Origin: Paragorgia papillata
Lineage: Eukaryota > Cnidaria > Anthozoa > Scleralcyonacea > Coralliidae
NCBI GenBank assembly: GCA_035771165.1
Contig: JAWNZC010000408.1
Location: forward strand, 1,054,001 to 1,118,000
Reading direction: 5' to 3'
Length of the DNA: 64,000 nucleotides
The position numbers and the translations under genes are program-made. Below the pieces are notes generated by a model. The model worked only from the letters and a program-made list of their open reading frames with translations, made no database searches and had not been told where the DNA came from. Below are positions 1 through 64,000 of the stretch, in pieces; position 1 is the first letter of the stretch, and every line of letters begins with the position of its first letter.

Positions 1-204
1 AAACATACTGTTTAAAATGAACAAAGTAAAGTATAGATACAGTTTCTGGATGTTTAACACTGTTATACTTTGTGGGGAGCCCGCCAAGAGCCCGCCAATT
101 TCTTTGCAAAATGATGGCACCTCTAATCTTGCTTGAGGCCACTTACTAGTACTGCCTCCAAGATAACAGCCCACAGCTGTGGTGCATGGAGAAAAGTGTG
201 ATAA

Positions 205-500
205 AATAGGGAGCACGGTTGGCGTGTGGTGTTAGGGCGCTGCCTCTCACCACTGCAGTGTAAAGTTAAGCCCGGTTGGACGGGGTTAGTGACCGTCTGG
301 GAATAACCCCGTTCTCGAGCTTGAGACTCATGTGAGTAGAGTTTATAGTTGGTCTCTACTGTGCTTCGAGGGTTTTCCTCCCTCCGTAAAACCAACACCT
401 ATTGCTGTAATGACTTTAGAGGGCCCTGGGTAAGATTAGCTTCTACTAACCAGGTAATTTTAACACTCTAGAAATAAAATTTCAGTTTCAGTTTCAATAA
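205..500 (+). mobile_element. tRNA-derived SINE
   Basis: An A-box-like TTGGCGTGTGGTG (about 219-231) is followed by GCGCTGCCTCTCACCACTGC, as in a tRNA head. A body with GGTCTCTACTGTGCTTCGAG and GGTTTTCCTCCCTCCGTAAA follows, and the unit ends in an A-rich AATAAA stretch and a (TTTCAG)n tail near 478-497. From memory the body matches a SINE family very common in anthozoan genomes. The B box is decayed, so this is an old copy. No duplicated target site was identified. Confidence 0.65.
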
Positions 501-795
501 GAAACCTGCAACTTCTACTGTATGTTAATAACCAAGCAGCACAGTATTTGCAAAAACTAAAAGCAAATTCTAACGTCTTGGAAAGTGTTTGTCATACACA
601 TTTGATGCTGCTGTTGTGTTTTACCAGACAGGTAAAATATATTTCCAAGCAAAAGAAGTAGATTGAGCTTGGCAGAAATTTGCCGTGTTTTGACGTCAGC
701 AAACGTCATTGCGGAATGCCGACCTCGTTTTCAAGCGCTGAATTAGAGTAATCTCAACAAAACACTTCAATTATGCGAGAACCGTGCAGTACTTA

Positions 796-1603
796 GGGGC
801 CGTTTTACATGCATGGGAGGCGGGACGGAACGTTTGCCGAGACGGGACGTTTTTCATCCCGGGTTTACATGAGAATGTTCCTACCGGGACGATTTCACCC
901 TGGAATACCCGGGACGTTCAACAAGCATCTCTAGTTCGTGTTGGACATGTTCGGTATTTCGCTTTTTTTAAGAAAACTAAAGCTATTTGGTCGGATAAAC
1001 TGTACGTATGTTGTAGCCAGATGAATTCTCTTTCTTGCAGTATATTTGATAGCTTCTACAGTGGTTTATTTCTCGAGAAAACATTCGGAGAAGACAGATT
1101 ATAATCCATACGAAAAAAAATTCATAATAGCGACCGCTATTATGATTTGGACATGTTCGGTATTTCGCTTTTTTTAGGGAAACTAAGCTATTTGGTCGGA
1201 TAAACTGTAAGTATGTTGTAGCAAGGTGAATTATCTTTCTGCCAATATATTTTATAACTTCTACAGTGGATTATTTCTTGAGAAAAAGGTTCGGAGTGGC
1301 AAACGACTAGGCACTCCTCTTCTCTGTGGAAGCCATTTTTGTTTTTGCATCACATGACAAATCTTGCAAAGTCAGCATAATATCGTCCCGGCAAAGCGGG
1401 ACGGAGCGTTTACATGAGAAAAATTGTCTTGGATTTGCCGGGATCCCGGTTGAGAAAACCGGGATCCCGCTTTGCCGGGACGGGATGAAAAACGTCCCGG
1501 CAAACATCTTTCCATATAAATGGAACGGGATAAATAAGAGAGATATACATGCATCGTGAGATCCCGGCAAACGTCCCGTCCCGCCTCCCATGTAAACAGC
1601 CCC
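796..1603. mobile_element. PIF/Harbinger-type MITE, copy 1
   Basis: Terminal inverted repeats begin GGGGC and include the shared motif CATGGGAGGCGGGACG. The element is flanked by TTA on both sides (793-795 and 1604-1606), the 3-bp TWA duplication typical of PIF/Harbinger. The interior carries two diverged direct copies of about 145 bp (942-1088 and 1147-1296), so it grew by internal duplication. No transposase is encoded. A second copy lies at about 50463-51184. Confidence 0.8.
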
Positions 1604-2540
1604 TTAGTCAGACTGGAACGTTCTGTACCTCCATATTCGGTTGCCTGTTTGTTTGTTTTTTCTTTTTCTTTCTCCTCTTCTTTTTCACTTTCTCCGCACA
1701 TTTTCCACCAACAGCTTCTGGTTCCAATTCGCTCTTTTTAACATCCGCTGGGATTTGATGCTATAGAATAAAACTGAGCATTGACGAGACCACATATTTA
1801 CTTAAGACTACTGCAGGACATTTCACCAATCAGGGTTAGAAATTTGGTATTGATATTCAGTATAACTTTATATAATCTAAATTTAGTATAATTCAATATT
1901 TAGTAACATTACTATTCCTATATATTTAACAATTATCCGCCGAAGGCGAGGTGAATACCGGCGAATAATAACAGAGACGAAGTCGAGGTTATTATTCACA
2001 GATATTCACTGAGCCTGAAGCGCACATTTTCGTACTTTTAGAAACAATATTTTCTCTAAAATTGTTAATTTCCTCGTCTGTCCAATTGACAAATTGGCTG
2101 GCGGCTATTTTGAATAAACGCTGTAGGTGATTATCGAGAATTCGTCCGAAGTAGCTCGATCAATCAGCGCGCGCTATTTTCTATAATCACCTGTGTATTT
2201 ATACTTGTAAGCAGAGTGGAAGGGTCAACAATTGGAAAGGAATTTGCAAATTCGTACCCAAGGGACTTCTCAGAATGGCGGGGCGGAGAGAAGACCCTGG
2301 CAAAGGCTGGTCACGTGACCACGACATTTTTTCGTGTGGCTTACGTTGTACCGGGGGGACCGGTACAGTCATTGATATAAAACAGAGCGGTTGGCTTGTA
2401 TATGTAATTGTAAAACTATTTGGCGAACTATTTAAGCAATCGGGTACGAGGTTGAGAAATTTGCTGCTCGGGTAAGCAGCCGGTAGTTGATGGGAGTGAG
2501 AACGAACCAACTGACGGCTGCGAAGGAGACTACGTAAATT
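1604..2540. other. Non-coding stretch with small palindromes
   Basis: A T-rich tract (about 1650-1700) is followed by AT-rich DNA. Near 1935-1995 there are short dyads (CGCCGAAGGCG and GAATAATAACAGAGACG...GTTATTATTC) of the kind seen in cnidarian MITEs. No credible gene is visible. Confidence 0.5.
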
Positions 2541-2544
2541 CCGG

Positions 2545-2615
2545 ACATTTGCATATCAAACAAAATGAAATATATCAAAAACAAAGCGAAAAAGCGAAAA
2601 TCTTCCAAAGAAGTT
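2545..2615. mobile_element. Fragment of E1-type element
   Basis: TTTGCATATCAAACAAAATG and ATCAAAAACAAAGCGAA resemble the subterminal sequence of the large element at 26664-32488 (compare 32393-32430, and 26750-26800 on the opposite strand). Confidence 0.4.
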
Positions 2616-2665
2616 ACTTTATCATTTTAAAAGTTCTTCCAAATAAGACAATACAAATTGTCGAG

Positions 2666-2935
2666 GTTACGAACCTACGAGCCTACGAGCCTACGAGCCT
2701 ACGAGCCTACGAACCTACGAGCCTACGAGCCTACGAACCTACGAGCCTACGAACCTACGAACCTACGAACCTACGAACCTACGAGCCTACGAACCTACGA
2801 ACCTACGAACCTACGAGCCTACGAGCCTACGAGCCTACGAGCCTACGAGCCTACGAGCCTACGAGCCTACGAGCCTACGAGCCTACGAGCCTACGAACCT
2901 ACGAGCCTACGAATCTACGAGCCTATACGAACCCA
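2666..2935 (+). repeat. 8-bp minisatellite (GCCTACGA/ACCTACGA)n
   Basis: About 33 tandem copies of an 8-bp unit alternate between GCCTACGA and ACCTACGA with few other changes. Eight is not a multiple of three, so the period translates as eight residues in each frame; this produces the artificial reading frames here. It lies inside non-coding DNA. Confidence 0.95.
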
Positions 2936-2939
2936 CGAG

Positions 2940-3470
2940 GGGCACTTCAACGATATCTGCTCTCGTATTCAAGAAATGACGTTATCATTGTCCTATTTTA
3001 TGTCGCCATTTTGAGTTTGAATAGAGGCTCGATTTTGATGTACAGCAGAGATTTATTTTTCATTTTGACGTCATATCGTGAATTTTAACGTGACTTTAAC
3101 GATAAGACGTCAAAATTGCAAAGAAAATACCAAAATTAGAAAATTAGAAATTGTCGTCCAAATTGGTTTATGCAATACAAAATCATATCTACGGCAATAT
3201 TTTGTGCAATAAATCCTATACATGCTTGAACATCGGAATTGAAAAATAACTTGTTTTTAATAGGTTTTCTGTATAATTATTTTTGTCTGCCAATAATTTG
3301 AAAGTCTTTGGAAAACTCCAAAAAGTCATAATACGGTCACAAACATACTGATACATCTTTAATTCCTAATCATAACATTTTAGATAATTTAAACACGCCA
3401 AATGCCCAGTGGTTTAATCTAGTACTTCCAATTGTTAAAATTGATAACTATAATGAGTACAATGCTGCAC
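2940..3470. other. AT-rich non-coding DNA
   Basis: No gene, repeat or element is recognisable between the minisatellite and the small minus-strand exon. Confidence 0.5.
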
Positions 3471-3474
3471 ATAC

Positions 3475-3581
3475 CTTTTCCGCATTTCTTCTTGTAAAAT
3501 GCGCACGTATTCTTGCTTTTTTTCTGGCGCGAAATTCTCTTCTCACTTCTTTGCGAGACATCTTCCTCTTAAGGCCTTGAC
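3475..3581 (-). CDS. Possible small internal exon, basic protein
   Basis: On the minus strand a pyrimidine-rich acceptor (TTTTTTTCACAAAG) precedes an open 107-base segment ending in a good donor (AAG then GTATGT). It would encode a very basic stretch with an internal Met at 3561: MSRKEVRREFRARKKARIRA, then HFTRRNAEK. Low-complexity basic composition prevents assignment to a family. Other exons were not found nearby; the open frame at 4532-4894 on the same strand could be upstream. A chance pair of splice-like signals is the main alternative. Confidence 0.3.
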
Positions 3582-3589
3582 CTTTGTGA

Positions 3590-4530
3590 AAAAAATATAC
3601 AGTACAGTATTAAAACATAATTAATACCATGATTGAACTTGGTTTCTTTTGTTCTCGTCGGGTAATTTAACCCCTAATTTCCCTCTAATTTCCCACGTCA
3701 TAGCCTGTGTCTACATATTTTGGAAAACACAGACTATGAACCAGCGCCGCTTTTCGTGTTCTGTGACGTAGCTACTATCAGAAATTTAAGTAGTTCACTG
3801 TGATTGGTCATCTTTGAAATCAAGTCTATTACACGAAATTTATTTGGTTAATTGCGACGGTTTCCGTTTTAAATGTTTTGCTGTTTACACGCCAGAAAAT
3901 TATAAAGCCAACGGACCTTTGTCTCATCCGCTAGCATGCATTAAGCAAGGATTAAAGTGAGTTTGTTAAGATTTTCACAGGCTTTATAGCCAGCATATTG
4001 CTGCTTGATTGAAAATGATCAAACAGTTAGAAAAGATGCGGGAACCGAAGGAAGTTTTAAATCGGATCAAACATCACAGTAATATACGATGCTTGCTGGT
4101 ATTCGTTTTTGCTTTATTTATACCTTTCTCTGAGGCTTCGAATGTCTTATTAATCGATCAGTGTTTTTCTCTTTATACGAATTCTTAAGTGGTTACTGAA
4201 TATAGTCAAGATACTATTAGTTGCCACGAGTATTGCTGGATTGCCAAAAATCGGAATAAATTATACAACACGCATTTTGGCGCTGATGCACAGACGCTAC
4301 TTGGCGCCTTCTTTTCCGCCCGCGAGCGTCTGTGACGCAGGCTAATTTCCCCCAAACAGGGGAAAATTCTAATGTTTCCCTCTAACATGCATCACCAAAT
4401 ATCCAAACAGTACTCTTTTACACAACAAAGAAACGCATTATTATAAGATAATCATGGTATTACAAACTAATACCATGACATGTCGGGAAATTAGTGATTA
4501 AATGTCCACTCAATTCTAGGGTCGTAGCGA
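3590..4530. other. Non-coding DNA
   Basis: Unique-looking AT-rich sequence. No open frame here has coding character. Confidence 0.45.
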
Positions 4531-4531
4531 G

Positions 4532-4894
4532 CTACGGAAGAAACTTGGCTATAGTTAATTGACAAAAAGCATTGGACCTCTGAACTTCTTTCACTGTTGT
4601 ATTCGCCAGCAACTCCACGATCAATTTTGGCCACTGGGTCAATTTTGGCGCCTTTTCCAATAAGGACGCGTATTCCTTAAGCAAAGTGGTTTCTGTATCC
4701 ACATGAGAGACATGATTTTCCCCCAGGCTGAGTGCATCTCTTGTTGTTGGATAATTAATGCCACAATATTGACAGCTGTTTGTGGTTCTGTCAGTTCGTT
4801 GTAACTTCGTTGATTGGCAAAGTTCCTCGGTGGTTTTCTGCGGCACATGAATGACTGATTGAATGAATTTCTTTTTTTTATTTATTAGTTGCAT
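4532..4894 (-). CDS. Hypothetical open reading frame
   Basis: A 120-codon frame starts with ATG in an A-rich context and ends in TAA. The predicted protein is mixed in composition, with one CQYC pair (about residues 41-44) and a leucine-rich, probably helical second half. I do not recognise a family. Length and composition are better than most frames in this window, but without homology it may be spurious or a decayed transposon exon. Confidence 0.25.
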   Translation of the reverse strand: MQLINKKKKFIQSVIHVPQKTTEELCQSTKLQRTDRTTNSCQYCGINYPTTRDALSLGENHVSHVDTETTLLKEYASLLEKAPKLTQWPKLIVELLANTTVKEVQRSNAFCQLTIAKFLP

Positions 4895-5388
4895 TCTCTG
4901 TATGCTCTACAAGTGTGACGACGCAGCTTGTGTGTTTCGGTATATATACTGTACGTCGATGCATTTCTGCCTGGCATTAGTCTCTTTCGAGTCTGCTGAC
5001 TCTGTGTTCCCATAACATCTCGTAACAAGGTGTCTTTCATATGCAGTCACAAAAATTGCACGAACTTAGTGATGTTATACAGATTGTTTGCTTCCGCGGT
5101 TGAAGACGTAACGTTCGTATGTTTCCTTTATCCCACCTAGGTGTGAAGCTCCAATATGTCGAAGATCTTTTTCAAAAATTTACTGGCTGCAGCTTCGCTT
5201 GCGAAATCGAGACCCTTAGGCTAGTAAAGTTTTTAAGCGTCTGGCCCAATACAATGTACTGTAAGAAGAAAGCGACTTGATAGACTTCGAGCTGTCTTCT
5301 GTATGTTAAGATTGGTAATGATGGCATAGTTCTATATACATACCAGGTTTGCTTGTACCTTTTCCAGTTGTCTACAACGTTTGTTAAT

Positions 5389-5634
5389 TGACGGTAGCGA
5401 AAAAGATGGCGTCTTGTACATTTAACCACAATCCTTTGCACACATTAAATATTGCTTCTTGCAGAATAATCGGAAGATAGGGTTTTCAAAGGGTAAACTT
5501 TGGTAGGAATGAAGTTCTTGTTTGTTTAATCCATTTCAGCATGACAAACAATGTTTAGTTGTTATTTGAGCTGATTTGAGGTCGTAAAGCATTATGGCTA
5601 AATGTACCGCCACCATCGTTTTTGGTACCATCAA
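5389..5634. mobile_element. MITE family A, copy 1
   Basis: About 245 bp with inverted ends: GAAAAAGATGGCGTCTTGTA and CATTTAACCACAATCC on the left, ATTATGGCTAAATGTACCGC and CACCATCGTTTTTGGTACC on the right. Two more copies lie at 24619-24867 and 62358-62581. No coding capacity. The consensus end appears to be TTGACCGTACCGAAAAAGATGG. Confidence 0.75.
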
Positions 5635-5997
5635 TTCTTGTTTCCAGTTTTCCAAGTGGCTTTATTCCAGAAAGCATAGGAAGAGTCAAAGCTGGTGCAT
5701 AGCCAAAACGCGATTGATTATTACTTATTAGCTAAACTGACTCATCTCTGCTGGTTTTGTGACTGAATTTTCCATCCTTGCTCAGTTTTCGCGTTTTCCG
5801 TGGGTGTCAGACCCTCTGCCACCATGTATCAAAACGAAGTCATTTAAAGCACAACAACTTGAATGATCTTGTAAAATCACATACCTAAGGGTTTAAGATG
5901 GTCTACTTAGATATTGTAACAGAAGGTGTCGATTTCTTTCCAAATCTATCTTGGCCCGATCCATGACGGCGAAGGAGGAGAGTGCCCAGGTTCAACA

Positions 5998-6660
5998 TCT
6001 TGGCAAGATCTTGCAAGATCTTGCAAGATCTTGCCAAGATCTTGCCAAGACGTGGATCTTGGCAAGATCTTGGCAAGATCTTGGCAAGATCTTGCCAAGA
6101 TCCAAAAAATGATTTTCTTGCCATGATCTTGGCAAGATCTTGGCAAGATCTTGCCAAGATCTTGCTACGATCTTGCCAAGATTTTTATATATAATTTTAA
6201 TATGATCTTGCCAAGATCTTGCCAAGATCTTGCCAAGATCTTGCCAAGATCCAAAAATGATGTTCTTGCCATGATCTTGCCAAGATCTTGGCAAGATCTT
6301 GCTACGATCTTGCCAAGATTTTTATATATAATTTTAATATGATCTTGCCAAGATCTTGCTACGATCTTGCCAAGATTTTTATATATAATTTTAATATGAT
6401 CTTGCCAAGATCTTGCCAAGATCCAAAAATGATTTTCTTGCCATGATCTTGCCAAGATCTTGGCAAGATCTTGCTACGATCTTGCCAAGATTTTTATATA
6501 TAATTTTAATATGATCTTGCCAAGATCTTGCCAAGATTTTATGTATATTTCTTGCCAAGATCTCTATATTATGATCTGCCAAAGTTTGTCAGGAGTTTGT
6601 AACATATACTATATGACCTTTCCACAATCTTGTCATGATACGTACTGCCAAGATCGTGGT
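5998..6660. repeat. 11-bp palindromic satellite, array 1
   Basis: Tandem copies of an 11-bp unit (GCCAAGATCTT and its complement AAGATCTTGGC) built around the palindrome AAGATCTT. From about 6100 a higher-order unit appears: several 11-mers, CCAAAAATGATNTTCTTGCC, more 11-mers, GCTACGATCTTGCC, then a TTTTTATATATAATTTTAAT spacer (copies near 6180, 6318, 6376 and 6490). Because 11 is not a multiple of three and the unit is self-complementary, all six frames stay open for long stretches. Confidence 0.95.
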
Positions 6661-6955
6661 AAGATTTTAAAAAGTAAAAAATCAAATAATTGGTAATAAT
6701 AATTGCAATAGTTTAATCATTGTTGTACATTTCACTTTTCAAATATCATTTCGTTTATTCGTACAGACGTACAGTTATTATTTATTTTTGTTTGACGACT
6801 GATAGGATAACTATAATACTGTGTTATCACAATGCTAAATGGTTGGCTTCGGGGCAAAACAACCGGAGACACACTTGGCGCATTTGACATTTTCTTACAT
6901 CCGATAAGATTTGAAGTTGTGCGATTTCCGCGCTTTATTGTTTTCTAACCAATAA
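6661..6955. other. Non-coding DNA upstream of candidate promoter
   Basis: AT-rich DNA with no recognisable element. Confidence 0.4.
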
Positions 6956-6959
6956 CGTT

Positions 6960-6969
6960 CTTATAAAAC
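6960..6969 (+). promoter_or_regulatory. Candidate TATA box
   Basis: TTATAAAACC lies about 140 bases upstream of the ATG at 7102, which has a strong donor 37 bases downstream. GC-richer sequence (TCGTCGCGCCGCGTAAAATC) between them would suit a 5' leader. Confidence 0.35.
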
Positions 6970-7101
6970 CATCACGTGCGTTGCCAGATGCCACGAGCTT
7001 GCCAACTGCATGCCAACACCCTGCATTCTTGTTCATAACTTTATCGTCGCGCCGCGTAAAATCTGCTCAGTCACTATACAGAATCGAGAGAAACGTTTGG
7101 A

Positions 7102-7138
7102 ATGACTTGCCGAACTATAGTAAATAAGACTTCTGAAG
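7102..7138 (+). CDS. Possible first coding exon
   Basis: ATG in the context TTTGGAATGA opens a 12-codon exon (MTCRTIVNKTSE plus one base) ending at a perfect donor, GAAG then GTAAGTTC. With the TATA-like box at 6960 this looks like the start of a plus-strand gene. The nearest downstream plus-strand coding exons are the BEN-domain exons at 10255 and 10997, so it may be exon 1 of that gene. At least one further exon would have to fix the reading phase, because this exon ends in phase 1 and the exon at 10255 starts in phase 0. Confidence 0.35.
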
Positions 7139-8255
7139 GTAAGTTCTTTGTTTGTTTTATATTACAACAGTTAACGAATCCGTATTATGTTTAAATCATA
7201 GACATCGTGTCATTTGCTCTCGGTTACCTCCTGCGCAGCGAACTAAAAAATGAACACCTGCCGGAGCGCAATCAATTTGAAATAGTAGTTCAAAACGAAA
7301 CTCTCCTTTTCTTCTGCATAATCATAATGTTAGCAAATGCTTAAACGTTATTTCGTGATAATGGTGACTCTCTGCGTCGAAGAGACAAAAACCGATTGGC
7401 GGTACAATTTGTTTCTATATATTTGACACCGCAGCCTGTATGCGTTAAAGCTTCCTTAGTTGGGTTTCAATATTCCGCCAAGTTGCCCGCTACAAAGACA
7501 AGTCGCACACAACGTTTGCTGTTATTACATATGAAAACATTCACTGCAATCAGATATAAGTATTTTGCTGCGACTCTATATCGTCTGTAAACTCAATCAA
7601 AGAGTGGCGCTACGCCAATATTATAAAGTATATTAATGAAAACCAAGACAATTTTCCGCTTTGGCTACAGTCAACTGTATTGTCGTGCGTTTACTTTATT
7701 CTTTAATCAATGTTTTCTTTCCATCGCATGTCTAATACTAACTGAACAACATGCGGCTCCAGAAAATTTATGATTCTGTTATTTTCAAAACAATGAAGAA
7801 ATTTTGGCAAGATGATTTTTTATATAGACTTAAATATAGTTTCTATGCCAACGGCTAATATGGATTAAAGGCTGCGAAAAGACAATCAAATAATCAATAG
7901 GTAACAAGACAAAGTTTGCGTGACGAAACGAATATTTCTCGCTAGTATACTGGTCAATAATCCCTCATAAACGTGGGTACATTTAAAAGAGTTATATAAC
8001 AGTGAACTGGTTTCATCATTACGTTCTATTTCGTCTATTTCTAGTAGCTGATGATTTGGATCATTACTTGTTTTATTTGAAGGGAAGTATTCTATTGCGA
8101 CAAGAAAACTTATCGCATGCAGTGACACGGAAATAGCGCTTGGCGCGTTATTAAAGGTGAAGGACAACGGGAAATTTTATATTGGATGCCTTATGAACAT
8201 AGGTACGTACGGGACATAAGATGATGAATAATGTATATAATAAAATAAATAGATT
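7139..8255. other. Probable intron, no element recognised
   Basis: AT-rich sequence after the donor at 7139. No convincing coding exon or repeat was found. Confidence 0.35.
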
Positions 8256-8276
8256 TGAATCTGATCTGAAAACGTT

Positions 8277-8320
8277 TTAAATTTTCAATCACTAAATGTG
8301 ATCTTCATCAGAGTTTTAAA
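8277..8320 (-). ncRNA. Degenerate hammerhead-like motif
   Basis: The minus strand has CTGATGA, then a stem GATCAC/GTGATT, then GAAA, which is the conserved half of a hammerhead core. The stem III and cleavage triplet are not convincing, so it is probably inactive. It marks a Penelope-type end. Confidence 0.45.
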
Positions 8321-8436
8321 AGATAAGAAGTAGGTACAATGCCAAGCTGTTAGGTAGCACTTTAATATGCGTTACTGTTTTTAGGAGTTTGAAATCAAGA
8401 TCTTTAGTTCGAACTCTTAAAAACAACACATGCATA

Positions 8437-8462
8437 TATATGCATATATATATATATATATA
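8437..8462. repeat. (TA)n tract
   Basis: Alternating TA dinucleotides next to the hammerhead at 8477-8518. Confidence 0.85.
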
Positions 8463-8476
8463 TTAAAAAAATGAAC

Positions 8477-8518
8477 GTTGCTACTCCGAGTTTCACGCGT
8501 TAGCGATCATCAGGCAAC
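8477..8518 (-). ncRNA. Hammerhead ribozyme (type I, minimal), HHR-A
   Basis: Read on the minus strand: stem I GTTGC, core CTGATGA, stem II CGC/GCG with loop TAAC and flanking U-U, core GAAA, tiny stem III CTCGGAG, cleavage site TA, and stem I return strand GCAAC. All core positions are present. The short stem III is typical of metazoan Penelope/retrozyme hammerheads. Relatives HHR-B (13750-13792) and HHR-C (14775-14817) keep the fold with compensatory stem I changes. Confidence 0.8.
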
Positions 8519-8607
8519 TGAAAAAAGTTTCACTTTAGCTTCTGTTTTGTATTGCGTGGCACGCGTGAGATCGCGGCACACGTGACATCACCGCACGCAA
8601 CATCACG

Positions 8608-8690
8608 TGACATCGGAGTAGCAACGTTCATATTTTTAAATAAAACCTATCTTGCTCTACCTTCAATAGTATCGAGCACTCTGTGGTCTA
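8608..8690 (+). other. 3' half of the HHR-A family
   Basis: CGGAGTAGCAACGTTCAT matches the 3' part of HHR-A (here on the plus strand) and is followed by CTCTACCTTCAATAGTATCG and AGCACTC. The latter is similar to CTCTACCTTTATGGTATTGA at 13867 downstream of the HHR-B palindrome. The CTGATGA half is absent, so it cannot cleave alone. Confidence 0.6.
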
Positions 8691-8711
8691 TTGTAAACGA
8701 CTACTTGAACT

Positions 8712-8740
8712 ATTATATATATATATATATATATATATAC
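8712..8740. repeat. (TA)n tract
   Basis: Alternating TA run. Confidence 0.85.
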
Positions 8741-8768
8741 TGTATATAGTTATATTTTATTTAATAAA

Positions 8769-8797
8769 ATGAACGTTGCTACTCCGAGTTTCACGCG
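8769..8797 (-). other. Second HHR-A family half
   Basis: ATGAACGTTGCTACTCCGAG plus TTTCACGCGTTA repeats 8471-8502 exactly and is then replaced by (TA)n at 8798. It is therefore a hammerhead cut off inside stem II. Confidence 0.7.
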
Positions 8798-8822
8798 TTA
8801 TATATATATATATATATATATT
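8798..8822. repeat. (TA)n tract
   Basis: Alternating TA run replacing the remainder of the truncated hammerhead. Confidence 0.8.
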
Positions 8823-9799
8823 TCTAAACCTCATTAATAATTCATGAGGAAAATTCAAAAGAAATTTATCTTTAATCAGTGCCTTTATAGTATGATATAA
8901 ACCCATTAATCTGTATATATATGTATAATCTATATATATATATATAATCTGTATATAAATGTGATATAGACACTGATGTTATATTAATCCGAGGTCTATA
9001 TCACATATATACTATGGGCACATGAGGTCTATATCGCATATATAGACACTTGTCCCTCAACAATCTCGACAAGGATACGAGAGGGAGAGGCAACTTTTAC
9101 TTGCAAACAAGCTGTTTCTTAGATGAGAACTTTATCCTCTTTGCCTTGAATCTCTTTTGTATCCCAGCGCATGCTCCAATCACCAGTATGATAATTTATA
9201 GCCTCTCACATTCGGTGATTGACTTGCTTTGTTCGGCTCGCGTCTATATACAATGATAAAGCACTCTGACTCGGTTTTTAAATGTTACTTCTATATATAA
9301 GAAGAAGAAGTATATATATATATATACTACCTAAGAGCTTGGCATATTATTGTACATATTTTTTTATCTTTTTAAAATCTGATGAAGATCACAGTAGCTA
9401 CTATCGGAAATTAAAAGCGGGCGAAGAGTTGTTACATTAATGTATTTCTCGTAGTAATACCCGGCAGTTTAGCACTGCTAGCTGCAACGCACTTTCAAAA
9501 AATGTTCATAGAACTACTGTAAAAGAATATTAAGAAAACATTTCTTGCTTGCCCATGATTGTTTGACATTGTTATATCTCAACGAAAAATGAGCAAGTAA
9601 TTTAATACACACATTTAATTAGTTTTTACTGTATCAAGAGCGGCAAATGGAGCAGTCAAATTTCACTAATCTAACACTATAAAGCCTATAAATTTCACAG
9701 CAGAACCGGAATGGTTCGTCAGAACGGTTCAGAACAGGTAACTTTTTTTTTGTAGTAAATCATGACATTAATTCTTTGAAAGTTTTCATGGTGATAATG

Positions 9800-9887
9800 T
9801 AATATAGATAAGTTTTGTGGAAACACCACGTAAAATTTGGGAGAAAAAAAATTATACGTGGTGTTTCCACAAAACTTATCTATATTA
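9800..9887. repeat. 88-bp near-perfect hairpin
   Basis: ATAGATAAGTTTTGTGGAAA and CACCACGT are followed, after a 24-bp loop, by their exact complement. The left arm and its upstream flank (CATGGTGATAATGTAATAT) recur at about 29490-29534 next to the HIRAN gene, so this is a mobile hairpin family. Confidence 0.8.
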
Positions 9888-10069
9888 TCGAATCAGTCTT
9901 ATCTCTCACTGATCCCTCCCTGGTTTGTCGATGTTCAGTTGTAGTTGTAAAAGATGTAAATCATAACATTCTTTTTCCACCAGTGCCAAGCATTGATAGT
10001 ATTTTTGGTAAGATATATACTCAAAATCACAGTTTTTTATGATTGCATTTGAAAAAACACATAATTAAC

Positions 10070-10180
10070 ATCTTTCGTAGAATTTCGTTTCCTTGCTTCA
10101 TTCTTGAGATATTCAGGTTTGTTTGATATGCAAATGTCATACTAATGACATCACACTTCATAATGACTTTTTACAAAAGT
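10070..10180. mobile_element. E1-type element fragment
   Basis: TTTCGTTTCCTTGCTTCATT, CTTGAGATATTCAGGTTTGT and TTGATATGCAAATG closely match the left arm of the large element at 26741-26790. Confidence 0.6.
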
Positions 10181-10254
10181 ATGATATCATTTTCTAAAAC
10201 TACAGTATTTAGTTCCTTCCATTTCTCATGTTCTTTACTACTTATATGTTGCAG

Positions 10255-10432
10255 TGGCATGGAGACATCAATTTCATGACAGTGAATGCACCACCAAAGG
10301 AACCTGGAAAATGTGCGATTAGGTTGTTGAGTTGCCTGTTCACAACTAATGAACTGGAAAGTGGAATTGTTTTCCACACAAGAAGATTCCCCAAAGTACC
10401 ACTGGATCCAGTGAGAGTGACAAAAATGTTTG
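10255..10432 (+). CDS. BEN-domain protein, penultimate exon
   Basis: The acceptor TATATGTTGCAG precedes an open exon that ends at the donor GTATGT. It encodes WHGDINFMTVNAPPKEPG, then the start of a BEN domain: KCAIRLLSCLFTTNEL, a variable part, then KVPLDPVRVTKMFG. BEN domains bind DNA or other proteins in nuclear chromatin regulators. The LL..LFT..EL and PLDP..V signatures with this spacing are diagnostic. The exon ends in phase 1 and joins the exon at 10997 in frame. Upstream exons are not certain; 7102-7138 may be the first. The paralog cannot be named. Confidence 0.75.
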
Positions 10433-10786
10433 GTATGTAATTTTCTACATTTAACCACAATTACTACAATTTTCTACAATTAACAGTGTGTTAGATAGCC
10501 AGTGCTAGACTAGGTGAATGGTGTTAGCTTCAAGGTATAATAAAAAATTAAGTATTTAACTTATATATATATAGCTACATCAGCATGTAATTTAGTATCG
10601 AAACTTTGGTGTGGTATATTGAAATAACAATAAAAAATTAAGTATATAACTTTAATATATTATTAAGTAATTTAACTTAAAATGTAATTTAGTACTGAAG
10701 TTTTGGTGTGGAATTATTGTTATAGTGCAATTAATAATGAAAAAGCTTTGAGTACTGATGTAACTTAATTAATTACAAGCTTTTAA

Positions 10787-10934
10787 GCTGGATTTTCACT
10801 AAGTGTAAAATGTCACGCGCTTGACTTTTCTATTGTACAAATTGAATAGTTTTCTACTTCATTTCACATGAAAACTCACAAGACAAAAGAAAAATGTCGA
10901 GCGTGCAACATTTTACACCTAGTGGAAATCCAGC
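10787..10934. mobile_element. TTAA-flanked MITE
   Basis: Inverted ends GCTGGATTTTCAC and GTGGAAATCCAGC, with inner TGTAAAATGT and ACATTTTACA, are flanked by TTAA at 10783-10786 and 10935-10938. TTAA duplication indicates a piggyBac- or Kolobok-type non-autonomous element. It lies within the last intron of the BEN gene. Confidence 0.75.
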
Positions 10935-10996
10935 TTAAGATGTGCCTTAGCAACTGGTACTGTGCTTATTCTATTTTTAAATATATTTTTATATAG

Positions 10997-11097
10997 ATGT
11001 CCTGAATGCCAAATATACTCCTGGAAAAACTAAAAAATGTCACCAGATGATTGTTGATGCATGCAATCAAAAATGCCGAGACACTCTGAGAAAATAA
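10997..11097 (+). CDS. BEN-domain protein, last exon
   Basis: Follows the acceptor TTTTTATATAG and continues the BEN domain in phase 1: DVLNAKYTPGKTKKC, then HQMIVDACNQKCRDTLRK and TAA. The terminal I.DACNQKCR motif is the expected last BEN helix. The stop falls six residues after the KCR motif, so the BEN domain is C-terminal. A poly(A) signal follows within 50 bases. With the previous exon this accounts for 92 residues. Confidence 0.75.
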
Positions 11098-11142
11098 AAA
11101 AGTGCTACTCAAACCACCATTAATACATGTACTAGCTGAATT

Positions 11143-11148
11143 AATAAA
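11143..11148 (+). terminator. Poly(A) signal AATAAA
   Basis: AATAAA 46 bases past the BEN gene stop. The mariner-type MITE begins just 13 bases later and may affect 3'-end position. Confidence 0.6.
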
Positions 11149-11160
11149 CCAGACCTGTTA

Positions 11161-11382
11161 CAGTCATTTGCAACTCACTTTTCACCCAAATCTTCGGAAG
11201 TTCGTTCGGAAGTTCGCAAGTTTGTTGGGAAGTTCGTTTTGAACTACGCATTTGATTGACTGCTAGGAACCAAGCAACCAATCAAATGCAGAGTTCAAAA
11301 TGAACACGAACTTCCAAATGAACTTGCGAACTTCAGAATGAACGTCTGAAGATTTGGGTGAAAAGTGAGTTGCAAATGACTG
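11161..11382. mobile_element. TA-flanked mariner-type MITE
   Basis: Near-perfect 35-bp inverted ends start CAGTCATTTGCAACTCAC and continue TTTTCACCCAAATCTTC. TA is present on both sides (11159-11160 and 11383-11384). No coding capacity. Confidence 0.85.
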
Positions 11383-11384
11383 TA

Positions 11385-11950
11385 TACATAGACCTCTTAG
11401 TAATAGAACCAATTCTCAACTTTCTTGTATTTTACTGTTGAATAACTTTTTAATTTATTTACTGTACAATGAGCCAGTGTTGGTGTATGACCAGTTATCT
11501 GGGGAAAGAGACTGTAAATATGCAACTTTAATTAATTGTCAGCAATATTCATCACTTTTCATTAAAATCTTTCAAAGATTACAAAGATACAAAAACCCAA
11601 ACATGAGATTTATTAAATTTGGCTTAAAAGTAAGCAGGTTTGTGGTCTCTCGCCACCATTACTTTGGTATTACTGGTCTACTTTTAACACCAAGCCAAGG
11701 CTTAGTTCTGATAACAAGGGCATGCATGGATGCTAACCTGCATTGACCTCATTCTTATTACATAATTTATTTTATACATTAATTGACATATTACATTGAT
11801 TTCATGAAAGTATAATATATAAATTTGATTCTGATTGTTAAGTTGTATTAATTTTCTCTGTCTAGATTGTGCTGTGATCTTAGAAGTATCTTGTCAGTCG
11901 TTTTTTGTCATGATTCAGGTTGTTCAGCTTCTGCAAGTTCTTGACAAATT
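11385..11950. other. Non-coding DNA
   Basis: AT-rich sequence. A 102-codon open frame at 11438 has no coding character I can support. Confidence 0.4.
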
Positions 11951-11954
11951 AATT

Positions 11955-12657
11955 GGAAGATCTTGCAAATTCTTGCCAATATCCTGTAAAATCATGCCAA
12001 GATCTTGCAAGTTCTTGCCAAGATCCTCCAAGATCCTGGCAAGATCTTGCCAAGATCCTGTAAGATCTTGGTAAGATCTTGTAAATTCTTGGCAAGATCT
12101 TGGCAAGATCTTGCAAGATCATGCCAAGATCTTGGGAAGAACATGCCAAGATCCTGTAAGATCACGGCAAGATCTTGCAAATTCTTGCCAAGATCTTGTA
12201 AGATCATGCCAAGATCTTGCCAAGATCATGCCAAGATCTTGCCAAGATCATGCCAAGATCTTGCCAAGATCATGCCAAGATCTTGCCAAGATCTTGCCAA
12301 GATCTTGCAAGATCCTGCAAATTCTTGCCAAGATCTTGAAAGATCTTGCCAAGATCCTGTAAGATCACGGCAAGATCTTGCAAATTCTTGCCAAGATCTT
12401 GTAAGATCATGCCAAGATCTTGCCAAGATCATGCCAAGATCTTGCCAAGATCTTGCCAAGATCATGCCAAGATCTTGCCAAGATCGTGCCAAGATCTTGC
12501 CAAGATCTTGCCAAGATCTTGCCAAGATCTTGCAAGATCCTGCAAGATCATGACAAGATCTTGCAGGATTTTTGGAAAATCTTGCCAAGATCTTGCCAAG
12601 ATCTTGCCAAGATCTTGCCAAGATCTTACCAAGATCTTGCCAAGATCTTGCCAAGAT
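11955..12657. repeat. 11-bp palindromic satellite, array 2
   Basis: About 60 copies of the same 11-bp unit as array 1 (GCCAAGATCTT), mostly in one orientation, with regular variants ATCATGCCAAG and ATCCTGNAAG, and a duplicated block (12120-12210 resembles 12350-12440). All six frames are open, which explains the 182-codon apparent protein with period ILPRSCQDLAK. Confidence 0.95.
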
Positions 12658-12659
12658 TC

Positions 12660-13065
12660 TGAACCTGGGTGGGTATAAACTCATTTCACAAAGAGAAAGT
12701 ACTGTAATGTTAGTGGCAGATTCATTGCAGAGGCGCATCTTTGGGTATTAGGGGCACTATGGAACCTAATTGATTCGAACTGTTGGTGAGTTTTACTGCT
12801 AGAGTGCCTGAAACTATTTGTAACATACTGTAGATTGTTATGCATAATTGGTGTGGAAGCCAATATTCCTGAGTTGAAGCAGAGTGTCATTAATAATGAC
12901 ATTACATGTAACTAGTTTTGGGTAACAACTATAGCTGCATTACCTGTACAGGTCAGTAATCCATATTCTGCAGCCCAGTACAAAGACCAGCACTGACAAG
13001 CACAGTCTGCAGGGTTGAGTAATCTACGACTCCACAACCATGCCCCAATATGCAACCATGAAGTT
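12660..13065. other. Non-coding DNA
   Basis: No gene or element recognised. Confidence 0.4.
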
Positions 13066-13068
13066 AGG

Positions 13069-13090
13069 TTGGGGGGGGGGGGGGGGGGGT
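13069..13090 (+). repeat. Poly(G) tract
   Basis: About twenty G in a row. It is prone to sequencing length error and can form quadruplexes. Confidence 0.85.
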
Positions 13091-13560
13091 GATACTGTAG
13101 CTGACAGTGGACTGGCAGCATTTCATCATTTAGACAGTCTGATGTACTTACCCTGCGAGTCAGAGCCCCTTTCCAACCTACACAAGCTTTGAACTCAACC
13201 TATGTCAGGTTTATGACTGGTCAAACAAGTTCTAGTTTACAAGCAAGAAAATAAAGTAACATGTTAGAGCATAGTACCAAAATAGTATCTTGGCAAATTC
13301 AGGCATGCTCAGAAAGAAATATATTGAGTTTGTTGGTAGAGCCCACTTTCCCCCAAAGCCTGCGTAGGTTGGATTAGAAATCTATTGCAATTTTAACAAT
13401 AGAATGTCAACAACATTCGCCAGTAAAAAACCCGGCTTTATCAAGGGCCACAGGAACAATAAGAGCCATCCCAGGCATCCCTAAGAGCTCATTTAATGTA
13501 AGGCCAAAGGTTAAAATTGTATTTTTCTCAAAGTTAAGTAAGTAATTTTAAAGAACAATC
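13091..13560. other. Non-coding DNA
   Basis: Unique-looking sequence without open frames worth reporting. Confidence 0.4.
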
Positions 13561-13561
13561 T

Positions 13562-13672
13562 GAACTTGATCCTATTGGCAGCATTATACATGTAACATTA
13601 ATAATATATATATCATATATATATATACATGTATATTATTAATGTTATAATGCTGCCAATAGGATCAAGTTC
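13562..13672. repeat. 111-bp near-perfect hairpin with TA-rich loop
   Basis: GAACTTGATCCTATTGGCAG plus CATTATA on the left matches TATAATGCTGCCAATAGGAT plus CAAGTTC on the right as its complement. Confidence 0.85.
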
Positions 13673-13715
13673 AGTTCAATATATATATACGTATATATAA
13701 TATATATATATATAG

Positions 13716-13855
13716 TATAGTTTAAGTGGGCTTACCTCAAAATGTTGAGTGTCACAACTGTCAGTTTCACGCAGGGCGATCTTCAGGTGACATGCCCCGC
13801 ATGAAACTGACAGTTGTGACACTCAACATTTTGAGGTAAGCCCACTTAAACTATA
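13716..13855. repeat. 140-bp hairpin containing HHR-B
   Basis: TATAGTTTAAGTGGGCTTAC and CTCAAAATGTTGAGTGTCAC are mirrored at 13814-13855 as the exact complement. The asymmetric centre carries the only CTGAAGA core, so only the minus strand encodes a full ribozyme. Confidence 0.85.
13750..13792 (-). ncRNA. Hammerhead ribozyme, HHR-B
   Basis: Minus strand: stem I TGTCAC, core CTGAAGA (position 7 is free in hammerheads), stem II CGC/GCG with loop CCT, core GAAA, stem III CTGACAG, cleavage site TT, stem I return GTGACA. Stem I has six pairs and differs from HHR-A at several positions on both strands together, which supports a selected fold. The GUU cleavage triplet is permitted but slower than GUC in known hammerheads. 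Confidence 0.75.
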
Positions 13856-13937
13856 CTCTATTCACTCTACCTTTATGGTATTGAGCACTTTCTGACATTC
13901 CGTGAACAAAATCACACATGCTCACTATATATATATA

Positions 13938-14238
13938 CCAGACTGTAAAGTTTGGTCTGCGCAGGGAACGCGTTCCCCGCGCAGAATTTTATGCCTGGAT
14001 TTCTGTCTGTGCATTATCAAGATTTGTCTAAGAATCCGTGCAGAATTTTTCTTATATCAACCCGTTACCCACGCATTTCTGACAAGAAGTAAAAAACTTT
14101 GTGAAATATGTTCGTGAATCTAACAAAATGTAGTAGTTATAGTAGTTATAAAATCTCTTCTTTAACAACCAAGAATCCTAAAAATTTTCCCACACCGCGT
14201 TACTGTTCCCCGCGCAAAAAAACAACTTTACAGTCTGG
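13938..14238. mobile_element. TA-flanked MITE family B, copy 1
   Basis: Inverted ends CCAGACTGTAAAGTTTG and CAACTTTACAGTCTGG inserted at TA within TATATA runs. GC-rich GGGAACGCGTTCCCCGCGC lies subterminally. A second copy is at 14853-15221. Confidence 0.8.
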
Positions 14239-14285
14239 TATATATATATATCATACGTGCTTGTTATATATATATATAGTTCAAT

Positions 14286-14328
14286 CTACAGACACGGTGT
14301 TTCGCTGTTCTACAGCTCATCAGTGTAG
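14286..14328 (-). ncRNA. Canonical hammerhead ribozyme, HHR-D
   Basis: Minus strand: stem I CTACA, core CTGATGA, a five-pair stem II GCTGT/ACAGC with triloop AGA, core GAAA, stem III CACCGTG, canonical cleavage triplet ending TC, and stem I return TGTAG. Every invariant hammerhead position is present and all stems pair without mismatch. It should self-cleave if transcribed. Short stem III and type I topology match the ribozymes known from Penelope-like elements and metazoan retrozymes. Confidence 0.88.
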
Positions 14329-14339
14329 CTTGGAACAAT

Positions 14340-14770
14340 CTGAATGAATTTCATCAATTACTTATATACATGCGATCGTCGCTGACAACAGCATGTGGGA
14401 CAGCATCGGTGAAGTACATTCAGATAGCGTGAAGTGCGCATGGGCCAGAGTGCCCAAACTTCCACAAGGGTAGTGAGCGTTGCATTATCGCTAATAGGTA
14501 CCCACGGCAACTTCACAGAGTGCTCAACAACACCGAAGTGAAGGAGTATATATATATATATGCTTATGCTTGGAAGAGAAGCTGTGCATTATGAAAGCTG
14601 ATAAGAACAAAATTTTAAATAAAAGATCGGAACTTGTCTCAAAATGTCGCCATCAGAACAGGGTCATCATTTCAAACACTTGCTGTGTGAAGAAAAAACT
14701 GAGATGCCACCAGGCCTCCCACGCACCATGACGAACTTTGCAAGATAAATGAAATCTAAGTCAGAACTCT
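14340..14770. other. Unique spacer between ribozymes
   Basis: About 430 bases between HHR-D and HHR-C with no open frame of note and a short (TA)n at 14548-14560. It could be part of a retrozyme-like unit. Confidence 0.35.
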
Positions 14771-14774
14771 CACA

Positions 14775-14817
14775 GTTACCTGAGGATCGCTATAGGCGTG
14801 AAACTCGGAGTAGTAAC
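14775..14817 (+). ncRNA. Hammerhead ribozyme, HHR-C
   Basis: Plus strand: stem I GTTAC, core CTGAGGA, stem II CGC/GCG with loop TATAG, core GAAA, stem III CTCGGAG, cleavage site TA, stem I return GTAAC. Compared with HHR-A the stem I pair G-C has become A-T on both strands, a compensatory change. It is opposite in orientation to the other three. Confidence 0.78.
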
Positions 14818-14852
14818 GAACTTATTTTAACTTTTATTTATCTATATATATA

Positions 14853-15219
14853 CCAGACTGTAATATTTGGTCCGCGCGGGGAACGCGTTCCCCGCGCAAT
14901 TTGTTCGTGATTAAAATCCGCCCGCGCAAAATTTAGTGCGGTCACTCAATCCGCGATTTATACTGAGAAATTAACAATTTCGACAAGATATGCTGTTAAT
15001 ACACATAGTTTAGTCCGGATTTCACTCAAAATGCTCTCAGAATGCCGGAATTCCCATCTCCAAGTAAGACAGTAGAATTCAAAAAATTACGGGTCACATG
15101 CTTCTGGGGCCCCTTAGATGGACGTGCCTGACGACCCGTGCGTATATATACCCCGCCGCCCGCGCAGAAATTGTATTATTATTTAACGTTCCCCGCGCAG
15201 AAAAAAAACTTTACAGTCT

Positions 15220-15221
<2 letters not shown>
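14853..15221. mobile_element. TA-flanked MITE family B, copy 2
   Basis: CCAGACTGTAATATTTGGTC on the left and ACTTTACAGTCTGG on the right, between TATA runs. Shares GGGAACGCGTTCCCCGCGC with copy 1. Confidence 0.8.

Positions 15222-15269
<48 letters not shown>
15222..15269. repeat. (TA)n microsatellite
   Basis: About 24 TA dinucleotides directly after MITE B copy 2. Confidence 0.9.
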
Positions 15270-15273
<4 letters not shown>

Positions 15274-15299
15274 CCTCATAAAAAAGATTCCTTAATTCT

Positions 15300-15780
15300 C
15301 ATCACCACCCAATGACCCAACCACGTTTCGTAAGGGAGGACCCGTGGCTCGGATCCACTATAAATTTAAATGCACTGATGTGTGTGAGTGTGACGAAATA
15401 GCAATTTAAACATGAATTGAAAACAATTTCTCATTTTATTCTATGGCCATTTTGATCTACAAATATATGCTGGTTTATCAAACTAGGAATCCGATTGTTA
15501 CCTGAATTCAGTTGATTATCATCATCTCTATTCTCCGATTCGATTTTACAACTGTTTCCATGTTTTCTTTCAAGTTTTTCGTCGGCCATCTTGGAAAATA
15601 CTGGTGTGTCATGGGGATCATTGAGAACATTTGGGAACACTTCGAAAATTCCCTCACATCTACCAGAAATTTGGGTGCCAGGTTTTGTTTTTTATTAAAT
15701 TTAGATTTACTTCAACTGCATAACCAATATTATTATATAGCGTGCTATCGGATATGAGCTTTTGCGTAATCTGATTGGTT
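15300..15780. other. Non-coding DNA
   Basis: No supported gene; the overlapping open frames at 15431-15757 have no recognisable features. Confidence 0.4.
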
Positions 15781-15786
15781 CCCTAC

Positions 15787-16135
15787 TACACACGTAAAAA
15801 CGCGCAAGCTGTTACAGACCTGCCAGCAAGTTGTTACAGGGCTGTTGAACAGGCTGTCACCGTCATGTGTTCGCACTGGCTGTCCCAAGTCTGTTAACAT
15901 GTCTGTAACAGGTTGTTGACAACTTGTAACAAGGCTGATGACTCCAACAGACTGTTGACAAGTTGTTCCAACAACCTGTTACCGCTCTGCACTCAACAAG
16001 TTGTTAACAGGTTGATGCTAACAAGGTTGTAGCAGCTTCTTGAATGAACAGCATTGTTACAACCTGTTCCCAGCCTTGCTACAAGCCTGATGCGAACACA
16101 TCCTGTTGACAGGCTGTGAGATTTTTGCGTGTGTA
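15787..16135. mobile_element. Element made of AACAGGTTGTT-like repeats
   Basis: Short inverted ends TACACACGTAAAAA and TTTTTGCGTGTGTA enclose 300 bp of loosely repeated, mutually complementary words such as AACAAGTTGTT, TGTTACAGG and CCTGTTACC. It can fold into many alternative hairpins. Flanks TATCGGATATGAGC and GCTCATATCCTG are themselves inverted, suggesting insertion into another palindrome. Confidence 0.6.
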
Positions 16136-16139
16136 CCAG

Positions 16140-16865
16140 GCTATCAGCTCATATCCTGCTAGTAGAGGAAAAACAAGATGGCGGCATGTTTTTTTTTAGA
16201 AATTGACGGATTTTTATACAGAAAAACATCAACACCCTCAAACCAATGTATGAAAAAACAACATTGTGTAAAAATACATTAACAAATACACAATTTAGCA
16301 TGTTAAATGGTAAAATTCACTTAAAAATTACGTCTTTTTACTTCAAAAACCCGACTAAATTAACGGGTTGATTTTAATTTGTTGCCAAACAAAGAAACTC
16401 ACGGTTAAAATCAAGCTTACAACACACATTTCGCAGGAGATTACCAGTAAAGAGACTTGTTTTTATTTAGATAAGCATTTGGAGTAGTAAAAAGCATGTT
16501 CATTTTCAAAAACAACCAACTAAGTAATTTAGTTTCACTGCCGAAGGTGTTTCAGTTTCATTTTTGCATGAAATCAAAACCTTTTTCACGACAGCAATGC
16601 TAATATAAACAACTGACCCACCTTTTAACTTCGTAAAGGTACCTTTTAATCTTTTTTGTTGATCTGCTTAACACATTTTTTGCCTCTCGAGCAACATTAC
16701 TCATTTATACAACATTTCGAAGCTGTTTACCGAACAGCTCAGCGAGAAACTCTATGTGAATGCATCATTACGCATGGCGGAAGTATTAGTTGCCTATGCC
16801 GGAAGTTTGTTGTTTCAAACATTTCGCTGTAATTTTGTCTCTTGTACAGTGCTTGGCTATATAAT
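16140..16865. other. Non-coding AT-rich DNA
   Basis: No gene or element recognised. Confidence 0.4.
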
Positions 16866-16867
16866 AA

Positions 16868-16974
16868 AACAGTTATACCATTCGCTCTCGTTGTATACGA
16901 ACTAATAGCCAACTCGGCGAAGCGCCTCGTTGGCTATGAGCTCATATACAACTCGAGCTCATGGTATAACTGTT
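16868..16974. repeat. 107-bp hairpin MITE
   Basis: AACAGTTATACCAT and GGTATAACTGTT form the ends; CTCGTTGTATA pairs with TATACAACTCGAG further in. Confidence 0.7.
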
Positions 16975-16980
16975 AAATAT

Positions 16981-18860
16981 ATATATGTTATTTACCAAAC
17001 TGGAGGTCCGTACTGGAAAAATATTGCCCGAGGTCTTGACTGTACGGAACGAGGCCGCAGGCCGAGTTCCATGCAGTCCAGACCGAGGGCAATATTTTTC
17101 CAGTACGGACCGACAAAGTTTGGTAAATAACTTATTTATTTTTCCCACATTAAAACAAAATAATTGTTTCAAGTCATCTTCTCTGAAAGTCTTCTCTGAA
17201 AAGCTGTACATGTGAGAGACGAAGGCTCGTAAACGTCGTCATTTTTCTTGCGAGCGTTAACGAAAAATTTGGCGAGGAGGATGTTTAATTCCTTGGCAGG
17301 TATGGTTTGAATTTCTCGTACTTCATTTATAGACAAAAAAGTACCTGGTAAGGACATTTATATCGTATTCCGTTTTCTTCTTCGTGTTTTCCGGTCGTTG
17401 ACTCTGAATATAATTTTGGATGTCAATATCGCTGCCATTGTAACACCCGTTTTCGTTCGCGTTTGGGTCTGAATAGACTAAATTTCCAGTACTTGTGCTT
17501 GGGACGTCGTCTTGGGGATAATAAAATTCGCTCTCGCTATGCTCACTATCGTCGGAGTACATTTTTCACCACTTTTTTTGGTTTGAAAACTGTTTTTCAC
17601 CCCATATTAGTTTTGGCGGGAAAAACGAGAGGTCCGTACTTGTGTGATACGGACCTCGTATTTAGCCAATCAGAAGCCGGTATTTTTGTTACGGACCTGC
17701 AGTTACGGACCTGAGAAAAATAACCTCAGTTATTTTTTTATCAATCGTGAGCGGGCGGAATCCTAGGTAATGCTGCAATTTGATTGGCTGCGTGAGCGGG
17801 CAGTTTTTTACGATATCTGACCACGGTCATGGAATCCTAAATTTAATTTTAAAATTCATTTAAAATTGACCGATTTTCATAACTATTTCGCTTGCCACAG
17901 AAAAAATAAATTCAACAGAGAGCTACGGGGATGCAAATGAGTTTTATTATCCAAATGGTTTTGACAACTTCATGTGTAAACAGCGAATTTAAAAAAAAAG
18001 CTGGGAAAACTGAAAGCAAAATTTACGAGTTGACATTTATAAAGAAAACAGTTTAAAACGGTAGGAAAAACATACATAAACTTGTGAACACAGTATTTTG
18101 AATCACTAAATGAAAATATATAGAAATATATATAAAAAATCATACCACGAGATTAAGATAGAAAAGCTCAGTGAAACCTTTTGACACTAAACTGTCTTTC
18201 TTCTGTTATCCAACCGCTATACTCAACAAAACCGCTACAAGCTTTAAGTCTTTTACCTTTTAACCAAACATTTTCCACATGCCAACCTCATCGTCTCATG
18301 TCCTTGAAACTTGAAATTACAAATGGCTTACTGACAAGCATTTTCGTCTTCAAACTCGAGGACCACACTTTCAATTTTCATGCAGTCAGCCAAATATTGA
18401 AAGCGACTTTCCATGCAAGCGAACAGCCAAAAACGAACAAGCGACGAAGAAGAACGACGAAGAATCTTTATCAACTAAACTTTAAAAACACTTGGACTGC
18501 ATTTTGACTTCCCTTCGTAACTAGATCTTCGAGTTTTGTGAATGGTTTTTTATGACAAAAAGGTTCCAAGTTTCCCTGTAAGACTGCATGTCGGCAGTTG
18601 TTTACTCTCGAACGATAAACTTTGGACTTTTGAATATCACGTGAATGTCATCTCGATTACGCAACTTAATTCAATTATGTTAATTTCTCTAATTATGTAA
18701 CAAAAAAAAAAATGTTATTTACCGTTTTGGTCGGTCCGTATAGAAAAATATTTGCCCTCGGTCTCAAAAATGTCCCTCGGCCTGCGGCCTCGGGCCTTTT
18801 TTAAGACCTTGGGCAAATATTTTTCTATACGGACCTCCCAGCCGTTAAATAACATATATA
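16981..18860. mobile_element. 1.9-kb foldback-type element with Crypton-like fragment
   Basis: Both ends read ATATATATGTTATTTA followed by GGAGGTCCGTA and AAAAATATT in inverted orientation. Each end is itself a hairpin (16988-17128 and 18717-18846) around a GC-rich palindrome such as GCCTGCGGCC. Inside are more copies of ACGGACCT (17630-17712) and a broken recombinase-like coding piece on the minus strand. The structure suggests a non-autonomous element that carries captured or residual coding sequence. Confidence 0.65.
17169..17562 (-). pseudogene. Crypton/KIAA1958-like recombinase N-terminal fragment
   Basis: Two overlapping minus-strand frames together give an acidic N-terminus (MYSDDSEHSESEF), then TEYDINVLTRYF, then EIQTIPAKELNILLAKFF, VNARKKNDDVYEPSSLTC and FQRRLSEK. 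The order, with the PAKELN.LL.KFF...RK.....YEP.SL pattern, is the N-terminal (SAM-like) part of the tyrosine recombinases of Crypton transposons and their domesticated relatives (KIAA1958, QRICH1 and ZMYM types). The frame breaks at a run of six T on the minus strand (about 17340), and the catalytic recombinase domain is missing. It cannot be active. Confidence 0.6.
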
Positions 18861-19320
18861 TCTGCAGCGTGAGTATTCATCCTATGGAATTGAGAACTGT
18901 AAAGCGTGAACGCTGTTGCATACTTGCGTAACATTAGTGATTGGATGACTTGTGAAATAATTTATTAACTTAGCTTTTACAAAATTTAATCATTAGTTTT
19001 TCGGAGCGTGAAACGTTGAAAAGTCCTGTTCATACTAGTTCAAGAAAAGTCCTAGTTCAGACTGACTACAGTAGAGCGGGGTGAATACCGTCAATAAGGC
19101 TACATGAAGGCTGAAGCCCGTTTTGGTCGAGAATCATTACCAAAAGTAGAAAAGATGATAGAAGTTAGTAAGAAGAACGGCAAATTAATTATTCATGATA
19201 TTCTGAGTCATGTGATCGTGAATAATTTCATCGATTCGCCGCCATTTGGTTCGGTATGTGATAGTGGATTACACCGATTACGCCAAGCAAGGACTAACAG
19301 CTTATAAATCATTCGATGAT
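18861..19320. other. Non-coding DNA
   Basis: No supported feature. Confidence 0.4.
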
Positions 19321-19324
19321 TCAT

Positions 19325-19452
19325 TACACTCATTTTATTTTTATTTTATTAGCTTTGCCAGTTACACATTACAATTACAAACATAATTATACAGAACGAA
19401 AACAGTTTTTGCAGGGACACCGCAACAGCAAAAGCCAATTACTGCGGGCCCA
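19325..19452 (-). mobile_element. Retroposon 3' tail, copy 1
   Basis: On the minus strand, CCGCAGTAATTGGCTTTTGC and TGTGTAACTGGCAAAGCTAA are followed by a simple (AATAAAAT)n tail. A second copy lies at 25955-26066. Consistent with a LINE or SINE 3' end. Confidence 0.5.
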
Positions 19453-19499
19453 ATGAAGAGGGCTATGTCAGTGAATCGTCATTGACAAAAACAACTTTG

Positions 19500-19615
19500 G
19501 CGATCAGAAGGTTGTGGGTTCGAGTCCCGCTGGGAACTCAGAAATTTTTTCTGAGTAAAATAGTTCGAAGAACACTCAGAAAATTGTTCTGAGTAAAATA
19601 GTTCGAAGAACATAC
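19500..19615 (+). mobile_element. tRNA-like SINE fragment
   Basis: GATCAGAAGGTTGTGGGTTC and GAGTCCCGCTGGGAACT form a tRNA 3' half with a perfect B box (GGTTCGAGTCC). After it, CTGAGTAAAATAGTTCGAAG is duplicated in tandem (about 19552 and 19592). The tRNA 5' half is missing. Confidence 0.6.
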
Positions 19616-19923
19616 ACTCAATTACAGAAATTTCAGTTGACACCCACGCATGCAATGTTTGATACTTATTAGTTGATCCAAGTTCAATTTCCTGGTAACC
19701 GACAACCCAGTGACACTTGACTGGGTTGTTGCGGTAAGTGCGTATGGATCTTAACTTTAATATAAAACTTGCTGGATTCAACGTCTTATTGCTGTTCATC
19801 TGAAATTTTTCCAGACAAAATTCTTTCTACGTTCTCTATTAATCAAACTCCTCTAAAGTCAATATTTTTATCTGGTTGACCTTTGCAGTTCGCACAATGG
19901 GGGGGATACTCGTCTCGTGAATA

Positions 19924-19964
19924 TATAAATATATATTTTTTAAATTTCCGGTCATAATATAAAA
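19924..19964 (+). promoter_or_regulatory. Candidate TATA boxes of the receptor gene
   Basis: TATAAATATATA at 19924 and TATAAAAG at 19957 precede the ATG at 19994. Initiation about 30 bases after the first box would leave a leader of roughly 40 bases. The second box seems too near the ATG to serve it. Confidence 0.35.
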
Positions 19965-19993
19965 GACACTCGACGACTTTTGAATTGTGGCTG

Positions 19994-20669
19994 ATGCTTC
20001 GCCACGAACGATTACGCGATCCAGAACTTCGAATTCTCGGTATTCACGAACGTTTTCAAAATGGACGAGCAACACTGCAACAAAGCCGACGGAAACAACG
20101 CTTTCTTAAAAGAATCCTTGTCGTTATGTGTAACGTAGCAGGTTTGTGGAAGCCGACTGGATGGAGGTTGTTGTGGTGTTGCCTTCTCTCTCTGGTTTGC
20201 TTATTTCAGCTTGGCACTAACTTATATACTGTCTGCAAAAAATCCCCATCTCAACCGCATTCGGATAAGAATTTGTCGCAATCCAAAAATCTACAAAAGC
20301 TACAAGAATCGTCCGCGGTCACATTGTCGTCGACCGCGATTACCTTGTCGTCGCTTGGTACGACGTCCTACCTAATGTTGCTATACTGCTTCGTGACAAA
20401 AATTCGAAGCCACGACAACTGTGTTTTGGCGCCGTGGGACGCAATTGAAGATCTCAGTTTGAGAAAGCTTAAACTTCTTACTGCATTCGTTGTGGTTACT
20501 TTGCTGATATTTCTAGCCTGCTTTGGCGTCTATATGAGCATGGCCTGGCAATTGTACACCAGCCACTTCGTTGCGTTACTAACAGGGATCGGGACAATAT
20601 TACATTTTGTTAGTCATGCTATTGCGCTTGTAGGCTGTCTCGTGTTTGCCATATGCACACTTGCATTAG
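19994..20669 (+). CDS. GRL-like seven-helix receptor, exon 1
   Basis: First of three exons of a 398-residue membrane protein. This exon gives residues 1-225 plus one base: a basic cytoplasmic-type N-terminus (1-56) with FLKRILVVMCNVAGLWKPTG, then four hydrophobic helices at about 57-79, 109-134, 160-183 and 192-225. It ends at the strong donor GTAAGT. ATG 19994 is the first in-frame Met after the stop at 19955. Long intracellular N-terminus, seven helices and about 400 residues match gustatory-receptor-like (GRL/7TMIC) proteins, which act as ligand-gated channels or receptors in the plasma membrane. Another ATG in good context (20060) opens only a short frame in a different phase. Confidence 0.75.
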
Positions 20670-20826
20670 GTAAGTATTCACACAGTATACTTAGGACGGT
20701 TTATATACACAAACGTTGACTTTCAATCAGTGAGCGAAGTCACCGGAAATACACGTTTTGGACATGAGTTGTTGGCGATGGCGTCTTGGTGCTGACCAAA
20801 AAAGACCGAAGGCACTAGGGACGAAC

Positions 20827-21489
20827 TTTTCACTGTGACGTCACAAAATTCTAAAATGTTTATTATTAAACCTACAACGTTGGTTGTTTTATATATTTTG
20901 TAGATCGTTATTTTCCTGGATGAGTACAGAGTTTTGAATTATATTATTGTTGCTGAAGCTAGTCAGCATAATTTGCAAATGTCGTTAAAAGCCACTTTGT
21001 ACACACAGTTGGGCATACAATGCTTGGTTGAGCTTTAGAAGAGATGTCTAATTATATCTGATGAACAATCCAAAGATTCTGGTTGAAACTACACTTTATA
21101 TGGGCATTCGTTTTTTGGCCGCCATATTTGTGTACCTCACAGACGCCAATTAGGTACACAAACATGGCGGCCAAAAAACAAATGCTCGTATAACGTGTAG
21201 TTTTTGCCAGAGTTTTCAGGTTGTACATCAGATATAACATCACTTCTAAAGCTTAACAAAGCTTTATACGTTGAATTGTGTACACAATGCGGCTTTTAAC
21301 GACATTTGAAAATTATGCTGACATCAGCAATAATATAATTCAAAACCCTGTAACTCAAGAACGAACATTTGTATCGACTTACAATTTTCCAGGAATACTC
21401 GTAATAACGATCTACAAAATATATAAAACAACCAACCGTTTAGGTTAAAATAATAAACATTTTAGAATTTTGTGACGTCACAGTGAAAA
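20827..21489. mobile_element. 663-bp palindromic element
   Basis: The ends TTTTCACTGTGACGTCACAA and AATTCTAAAATG match at both edges in inverted order, with further pairing through most of the arms (for example TTATATATTTTGTAGATCGT). The centre is a hairpin around GGCCGCCATATTTGTGTACC. No coding capacity. Confidence 0.8.
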
Positions 21490-21524
21490 CCACCTATAGA
21501 AGGCTACTGTAGCGTTTTAAGAAC

Positions 21525-23260
21525 GAGATTAATGAACCAGGTGGATGGGCGACAATCTCGTACCTAGAACCTGCGATCCTTTTGGTCAGTACCAAGCAAT
21601 GGATAATTAATTCCTTTTGCTCGGGGCCCGTGGGGTTTACCCACCCTTCCCACCCAGCAGTTGCGCCACTGTCGACCTTGTATTCTCTAATATATAATTT
21701 CAAAGTTCTGAGACGAAACTGCAAAGAATTACGAGACGAGCGAGACGATGGATGTTTGTTTGGCGACGAAGCGAGAATAACAATAGTTTTAACTTGTAAA
21801 TTGTCGGGATTTTTGCTGTTTTAAATTATGTCATGTGTTCAATTGTATTTTGGGTCTGTCGTGTATAATTATGTGTTACAGAACGTCGAGAAATCGATTA
21901 AACAAGTTTGCAACGTGCACATTATTGGAAATTTTACTGTTTTTAAACTAACCAATCAGATGACAAGTTTCATCGGAGTTCCCCAGAGCCTGGGTCCCGA
22001 GCATTTTGTGACGTCATTATTATTATCATGTCATGACATTATATTATTATCATGTCTTCCAACTATGTCGCAGTTATGTTGTGTTGTTTCAGACTGCTGA
22101 CATAAAACATCAACATAACGTGGTGTTTTTGCCTTTTGGGGGTAGGGGGTAAAATTTTGGCAAGAAGTGCCCTTATTAGCATGTGCAGTGTGCACTGACT
22201 TGTCTGCGCGCAGGCTATGCGGAATGGAACGAATGCAGTTATGAATCTGCCCACTTTAACAGATGTTGAATCGGAGTGTGAGTGATTAGATTTTGCTCAA
22301 AAGTGCCCTCAAAGTGCAGGAAATTCCATTTCAGAGACCCTAGATTCAAAGATTTTCCGAGGGAGCATGCCCCCGAAACCCCCTAGAAATGCGGTCACTA
22401 ATATAAATCGGAAAGGGCCCCCGAAGTAATCAATCCCACGGACCCCCAGATGCCTAGTTGCGCCACTGAAGGTCGATGTAGTTTAGCCAAAATTCCTGAC
22501 AGAAAGTCTGCCGAGTGCCGATGGCGACTTGGACATATAAAACACTCTCGTCAAATCGTCCTGTTGACGATTTAGAAAAAAGCTAAGAAAGACCATTTGT
22601 ATCGCAACGCTTTGTCAAGAGCTTTGTAAAACATACTGGGCCATTCTTTATCGGTAAACAAATATTTTTCCTGGTCGTCGAACGGCTAAAGATCGTCGAT
22701 GACAGTAACAAATTATAGGGAACTGGGAATCAGAGGACTGGGAACAAAAACCCAATTTATTTTTTTTTATCGGAGTTTCCCAGAGCTTTCCAGAGGCTTC
22801 CAGAGCCTCCGTTCCTATGTACTGACCAAAAGGATCGCAGGCTCTGGGTACGATATTGTGGGGAACTCCGATGAAAAAAACAACCCAACCATCGACGATC
22901 TTTAGCTTGTTCGAAGACCAGGGAAAATATTTGTTTACCGATAAAGAATGGCCCAGTATGTTTTACAAAGCTCTTCACAAAGCGTTGCGATACAAACGGT
23001 CTTTCTTAGCTTTTCTCTAAATCGTCAACCGGACGATTTGACGAGAGTGTTTTATATGTCCGCGTCGCCGTCGGCAAGGAATTGTACTTTCTGTCAGGAA
23101 TTTTGGCTATTAAAAGTACATCGACCTTGTATTCTCTAATATAATTTTAAGTTCTGAGACGAAACTGCGAAGAATTACGAGACGAGTCAGACGATTGGAT
23201 GTTTGTTTGGCGACGATCGAAGCGAGAATTGGTACTGACCATAGTACGAGATTGACAAAA
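21525..23260. mobile_element. Foldback-type composite element
   Basis: Inverted arms of about 240 bp (22478-22720 and 22890-23125) share words such as GACGATTTAGAAAAAAGCTA versus its complement, and ACCGATAAAGAATGGCCCAG. A direct repeat of about 110 bp, starting TCGACCTTGTATTCTCTAAT, lies outside them (21672-21780 and 23113-23230). Several elements appear to be inserted in one another. No transposase is visible. Confidence 0.6.
22285..22468. mobile_element. hAT-type MITE fragment
   Basis: CCATTTCAGAGACCCTAGAT, GCATGCCCCCGAAACCCCCT and the end TTGCGCCACTG resemble the right half of the intact hAT element at 40524-40885. Confidence 0.55.
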
Positions 23261-24379
23261 AGATACCCAGACTCTAATTGTCGTTACGCCTCCATGTGGG
23301 GGCCGCTGAAACCTGGACGAACTGGGCAGCAGAACTGTAGAAGCGATGTAGCGCCTAACAAATAATTTGCCATTTTGGACGATTTATTCTAAACGATACC
23401 ATAAATGACTTTTGAGGAAATGTGTTATTTTAAATAAACATCTATATTTTATGCCTTTAAATGTGATTTCAAGAATATGGACTTGTCTAACAAACATATA
23501 CTAGAAATATGTTAACACAATAACCCCTCGCCCTCTTTTACACGAACTTTTGTAGGTAGAAAAAAGGTTTAATAAACGCAAGCACCTTCGTGCTCTTTTT
23601 CATTGGGAGCCTGGAAATAGTTTTGAAATTTAAATTAAAGTATAATATTTGAAATAAAAAAATTGTAAAGAAAAAGGTAATAATTAACAAAGAAAGCCTC
23701 GAAATATCAGCAAAATATTAGGGTTATATTTTACAGTTCTTTCTTTCCATGTTTACAAAGAGCATTGCTAGAGCATCTAAAAATATTTGCATTTTTCAAA
23801 GGATTGAATATTTGAATTGATTGAAAACTACTGAAACATCTGATTGGCTGCCACGGTTATATTCATTTATGGCATTTCAAATTTATATTTAGAATAGCAA
23901 AAACAAATTTCATCCCAAAATCTGAAGTGTTGAAACTGTTTTCACCTTAGACTTTACATCTGTAATATTTCAATTAACCACTGACCAATATATAACTGGA
24001 CTGCGGGTGCTGGCCAAAAATGTGTCTCCATTTTCACTTTAAAAATGGCGGCATTTATGGGTCCTTCTGCTAATGGTAGCGACCACTGACATGTACTTAT
24101 CGCAGGAAAGAAATAATATTTATGTAAATACAAAGCGATTTTCTTACTTTATTAATAACTCGTTCCTGTGTGAGGGCTTCCCCAGAGGCTCTTGTGTAAT
24201 AAGCATAGCGGCAGACAAAGCGTAGCGGTAGAGCGGAGGGCGGAAACGCGGATTTCTGGTTGTACAATATTTCTTGCTCAACTTATTAATGTACTTATTT
24301 CTTGCTCAACATTATATATACATTAAATTAAAACAACAAATTAAAAAAATACAATTAATACAAAAGTAATAACTATAGT

Positions 24380-24385
<6 letters not shown>

Positions 24386-24422
<37 letters not shown>
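24386..24422. repeat. (TA)n microsatellite
   Basis: About 18 TA dinucleotides. Confidence 0.9.
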
Positions 24423-24426
<4 letters not shown>

Positions 24427-24618
24427 GTGTGCACAGTAGCAAAAGTAGCGTTACTACTGCAAGGAGATGAATAAATGTTCTTTCAAATAAGACAAACTTA
24501 ATTTTCGTAACGTTTTATCAACACATTAACCGTTAATTTTCTTATTCTCCGACAATTCTTATTGCCGGCACATATATCCACAGTAATATTGAAATGTTGA
24601 AACGTATTTATCAATTAG

Positions 24619-24867
24619 CCTTACCAAAAAAAATGGCGACTTGTATATTTAATCACAATCCTTTTTTGTGTGCAGTAAATATTGTTTCTTGCAGAAATAT
24701 CGGAAGATATAGGATTTAAAACGATCAACTTTATATTAGGAAAGAAGCTCGTGCTTATTTAATCCATCTTAGTATGATTAACAATGTTTAGATGTTATTT
24801 GGGCTGATTTGAGGTCGCAAAGCATTGTGGTTAAATGTACCACCGCCATCTTTTTCGGTACGGTCAA
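24619..24867. mobile_element. MITE family A, copy 2
   Basis: Matches copies 1 and 3 over its length (AGTAAATATTGTTTCTTGCA; GCATTGTGGTTAAATGTACC). It ends 40 bases before the exon 2 acceptor of the receptor gene, so the branch point probably lies in the short unique stretch between. Confidence 0.75.
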
Positions 24868-24907
24868 TTTGCTCACTAATATTCTCAATAATTCCTTTTT
24901 CATCCAG

Positions 24908-25222
24908 GAACATTGGCTAATGACACAATACGACATATGCATGATACGAGAGGAAGACTGGACGCCTTGATTCAAATCCACGAGGAATTATGTCGTATCG
25001 TGTTTGACACCGTCACAGCTTTTGCACCATGGTTTGTTGTACATTGGTTAATTTATGCTGCAGTTATCATTGTTTCTCTCGTGTACGTGACCGTCGAATA
25101 TTCACAGGATAATGGTTGGAGCAAGTCTTTTGTCTGGTTCTTTACTCTTGTTACAGTAAATTATTTATTCATATTTCTGCTGCCATGTTTTAATGCTGCT
25201 TATGTAACGTCAACTTGTGGAG
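24908..25222 (+). CDS. GRL-like seven-helix receptor, exon 2
   Basis: Joins exon 1 in phase 1 and encodes residues 227-330. It begins with a hydrophilic linker whose LDALIQIHEELCRIVFDTVT (about 243-262) resembles the conserved L..IH..L......N segment before helix 5 of gustatory and GRL receptors. Helix 5 (about 263-287) and helix 6 (about 299-326) follow. The donor is GGAG then GTCAGT. The identical intron phase at both junctions and continuous membrane topology make the gene model convincing. Confidence 0.75.
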
Positions 25223-25439
25223 GTCAGTATGCATGTTCAGTGTGCATGTTAATTTATAATTTTCTTCCGAGGTGCATGCGTGTTATTTAAATGTTTCTAA
25301 CCTTCAATCCCAGGCTCTTTACTCGGTGCTTGCAGTAGGTTGAAATCGTACATGCATGAGGTCATGTGCATGTACATGCAGATGTGGGACAAAATTCCTT
25401 TTTTTGTAATTAAGTACAATCTACATCCGGTAAAATTTT

Positions 25440-25810
25440 CAATGTAAAATGTACAACGTACCATGGACAATTGTCAATGGCAATATACGGAGAATAGGCA
25501 ATGTACAATGCACAGAGGACAATGCACAATGCACAATGATCACAATGATACACAATGAAATTCAATAGACAATAACAATAAACAATAGACAACAGACAAG
25601 AGTTTTACAATGCACAATTGTACAATGCACAATACACAACACATAATCACAGTGACATAATGCACAATACACAATGCACAACACACAATACATAATGAAC
25701 AATGCATGCACAATCTTCAATTCACAATAGCCAGTAAATAAGATACAATGCATAATAGACAAAGAACAATGCACAATATAATGAACTATAGACAATGCGC
25801 ATGCAATGTG
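25440..25810. repeat. Degenerate ACAATGC minisatellite
   Basis: About forty imperfect copies of a 7-9 base unit (ACAATGCAC, ACAATAGAC, ACAATACAC) in intron 2 of the receptor gene. The minus strand is open for long stretches only because of the repeat. Confidence 0.85.
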
Positions 25811-25954
25811 CAAATTAAAAATGAAAGGACATTTAAATTTTTTTTATCTAATTTTTAAAAATTACAAATAACAAGTAAAAAATAACTAATTGCAAAAACT
25901 GCAAATTACAAATTACCTGCCAGACGTTCAGACAATTTTAAAAATATATGTTTT

Positions 25955-26066
25955 TTATTTTATTTCTATTTTATTAACTTTGCCATAACTGCCATGTTAC
26001 AAACATAAATACAGAAATTGAGACAACAGGCTGGGCAACCGCAACAACCAATGCCAATTACTGCGG
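25955..26066 (-). mobile_element. Retroposon 3' tail, copy 2
   Basis: Same sequence as 19325-19452: GCCAATTACTGCGG, GCAACCGCAACAACC and a TTTTATTTCTATTTTATTAA tail, seen here as complement. Confidence 0.5.
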
Positions 26067-26256
26067 CATTATTATTGTGATTGCCGGTACTACTGAGAAA
26101 GTTTTTAAATTAGGAACTGTTGGAAACGCACTGTAGTAGAACTCGTCAGAAAGTGATATGAAGTTGAGTAAGACAGAAAACCATTTCATTGTATTTACTA
26201 AAAATTATTTTAATTAGATCTAATTAATTAATTTGTTCAATTATTTTCTTATATAG

Positions 26257-26462
26257 GTATTGCTTATAAAATAAACAAAACCACAGCCAACGACTGGCCT
26301 TTGAGGCATCCGTTTAGAGAAAGAAATAACATTAATTTATTCCTAACATACACTAAAGAAAGACAATGCGTTTTTAAGATTGGCCACATCACCTTTACTT
26401 CGACCATTGCTTGGGTATCTTTATTACTTGCTTCAATCGGACTAGTTTTGCGTTTACTTTAA
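26257..26462 (+). CDS. GRL-like seven-helix receptor, exon 3
   Basis: Joins in phase 1 after TTATATAG and encodes residues 331-398 with stop TAA. The segment NNINLFLTYTKERQCVFKIG followed by a last helix (ITFTSTIAWVSLLLASIG, to the C-terminus at 398) has the layout of the conserved C-terminal signature of gustatory/GRL receptors: loop, F.ig, then helix 7. The insect TYhhhhhQF motif itself is absent, as is known for many non-insect GRLs. A mariner-type MITE starts 47 bases past the stop, and no clear poly(A) signal precedes it. Confidence 0.75.
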
Positions 26463-26509
26463 GGGACTGTTTATTGAGGGAGACTTTCCCTCTTAGATGT
26501 TAAAAGCTA

Positions 26510-26661
26510 CAGTAAAAACCCGCTAACAATAACCTACCACTAGTGATTAAGAACCTCAGGCTCAAATTAAGAATTTATTTATATAAGAATATATAAGAAA
26601 ATAAGAACCTATCCCAGGCTGATTTGGTAAAATGTAGGTTCTTGTTAGCGGGTTTTTACTG
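26510..26661. mobile_element. TA-flanked mariner-type MITE
   Basis: CAGTAAAAACCCGCTAACAA and TTGTTAGCGGGTTTTTACTG are perfect inverted ends, with TA at 26508-26509 and 26662-26663. Confidence 0.9.
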
Positions 26662-28322
26662 TAGTGCACATGAAACGAAAATTAAGTCTGTCTTATTTGA
26701 AAGAACACTTGAAATAATAGAGTAACATCTTTTGCAGTTTTTCGTTTCCTTGCTTCGTCCTTGAGATATTTCAGTTTGTTTGATATGCAACTGATTTGAC
26801 TTCTAAGATAACTTTAGATCACACTTTGCATAATGACTTATCGTGTTCTATATCTTTGCTATTATCGAACAAAAGCACTTCACGAATTAGGAACCATGCA
26901 CTGTAAATTTCAAGGGGCAAAATTTACCCCATTTTGGGGGTAAAAGTGCTATTTTTGTGGGGGTGAATGATAAAGGGGTAATAATTACCCCTTAAATAAG
27001 GGCAATTCTTCTTTTTGTCGCGCAGAATTACCCCTTTTACGGGGGTAATTTGTTGGAGCAAATTTTTTACCCATCTCGGGGTAAAAATGTAAAATTTACC
27101 CCTGAATAAGGGGTAAAAATATAGGGGGGTAAAATTATCTAGAGGTAAAATCTACACCCATTTTGGGGGGTAACTAATAACGAGGGTAAAATTTACATTC
27201 TTGTAAGGGGTAACTAGTAGTGGGGGTAAAAACTCCCCCCTACGTTGGGGGTAACCAGAACTGCAAGACAATGTTTTCGAAAATGGCGATTTTTTTCGAA
27301 AGAGTGACATGAAGACATAACTACAATTATCGTTAATATAAAAGCGTATGTAGGCAATTTTCTTGAATAGTTTTTGTACACAAATGTGTATAATAGTTAA
27401 AAATTAAGGTGAAGATTGTTTAGCAGATTGAAATCGACCTAAAGTTTACTTCCGTAAGCTTGTAAACATCGTCTGTGTGTAAAGGCTCAAAGGTGACTGC
27501 TCACAAAAATGAAATTACTCTGGATTTGGTTTTGAATGTTGTTGTTTTATATTGGATTAAATTGGGGTACGTAAACAAGTGTTATTTCCTATATTTTTTG
27601 CTCTACGACAATGTCTTTAAGTTGCTATTGAAATGAATTACTTTGAATGATTTTACACTTTTCTTGTGTCAAAAACAATGCGAAAAAGTTTGAACAAAAG
27701 AACTTGGCTCATTTATTTTTTGACTCGACAAAAGTTCATTGCTAATATATATCATGAACTTAGTTGAAACTATAGTATTTTCGGCATTGTCTGTGTATCA
27801 AAGCTGGGGAGACAAGATTAAAATGGGCTGAACTGACTTTGAATCTAGTTCTTAACGTTGCAACGATTTAGTTTCTTTTCCCATTTTGCTGGAAATTCGT
27901 ATAGGTAAACAAATGTTTGTACATATTTTTGGCCTACAACAGTGTTTTATAAACTGTTATCGAAATAAATATTTTGTTTCTTCATCGTATGATACGGAAA
28001 CTGACCGGCTATTAACTCATAACATTAGTTCTATGTGGCAAAATTAATGTAAATGTTTTTGATCTGTCACAACTAGTCAACACAAATGGGGTTTTTTAAT
28101 GAAACCCTTCCAAACCCATCACAAATGTCGTGAAACGTTATAAAATAAACGTGTTAAGAAAAGTAAAGAAAATATGAACTTAACAATGTAATATTAAAGA
28201 AAAAACTCGGTTATATATCGTAAATTTCAATAATAAATATGAAGAGGCGGTTGGCGCAGTGGTAAGGAAAGGAGGATGTTGCGCTCTTCCCAGAATGCTT
28301 TGCGACAAAACTATATTATCAA

Positions 28323-29435
28323 ATGCTCGCGCGAAGGATGATCATTTCCAAGATGGAGGCGTTGAGTGAACAGGAGTGGCAAGCAGACGTGTTTTCTAGA
28401 TCTAACTTTATTTATTTACACTGTTGTGATTTTTCAAATAAACGTGATTTCACTGTGCCTAGTTTACCGTTTTTTCGGCTACAGTTGCTTTATGGTCATT
28501 TTAGTTTCATGGATTTGCTAGATCAAAGGCGAATGTGCATGTTTCCAGTCTGTACTAGGTTGTTGAAGAAGCTTGATAATGTAAGATCTCCATGTATTAT
28601 AAAGGTTATTTCAAGCGCATACTTCGAGGTAAGAGTTTATATACCATTAACTTTTAGTTCTTTCTGCTTCGGCGAAGTTTGATAATTCGAAGTGTGCAAG
28701 TTTTATCGGATGAATGTTTTTTTTTATCAAAAGGCAGATCCTAACGAAGTTACAGATGAAAAGGACGAGAAAATGTTACTGATTTGGGATTTTATAGTGG
28801 AAACTAATATGTCTGTGGCCGCATCTGCTTTAGCACCAGTTAATGTGGTATCTATTGTGGATACAATGCCCCATTCACCGTTGCTGAATTTGTGCAAGGT
28901 CAATTGCAACTGTTCCAAATATCCCCATATTGGTTTGATAAATGTCAATACAAGTGTCGATTCTCCAGTATTTGCTTCAGAAGAGTGTACAGGAGCTATG
29001 GATGATAAGAAAGATCTTTTCCTGGAAAAGGAAGTTAAACAACTCCTTTTCTCCGAGACAATGTCTCTCAAAGGAAGTAGTTATCATGACAACTTTCAAG
29101 ATTGTTTAAGAGTTTGCAAGCATAAACTTATGTCAGATGAAGCTTGTGAAATACGGTTACATGCAGAACCAACTAACAAGAGGGATGAAAATGCCATTGT
29201 TGTCCAGGCTCTATTAGATCAGTGGCTGCCAATCGGTTATATTCCAGGCCCAAAGGTCCCTAAAGTAACACATGCCATGAGTAATAAGGAATTGACCGAG
29301 GTTAAGTTAAAAAATGCTATTTACCAGTATGTCAATGCACTACATGATCATAGATATTATGCAGATATTGTTCTAACAAAGAAAGGAAGATGGCATGCTG
29401 ATGAAAAATATTATTTTTATAATCAAGACATTTAA
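28323..29435 (+). CDS. HIRAN-domain protein of transposon E3 (two exons)
   Basis: Exon 1 (28323-28628) ends at GAG then GTAAGA; exon 2 (28734-29435) starts after TATCAAAAG. Both junctions are phase 0, giving 335 residues. Residues 225-315 form a HIRAN domain: EPTNKRDENAIVV (247-259) and IGYIPGPKVPKV (269-280) are its hallmark motifs. HIRAN domains bind 3' single-stranded DNA ends (as in HLTF) or occur beside nuclease or helicase domains; here the domain stands alone after an unrecognised N-terminus. ATG at 28323 lies ten bases past the left terminal repeat, with alternatives at 28338 and 28353. An accessory role at transposon ends is inference. Confidence 0.7.
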
Positions 29436-29484
29436 AAATCCGACTCAACTGACTTTATTTAGTTCAATGATTAATTTTTTAAAT

Positions 29485-29540
29485 ATGTTCATGGTGATAT
29501 AATATTCAAGATAAGTTTTGTGGAAACACCATGTTTAATA
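29485..29540. repeat. Half of the mobile hairpin found at 9800
   Basis: CATGGTGATATAATATTCAA then GATAAGTTTTGTGGAAACAC matches the left arm and flank of the hairpin at 9788-9830, just after the HIRAN stop codon. Confidence 0.6.
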
Positions 29541-29789
29541 TTAAAATCCTTTCACATGTTTGTCTCTGGTGAAGGGATTTTGCTTAAAACACAAGTGTTT
29601 TGTTTATGTATTAAATGGTAGTTTGGCATTTCTTAATATTTCTATTTATATATGTACAAAAAATTGGTTATTTGTTGATGAAAGCTTTGTTGACTGCTAA
29701 CAGAGCACTAGTGTTTATTAAAATATTGAATATACACAAGTTTTTATAAGGGATTTGAGGTATGCAGTGTTGCATCTTATCACCAATAT

Positions 29790-29905
29790 AATAATATAAT
29801 ATAATATAATATAATATAATATATAATATATAATATATATAATATATGATATATAATATATAATAACATAATATAATATAATAATGTAATGTAATATATT
29901 AAAGC
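29790..29905. repeat. (ATATA)n-like simple repeat
   Basis: Irregular repeats of ATAAT and ATATA between the two convergent genes of E3. Confidence 0.85.
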
Positions 29906-30078
29906 TAAAATTTTGCTCTGTTAATGTTATTTGTCAAACACCTTACCAGTTACCAACCTTATTAAATGTGCAAAGTTAAGTGATATTTACAGTATCAAAG
30001 GATACTACAGTAAATGCAAGTGTTTGATGTTTCAAAACAAATATTACAATACAATTTACAATATTACAAGGTATATAA

Positions 30079-30845
30079 TTACAATTTGCTATGTGGATCA
30101 GGTAGATAATCACCAGGCTTGTGGAATGATTGTCGAATTGTTTTTTGATCCCTTGCTGGTAGAATAGCCCTTGCACTAACAAAAATGGAGCTGTCTTCTC
30201 TTTGGTTTAGACGGAGACGATGTAAACGAAGAGGGTGTTTTCTAATGTTTGATAAGTTTTCTTCAGAGCACTCTGGTTTCTCATCAAATGAAGGCTGCAC
30301 TTCCTTGTACCTTTCATTGAGTGTACTGTAATAAAAGGGAAGGTCGTCGTCCATTCTCTTTGTAAACTCTCTGCAAATAATAAACATTCTAGAATTGAGT
30401 GAAACACACTCCCTCTTGTGTTTGCAACAAGCTATGTAAACATGGGTTCTTAAAGTAAATAATACAAAAATCAAAAATAGAATCTAAAAATAGCTCGAAG
30501 GTGGTATGAGAGGCTTTTCCTTGATATTTAAGACATGTACATCACCCTTTATACAGTGCAGCAACACTATACTTTTATCTTAGGAATGAAATACTTGTAC
30601 CTTACACCCTTTGGCCAATATTCTTTGAACTGCTTTGCTGTAAAAACTGTACCAAGGTCTCGGTGAACTATACCAAAAAATGTTTCTAAGTCATCCGTGC
30701 CACCAGCACGTGGGTGTTCAGGATAGCCAATTAAGTTGATTTCTCGTCTACGCAATTCTTGGCTTTCGATGTTGGTAGTCACTTTAATCACTGTGTCTCG
30801 AGAAAAACCTCTAATGTTTTCCACTGGTCTAATAAGAAAATTCAC
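30079..30845 (-). pseudogene. Transposase-like C-terminal exons of E3
   Basis: Two minus-strand exons. The upstream one (to about 30600) has IGYPEHPRAGGTDDLETFFG followed by IVHRDLGTVFTAKQFKEYWP. The downstream one (from about 30378, acceptor TTATTTGCAG) has REFTKRMDDDLPFYYSTLNE, later RAILPARDQKTIRQSFHKPG, and stops at 30079. The TDDLE.FFG...R..G..FT..QF pattern resembles the last catalytic acidic segment of P-element/THAP9-like RNase H-fold transposases; similar unnamed proteins recur in fish and cnidarian genomes as I recall them. The most plausible donor is AG then GTACAAG. The N-terminal catalytic half is absent. Confidence 0.5.
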
Positions 30846-32060
30846 AAAATTAATTGCTACAGTGGCAGTTGAAGACTTGAAGTATTATAATAATTGTAAC
30901 ACAAAGAGGGGTGTGTACAGGATTTGCCATTGTTGGCAGTTTTTGTTTGAATTCACTTTTCTTTCACCCTAAACTACACAGAAAAGTAGAAGTTTATGTT
31001 CACTTGCCTCTGCTGCCCTAAATTAAGGCAATATTCTAGCCTTACATAAAGTACTATTGCGCAAATTTGGAAAGCATATTATAAATGACACGAACGGCAG
31101 AAAATGACCTTAGGTGCTTTCTCACAATAGCCACAATACAAACGGTAATTGAATAAAAAAGGAAACGTTGTTTTGGACATGATTTGAATCGTTTTACTAC
31201 ATTACTAATAACAATGTCTTCCTCACTGGTCTTCCTCAGCCCACACGGGAAGACAACAAAAGTCAAAACACGAATCTGAACCGTGTTTTACGCACGAATT
31301 CAAAGATAAATATCGTGAAAAATAGTAGAGGTACAATGAGGTACAATAGAAAATTTTTATTTCTTTGCTATTCCTTTTTTAAAATATTTAAATGTATGTC
31401 ACTTTCCTGTTCCGAAAATAGTCAAAAAACGTAAACAAAGACACATGTAGCGATGAGTTTGAAAATGACCTAAATAGCACCATTTTTTTGAAACATGAAA
31501 ATGTTTATAAGGACTAATAAACATCGGCCCAAATTAAAACAGCAAGAGAAACATAAGAACGAGTAAAAATTTCTGAGCGAGAATGACCTACCTTGAATGT
31601 TCAATTGACAGTTTTCCTGATTTTTCTGCCTGTGTAAAACAGGATATAAGACAAAAATCCCGCCATATTTGTCTTCTCCAGTTCTGGAGTTTTGTCGCAA
31701 AGCATTCTGGGAAGAGCGCAACATCCTCCTTTGTGGTAAGGTAGAGGACTGAGACTGAGGCTACTCAATTTTTACCCCTTTATTTTTACCCTTAATTTTC
31801 ACCCCACATTTCGGAGGTAAAAATTACCCCTTTTTTAAATTGATTGAAATTTTACCCCCCAAAAACGGGGCGTTCTGTGGAAAACATGTTACCCCCACAT
31901 TTTGGGGTATTTTTTACCCCCTGAAATTTACAGTGTGTGCGAGTGTTTCTCCTGCAACAGAGTCTGTAAATTGTAAGTGTTTTTGTTTGACAATAATAAA
32001 GATATATAATCTTTTGCGATACGTCATTATGCAAAGTGTGACGTAAAGTTATCTTATAAG

Positions 32061-32374
32061 CATAGGCGTACGAGGCGGGGGGGGGGGGGGGGGGGGGGCA
32101 GGGGGGCAGCTGCCCCCCCAGACGAATGGAAATGTTGCTAAGTCGGGCAAATTTTCAAGCTAAGTCGGGCAAAAATATAGAGAAAAAATTTAAAAATAGG
32201 ATGAAAATAAAGAAAAGTAATCAAAACAATTTAATATCTGTGTATTATAGGAGATAAAGTATATTGAACAACACGCACTTAGTGTGTTTTTTATATCAAA
32301 AGTCGGGCAATTTCCGTTTCAGTCGGGCAAAATGTTCTCCGCCCCCTCTATAAATTTGTGCCCGTACGCCTATG
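32061..32374. mobile_element. Element E4: hAT-type MITE
   Basis: Inverted ends CATAGGCGTACG and CGTACGCCTATG with the 8-bp target CTTATAAG duplicated at 32053-32060 and 32375-32382. Contains a poly(G) tract (32078-32098) and four AGTCGGGCAA words. Inserted in the right arm of E1. Confidence 0.88.
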
Positions 32375-32499
32375 CTTATAAGTTAAATTTATATATCAAA
32401 CAAACTGAAATATCTCAAAAACAAAGCAAGGAAATAAAAAACTACAAAATTAAAATAAGACAAACTTAATTTTCGTTTCATAGGCACTTTAACACAGGC

Positions 32500-33470
32500 G
32501 ATTTATCTTGTGCGAGGTATGACTCAGCCTGCAGTGCGAGCATCAGTTTAACGGCAATTTATTTTTAAATGGTCAAAATGTGACTTTATATTGGCCAGTA
32601 CACCGACAGGCAACAATCAGTCCCCTGAGATTTAGAGAGGACAAAGACACGTACAGCAACCATGTTGGTTGGTAAGCACAATAATAGCATCTAATCAGTT
32701 AATAGAAAATAGACATGGTGTGGAAGCTCAACAAAAGTCATTGTTTTATGTTTTTGTTCAGGTTTATGGAAATTTGTGCACTTTCACGGTTACTGAACAT
32801 ATTGTGTTTTCTGTTAATGAAGCAATCATCCAATAGCAACGTTTGGGTTTAATCACTCAACCGTACTGTTTAAATATTAATAAACCTAAAACAAAGGATT
32901 TGGCACCTTCGTGTATATACCTTTCAACATGAATCGTAACTTGATTGTTAACCGCTTTGAAGTTTGCCGGGTTTCCAAACCATGTCTATTTTCTATTAAC
33001 TATATTTGTACCTACCAACCAAGCAATAAACGATCGGATTTGTTTTAATTTGTTTTAAATATTATTTTGTGAATAAAAGTTATACTTACTTGGCAATATA
33101 TGTCTTACTCTTGTCTTGTGTTTTATTCATTTCTGAGTTGATTTGAAGCCACATGCAACTCCCTTTGCACTGCACAAATAAATGCACTCAAACAAGTCAT
33201 AATGATGTTTTGTCTCTAGATTCGCGGACTAGATCATATTAGACCCGTAATGAGACCATTGTTTCCTGCTCCCCTGAGGACTGAGAACAATATAAAAACG
33301 CAGTATGAAAACGCATACGTGTGGACATGGCCTTAACCGTAACCGTAACCAATAAACCTCTATAGCCTCTCTGGGGAATAAAATTGGTTTATTTTTTATG
33401 TACTCTGCAGATCAAAGTGGTTGTTCTCGGACTAAAAATGCATATGAAATGCCGCTTCAAAGGCCTTTTT
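32500..33470. other. Non-coding DNA
   Basis: Unique AT-rich sequence with no supported gene. Confidence 0.4.
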
Positions 33471-34320
33471 TGAGACCCCATTTACACTATAGAGCAAAAT
33501 TAGTATCCGGATTCACATTGTTTTTCATCCTCATAGGAATAAAAAACTATCCATTCCTTAATTTTACTGTAAATAACTTGAAATTGTTTACAGATCCTTG
33601 CTTTCAGTAAGTAGTACTCGTCAAGATGATTGTTATTAGAGACTTTAAGATCTACGACGTCAACCTCAACGACGACGTCTTTTAAACAAAATAATTATTT
33701 TTGCAAAACAAAGAAAATGAATAATTTTTAGTCCCAAGAGTAATCTCAACACCGTCCTCGTTCTTTATACAACGCCACTTAGAGCATTTCCACGTCTTCA
33801 GGACGACGTCAACGGCCAAGAGAGAAGTGTTGCTTAAGATTGACTTCAATACAGAGACTACAATCATTTTAGCAACACTAGGGCGTTTTGGAGGTTATTA
33901 ATCTACCTTCAAATATCAAATATAATAGTAAGTTAACCGTGACTGTAAAACTTATCTTGCGTTTTAACCGCCGTCGTCGTCCTAGCATCTTAAATTAAGT
34001 CCCTATTGTACGAACGACAACGGATCCTCATCAACCGTGCATGTATCGTGGTTGAGTGTTTAATGGAACGTGGTAATACTTCAAAAATATTTCCAATATG
34101 GAAATGTAAACTGCGATAATGATAACTTGCTTGGGCTTGTTTTTAAAGATAAGATCATATACAAAAGGCCAACCAAATCTTCATTGACTTTTTAAAAGCA
34201 AAGGCGCAGCAATCAATTTACTGTTATTGATTATCGGATGCGACAAAGTTGGTCGAGACTGAGACCCCGTTTACACTAGAGCAAAAGTATCCGGATTCAC
34301 ATTGTACATACAATGTGTTA
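33470..34320. repeat. Direct-repeat pair about 60 bp long
   Basis: GAGACCCCATTTACACTATA with TATCCGGATTCACATTG (from 33473) and GAGACCCCGTTTACACTAGA with TATCCGGATTCACATTG (from 34261) are direct repeats 790 bases apart. They could be two copies of one MITE end or the ends of a small retroelement. No coding sequence lies between. Confidence 0.5.
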
Positions 34321-34329
34321 AGTCATCAC

Positions 34330-35065
34330 GCGCATAATAAATGCATGTTTATAAAATAATTAAAGTTAATGTTATTCCCCCAGAAAACATATCGTATTAC
34401 AGAAATCTTATCACTTGTATTTTCTGCCATTTAATCCTAAGAGAGTTAGTTTCTTTGCATTTCAACTAATATCAGCCATTCAGCCCATGCAATCTATATA
34501 GTCTTAATTGCTATATTAAACTCGGTAATAGACTAGATCTACACAAGCAAAATATTAAAAATTGTATATACTGCAACAAAGTTCCACTTCATCGCAGATA
34601 TCGCAACTATATAGTCTATTATGCTCTAAGCTTAACAATCTATTATTAGAACAATATTACTTGATTCAGACGTACATGATAGTATTCGGCTGCCTTTAAA
34701 AGAAGCTTTGGATCGTAACCCTTCAAGTTGGCTGGTCTGGTCGATCGTATTTAACATCATATAGTATGTGAAGGTATTTGTAATTACTTTAACAATATAT
34801 CTTTAATCGGTATACTTACATCTCTTGTCGAATAACGTTGTTTCTAAGATGCTCTCAATGTTTTATTATTTTGAGGAATATTTATATGCCTGTAAAGTTA
34901 ACACGCGTAGATCAACCTGACAACGCTGTCAGGATTACTGACTGCATGCGACACCGGATGTGAGAATTGCAGACTCAGTCGGCAGAAATTGTTTTCAAGA
35001 TAGAACCGCTTTTTATTCGCTTTATATATAAATATATAAAATCGATCCCATATATGCAGGGCCAG
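34330..35065. other. Non-coding DNA
   Basis: AT-rich sequence without recognisable features. Confidence 0.4.
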
Positions 35066-35069
35066 AGTT

Positions 35070-35250
35070 TAATAAATAGTAAGCTTAGATATACTGCCAA
35101 AACAGAGAACGTATGAGTCTAACGTTCCGAGCGAAGGCCCTTCGTTAGTTCGTTCGTAGGCCCCTTTCTCTCTGACGAAGGGGCGCCTTCGCTCGAAACG
35201 TTAGACTCCTACGTTCTCTGTTTCGGCAGTATATCTTACCTTACTATTTA
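35070..35250. mobile_element. 180-bp hairpin MITE
   Basis: AATAAATAGTAAG, AGATATACTGCC, AACAGAGAACGTA and GAGTCTAACGTT at the left are repeated as complement at the right. The centre includes CTGACGAAGGGGCGCC and CGCTCGAAACG, a Penelope-like word order, but the hammerhead stems do not close. Confidence 0.75.
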
Positions 35251-35254
35251 TTTC

Positions 35255-36125
35255 GATTGTTGTTTCAACTGCCTACGCAGCACGCTACTTTTATTCCAGA
35301 GTTTAATAGTTTAATATGAGCAATGAAATTGTCTGACTGAAGTTCTTTTATGCATGATTGCATGACCATGCCAAACTGATCATGCAGACAAAAACAAACA
35401 AAGCTACCTAACAAGTTGTCAGGGCAGTGACTGGTTTGTCATGGCACCGTATAGTATAAAGCTGCCTGGCGATCCAGCCGGTAACTTGTCAAAGCACTGC
35501 AATTTTGTGCAACAAGTTGTATTTACCTGCCGAACGCTTCGCGTCACAGATCGTCAAACGGCCACCAAAATTCCTCGCGTCAAAAACATCACACTTCCAT
35601 TCTCACTGCGATGATGCCAGAGCCCATGAAGTTTGTGTGGCTGTGGCTATCAATTCTTCACAAAGTTACAAGCAAAATGACTGACGAGCTAACCGCTAGC
35701 ACATCAGCGCACCACAAAAATATCTACCTGCATGCGAATGCTCAATGCTTTTCTTCACAAACATGATGTCAGTTATATTTCAGTGATCTGCTAGCAGTTT
35801 CCAACAGTCCTTCTAGAGGTTTCTATCATCACTTTGTCATTTACCACTCCGCATTCATGGTAAAGGCGTTTTTTACATCAATTTTAAAGTCGTCAGTAGA
35901 ATGCATCACAATGATTTCTGTAACCCATGACCCCCACACACATATTTTATCCTACAGATCACGTATCAGTCTAGTCTCTTATCAAACACGTTTTAAATAG
36001 CTTTTATACTACGCATCATAATTATATATCTACGTCGAGGTAAGCCGGCGAAACTGATAACTGTGGCCGGCCTTTTGTTGTCTTCAATATATAATCTAGC
36101 TATAGTATAGACCATTCCTATATCA
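35255..36125. other. Non-coding DNA
   Basis: No gene or element recognised. Confidence 0.4.
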
Positions 36126-36130
36126 ATGTA

Positions 36131-36460
36131 TAGGGGGTCTATTATAGTTTGGCGGTTAGGCGATTTTAGCTATTATTTTAATTTTAGGTCGGATTTCGAT
36201 CATATCTAGTTTTTCGGGGCGGTTTGCAGTTAACGGAGAACCGTTCGGTTGCGGAAAGCTTTGAAATGTCCTCATCGGATACGGTTATCTTTTAGAATGT
36301 AGAGCGCTTTTCGCAAAATTGGCAATGATTTCTCAAAAACGCGGTTATGACGTTATGCTCTGTTCCTAAGTGAAACAGAAAAACGGTTGCGGTTAAAATT
36401 GCCAAAAGAAAACGGATTTCTCAAATTCTGAAATTCTGACCCCCTATAATAGACCCCCTG
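36131..36460. mobile_element. TA-flanked MITE (AGGGGGTCTATTATAG ends)
   Basis: TAGGGGGTCTATTATAG on the left and CTATAATAGACCCCCTG on the right, with TA at 36129-36130 and 36461-36462. Confidence 0.8.
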
Positions 36461-36464
36461 TATA

Positions 36465-37010
36465 TATGTATATATATATATATATATCGCCTTCATGAAG
36501 CAGTTTCAACACATGCAAAAACTATTAATTTTGTCAGTGTAGCGAGTTATCAAATTTTATTTTATTCTGAATTTATACACCGCTTTACAAAAGCAAAATC
36601 GTACTACTGTTCAATGTGGAAAATTTATAACCGGAATTTACGCTACCACTTAGGTCAATAGTATGTAGTTGTTAAAGTATCGAAGCCGATTGCTAATTTC
36701 TGGCTTAATTTGCTGATCAGACAAAATCAATCGTCAATATATTTTGACGTTAACTGCCATATAACGTCGGCTTTACTGGCTTTAAACTATATATAGCAAA
36801 CCATCACTAGAAAGCTTTATATGAACCATAGGTTATAAAAAATTTATTTATTTATTGAATATTTACAATGTAACATGACAGACGATTTTATTCACCTCTT
36901 GGGAAGCCCTCGGACAGGAATGAGTTAATTAGGAACTTGCTAAATGGTTCGTTTTTGAAGCCGTTCAATAAACTCGCAGTCAGTCATATATATTTGCGTT
37001 GAATAGGGAC
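36465..37010. other. Non-coding DNA
   Basis: AT-rich sequence; nothing recognised. Confidence 0.4.
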
Positions 37011-37014
37011 CTTG

Positions 37015-37279
37015 AAGGTGAATAACAGTGCGTGCTGCGCATGATCCATCTTTGTTTTGGTGTTCGGAACAACATGGCGGAAAACCAAGTGATTCGGTGA
37101 GGATATCTCTCCGGATTTCTTCTATTTCCGCTAAAAAAAATGTTTCGTTTTATGTACAAGTGATGAAGAGGAAGCAAGAAAAGCTTACAATCTTGAATAA
37201 GGTATCAGTATATTTTTGTAAATAGAGATCTATACATTAGTTTCGTACATGCGCAGTACGGACTGTTATTCACCTTTAT
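37015..37279. mobile_element. 265-bp MITE (AAGGTGAATAACAGT ends)
   Basis: Left AAGGTGAATAACAGTGCGTG with CTGCGCATG and right CATGCGCAG with TACGGACTGTTATTCACCTT are inverted copies. Confidence 0.8.
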
Positions 37280-37284
37280 AAGCA

Positions 37285-37825
37285 AGCACAACGCGAACGT
37301 CACGTCGACGACCCAAGTATATACAGTAGTCATTTTTCAACCAAAACAAACGTTGAATAATTTGCAGTCCTAAGAGTAATCCCAACACCGTCCTCGTTGC
37401 ACATACAACGTCAACTGAAGCGTTTTCACGTTTTCAAGACAACGTTGTGGCAAGAAACGGCCTGAAAATCTGTTATCGAAGTTTGGCTGCTTTCATTTTT
37501 AAAGGTCTTACAAAATACATAAAACATACAATATAGTTAATACGATGTCGTGATACATGGTTTTCGTCGTCCTAGCTTGCTTAATTAGGTCCCTTATTAT
37601 ATGCATGATAAAATTACTACTTTCTGATTGGTTGAGAGGAGTACAATTATTTTATTAATTGTACTGCAGTACAATTAATAAAAATAGAGAAGGCCCTAGG
37701 AACGATGTTGACAATAAATTCAAAATGGCGGCCAATTCTGCGATGGAAAGTTTTAACATTTCCAACGACTTGTGGTACACTATAATAATAACCGAACCCG
37801 TGGATTTTAACTGAGTAATATATAC
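37285..37825. other. Non-coding DNA with a small dyad
   Basis: TACAATTATTTTATTAATTG and CAGTACAATTAATAAAAAT (37648-37685) form a short palindrome. No gene. Confidence 0.4.
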
Positions 37826-37828
37826 TTA

Positions 37829-40012
37829 TCAGACCATATTCTTGTTTTTAGGAGGTTTTTAAGTTGTACTTGAAATAAATATCGAGGCAACCTCGTCCCC
37901 AGGGCCTTTTGCCCTGAGGCAGCGCGAAAAGGCCCTGGCATCGGCTGGTGGATTCTGCGTTTTCATTGGTTGATCGCTTTTCTTAAATATTCTTCGCAAA
38001 TACAATTAATGCAAAGTTTCAATTAATTTAGGATGAATGGCTCATATTCGACAATACCTCATAAGCGTCCACGTTTATAGTTTGATCTGTTCTTATTCTT
38101 ATAGTAGCGATAATGGCGGATTCGGATAACGTTTGGCAAATAATTCAGTGGCGAAAAACCGACTCTCGAGGATAGAAATCTTTGCTCGGAGTTTAATCTG
38201 CCGTCTTTCGTCTTCGAAAGTCGTCATATGGTTCGGTATTCAGTAAAAGCAGCAATGACAAGGATTTATGTGCTAATGTGCAGAATACTTGTGAAATTAT
38301 TAGATCACCGGCCCAAGGACGATTCGAGTTCAAAATTGATATGCAGAAAGTGCGAGGTATTTCTCTTTATAGACAAGATCCAAAATATATATGCAAATTA
38401 GAATAAACGTTGTGTAGCCACAAACGAAGTGTGAAGGCTGGGAGCAGTATAAAATCCATTTAATTTTGAGAGCACATAGGTACGACAGCGGGAGTGAGTA
38501 CACAAGTTTGGAATTTTATACTGTTGATAAAAAATAGTTGAGAAATTTACTACCATTAACGCGAGTATCACATTTCGAATTTAGTCAATTTGCAAATTCG
38601 AGGTTGTATATATATATTCATTTTCCAGTTTCAAAGCGAAAAATCTCAATGAAGAAAGAGTGGTAGATATTAAACCTCTCGGAAACGCTGTTAAAATGTG
38701 GTCCTCAACGACCGATATTTATAGTGGCTAAATATTATATTTTAGGCACACAACTAAGATAACAATGCAGAGTGACAAGGAAGTAACCGGCCAAAAATTG
38801 TCAACAAAAAATAGCTGCGCAGAAAAGCTTATGAACGCTATATTTTAAGCATGTCGTTTTTCCTGATATAAAAATTACATATATCTACGCCAAATAATGA
38901 AATATACATGTAGAACTGAAAAGCTAGAACGCCTCAGCCTTGTATTAATAATTTCTCTGGCAAGCTTATTGTAGCGGTTTTGACGTCTTGTCAATTTCAC
39001 TTTGCCACATCATATTTATATGTGATTTCGACTTAGGAAAAATCTGACAGACTGCGGATTATAGTAAATTTTTCATATAACACATTTTTAAGTAGAATGA
39101 CTAAAAAGTCTACTAATTAAACACCGTTCATTTATGAAGAGACTGCGTCTGCATGAGTATAAAGAAAGTTATATTTACACTTAATTCATGATTTGTTGCT
39201 TTGACGGGCGTAGTCGTGCGGCCAGACACGGCGTTAAAAATATCTATGAGAAAAGGTATAGTCTACCTCCAGATATATTATCAAAATCAAATTCCTTAAG
39301 ACTCTCGTTTGCCACACAATACTGAACCATCCGAACGTTTTCAAAGACGCCGTTTGCGGGCTGATTTCATCTCGTCGGCGATGGATGACTTTATAATAGT
39401 TGAAAGCACACTGTTTGCCGCTCGAATTATTATTTTCTTCTTAAATTTCGGTCAACAAAAGCTCGTGAATTCCAGGAAGCTGGGTCATGTAAACTCATGT
39501 TTGTCTCTTCCTGTGATTTTGGTAGAAGAAACTGCGCGGGAGCTTCTGCTGTTGTTACTTCTTGAACCAGAACGTCTTTAATATATATTAAAAGCGGCTT
39601 GGAAAGTTTATGGCTTCTTTATTACCGCAATACCTGATTTCGCTAGCTTTGGACGACGAATTGCGGAATTATAGAGGTCTCTATGTAACAAGTATTCAAA
39701 ACACTTTACCTGAAGTGGTTCTAGACAATACGAAGAGAAGTTGGCGTTATTGAACGCTAAACAAGCACAGTCAATTTCCTCGAAGAACCAAATGTATTAT
39801 AATTTATTACACCCAGAAATTCTGGGTGTAAAACCAGCCGATGCCAGGGCCTTTTCGCGCTGCCTCAGGGCAAAAGGCCCTGGGGACGAGGTTGATATCG
39901 AGGACTACTCCGAAAACAGTGTTTATTGTAATGAGGTCTTTATCTCCAGATAATCATCAAAAGTAACGCAATAATAACCGACTGCTAACTGAACAAAAGA
40001 ATATGGTCTGAT
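37829..40012. mobile_element. 2.2-kb element E6 with long subterminal inverted repeats
   Basis: Outer words ATCAGACCATATTCTT and AAGAATATGGTCTGAT pair, and 66-bp subterminal repeats (37880-37948 and 39833-39900; CCTCGTCCCCAGGGCCTTTT, CCCTGAGGCAGCGCGAAAAG) pair almost perfectly. No transposase is recognised; an open frame at 39309-39581 lies inside. Confidence 0.65.
39309..39581 (+). CDS. Hypothetical frame inside E6
   Basis: The track-style frame begins at a TGCCACACAATACTGAACC context with MPHNTEPSERFQRRRLRADF and ends in TAA after a leucine-rich tail. The first codon is not a clear ATG; an internal ATG lies at ISSAMDDF. No family recognised. It could be the remnant of a transposon gene. 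Confidence 0.2.
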   Translation: MPHNTEPSERFQRRRLRADFISSAMDDFIIVESTLFAARIIIFFLNFGQQKLVNSRKLGHVNSCLSLPVILVEETARELLLLLLLEPERL

Positions 40013-40019
40013 GACTTTC

Positions 40020-40515
40020 TATACTTTAATAAAACTCTTCTGCTCCTTTATTAAACGTACATAAACTTAAACACTGTATCATGAGTGCTGAAGTACTCGT
40101 TAAAAATCATTTTATTGTACAAACGTTTTCGGCATGCAGTTCTTAATCATACAAGTGTATATTTGCCTATAACAGTAATTTCTGATCATGAGTTGACGAA
40201 AGACTTCCAAAGCGAACACTGCATGTGAGTGCATGTGCACAGCAGATAAGTCCAATACTTCAAATACCATACTGGTCAAAACAAAACAGGTTATATATCA
40301 AAGTCAAAGACTAGGTATGTTGTCAATTGCAACATAAGAGTATTACACAATTCTCGCTCATGCATGCAGCGGTGCATATCTTATGCGCGCGCTATACGAT
40401 CTGTTCGCGACGTCGTGCGTATATGTCCGGCAGTTACAACGATTTGTCGGTAAAACCATTTTATACTGACCCAATCCGCTTTAATACAGTATGCATGCGT
40501 TGACTATAGAATAAA
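40020..40515. other. Non-coding DNA
   Basis: No feature recognised. Confidence 0.4.
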
Positions 40516-40523
40516 CATTTTCC

Positions 40524-40885
40524 CAGTGGCGTAGCCAGACCCGGGCCCACCCTGGCCTGGGCCCGGACGTCAGCTCGGCTGAATATAATTATGATAAATT
40601 TCAAATAATGCCAGGTCAAAATAAGAACTTATCCAGCCTAGCTGCCTTTCCTTTTCCCTCATCTGCCGGTCGAATATCAAGTGTACGAGTTTAACACCAA
40701 TTGAAGACATCGAATCCAGCTCGGCGCCGCAACCGAAAATACGAGAAAAGCGTCCTCAAAATGCAGGAAATGCCGTTTCAGAGACCCAAAATTCAAATAT
40801 TTTCCGGGGGGCATGCCCCCAGACGGCCCTAGAATCTCTGCTTCCCATGGGCCCCGGCATCACTAATTCTCTCGCTACGCCACTG
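40524..40885. mobile_element. hAT-type MITE
   Basis: Ends CAGTGGCGTAGCCAGA and TCGCTACGCCACTG. The 8-bp target CATTTTCC is duplicated perfectly at 40516-40523 and 40886-40893. CAGTGGCGTAGC is a widespread hAT terminus. Related to the fragment at 22285-22468. Confidence 0.92.
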
Positions 40886-40894
40886 CATTTTCCA

Positions 40895-41490
40895 ATCTTG
40901 ATAAAATAATATTTGAAGCTAAAGCAGCAAAAACATGCAGTGATATTTAACTTTTCGAAGTGTTTATAGAGCTAGTTTGTTTTGGAACAATGAGCAGCCT
41001 TAGTTTGTTCTACAATACTAGACCGATTGTTCTATGGCAAAGTTACACAATCGCCAGTCCAAGCCTGGTGTATGCATTAGCTTATATATAATCACTATAT
41101 ATATGGCTCATTCAGATTTAAAAGTCAAGTTCGTCATATCTTGTCACATTTTGTGCACTATCTTTACCAGGTCTTACAAATACGAAAGAAAACTTGCTTT
41201 GCGGTTGCACCGCCTTTGGTCTGTGTGGATTTTAACAAATGGCCCACACAAAACAGGCACTGCATGGTCTATAAAACCCATTAATCCACCCCAAAATATC
41301 TGTTCTGGTTCAACATCCACGGTACAGTTACGGTTGTTATGTTTCTTTCATGCAGGTAACCAAAAGCTGACATCTAAGACTGAAAAACTGAGTGGTCAGA
41401 CAGATATGCACATTACGGAGAATGTGAGACAAAATCTTTGACTCGCAACCTATATACCTTGGCGATCTATACATATATACCCCGCTGGGC
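40895..41490. other. Upstream region of the bHLH gene
   Basis: The open frame at 41034-41441 has no recognisable features and is not counted as a gene. Confidence 0.4.
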
Positions 41491-41494
41491 ACTA

Positions 41495-41508
41495 CTTATA
41501 TATATATT
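41495..41508 (+). promoter_or_regulatory. TATA box of the bHLH gene
   Basis: CTTATATATATATT about 90-100 bases before the ATG, followed by the GC-rich AGCCGCGCGGTGGCAGG. Spacing suits a short leader. Confidence 0.5.
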
Positions 41509-41596
41509 AGCCGCGCGGTGGCAGGTAATTCAACAACAAAAACAAGACGACATTGCCACGTACAAGAGCAGTCGAACAACTGCGTTTGAGTTCATC

Positions 41597-42016
41597 ATGC
41601 CCGAGAGAGACGATGAGGCCGTGCAAGTCAACGACGATGAGCAACAAGTGGCGGACACTAAACCGAAACAACGCAAGCGGCGTAGAAAACGAATGCTGAC
41701 CGGAATCAGTAAACAGCGACGATTGGCTAACGAGCGTGAGCGAAAAAGGCTTCAAGTGGTTAACACTGCTTTTGTTAGTCTCAAGAACGTTCTGCCGCTA
41801 AAGTCTGTGGACCAAAAGATCTCGCGGATCGAAATAGTGCGTTTAGCATCGAGACATATCGCCTCCCTAATGCAACTCTTACACCACAATGAGGATTTGC
41901 AAGACGACGAAGAACAAGAAAATTTTTGCTGCGACGATCAAATCACGACGAGCGACGAGGAAGCCGTACTCAATCTTGCCGAGTCTGATGATGAATCTGA
42001 CAGTCTAGCCCTGTAA
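41597..42016 (+). CDS. bHLH transcription factor, group A, paraxis/scleraxis-like
   Basis: An intronless frame of 139 residues. An acidic start is followed by a lysine/arginine-rich nuclear-targeting stretch (22-32). The bHLH domain follows: basic region RRLANERERKR (41-51, with E48 as the E-box contact), helix 1 VVNTAFVSLKNVLP (54-67), loop, and helix 2 KISRIEIVRLASRHIASLMQ (74-93). VNTAF..L...LP....D.K.S.IE..RLAS..I..L is the paraxis/scleraxis/TCF15 pattern. A highly acidic tail (94-139) may be an activation domain. The frame is open further upstream to 41438, but ATG 41597 (TCATCATGC) sits downstream of the TATA box and starts the conserved-looking protein. Family members dimerise with E proteins and bind CANNTG. 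Confidence 0.88.
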   Translation: MPERDDEAVQVNDDEQQVADTKPKQRKRRRKRMLTGISKQRRLANERERKRLQVVNTAFVSLKNVLPLKSVDQKISRIEIVRLASRHIASLMQLLHHNEDLQDDEEQENFCCDDQITTSDEEAVLNLAESDDESDSLAL

Positions 42017-42690
42017 CATGGAGCGTTTTAGTTCTTGAGGGATTGATTTTGGTGAGCATGCATTATTTCTATGAAAGAGTAGTTATACATTTATAACTAT
42101 TTGATCAAATATTTACACTGTTAAATGTCTCATTGAACTTCGACTATATATATGTAAAATCGAAAAACGTTTTATAATTGAAACATTCAAAATGTAGTTG
42201 TCAGTAGAAGGCTTTTCATCACATGCAGATAACATGCAGGTAATTAGTAAGACGCTGAAACTTCGTAGTCAATTTTTTAAATTTTTTTATTGTGTCTTTT
42301 CAAATCAGACTTGTCTCTTAGGATTGATGGCGAAAAAACTTAGAAGTTACTTCTTTTGTGCCGTAACCTTTTCTTTGTTAGCTTTCTCTTTCGAGGCATA
42401 GCAGGAACTAATTTTGGCAGTATTCAATTGTGAGATTCTCTAATAATTACAAATTGCATGCCAAGTGTATTTATACGTTTTATATATCAAAAGAAACATT
42501 AACAGTACTGCATAATTAAATAGGGGAAACTGAGCTATATAGCCATGAAAACAGAAACAACTATGATATATAATTATCAGGTAAAGCTCGTGGGCTGCGA
42601 TAAAAAAGAGAGTTGATTTCGTTGATTATTTAAATTTATGATGCTGCACAAAATCACGAAGTTTAGCTTAAAATTGATAGTACATTGAAG
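42017..42690. other. 3' region of the bHLH gene and non-coding DNA
   Basis: No clear AATAAA was found within the first few hundred bases. No other gene. Confidence 0.35.
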
Positions 42691-42714
42691 AGTATATATA
42701 TATATATATATGTA

Positions 42715-42860
42715 TGAAAATTCTGGAAAAGGGCAGGTCCCGAAACGTAAATAAAGTTTTTTATCATTCTTACTTGATGTGTATTCATTAACCCCTTGGA
42801 ATTGATGTCCAAAGCTGGCTCTTTGATTATATAAATATATATTGGTAAGTTATTTGAAAT
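42715..42860 (+). mobile_element. Penelope-like terminal fragment
   Basis: GGGCAGGTCCCGAAACGTAA then ATAAAGTTTTTTATCATTCT resembles the stem II-GAAACG tail of Penelope-like elements (GGG/CCC stem followed by CGAAAC). The preceding CTGGAAA is a decayed CTGATGA. Confidence 0.4.
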
Positions 42861-42944
42861 TTTCACATTTCACACCAGAAGAAGAAAAGCGATTTTAAGG
42901 AATTATCTACATTTTAAAATAGTCTTGTATGTATATAACAAGAT

Positions 42945-43262
42945 AGAGAGACCGAGGGAGGTGTGGAGGGAGGACAAAAAGAGATAAAAAGGAGGGAGAA
43001 AGAGAGAGGAAGAACGAAGGAAAAAGGAGGAAAAGACAGAGAGGAAAAATGAGAGGGAAGTAAGAAAGAAAGAAAGAGTATTAGAGAAAGGGAAAAAAAG
43101 GAGGAATAAAGGAGAGAGAGAGAGGGCAAAATAAGAAAAGGAATTAGAGAAAGAAAAGGAGAAAACGATTCGGGGATTGAGAGAGGGAAGGGGTATAGGA
43201 AAAGAAAGAAAAGATAAGAGAGAGACTAAGGGGAGAGAAAAGATGGATAGAGATAGACCAAG
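42945..43262 (+). repeat. Polypurine (GA-rich) tract
   Basis: More than 300 bases almost wholly A and G (for example GAGAGAAAGAGAGAGG), with few pyrimidines. Such tracts can form triplex DNA and often mark microsatellite decay. Confidence 0.9.
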
Positions 43263-43264
43263 AG

Positions 43265-44990
43265 TTATATCTATTTACTAATCATTTGCGGTTCGTATAT
43301 CTTATGTTCTAGATTGCGATTTGCTATCACGATTCTTAAGCCACAATTATTGGAGTCAAACTTGCTGGATTCGTGGTTTACTCTGAACTGTTGTCTGTTG
43401 GCTTTTCGGGAAGATTACGTACTTCTCGCGTAGTTTTAAAGTTTTAAAGGCTTTAATTTAGAAGCTTGCAATTTTTATAATTTAATGTGCAATAGAAAAG
43501 AAACAAAGCTATAATTCTCTTGTCAAAAAGCAAAAAAAAAGTATTTTAAGCACTTATATAAAAATGAAAAGTAAGTATTTAAAAGCTGAAAACATAAGAT
43601 GTTGCGATTATAAAGTAAATGAAATTAAACTGAAATGTAAACTATATTTATATATACAAGTAATATCTGTTGGCACGTATCTGTTTTTATTGTTGCCTTA
43701 GTACAGCTAGTGCAGATTCGACCCATGTAGCAACAAATAGATCTGTCTCCCACTTGGCATGGACGTGGAGTGGGCACTCCATGGACGTGGAGTGGGCAAA
43801 TATAAAAGAAAACGATCAGAACTACAGTGCTGCTACAATTGTTAATTGAGTTCAAAAAGCAAACGCTACCAATTGACTGAACACAGAGTTTCTCAATATA
43901 CTGGAATATTGTTGACTATCAACTGATAATAAAGTCCTTTACTAAGTTAGTAAAGCTAATATTATGTGATAGATTCTCAATGAGTGGGAAATAAATAATA
44001 TTCAATAAAGACTTTTTAATCGATTTGTTCCTGCTTTGTTTTCTGTGTATAGGGCAAGGGGAAGGGGCATCCTATAGTGTTTTAACAATTACATAAGCCT
44101 CTAAAACGGGTCTTTAAACCACGCAAAAAATGGTCGTTCAAAGTTACTGTGCAACAAATATTCGACGAGAAATGATTTGCATTAGAAAATGTGAGATACT
44201 AATGTTATTATAATGGTTGATCCACTCCTTCAATCCACGACCTTAAGGGGACAAATGAGTAAACAGTTTACGTTAATGGATTTTCCTCTTGCAGTTTTGG
44301 ATAAAAAGGTCTTCGAGACAAGCTGTGCAGGTTGTGGGCCAGTTATTGATGATGGAAACAATTGCCTTGTAGTTAAACAAAGCGCAAGGAGAGTGCACAT
44401 CGTAGGAAGTCCGTTTTAGTGAATAATGGATCAGTGTCCTTCAAATCCAGCTATTTCTGGTGCAATCTACAGGAGCTAAAACAAATAATTTAAAGTTATC
44501 GTTGTTTATATATATGTTTAGTCAGTGCCAGAATTGTCTAATCAAGCACTTGCGTGCCTGCAGGGCGCTGCCACTGCACAGTTTTAAATCGTTAATTATT
44601 TGAAGGTAGGTATATATATGCTCGACCATTACAGCTGTGTTAATTACGCGCTGAATTAACTGAAACTCTACACACAATGAATTCCTTTGTGTGTTTTTCA
44701 CTGAGTATTAAGCTCATTTCAATAGCACGATCAGTCAATGCTGTACGTAATGCTTGGTTTCAATGCATACAATCGTTCCGACCGCCCGAATCTCCGCAAT
44801 CATATATTCCGGTTCTATATAATCACGTCCCAATCGCCTGGCATTGAAATCCGATGTCTGCGGTTCAGAATACTTAGTCATCATTTTAAAAACATGTATA
44901 GCATGTGTTACCCAACGACAACAACGTTTTTTGGAAGGCTGACAGTCGCTTACTGGATCCGCCTGCTTGATTGGCGCAGCATGATTTCCT
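43265..44990. other. Non-coding DNA
   Basis: Only a 17-base tandem duplication of GTGGAGTGGGCACTCCATG type at 43765-43798 was noticed. No gene is supported. Confidence 0.4.
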
Positions 44991-45029
44991 GGCATAAATA
45001 TTGTCAATCATTCCGATCGCCCAGCTCAC

Positions 45030-45110
45030 ATTTTACCTTGCAGATGAAGGGCTCGAAACGTCAGTATTTCCTTATATATCCAAATTAATTTCGATAGTTA
45101 ACCACCTTTT
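45030..45110 (+). mobile_element. Penelope-like terminal motif
   Basis: CAGATGAAGGGCTCGAAACG then TCAGTATTTCCTTATATATCC has the CTGATGA/GAAAC word order of Penelope-like element junctions, with one substitution in the first box. Confidence 0.45.
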
Positions 45111-45114
45111 CATT

Positions 45115-46735
45115 TTGATCTATCCTAAACACTGCATCAGTTCGCAGCCCTCTACTTCTCAGTTTTATGTCTTTCAGGTCTTCTCGGTTTCGGACTGTTC
45201 TAATATTAAAGGTGTCACGATTTTGCATTTACTGAACTCTGTTTACTATAGACACTAAAAGAATACACACCAAAGGTTTTGTTTGGGATACTTTGGCTAT
45301 GTGAGATAAAAACCCATAGCCGTTCTATTGAAACTTGAAATAATAAAGTACAAGAATAAAATGTACCCTTAATCTATTGTGTTCTGACTTTCGCTACAGT
45401 TGATTATGTGTATATAGTCCAGTGAAGGCGCATGGTTAAATCTTATCCTATCCAGACGATATATACGTGTTGCAATTCGTCTGAATTGCCTGGATTACTT
45501 GCAAAGTCCAATCGTCCAACAGGTTTCACTCAAACCGTTCAGAAAAGTTCAGTGATGAAGTGCATTCTACTTTGGTGAAACCTGTCTCGCAATGGAAAGC
45601 GACACTAAATTCATAAAAGGAGGGGGTGTTACACGTTGCAATCTGTCTTGAACAACAACGTTGCGCCGAGACAGGTTTTACAAATCGTTGCATCGCGTAG
45701 TAGTGGCTTCAAGATCACAATATGTCTAATAGCCTAATTGTCTTAAAATATGACGACTATTAATTGTTTTACCAAATTTAAATATAGTGAAAGACCAAGC
45801 TCGTTCATTGTCGACGAATTCTCTCATCCTATCGGCTCAACTCGGCCTCTATAGTGTTGTACAAAGTATATCCCAGGGATATACAGTCATTATTTTTACA
45901 TTGGCCATTGCAACGAATAGTGTTATTAAATCGTTTCAAAGGAAAAATAGAAATTAATATTAATCCATTGTAGTAGAGCTCAATGTGCTTACCCCAGGAG
46001 ATATACATGGCATTGTGCAAAAACGTCACGCAAATCAAAATATTGCATTATAATCCGAATATCAACCAGCAAGGATCTACATCCGGTTTTTGTATTGTGT
46101 GATCATGTTTGTTTCAAACAATCAAGCAGAGTGATAAAGGGTTTAATCCCTGGTGCATGTTAGCGGTATGAAGCTAGTCTCAGGAGAAATATAAGAGCCC
46201 ATATGCAGGTCAACATTTTAGGGTGGAAACCCTTGTGGAAGTGAACAACGTTACTTATACTAAACGTTACTTTTAATGAATAACGAAACCTTATATTAGT
46301 ACTGAAAATCTTATTTTATATACTATATAGTAATCTTTTTTAATAATTTACTTCGACGTGGGTTTCCGCCTCAAATTTTGAGCTCGTCTCTTATATTTTT
46401 TCTAAGATTACGTTTTCCGTTTGGCAAATCGATTGTTTAGTGTATGTAGATTTGACTGATATCGAATTTAGTTTAGTTCTTGGTGCATGGTTATGCGTCT
46501 TATGCGTATTTTACCCTACAGATATATAATCATGCATCTGGCGCGTACGTGGGTCTGCGTATATACATGCCTACTCGACTGTATTTAGCTGAATCAAGTT
46601 ATTTCTGGTCAAGCTGCAAAATGGAAGGATTCGTGGAGGTGTCAAATATTATATTATAAATATGAGACAAAACCATCCTACTCAAGTCACTCAAGCATAC
46701 AGACTTGCACGGACAAGTTTCCTGCAGATTGTTAT
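45115..46735. other. Non-coding DNA
   Basis: No gene or element recognised. Confidence 0.4.
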
Positions 46736-46741
46736 TTTGTC

Positions 46742-46743
<2 letters not shown>

Positions 46744-46786
<43 letters not shown>

Positions 46787-46802
46787 ATGTGTGTGTGTGT
46801 GT
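46744..46802. repeat. (TA)n/(GT)n compound microsatellite
   Basis: About 20 TA dinucleotides followed by GATAT and seven GT dinucleotides. Confidence 0.9.
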
Positions 46803-46804
46803 AT

Positions 46805-48840
46805 TTGTGAAAGCAAAATTCTGAGTACTAGTGCCAGATATAGTAACGTATTTTAATAATACCAAACAGTGGATATAGTTACGAAAATACAACATCAAAG
46901 TATATTCCAGCATTCCAGGTAAAATACAACACGCTATCCTGCGATGTTATACTATTACCACTTAATACATTCATAGTTTTGAGTTATGTGTAATTATATA
47001 TAAACCGGTGTCCGGTAAAGTAAATGGTGGTTATGTTGCGATAGTATTGGATATATCACATAATATTAATTTGGCATTTCACTCAGTATTATTAAATTGC
47101 ACGATATATTCGTCACTATACTCCGCTGGCGGGGGAAATTAAGACTCTGTTGAATTAATCGAGAGGAGGACACGCCTTGCAAGATGTTTAAAGGGCGAGA
47201 TATATACAGTTTTTGCCTTATTTAATCTCGATAAATAAATATAAAGTCGTTAATTGATCATGACTCATTTTTGGGTATAATGGAGTTTGTTTTGAATGTC
47301 ATGTAAATACATCACTTCATTGATCGGTATCGTGGATTAATATTGATGAATAGAAGGGGTTAGGCTTCTTTAAACTCCTCCTTTCGCTATGGCATGCCAC
47401 AGACGTGACTGTGTCTGTTGTATGCACTGATGTTACTGGGTATATGCCAAATTCGGTCTGCATGTAAAGTGCACTGCGGAATTCCAGCGATCGATAACAT
47501 GGATTAGTGTATAAAATAAAATTATGATTCAGAAAGATTATTTTAATGATGGAGGCTTAAGCATTATACTGATGTTAAACAGAGTATTAATTGATACATA
47601 ACAGTTGAAATTCAGTAGTGTTTTCAAATTGACGCTTACAAATTCAACAGCATGATTCAAACCATGCAGCGAGTCATATATGCATCGCCAGCACTCATCC
47701 CCATGCATGCTTACACGATGTATAGTTGAATTGTTTATACTGCATCCAGCTAAGCAAACCTCAGTCAAAAAGGACCACATATAAGGATGGAGTCTAACGA
47801 TAGCGCATAGTTGACATACCTATACAGTGATACAACCGCTATCTCAAGTATTTCATGAATTTGTGAATTATTTATTCACACACATGCAGTGTTCGCCCTA
47901 CGCATGTAAATTTAAGTTTTTGTTTGAGACTATGTTGAACGCGGGAGTAATTTGCAGAATGCAGGAAATGACTTCAGTGTATAAGGTCAGCGGTGATACT
48001 ACAGTGTAAAAAGGCCACTGATTCGGTCCGCGAAATATTTTAATTTAACTCCTCTACCACCATATATGACTTCTCTTAAAACACAAATTGCATGTAAACA
48101 TCACATCTGGCATAGAACTCGCGTTTCAATAGTTTCCAGACTCTTTCTACCCAAATTCTCCAATTCATCTTTTCTTCACCTGATTATTCCATCCGAGTAC
48201 CTAACACCACTACAGCTTTTGAATTAATTGATGTGATCGAGCCATACATATGCCACTTCAATTAATTTCAGTATGGTGCGTACGCGCGTCTGCAATATTT
48301 GCGTGGGCAGAGGTTACCGGGATTATTCGGGGTTACAGTGATTTTACAGTCAGGTTAAAAGTCAAATCGGATGAGGGTCGAATTGTTAGCAAATAAAACG
48401 TTTTTTCTTTTACTTTATTTACAAAGTGGGATTATTTTCAATATGACCTAGCCTATAACACAACAAAAGCTTAACCAGTAACGAGTTCACCGCCTAGGTT
48501 TACATGGCTGTGGATTTTGCCTGTTATTGATTATTGATCGGATCAGTATATTATTGACGGTCTTTCATTGTTGTCATAAAGGAAACAAATAATCATAGAC
48601 GAGTCAACACAAGTTTAAGTAATTGTGAGCGTATACGTGTTGAAATGAAATTTATGTGAATCGTAGAAATTCGGAATGTTCGACAGAATAACTCACTGTG
48701 GATTCGAATTTCAACAAAAAATAAATACGATTGGTGGATTTGACTAAAAAAATAGCGAATTGTCGAATTTTTGTAACTATTCACACCAGTAAAATTTGCT
48801 AGCCACTCCAACCGGATCCGACCAGACTTTTATATACATT
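46805..48840. other. Non-coding DNA
   Basis: Unique-looking sequence; open frames here have no recognisable features. Confidence 0.4.
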
Positions 48841-49762
48841 ACCTGCCCGGATTATAAAGAGGTTACATCACAAACATTATACAGAGGTTACGATAATAAA
48901 GGTCACAGGGATTAACAGAGCGTTATTTACAAGAATTACAAAGGTTACATAGATAACAAAAGTTACAGGGATTATACAGAAGTATACCAGGGATTAAAAA
49001 ACTCACAGGGATTACAAAAGTACAAGGAATACAAAAGTTACGGCAATTACAAATGTTACAGATCAGAGATTACAGAAGTTACAGGAATTATAAAGGTTAC
49101 AGCGATTACAAATGTTACAAAGATTATAAAGGTTACAGGGATTCCAGAAGTTACAGGGATTACAAATGTTACATGGATTACAAGTGTTACAGGGATTACA
49201 AGTGTTACAGGGATTACAAATGTTACAGGGATTCTAAATGTTACAGGGGTTACAAATGTTAGCTACAGGGATTCCAGAAGTTACAGGGGTTACAAAAGTT
49301 ACAGGGATTGCAAATGACGTGTTACAGGAATTAAAAAGGTTACAGATATTACAGGATTACATTAAGGTTACTGATATTACAAAGCTAAGGTTATAGGAAT
49401 TACACTGAATGTTACAAATCAGAGATTACAAAAGTTACAGGAATTATAAAGGTAACACGGTAATTCCTGTAACATTTGTCTCCCTGTAACTTTTGTAATC
49501 CCTGTAACTTTTGTAATCCCTGTAACTTTTGTAATCCCTGTAACTTCTGGAATCCCTGTAGCTAACATTTGTAATCCCTGTATACCTTTATAATTCCTGT
49601 AACATTTGTAATATCCCTGTAACCTTTATAATTCCTGTAACATTTTTAATCCCTGTAACCTTTATAATTCCTGTAACATTTGTAATCCCTGCAACCGTTA
49701 TAATTCCTGTAACATTTGTAATCCCTGCAACCGTTATAATTCCTGTAACATTTGTAATCGCA
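48841..49762. repeat. Inverted 16-17-bp minisatellite (GTTACAGGGATTACAAA)
   Basis: The left 620 bp are imperfect tandem copies of GTTACAGGGATTACAAA; from about 49465 the same unit runs in reverse (TTTGTAATCCCTGTAAC) to 49762. The two halves can pair into one very large hairpin. Confidence 0.9.
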
Positions 49763-49836
49763 GCCGATCTGTATCTGATTTACTACGGCTCGCGCTTGCA
49801 GCTCGCCATGTAAATCAGATACAGATCGCTGCTCAT
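49763..49836. repeat. 74-bp hairpin
   Basis: GCAGCCGATCTGTATCTGAT and ATCAGATACAGATCGCTGC pair across a GC-rich loop (CGGCTCGCGCTTGCAGCTCG). Confidence 0.8.
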
Positions 49837-49914
49837 GCTTTATTGCTGCCGACCGAAGGGAGGCAGCGCACTATTCTTGACGTTGCCTCGTGCCCAGTCC
49901 TTTTTCCGAGCTAT

Positions 49915-51460
49915 GTATCTGCCTCCTCAACAGGCCCTATTGCATCATGGACAGGACACACTGTTTAGAGGGCCTGCCAGATCCTGTAAACAAAATGGTG
50001 ACCGATCCCATTATGCACAGCGAGACTAGGCCCTATATAGAGGCGATAGTTTTGAGAGGGCCTGCAAATTTTTTCCGGCCGCTGTTCAACAAACGTACGT
50101 CCAAGTTCTTTAAACACTGTGACCCACCAGGAAATTCGGTCTAAACTTTCTTACAGATCATGACAATGAAGAAACCAATATGTTTTAGAATTACCGACCT
50201 TCTGCCAATAATATTTTTAGTGACAAAAAGGAATTGAAGGGGGGGAAATATCTGCCGAACAAAAGCAAATTCGACGGTCAGGAACTGAGTAACAGGTTTT
50301 TCGTATTGTTTTTTGGTTTAGTTAGCTATCGAAGACTGTCAACTGACCAAGAGTTAATGAGATTTAATTTTGTTAAATTGTAGGCTATAGTGTAGCGTAA
50401 TTCAAGTTTCAGTTGTTGTGGAATTGTGGAAACCGAAAAAGTATAAACCAAAGAGTCTCTGGGTAGACATGGGAGGCGGACGGGACGTTTGCCGGGATCT
50501 CACCATGCATGTATATCTCTCTTATTTATCCCGTTCCGTTTATATGGAAAGATGTTTGCCGGGACGTTTTTCATCCCGGTTCGCTCAGCCGGGATCCTGG
50601 CAAATCCAAGACAATTTTTCTCATGTAAACACTCCGTCCCGCTTTGCCGGGACGATATTATGCTGACTTTGCAACATTTGTCATGTGATGCAAAAACAAA
50701 AATGCCTAGTCGTTTGCCACTCCGAACGTTTTCTCAAGAAATAGTCCACTGTAGAAGCTATGAAATATACTGGAAGAAAGATAATTCATCTGGCTACAAA
50801 ATACGTACAGTTTATCCGACCAAATAGCTTAGTTTTCTTAAAAAAGCGAAATACCGAACATGTCCAAATAATAGCGGCCGCTATTTTGAAATTCTTTTTC
50901 GTATGTATTATAATCTGTCTTCTTCGAATGTTTTCTTGAGAAATAAACCACTGTAGAAGCTATCAAATATACTGGAAGAAAGATAATTCATCTGGCTACA
51001 AGATACGTACAGTTTACCCGACCAAATAGCTTAGTTTCCCTAAAAAAAGCGAAATACCGAGCATGTCCAACACGAACTAGAGATGCTTGTTGAACGTCCC
51101 GGGTGGTAGAACTCATGTAAACCCGGGATGAAAAACGTCCCGTCCCGGCAAACGTCCCGTCCCGCCTCCCATATAAACAGCCCCTATTTTCGTTGATTAT
51201 TCCGACCGAAAGTTGACAAAGTTCAACCGTAATTGCTTTCTTCAACAATTCCTGGATTTTAAAGCTAGGATTCGTATGTAATAAGTCTTCAATGGCCTTC
51301 AAAATCTTCGGATATAGCCATGGCTATTAATGATGTAGTTAATTATGCAAATTTATTCCGTGCCAAGTTTTGCCAAATTTTTTACAGGATCTTGCAGGCC
51401 CTAAATTCGGCGTGTGTGTCCTGTCCATGATGCAATAGGGCCTGTGGAGGAGGCAGGCTT
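49915..51460. mobile_element. Element with inverted repeats surrounding Harbinger MITE copy 2
   Basis: CAGGCCCTATTGCATCATGG and ACAGGACACAC (49931-49961) recur as complement at 51415-51445, with TACAGGATCTTGCAGGCCCT at 51384 pairing with GGGCCTGCCAGATCCTGTAA near 49970. This brackets the Harbinger MITE, implying nesting. Confidence 0.6.
50463..51184. mobile_element. PIF/Harbinger-type MITE, copy 2
   Basis: Nearly the same sequence as 796-1603 in the opposite orientation: GGGATCTCACCATGCATGTA, GTCCCGGCAAACGTCCCGTC and the end AAACAGCCCC. The left terminus is decayed (GGGTAGACATGGGAGG), so the flanking TTA duplication cannot be confirmed. Confidence 0.75.
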
Positions 51461-51464
51461 GTAT

Positions 51465-52080
51465 AGCCGACCAGAATCTCGATTAATTTGTTTAAAAATA
51501 TTTGTCTGTCTGTCGCCATTACGTCATCCATATATGAGCTGATGTGACCCAGTGCGCATGTTACCATTTCTGGTATTTATTTAGTCAGTGCCTATTTGTT
51601 TGGCGCTTGCTTTGCCATAAGATATTAGACACTCCGGGTTCCACTGACAGCTTTGTCACAGTAAGAAGCATATGATTTATAGTGACAGTGATTTATCATA
51701 AATTTGTTTACCAAACATCACATAGTCATAATGTATGTAGTATACTGTGTATGCAGTCAAAAGCCTTGCTAATTATATTCAGATGCATTAAGTGATAGTT
51801 ATTTGTAATTTATTAATTAAGTCTGCTGTAATGAAATATAATTAAAAGAATTGAAAAAATGTGTACATGTTACAATTTATATAATCAATCCCAGGGTTCA
51901 TTTTTGAAATTTTATAAAAAATTAATTAGGCTTCTCATGGCTTTTGAGGCAGCACTTCCCTTGCGATAGTAACTTCTAGTCTATTAGGTAAAGACCGAAC
52001 GGTCGAGGTTATTTTAAAAGTAGTTTATTATATGGCACTTTTTATTTCAAAATCAATCTTGTATTTCTTAGTCTTCGCTT
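51465..52080. other. Non-coding DNA
   Basis: No feature recognised. Confidence 0.4.
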
Positions 52081-52140
52081 CCTATTTTACCGGAAGTAAT
52101 CCGTGCCATATAATAAAAAGGTTTAATACAGGGATTAAAA

Positions 52141-52489
52141 ATGCCACAGATATATGGGCGAATCAATAAAAAAAAAGAAAAAGAAAAGATTACGTTTACA
52201 GAGGTCACGTATATGGTGGAAACGCTTGGAATGGTTGGGACGCGCATGAAAGCGCATCTGGCATTGGCCGCGAATAAGTCAACTAGTACTGGGACCAAAT
52301 TTGAAGTTTTTAAGCCTCTGTCCAATCACGGAGCATTATTCCAAGTGTTGGCGGGACAGCAGAAATCTCGCGGCAAAATCATTCAGGATCGCATCGATAG
52401 ACGACTCGACGAGCAACCTTGGATATTTGTTGTGTACATTCATGTTAAACCAAGTCTCTGATCTTTGGGAGAAGTTGACTGAAAAGTAG
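52141..52489 (+). CDS. Possible first exon, unrecognised
   Basis: An ATG (52141) opens a 106-codon frame that stops at 52461 (TGA); the segment ends at a strong donor, AAGTAG then GTAAGT (52490). The protein begins MPQIYGRINKKKEKEK and contains ALAANKSTSTGTKFEVFKPL. It could be a small gene of its own or a non-coding leader exon spliced to the exon at 52738. I recognise no domain. Confidence 0.3.
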
Positions 52490-52737
52490 GTAAGTGTTTG
52501 ATGTACCAGCTTGACCGATGTGAGAAATCAGATCTGTGTCGGATCAAAGGTTGTGTTGTAAATTCTCAATCCATTGTCATATTCATGGATGTCGTTGATC
52601 AGACATGATCAGACTCGTTACGACAGTGCCGCTGTAAACATGAATTGTCTGTCTTTGAAGCTTTCTATTTTGAGTAGACAGCTTGAAGTTGTAGAAGTTG
52701 ATGTTGATTTTCTAAACATACGTTCTGTTCTGTTCAG

Positions 52738-52849
52738 AAATGGTCACTGTTCCGGAATTTGCCGATTGTATGCTACCATTGCTCACGTGCTTGGAGGATG
52801 GTAGTTCACCTCCAGAAGACAAAACAGACGCCTATCTGAGGCTTGCAGA
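52738..52849 (+). CDS. Candidate first coding exon, Mrr-N-like
   Basis: The acceptor CGTTCTGTTCTGTTCAG and donor GTGAGT bound a clean exon with ATG at 52740. It encodes 36 residues, MVTVPEFADCMLPLLTCLED then GSSPPEDKTDAYLRLA, and ends in phase 2. The pattern M.TVP.(F/Y)....PLL..L.DG resembles the start of the winged-helix N-terminal domain of Mrr restriction endonucleases, where it precedes the nuclease domain. A nuclease domain was not found in the window; remaining exons may lie beyond the 7.7-kb Tigger element. Similarity over 36 residues is suggestive only. Confidence 0.35.
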
Positions 52850-54020
52850 GTGAGTGTTTTCTTTGAGTGACTGTATTAAACGACGTGTGTCTTCTAAGAG
52901 GTTTAGTTTAGCCATAGATCGGCGATGATTGCTTGTAGTTTTCGAAATGCTTTATACCGGTGTCAGCCATTTTGATTTTACAATCACTGATCTGGAGGCT
53001 TGTTCAACTGAGTTTCATCATGGATAGTAAAAAGATTAATTTTACTATCCATGGTTTTATTTCCCTATATTTTCTTAAGAGATTTAGTATTAAAGTTATT
53101 TCTGTATGCTGTTTTTAAAAACAAGACATTTTAATGTTAATTTTAATACCTGTCTAAAGCAGATCATTGATTATTGGGTCATTCCAGTAAAGATTGATCC
53201 ACAGAGGAAATGCAGTACTGCTCAGAAATAATATTAAAACTGCCAGTGACACTGTCTGCACCTACTCTGCATGGGATTGTGCATCTGATTTGAGCCCACT
53301 TTGTGTCTGAGTAAGAGTCCACTTGCTGTGTTGTATGTACTGTAAATGTCTGATTTCAAGTCTGCCTTGCACACTTATTGTGTTATGTACCAAAGGGTGT
53401 ATCGACACTCCAAAAAAAAAGTGTACAAGATTTTTGGGATTTTCAAAATCTTGTGGGATTTTTTAAAATTTTCTGAGATTTTTTGGGAGTTTTTTAGATT
53501 TTTGTGGATTTATTGAGATTTTTTGATTTTTAAAGGTACACCCTCAATACGTACACTGTACAACCAAGTAATATGTATAGGTTGATCAACTTACAAAGTC
53601 ACTTATATAAATATATTGACATCTTCATTCACCTTTTACTTACCTGTTTGGTTGGTTAGGTGCAAGCTGTTTACCGAGGGGACCTTGAAGCAACTACTGT
53701 AGTGGTACTTGGATTGAGATAAAGATCCAGCCAGGTGGTATCTTGAGCTGACCACCCCCTTGGGATTGCTTGCACCAATCACACCAATAAATTGGTGGAA
53801 ATAACTTACCCTTTGATTTGAAGAAAGGGTGGGGTAGTGGGTGCACAATTTCACCAAGCTCCAGAATATGTGTGTCACTGCTAGTCAAGCAAGTGTGCTA
53901 ATGCTGACTAGGGGTCCAGTCTCTTATCCTACCCCCTCATTACACGTGCTAGCACCACTCATTTACAACGCACGGTTACCCAGCTATTAACCTTGGTTAT
54001 TGCATAACCTCACTATATAT
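52850..54020. other. Possible intron; T-rich repeat inside
   Basis: Follows the donor at 52850. A degenerate (GATTTTTT)n repeat lies at 53425-53535. No convincing exon is visible; the minus-strand frames at 53636-53888 have no recognisable features. Confidence 0.4.
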
Positions 54021-54136
54021 ACAGTGAAACCTGAGTTTTGCAACCCCCATGTTTTACGACCACCTGTCATATACGACCACTTTTTCTGGCACGGACGATT
54101 TGTAGTTGAAATATACCTGCAATGAGCGACCACCTG

Positions 54137-54279
54137 CAATCTTGGACAATAATAGTTGTAACAGTCAACCCCTCCCCCCGATTCAATGTTGTTATATGAA
54201 ACTCCAGTCCAACATCGTTTCATTTCGGTCAACATTGAATCGGGGGGAGGGGGTGTTACAACATTATTGTCCAAGATTG
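54137..54279. repeat. 143-bp palindrome A, copy 1
   Basis: CAATCTTGGACAATAATAGT at the left pairs with AACATTATTGTCCAAGATTG at the right; the inner arms contain CCCCTCCCCCCGATTCAATG and its complement. Copies 2-4 are at 55862-56004, 57599-57741 and 60909-61051. Confidence 0.9.
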
Positions 54280-55861
54280 TCTTCGACTGATTTTTCTTAA
54301 TATTGTATAAAATACAGCTAAAATATGATTTCAATTTGTAAATTAAAGTCAATAAACAAATTGTAAAATTTGAGACTGTTTCGTGCAATTAGTAGAGAGA
54401 TATTTGCATTTAAAAATGTATAGATTGCGCTCTACTGCGAGGCCCTTTCTTTGTTACTCAATAATATCTACGTCACTAGAACAGTATTGCGAGAGAAAGT
54501 GCATTCTGTCGATGGAAAAAAATGTAGGTTTTGATACTTGGATAACGGTTGAAAGAGAGATGTATTTATAATATTACTATTGTTAAGATATGACGCTCAT
54601 ATTTCAGCCGTTGGTTGATATCTGAGCCCGCTTTAACTGAATCTATATCTGACATTATGACGATTAGGGAAAAACAAGCACGGTGTATTTCATTTCATAA
54701 TAGAACATTTTATTTAAGTTTAAAAATTATTTCCCCAGCTAATACCATCAATGAATTGTTAATGGGAGCATAATTATTTTTATATTAAGATTAATAACTT
54801 CCAAAACTACAGAAGACCCGCTACATTGTCGTTGGAAATTTGAGGAATTAACATATTGCGGCACGCGTTTTAGACGAAGCGAAATCTGGAATAGGTTGAA
54901 ATCATTCAATAAATAAATGTAAAGCTTAAGCCTCTTTTATAGAATGCTTGTAAAGCCACATTTATTCATATGCAGTTGGTTTAATTTCCCCTGCGCAATT
55001 ATACCGCCTTATCCAACGGTCTACCACGGTCTACCACGGTCTACCATGGGTTTCAAAGGGAATTACATGTATATTAATTTTGTTATATTGTAGTGGTAGA
55101 CCGTGGTAGACCGTGGTAGACCGTTGCATAAGGCGGTATATAATTGCGCAGGGGAAATTAAACCAACTACATATGAATAAATGTAGCTTTACAAGCATTC
55201 TATAAAAGAGGCTTAACTTTTACATTTATTTATTGAATGATTTCAACCTCTTCCAGATTTCGCTTCGTCTAAGACGCGTGCCGCAATACGTTAATTTCTC
55301 AAATTTCCAACGACAAGGTAGCGGGTCTTCTGTAGTTTTTGAAGCTATTAATCTTAATATAAAAATAATTATGCTCCCATTGACAATTCATTGATAGTTA
55401 GTATTAGCTGGGGAAATAATTTGTAAACTTAAATAAAATGTTCTATTATGAAATGAAATACACCGTGCCTGTTTTTCCCCAATCATCATAATGTCAGATA
55501 TAGATTCAGTTAAAGCGGGCTCAGATATACGGCTTAAATATGAGCGTCATATCTAAACAATAGTAATATTATAAATACATCTCTCTTTCAACAGTTATCC
55601 AAGTATCGAAACCTACATTTTTTCCACGGACAGAATGCGCTTTCTCTCGTAATACTGTTCTAGTGACGGAGATGTTATTGAGTAACGAAGAAAGGGCCTC
55701 GTATAGTAGGGCGCAATCTATACATTTTTAAACGCAAATATCTCTCTACTAATTGCACGAAACAGTCTCAAATTTCACAATTGGTTTATTGTCTTTAACT
55801 TACAAATTGAAATCATATTTTAGCTGTATTTTATACAATATTAAGAAAAATCAGTCAAGGA
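54280..55861. repeat. Large palindrome U1
   Basis: About 1.58 kb with arms of about 730 bp starting TCTTCGACTGATTTTTCTTA and ending with its complement. The centre (about 55010-55142) has three copies of ACGGTCTACC facing three of GGTAGACCGT around a 50-base loop. No gene. U3 and U4 are almost identical to it. Confidence 0.9.
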
Positions 55862-56004
55862 CAATCTTGGACAATAATAGTTGTAACAGTCAACCCCTCC
55901 CCCCGATTCAATGTTGTTATATGAAACTCCAGTCCAACATCGTTTCATTTCGGTCAACATTGAATCGGGGGGAGGGGGTGTTACAACATTATTGTCCAAG
56001 ATTG
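55862..56004. repeat. 143-bp palindrome A, copy 2
   Basis: Same sequence as copy 1. Confidence 0.9.
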
Positions 56005-57598
56005 TCTTCGACTGATTTTTCTTAATATTGTATAAAATACAGCTAAAATATGATTTCAATTTGTAAATTAAAGTCAATAAACAAATTGTAAAATTTGAGA
56101 CTGTTTCGTGCAATTAGTAGAGAGATATTTGCATTTAAAAATGTATAGATTGCGCTCTACTGCGAGGCCCTTTCTTCGTTACTCAATAATATCTACGTCA
56201 CTAGAACAGTATTGCGAGAGAAAGTGCATTCTGTCCGATGGAAAAAAATGTAGGTTTTGATACTTGGATAACGGTTGAAAGAGAGATGTATTTATAATAT
56301 TACTATTGTTTAAGATATGACGCTCATATTTAAGCCGTTGGTTGATATCTGAGCCCGCTTTAACTGAATCTATATCTGACATTATGACGATTAGGGAAAA
56401 ACAAGCACGGTGTATTTCATTTCATAATAGAACATTTTATTTAAGTTTACAAATTATTTCCCCAGCTAATACCATCAATGAATTGTTAATGGGAGCATAA
56501 TTATTTTTATATTAAGATTAATAACTTCCAAAACTACAGAAGACCCGCTACCTTGTCGTTGGAAATTTGAGGAATTAACATATTGCGGCACGCGTTTTAG
56601 ACGAAGCGAAATCTGGAATAGGTTGAAATCATTCAATAAATAAATGTAAAGCTTAAGCCTCTTTTATAGAATGCTTGTAAAGCCACATTTATTCATATGT
56701 AGTTGGTTTAATTTCCCCTGCGCAATTATATACCGCCTTATCCAACGGTCTACCACGGTCTACCACGGTCTACCATGGGTTTCAAAGGGAATTACATGTA
56801 TATTAATTTTGTTATATTGTAGTGGTAGACCGTGGTAGACCGTGGTAGACCGTTGCATAAGGCGGTATATAATTGCGCAGGGGAAATTAAACCAACTACA
56901 TATGAATAAATGTGGCTTTACAAGCATTCTATAAAAGAGGCTTAACTTTTACATTTATTTATTGAATGATTTCAACCTCTTCCAGATTTCGCTTCGTCTA
57001 AAACGCGTGCCGCAATACGTTAATTTCTCAAATTTCCAACGACAATGTAGCGGGTCTTCTGTAGTTTTTGAAGTTATTAATCTTAATATAAAAATAATTA
57101 TGCTCCCATTGACAATTCATTGATAGTTAGTATTAGCTGGGGAAATAATTTGTAAACTTAAATAAAATGTTCTATTATGAAATGAAATACACCGTGCTTG
57201 TTTTTCCCCAATCGTCATAATGTCAGATATAGATTCAGTTAAAGCGGGCTCAGATATCAACCAACGGCTGAAATATGAGCGTCATATCTTAACAATAGTA
57301 ATATTATAAATACATCTCTCTTTCAACCAGTTATCCAAGTATCGAAACCTACATTTTTTTCCACGGACAGAATGCGCTTTCTCTCGTAATACTGTTCTAG
57401 TGACGTAGATATTATTGAGTAACGAAGAAAGGGCCTCGTATAGTAGGGCGCAATCTATACATTTTTAAACGCAAATATCTCTCTACTAATTGCACGAAAC
57501 AGTCTCAAATTTTACAATTTGTTTATTGACTTTAATTTACAAATTGAAATCATATTTTAGCTGTATTTTATACAATATTAAGAAAAATCAGTCGAAGA
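56005..57598. repeat. Large palindrome U2 (divergent copy)
   Basis: Same structure as U1 but with private differences: TTTCTTCGTTACTC instead of TTTCTTTGTTACTC, CTGTCCGATGG instead of CTGTCGATGG, and a right arm that keeps GATATCAACCAACGGCTG where U1, U3 and U4 have GATATACGGCTTAAA. Its arms are the most symmetrical of the four. Confidence 0.9.
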
Positions 57599-57741
57599 CA
57601 ATCTTGGACAATAATAGTTGTAACAGTCAACCCCTCCCCCCGATTCAATGTTGTTATATGAAACTCCAGTCCAACATCGTTTCATTTCGGTCAACATTGA
57701 ATCGGGGGGAGGGGGTGTTACAACATTATTGTCCAAGATTG
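57599..57741. repeat. 143-bp palindrome A, copy 3
   Basis: Same sequence as copy 1. Confidence 0.9.
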
Positions 57742-59322
57742 TCTTCGACTGATTTTTCTTAATATTGTATAAAATACAGCTAAAATATGATTTCAATTTG
57801 TAAATTAAAGTCAATAAACAAATTGTAAAATTTGAGACTGTTTCGTGCAATTAGTAGAGAGATATTTGCATTTAAAAATGTATAGATTGCGCTCTACTGC
57901 GAGGCCCTTTCTTTGTTACTCAATAATATCTACGTCACTAGAACAGTATTGCGAGAGAAAGTGCATTCTGTCGATGGAAAAAAATGTAGGTTTTGATACT
58001 TGGATAACGGTTGAAAGAGAGATGTATTTATAATATTACTATTGTTAAGATATGACGCTCATATTTCAGCCGTTGGTTGATATCTGAGCCCGCTTTAACT
58101 GAATCTATATCTGACATTATGACGATTAGGGAAAAACAAGCACGGTGTATTTCATTTCATAATAGAACATTTTATTTAAGTTTAAAAATTATTTCCCCAG
58201 CTAATACCATCAATGAATTGTTAATGGGAGCATAATTATTTTTATATTAAGATTAATAACTTCCAAAACTACAGAAGACCCGCTACATTGTCGTTGGAAA
58301 TTTGAGGAATTAACATATTGCGGCACGCGTTTTAGACGAAGCGAAATCTGGAATAGGTTGAAATCATTCAATAAATAAATGTAAAGCTTAAGCCTCTTTT
58401 ATAGAATGCTTGTAAAGCCACATTTATTCATATGCAGTTGGTTTAATTTCCCCTGCGCAATTATACCGCCTTATCCAACGGTCTACCACGGTCTACCACG
58501 GTCTACCATGGGTTTCAAAGGGAATTACATGTATATTAATTTTGTTATATTGTAGTGGTAGACCGTGGTAGACCGTGGTAGACCGTTGCATAAGGCGGTA
58601 TATAATTGCGCAGGGGAAATTAAACCAACTACATATGAATAAATGTAGCTTTACAAGCATTCTATAAAAGAGGCTTAACTTTTACATTTATTTATTGAAT
58701 GATTTCAACCTCTTCCAGATTTCGCTTCGTCTAAGACGCGTGCCGCAATACGTTAATTTCTCAAATTTCCAACGACAAGGTAGCGGGTCTTCTGTAGTTT
58801 TTGAAGCTATTAATCTTAATATAAAAATAATTATGCTCCCATTGACAATTCATTGATAGTTAGTATTAGCTGGGGAAATAATTTGTAAACTTAAATAAAA
58901 TGTTCTATTATGAAATGAAATACACCGTGCCTGTTTTTCCCCAATCATCATAATGTCAGATATAGATTCAGTTAAAGCGGGCTCAGATATACGGCTTAAA
59001 TATGAGCGTCATATCTAAACAATAGTAATATTATAAATACATCTCTCTTTCAACAGTTATCCAAGTATCGAAACCTACATTTTTTCCACGGACAGAATGC
59101 GCTTTCTCTCGTAATACTGTTCTAGTGACGGAGATGTTATTGAGTAACGAAGAAAGGGCCTCGTATAGTAGGGCGCAATCTATACATTTTTAAACGCAAA
59201 TATCTCTCTACTAATTGCACGAAACAGTCTCAAATTTCACAATTGGTTTATTGTCTTTAACTTACAAATTGAAATCATATTTTAGCTGTATTTTATACAA
59301 TATTAAGAAAAATCAGTCAAGG
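57742..59322. repeat. Large palindrome U3
   Basis: Nearly base-for-base identical to U1. It joins U4 directly at AAGGACTGTCTTCGACTG, with palindrome A missing. Confidence 0.9.
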
Positions 59323-59328
59323 ACTGTC

Positions 59329-60908
59329 TTCGACTGATTTTTCTTAATATTGTATAAAATACAGCTAAAATATGATTTCAATTTGTAAATTAAAGTCAAT
59401 AAACAAATTGTAAAATTTGAGACTGTTTCGTGCAATTAGTAGAGAGATATTTGCATTTAAAAATGTATAGATTGCGCTCTACTGCGAGGCCCTTTCTTTG
59501 TTACTCAATAATATCTACGTCACTAGAACAGTATTGCGAGAGAAAGTGCATTCTGTCGATGGAAAAAAATGTAGGTTTTGATACTTGGATAACGGTTGAA
59601 AGAGAGATGTATTTATAATATTACTATTGTTAAGATATGACGCTCATATTTCAGCCGTTGGTTGATATCTGAGCCCGCTTTAACTGAATCTATATCTGAC
59701 ATTATGACGATTAGGGAAAAACAAGCACGGTGTATTTCATTTCATAATAGAACATTTTATTTAAGTTTAAAAATTATTTCCCCAGCTAATACCATCAATG
59801 AATTGTTAATGGGAGCATAATTATTTTTATATTAAGATTAATAACTTCCAAAACTACAGAAGACCCGCTACATTGTCGTTGGAAATTTGAGGAATTAACA
59901 TATTGCGGCACGCGTTTTAGACGAAGCGAAATCTGGAATAGGTTGAAATCATTCAATAAATAAATGTAAAGCTTAAGCCTCTTTTATAGAATGCTTGTAA
60001 AGCCACATTTATTCATATGCAGTTGGTTTAATTTCCCCTGCGCAATTATACCGCCTTATCCAACGGTCTACCACGGTCTACCACGGTCTACCATGGGTTT
60101 CAAAGGGAATTACATGTATATTAATTTTGTTATATTGTAGTGGTAGACCGTGGTAGACCGTGGTAGACCGTTGCATAAGGCGGTATATAATTGCGCAGGG
60201 GAAATTAAACCAACTACATATGAATAAATGTAGCTTTACAAGCATTCTATAAAAGAGGCTTAACTTTTACATTTATTTATTGAATGATTTCAACCTCTTC
60301 CAGATTTCGCTTCGTCTAAGACGCGTGCCGCAATACGTTAATTTCTCAAATTTCCAACGACAAGGTAGCGGGTCTTCTGTAGTTTTTGAAGCTATTAATC
60401 TTAATATAAAAATAATTATGCTCCCATTGACAATTCATTGATAGTTAGTATTAGCTGGGGAAATAATTTGTAAACTTAAATAAAATGTTCTATTATGAAA
60501 TGAAATACACCGTGCCTGTTTTTCCCCAATCATCATAATGTCAGATATAGATTCAGTTAAAGCGGGCTCAGATATACGGCTTAAATATGAGCGTCATATC
60601 TAAACAATAGTAATATTATAAATACATCTCTCTTTCAACAGTTATCCAAGTATCGAAACCTACATTTTTTCCACGGACAGAATGCGCTTTCTCTCGTAAT
60701 ACTGTTCTAGTGACGGAGATGTTATTGAGTAACGAAGAAAGGGCCTCGTATAGTAGGGCGCAATCTATACATTTTTAAACGCAAATATCTCTCTACTAAT
60801 TGCACGAAACAGTCTCAAATTTCACAATTGGTTTATTGTCTTTAACTTACAAATTGAAATCATATTTTAGCTGTATTTTATACAATATTAAGAAAAATCA
60901 GTCAAGGA
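59329..60908. repeat. Large palindrome U4
   Basis: Nearly identical to U1 and U3. Begins after a junction where a copy of A was lost down to a few bases. Confidence 0.9.
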
Positions 60909-61051
60909 CAATCTTGGACAATAATAGTTGTAACAGTCAACCCCTCCCCCCGATTCAATGTTGTTATATGAAACTCCAGTCCAACATCGTTTCATTTCGG
61001 TCAACATTGAATCGGGGGGAGGGGGTGTTACAACATTATTGTCCAAGATTG
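60909..61051. repeat. 143-bp palindrome A, copy 4
   Basis: Same as copy 1; followed directly by Tigger sequence TGCCTTATGCGACCAG. Confidence 0.9.
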
Positions 61052-61173
61052 TGCCTTATGCGACCAGCGACCACTTTTTTTTTTCCCAACAAGAAATTTA
61101 CCTGTTATGAGCAACCATTTCATATTAAAAGCTGGCACTATGTAAATAAAATACAGGATGGTGGGACGGATAA

Positions 61174-61470
61174 TCCTGGGAACAACATCTTGTGGACCAT
61201 GCAAAGAATGGCTTCGTATCTGATGGTGAGTGTGACAAAGAAGACGAAGAAAATGAAGTCGAAGACGTTGGAGAAAACGAACAAGAAACTCCTGTAGTGT
61301 CAGTGCAAGAAGCAGCTAGAATGGTTGCTGAGCTAAGGCGATTTGGCTTTAAGAATAATAAGCCTGAGATCGTAGATGCCATGCTTAACATCGAAACTAC
61401 GATAGAGCAAGTGAAATTTGACAATCACAAAAAAGCAAAGCTCACAAATTTTTTCTCTCCTTTAATGTAA
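61174..61470 (+). pseudogene. Tigger/pogo transposase C-terminal fragment
   Basis: An open frame from a stop at 61171 to TAA at 61470. It has an acidic linker (ECDKEDEENEVEDVGENE), then VSVQEAARMVAELRRFGF, a helical segment, and ends KKAKLTNFFSPLM. Pogo/Tigger transposases end with an acidic region, a short helical repeat and often a PCNA-binding (PIP-like) L..FF motif, which is matched here. The DNA-binding CENP-B-like and DDE catalytic domains are absent. Confidence 0.65.
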
Positions 61471-61717
61471 ATTATATTTTTTCAGTGTACATACAGTAAT
61501 TCTAACTTAATAAAATAATTTTTTATATTCAAGTTGGATTTGTTCATGTCTTATTGCTAATGTTTCACCGTCTTCCCAAATTCCGATTGGCCATATAAAA
61601 AATCAAAATTTTTTATTTTGATGACGTCATTCAAAAACCTGTCTGAACGACCACCTGTCCTTAAGGACCACTTTTATGTGGCAACTGGGGTGGTTGCAAA
61701 ACTTGGGTTTCACTGTA

Positions 61718-62355
61718 TATATATATATATATAAACTACTTTTTTTTTATTTTAATAGAACACCACACTCTTTATACCACATTTAAATTGAATTTGATAA
61801 AGTAAAATACAGTATAAATGATGTAGTACTGTACATGTAAAAGGCAATCAATAACATTTGTGAGTTTACGGCCAGAAATTGAAATGGTAACAGTCAATGG
61901 AAATGCCAGATGAGTTCTAAAAGTTTGTTCACCTTAGGTGATGCAGTGGAAATGAGTTAGGAAATGTACATGCAGGTATGCTAATGATTGGCACCAATTG
62001 TGTTACAATCTTTGCTTCTTGTCTGAAGAAGGGTCTGGTGAACCCCAATGCTGCTTGCAGGTGAACCCCAAAGCACCTACAGTTGATAAGTGCCTGTAGC
62101 TGCCAAATGCCAATATTGAAAAATTTGTAGTTGCATCAAAGATAATGAACTGCTTGATTTCTGCATCTGCTACTGTATATTAGTGAATGACCGATAATCA
62201 TTTGAGAATTGGAATCCAGTTGATTAATTATTACATTATTGGTAGGCAATCAAAATTGATAGAATTATATGTATTTCGGCTACAATATTATGAATAATAT
62301 GAAATAAAATTTTGAAAATGTGTTCTGTGATTGGTTAAAAGCTGTGTCTCATGCA
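61718..62355. other. Non-coding DNA
   Basis: Starts with a short (TA)n. No gene recognised. Confidence 0.4.
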
Positions 62356-62357
62356 AT

Positions 62358-62581
62358 TGACCGTACCGAAAAAGATGGTGATTTGTACATTTAACCACAA
62401 TCCTTTGTGTGCAGTAAATATTGTTTCTTGCAGAATTATTGGAAGATATGGTAGGAATGAAGTTCGTGCTTACTTAATCCATGTTTACTTGATAAACAAT
62501 GTTTAGTTGTTATTTGAGCTGATTTGAGGTTGCAAAGCATTGTGGTTAAATGTATTGCCACCATCTTTTCCAGTACTGTCA
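62358..62581. mobile_element. MITE family A, copy 3
   Basis: TTGACCGTACCGAAAAAGAT and GTACATTTAACCACAATCC on the left; GCATTGTGGTTAAATGTATT and CACCATCTTTTCCAGTACTG on the right. Confidence 0.78.
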
Positions 62582-62584
62582 TTT

Positions 62585-63030
62585 GCATGTAATTGCTGCT
62601 ATTTGCCAACTATTTTCTAACACCAAACTGCATTCAGTGGAGACCTTCTAGGAATTCATCTATGTAATATTATTACTAAGCTGCTTTCTGGCTATTGTTG
62701 CATTTGACAACATACTGTATTAATTTTACTCTGTAAGCCAGATAATTTTGCTTATCAAGTGGAGACCTCTTAGAAATCAACCTTGTTAAAGGGTTTATTA
62801 TTTATCAATATAGGCTGTTACTGGAACATTGTTTATTATGTATATACATTAGTAGATACACCAAACATACTGTACATCAGTATAGTAAGGTATTTACTTA
62901 CTACTTTTGATTTATTGTGGCTTTTTTACACTGAATTGTGTCGTTCCAGAAAAGATCCACCCCCACTCCACCCCCCATGGATGAAATGGAAAATGTCCCC
63001 CCCCCCTTTCCATCCGTAATACCCGGATTG
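62585..63030. other. Non-coding DNA with C-rich stretch
   Basis: Contains CCACCCCCACTCCACCCCCC and CCCCCCCCCCTTTCC (62955-63010). No gene. Confidence 0.4.
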
Positions 63031-63035
63031 AGCAA

Positions 63036-63130
63036 TGACGTCAGCGTTTTTGAAAAGTTCCATTTATGCCATCGGTGTTTTTGAAAAGTTCCGTTTATGC
63101 CATCAGCGTTTTCGAAAGATCCATTTTCAC
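63036..63130 (+). repeat. 31-bp tandem repeat, three copies
   Basis: Units of the form ATCAGCGTTTTTGAAAAGTT plus CCATTTATGCC at 63040, 63071 and 63102, diverging in a few bases. Confidence 0.85.
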
Positions 63131-63197
63131 CGTCCACACGACAAAAATGACATTTATATTTGTTCAAGGTGTCAAGAGTTATTTAATATCTGAATCA

Positions 63198-63613
63198 ATC
63201 TCGTTCCCAGAGCCCACGTTCCCCACCCGGGAAACGAGCGACTCTGGCAGAATCCGTTTCAAATCGTTACGTTATTGGCTGAATAGTGAGCATGAGTTGG
63301 TCTGAAGTGACCGGAAGTAGAATTCATAAAAACAAAGATGTCGGACGACAAGACTCCAGTGAAGACGTTGCCGCGATCGATATCTTCGCCGTATGTGTGT
63401 AGATGCTGTAATTCGAGCTTCGCCAGCAACCCCATTGACTTGTCTGGGGAAAAGTCAAACAAGGAGAACATACTATCCAGATTCCGCTCGGATATTTACG
63501 CATGCATGCGTATACCTCAACCGGAATAACAAGAATCCGGCCTGTGATTTGAAACGGATTATCCAAGAGTCCCTCGTTTCCCGAGTGGGGAACGTGGGCT
63601 CTGGGAACGAGAT
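63198..63613. mobile_element. 416-bp inverted-repeat element
   Basis: ATCTCGTTCCCAGAGCCCAC and GTTCCCCACCCGGGAAACGA at the left pair with the right end; CCGTTTCAAATC pairs with GATTTGAAACGG further in. It encloses a coding-like segment at 63338-63529. Confidence 0.85.
63338..63529 (+). CDS. Captured zinc-finger-type first exon (ZAD-like)
   Basis: ATG in the context AAAGATGTC opens 63 codons: MSDDKTPVKTLPRSISSPYV, then CRCCNSSF, then SNPIDLSGEKSNKENILSRF and a stop. A C..C pair followed by a polar segment and a hydrophobic helix resembles the first half of a ZAD-type or similar zinc-binding N-terminus of transposon-related proteins. The second cysteine pair is missing, so it is either an incomplete first exon or a relic. 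Confidence 0.4.
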   Translation: MSDDKTPVKTLPRSISSPYVCRCCNSSFASNPIDLSGEKSNKENILSRFRSDIYACMRIPQPE

Positions 63614-63620
63614 TGTATCT

Positions 63621-64000
63621 GAATAAACTATAAGAATTATAATGACTGTTCACTTACCAGTTTGTCGATATCAGTCTATTTATTTCTATAAATTTAGACT
63701 CTGAACAAAACATACAAACAAATATGCAATAGTACTTATCCAATTGACGTTCTATCAGTTTAATAGATTTATAAAATAAACACACTGATTGTGCAACGTA
63801 ATGCTGAAGTGACTGGCACAAGCATGCTTTGGAGCAAAATTCAACAAACAACATTTTGGTTACCAACAAATTATCGCTGGTTGCTAAGCTTCATGCCATT
63901 ATGATACAAATTTTGTGTTCTATGGAGCATCATTGATGGTGTGTATATCTTCAAAGACTCTAAGGTTAGGAAAATAGTCCCATTTTTTAAGAACATCAGA
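63621..64000. other. Non-coding DNA to window end
   Basis: No supported gene; the minus-strand frame at 63654-63869 has no recognisable features. Confidence 0.4.

Follow-up and report, generated by a model that had tools for sequence, protein, structure and literature searches.

Hammerhead motifs in the window

The window, the 64-kb stretch of Paragorgia papillata DNA analyzed here, contains three closely similar hammerhead motifs: A (8477–8518, minus strand), B (13750–13792, minus strand, counting a sixth U-A pair; 13751–13791 without it), and C (14775–14817, plus strand, with a predicted cut after 14812). Each combines CTGANGA, a U-CGC...GCG-U stem II, GAAA, and H17 with a stem III of 3 bp and a 3-nt loop (ACT-NNN-AGT). 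A descriptor scan tolerating one stem II mismatch returned four matches in the 64 kb, namely A, B, C, and a further motif of canonical form, D (14286–14328, minus strand), against a mean of 0.01 and a maximum of 1 in 200 dinucleotide shuffles. Searching the window with a covariance model built from A–D brought up no additional complete copy. All four have the elements of a type I hammerhead (CUGANGA, stem II, GAAA, stem III, H17, and stem I), and A–C have a U-U mismatch in stem II. An Rfam search gave no match at gathering score, the top hammerhead match being HH9 on D at 25.4 bits.

The scan bears out the three copies and the core given in the original prediction, and we regard A, B, and C as confirmed hammerhead motifs that are predicted from their sequence to self-cleave. 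The two half copies that it reported are likewise present, at 8613–8639 (plus strand, antisense to the 3′ part of A) and at 8779–8796 (minus strand), and the word shared downstream of A and B on the same strand is significant (local score 31, compared with a maximum of 27 in 500 shuffles).

Layout of the elements carrying A, B, and C

Element A consists of two arms, each a 3′ end of a Penelope-like element (PLE). The left arm (8464–8520, minus strand) includes the complete hammerhead A and an 18-nt short tail ending in (TA)n, and is bounded on its left by a (TA)n array (8444–8463). A center of about 92 bp (8521–8612), delimited by comparison with loci L076 and L079, separates it from the right arm (8613–8713, plus strand), an inverted 3′ end in which the hammerhead is truncated at stem III and the long tail of 93 nt contains a box (about 8673–8685) and ends in (TA)n. 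A′ (8740–8798, minus strand) is a separate PLE 3′ end fragment with its hammerhead cut in stem II and a 40-nt tail, flanked on both sides by (TA)n arrays. Element B repeats this arrangement, with hammerhead B and a 41-nt short tail ending in (TA)n in the left arm (13715–13791, minus strand), and an inverted copy without the 5′ half of the hammerhead in the right arm (13799–13925, plus strand), whose 110-nt long tail has the box and ends in (TA)n. Coding sequence is absent from A and B; a six-frame Pfam search of 7001–16000 gave no match, nor did a comparison of part of element A with plasmids.

Element C includes the final codons of a PLE protein (14561–14680, plus strand; profile positions 543–582 of 587, i-E 2.1e-12), 94 nt after which hammerhead C begins, followed by a 30-nt short tail (14813–14842, plus strand) up to (TA)n. 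Besides the left bound of A, (TA)n arrays lie at 8714–8739, 8799–8820, 13700–13713, 13926–13937, 14265–14278, 14547–14560, and 14843–14852. We explain A and B as two-arm insertions so short that little beyond their ribozyme ends is left, and C as a one-arm insertion. Extreme truncation and head-to-head joining of A and B would explain why half copies are present and why a word recurs downstream of both.

Association with Penelope-like coding sequence

Across the 618-Mb genome the U-U/CGC-GCG core occurs 1,998 times, and a reversed-pattern control gives no match. Among the 100 copies listed, PLE coding sequence lies on the same strand upstream in 37 and downstream in 6; none was seen for 63 motifs, many of the stretches examined being at most 3 kb long. 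The copies have the layout of PLEs, with 5′ truncation, direct or inverted terminal repeats, an optional tail, and AT-rich targets. In the encoded protein, YRDD and other reverse transcriptase columns are invariant across 24 homologs, and structural comparison of models with Foldseek and VIA recovers a reverse transcriptase fold, telomerase topping both lists and group II intron reverse transcriptases falling within 1 Z unit; VIA does not separate the two. Beyond this region, Y-x-A ... YxG ... FKxR ... H ... E columns are conserved, and the model of the putative endonuclease (m64a069a6428a) is predicted to have a beta-beta-alpha-alpha-beta order. Pfam detected no reverse transcriptase or GIY-YIG domain above cut-off in the protein (best T5orf172, E 0.1), and its named database homologs are uncharacterized proteins; we use the name PLE on the grounds of fold, known motifs, and layout.

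We consider it probable (roughly 85%) that A, B, and C are the 3′ ends of truncated PLEs in this animal genome, mobile elements of an already known kind, whose terminal repeat bears a type I hammerhead. This reading is supported directly by the coding association, the (TA)n ends, the two tail lengths, and the excess of head-to-head pairs; we infer self-cleavage, the start sites of reverse transcription, and the origin of the inverted arm. The hammerhead in the terminal repeat would have a basal U-U pair in stem II and a stem III that is short, and the PLE protein, a reverse transcriptase with a probable GIY-YIG endonuclease, would cut AT-rich DNA, often (TA)n. The RNA would be copied from one of two start sites immediately 3′ of the hammerhead, yielding a short or a long tail; copying would mostly end early, leaving 5′-truncated copies, and a second inverted copy would often be joined head to head. 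The ribozyme would most likely act at the terminal repeat, where it would cut tandem or read-through transcripts.

Orientation of neighboring copies

Copies within 1,500 bp of each other form 36 adjacent pairs in the stretches of the 100 listed copies, 24 divergent, 10 convergent, and 2 tandem (at 236 and 536 bp). This orientation bears on the suggestion in the original prediction of a mobile unit, perhaps a retrozyme: a dispersed mobile unit it is, but with PLE coding sequence upstream on the same strand and so few tandems, none of constant size, the retrozyme reading is largely refuted. It is very improbable that A, B, and C belong to the metazoan retrozymes, which are small, non-autonomous, and multiplied via hammerhead-cut circular RNAs, even though a half and a full hammerhead stand in direct orientation 298 bp apart at locus A, D adjoins with the layout of a retrozyme, and the sizes of A (about 250 bp) and B (about 210 bp) fall within the published range of 170–400 nt (PMC7229834). 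Comparison with L076 and L079 further shows that A and B each owe their antisense half copy to a second arm, joined head to head with the first.

An A′/A dimer acting as a circular RNA was considered and dropped once genomic copies revealed the inverted segment as one arm of an insertion joined head to head. When locus A is folded in silico as a circle, the inverted segment is predicted to block the hammerhead (ddG 30.3 compared with 7.0–9.2 kcal/mol shuffled, n = 20); no block is predicted for a 1.1-mer (11.4 compared with 10.7–13.3 kcal/mol shuffled, n = 20). B is likewise blocked in silico (50.1 compared with 5.2–8.3 with the upstream part shuffled, n = 20), and no such blocking is predicted for C and D. 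The blocking may be a by-product.

Seventeen of the 24 divergent pairs lie 14–85 bp apart. Such short palindromes sitting between TA arrays would also be expected of MITE-like elements with terminal inverted repeats, moved by a DNA transposase and carrying the hammerhead as a passenger, and identical palindrome centers recur at several of the listed loci as if the palindrome itself had been copied. Against this, inverted pairs 0.3–3.2 kb apart have PLE coding sequence in one or both arms and differ in their truncation points, the arm ends are unequal in 14 of 19 classed pairs, and 58 of the 100 listed motifs have no detected inverted partner. We regard transposase-moved palindromes as highly unlikely. 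The arms finish at (TA)n, which masks any TA target-site duplication.

For the PLE 3′ ends, the tails, which often finish in (TA)n, fall into a short class (median 35 nt) and a long class (median 104 nt). Short and long tails are mixed in 14 of the 19 pairs with both tails classed, as high in 1,220 of 20,000 permutations; adding A and B from the window gives 16 of 21 (541 of 20,000). PMC3846280 proposes that a single cDNA primes itself on an antisense template; head-to-head pairs would then arise in this way instead of through separate starts on the two DNA strands. The abundance of close palindromes and their recurring centers fit this proposal, and the mixed tails, a weak statistic, count against it because a single cDNA folding back on itself should give both arms the same type of tail. 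Self-priming is quite conceivable here, if somewhat short of an even chance. The recurrence of palindrome centers is not explained by independent insertion.

Pairing in stem I

The original prediction took compensatory stem changes as a sign of selection for the fold. Such changes do occur among the few window copies: both sides change in 7 of 12 pairs of the four-row alignment A–D, including 4 of 5 in stem I, and whole-structure covariation reaches values attained by 0 of 500 shuffles, in a set of only four sequences from which the structure itself was derived. In A–C alone, two stem I pairs are altered on both sides. Genome-wide, however, the 100 copies listed pair no better than shuffled partners, with a mean of 3.69 of 5 stem I pairs compared with 3.65 (maximum 3.8), so that stem I covariation was not found at this scale and selection for the hammerhead fold gains no genome-wide support. 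All five pairs form in 32 of these 100 copies, and the most frequent combination, GCCGC/GCGAC (23 of 100), contains a C.A mismatch. AGT and H17 are kept in 85, of which 67 have at least three and 31 at least four consecutive stem I pairs. In a 28-copy subset, stem I covariation gives a Fisher P of 0.0016, uncorrected for relatedness.

The pattern with the tiny stem III had no match in a database of genome contigs. In IMG/VR, 39 viral contigs contain the U-CGC...GCG-U stem II, with 40 matches in all; by descriptor, 25 of the 40 matches also have stems I and III. These viral hammerheads are like A–C in stem II and unlike them in the other stems and in their genomes, and we claim no common descent.

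A retrozyme by layout beside element C

Element D (14273–14554, minus strand) corresponds to a single 277-bp unit of a tandem retrozyme, with 95% identity to the tandem unit at locus L078. Its hammerhead type has 5,043 genome matches; among 100 copies listed, 51 of 56 adjacent pairs are tandem, 32 of these 51 with a spacing of 276–280 bp. Because constant-size direct tandems bounded by hammerheads are found for D and not for A, B, or C, the suspected small circular-RNA element is the neighbor D. By its layout D is a retrozyme, and a circular RNA is predicted from its sequence.

Discussion

The same layout is already in print for the endonuclease-containing Penelope elements of the rotifer Adineta vaga, in an account whose available text mentions no hammerhead (PMC3846280), whereas thousands of hammerhead cores are present here; the tail length difference is about 58–86 nt here and 31 bp there. 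Poseidon of Anolis carolinensis (PAc; PMC11167929) shares a hammerhead at the pLTR, AT-rich cutting, and two reverse transcription start sites matching genomic tails, as we propose. The PAc hammerhead overlaps the start of the ORF, and the motifs described here differ in having a 3-bp stem III and a basal U-U pair in stem II; in the lizard element, according to the same text, cleavage is dispensable for insertion in vitro. Published PLE hammerheads usually have no helix III (PMC7761336, PMC6155905), whereas A–C have one. Metazoan retrozymes (PMC7229834) have type I hammerheads like those of A–D, and axolotl HHR_Amex2 shares with A–C the basal U-U mismatch in helix II; D fits them by layout, and A, B, and C differ in their linkage to PLE coding sequence and lack of constant-size tandems.

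In this genome, marked PLE 3′ ends number in the thousands and are accompanied by a retrozyme of the classical type. Their inverted arms and tail lengths, together with the shared box, lend themselves to scoring, which makes two questions testable: how PLE head-to-head pairs originate and which enzyme moves animal retrozymes, for which PLEs have been named candidates (PMC7229834). A plausible misreading is also corrected, in that inverted half-hammerheads are not necessarily circular-RNA elements.

The flank of B matched the reverse complement of that of D at a level reached by 0 of 500 shuffles (10 to 369 of 500 for the remaining comparisons besides A with B on the same strand), and the box was therefore examined. 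The long tails of eight PLE families carry the box as CGCTC...GTATTGAGCRCTCT and D carries it as CGCTCC...GTTGAGCACTCT, in the same orientation and a few tens of nucleotides past the predicted hammerhead cleavage site. For the eight tails, 3, 4, 5, 12, 22, 180, 248, and 257 of 1,000 shuffles scored as high in this orientation, and 66 to 809 of 1,000 in the opposite one, an uneven outcome. We tentatively suggest, as a possibility, that the PLEs and the retrozyme share a signal for starting reverse transcription. A single PLE machinery would then use the box as its starting point, whether the RNA came from the PLE itself or from the retrozyme, and PLE enzymes would also move retrozyme D. Starts would often occur on the two strands of a (TA)n target and so produce head-to-head PLE pairs whose tails are unequal. 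PLE tails of the short class stop in (TA)n just short of the box, and so does the single-lap insertion of D present in the window.

Hammerheads in the window and across the genome

According to a descriptor scan, the window holds four complete hammerheads of type I, which lie within 8.4-14.9 kb (200 shuffles of the window gave a mean of 0.01 and a maximum of 1 match). Three of these, A, B, and C, which also lend their names to the insertions carrying them, have a U-U pair beside stem II, and the fourth, D (14286-14328, minus strand), is canonical. A covariance model built from those same four returned no further complete hammerhead in the window. Both sides have changed in 7 of 12 pairs across A-D, including four of the five in stem I, and the whole-structure covariation values are matched by none of 500 shuffles. 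The compensatory changes of the original prediction stand among these four but are not upheld genome-wide, where stem I forms a mean of 3.69 of 5 pairs in the 100 copies listed, versus 3.65 of 5 with shuffled partners. The U-U pair itself is no oddity: an identical stem II turns up at 40 places in 39 viral contigs, and at 25 of these places the descriptor also recognises stems I and III; according to PMC7229834, the axolotl retrozyme hammerhead HHR_Amex2 has a U-U mismatch at that position as well.

Within the 617.9-Mb genome (473 contigs), the exact U-U core, CTGANGATCGC-N(2-12)-GCGTGAAACT, occurs 1,007 times on the forward strand and 991 times on the reverse, against no match for its reversed-pattern control. 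Copy-level counts below cover the first 100 core matches in contig order, all of which were examined. A pattern for close back-to-back pairs matches 165 + 172 times genome-wide (control 0), in which one pair may count twice.

Retrozyme D and the U-U family

A, B, and C had been proposed as a possible retrozyme, to be checked by looking for tandem monomers of constant size. Among the 100 matches listed, however, adjacent units of their family, complete or half and no more than 1,500 bp apart, are divergent in 24 cases, convergent in 10, and tandem in only 2. It is D that fits: its family has 2,249 + 2,794 genomic matches (control 0), and the 100 listed include 56 adjacent pairs, of which 51 are tandem, with a spacing of 276-280 bp in 32 of the 51. 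The window carries one D unit, which shares 95% identity with the 277-bp unit repeated in tandem at the genomic locus L078; given this identity and the constant-size tandems, D is what had been expected of A-C.

Penelope-like coding sequence

Open frames lie in one or both arms of inverted pairs 0.3-3.2 kb apart and read outward, toward the hammerhead. A Pfam search did not recognise these frames. The frame at locus L071, for which the database holds 1,162 homologues with E ≤0.001, contains a YRDD reverse transcriptase and a cysteine-rich region with YIG after it, motifs that we take to be those of Penelope. A modelled homologue, P0034 (pLDDT 80), has a predicted reverse transcriptase fold; telomerases top both lists of its structural matches, level with group II intron reverse transcriptases in the second. 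The putative endonuclease region modelled by itself reaches pLDDT 84.

Using a profile built from 24 database homologues, we found Penelope-like element (PLE) coding upstream on the same strand for 37 of the 100 motifs listed, ending 21-352 nt ahead of the motif, and downstream for 6. A point against this reading is that 63 of the 100 have no coding sequence within the genomic stretch examined. C is a single arm with such coding: 14561-14680 encodes 40 residues that align to positions 543-582 of the 587 in the profile (i-E 2.1e-12). A joins a left arm with a full hammerhead and short tail to an inverted right arm with a hammerhead cut at stem III and a long tail; B is arranged likewise, except that its right hammerhead lacks the 5' half. 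An additional PLE 3'-end fragment, A', lies near A.

Tails and head-to-head pairs

(TA)4 or longer follows the predicted cut within 60 nt in 50 of the 100 copies listed and within 200 nt in 85, compared with 12.8% within 60 nt of random positions at the same loci. These 85 tails are either short, without a GAGCACT-type box (53, median 35 nt), or long, with it (32, median 104 nt). The shared downstream word noted in the original prediction is real and forms part of the long tails that A and B carry.

Among the matches listed, 26 head-to-head pairs lie up to 3.5 kb apart, of which 19 have both tails classed: 14 short and long, 3 long and long, 2 short and short. As many unequal pairs arise in 1,220 of 20,000 permutations; with window pairs A and B, each short and long, the count becomes 16 of 21 (541 of 20,000). 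Motifs with no detected partner comprise 37 short, 12 long, and 9 with neither tail. The excess of unequal pairs is suggestive only.

Published Penelope elements offer parallels. PMC3846280 describes, for rotifers, inverted pLTRs head-to-head with junction palindromes and AT-rich targets, an optional 31-bp tail on one of the two pLTRs, and proposed self-priming. In PMC11167929, a lizard PLE cuts and extends both strands and has two internal start sites, matching its genomic tail; its hammerhead cleaves only with protein present, and insertion was still seen with hammerhead mutants. Priming on two strands alone, however, leaves recurrent palindrome centres unexplained: one centre (CAGGCGGCTGAAG or its reverse complement) is repeated at many listed loci, which suggests that some palindromes were copied as whole units. 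At two loci (L070, 1-7501; L071, 1-4601), PLE pairs are palindromic also outside TA arrays, unlike short pairs.

Unlike the usually minimal PLE hammerheads without helix III described in PMC7761336 and PMC6155905, the present family has a helix III of 3 bp. Our literature search, which did not extend to two specialist PLE-hammerhead papers, found no earlier report of it among the papers listed.

A box common to PLE tails and D

A box of about CGCTCTAC...GTATTGAGCRCTCT recurs in the long tails of A, B, and six further PLE families represented by fetched genomic copies, eight families in all, although the sequence from hammerhead to box varies from one family to another. The D unit carries CGCTCC...GTTGAGCACTCT 39-50 nt past its predicted cut, in the same orientation. 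Same-orientation scores for the eight tails are reached by 3, 4, 5, 12, 22, 180, 248, and 257 of 1,000 shuffles, and therefore the statistical support is uneven; opposite-orientation scores are reached by 66 to 809. The D sequence inserted in the window covers the unit once, starting and ending in TA right after TGTAGATTGAAC, ahead of the box, the same point at which short PLE tails stop. One start signal could conceivably serve both PLE and retrozyme D, though we put the odds somewhat against it. PLEs are named as candidate movers of retrozymes in PMC7229834.

Other features of the window

Two related TIR elements lie in TA arrays (13938-14240 and 14851-15222; ends CCAGACTGTAAAGTTTGG and inverse), 93% alike across 56 bp at the left end; the first adjoins the (TA)n closing B's long tail. 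A minisatellite with an 11-bp unit (AAGATCTTGCC) occupies 11957-12657 of a repeat region (11930-12657) to which 5990-6560 is ~75% alike. Direct and inverted repeats of ~1.73 kb, with strong hairpins, lie within 54137-61057, the direct copies being 98-99.9% identical. Judged by a single gene, the host is probably an anthozoan: of 26 relatives that the database holds for a bHLH gene (41384-42016, plus strand; Pfam HLH), just one is named, and it comes from the octocoral Paramuricea clavata. The gene resembles transcription factor 15.
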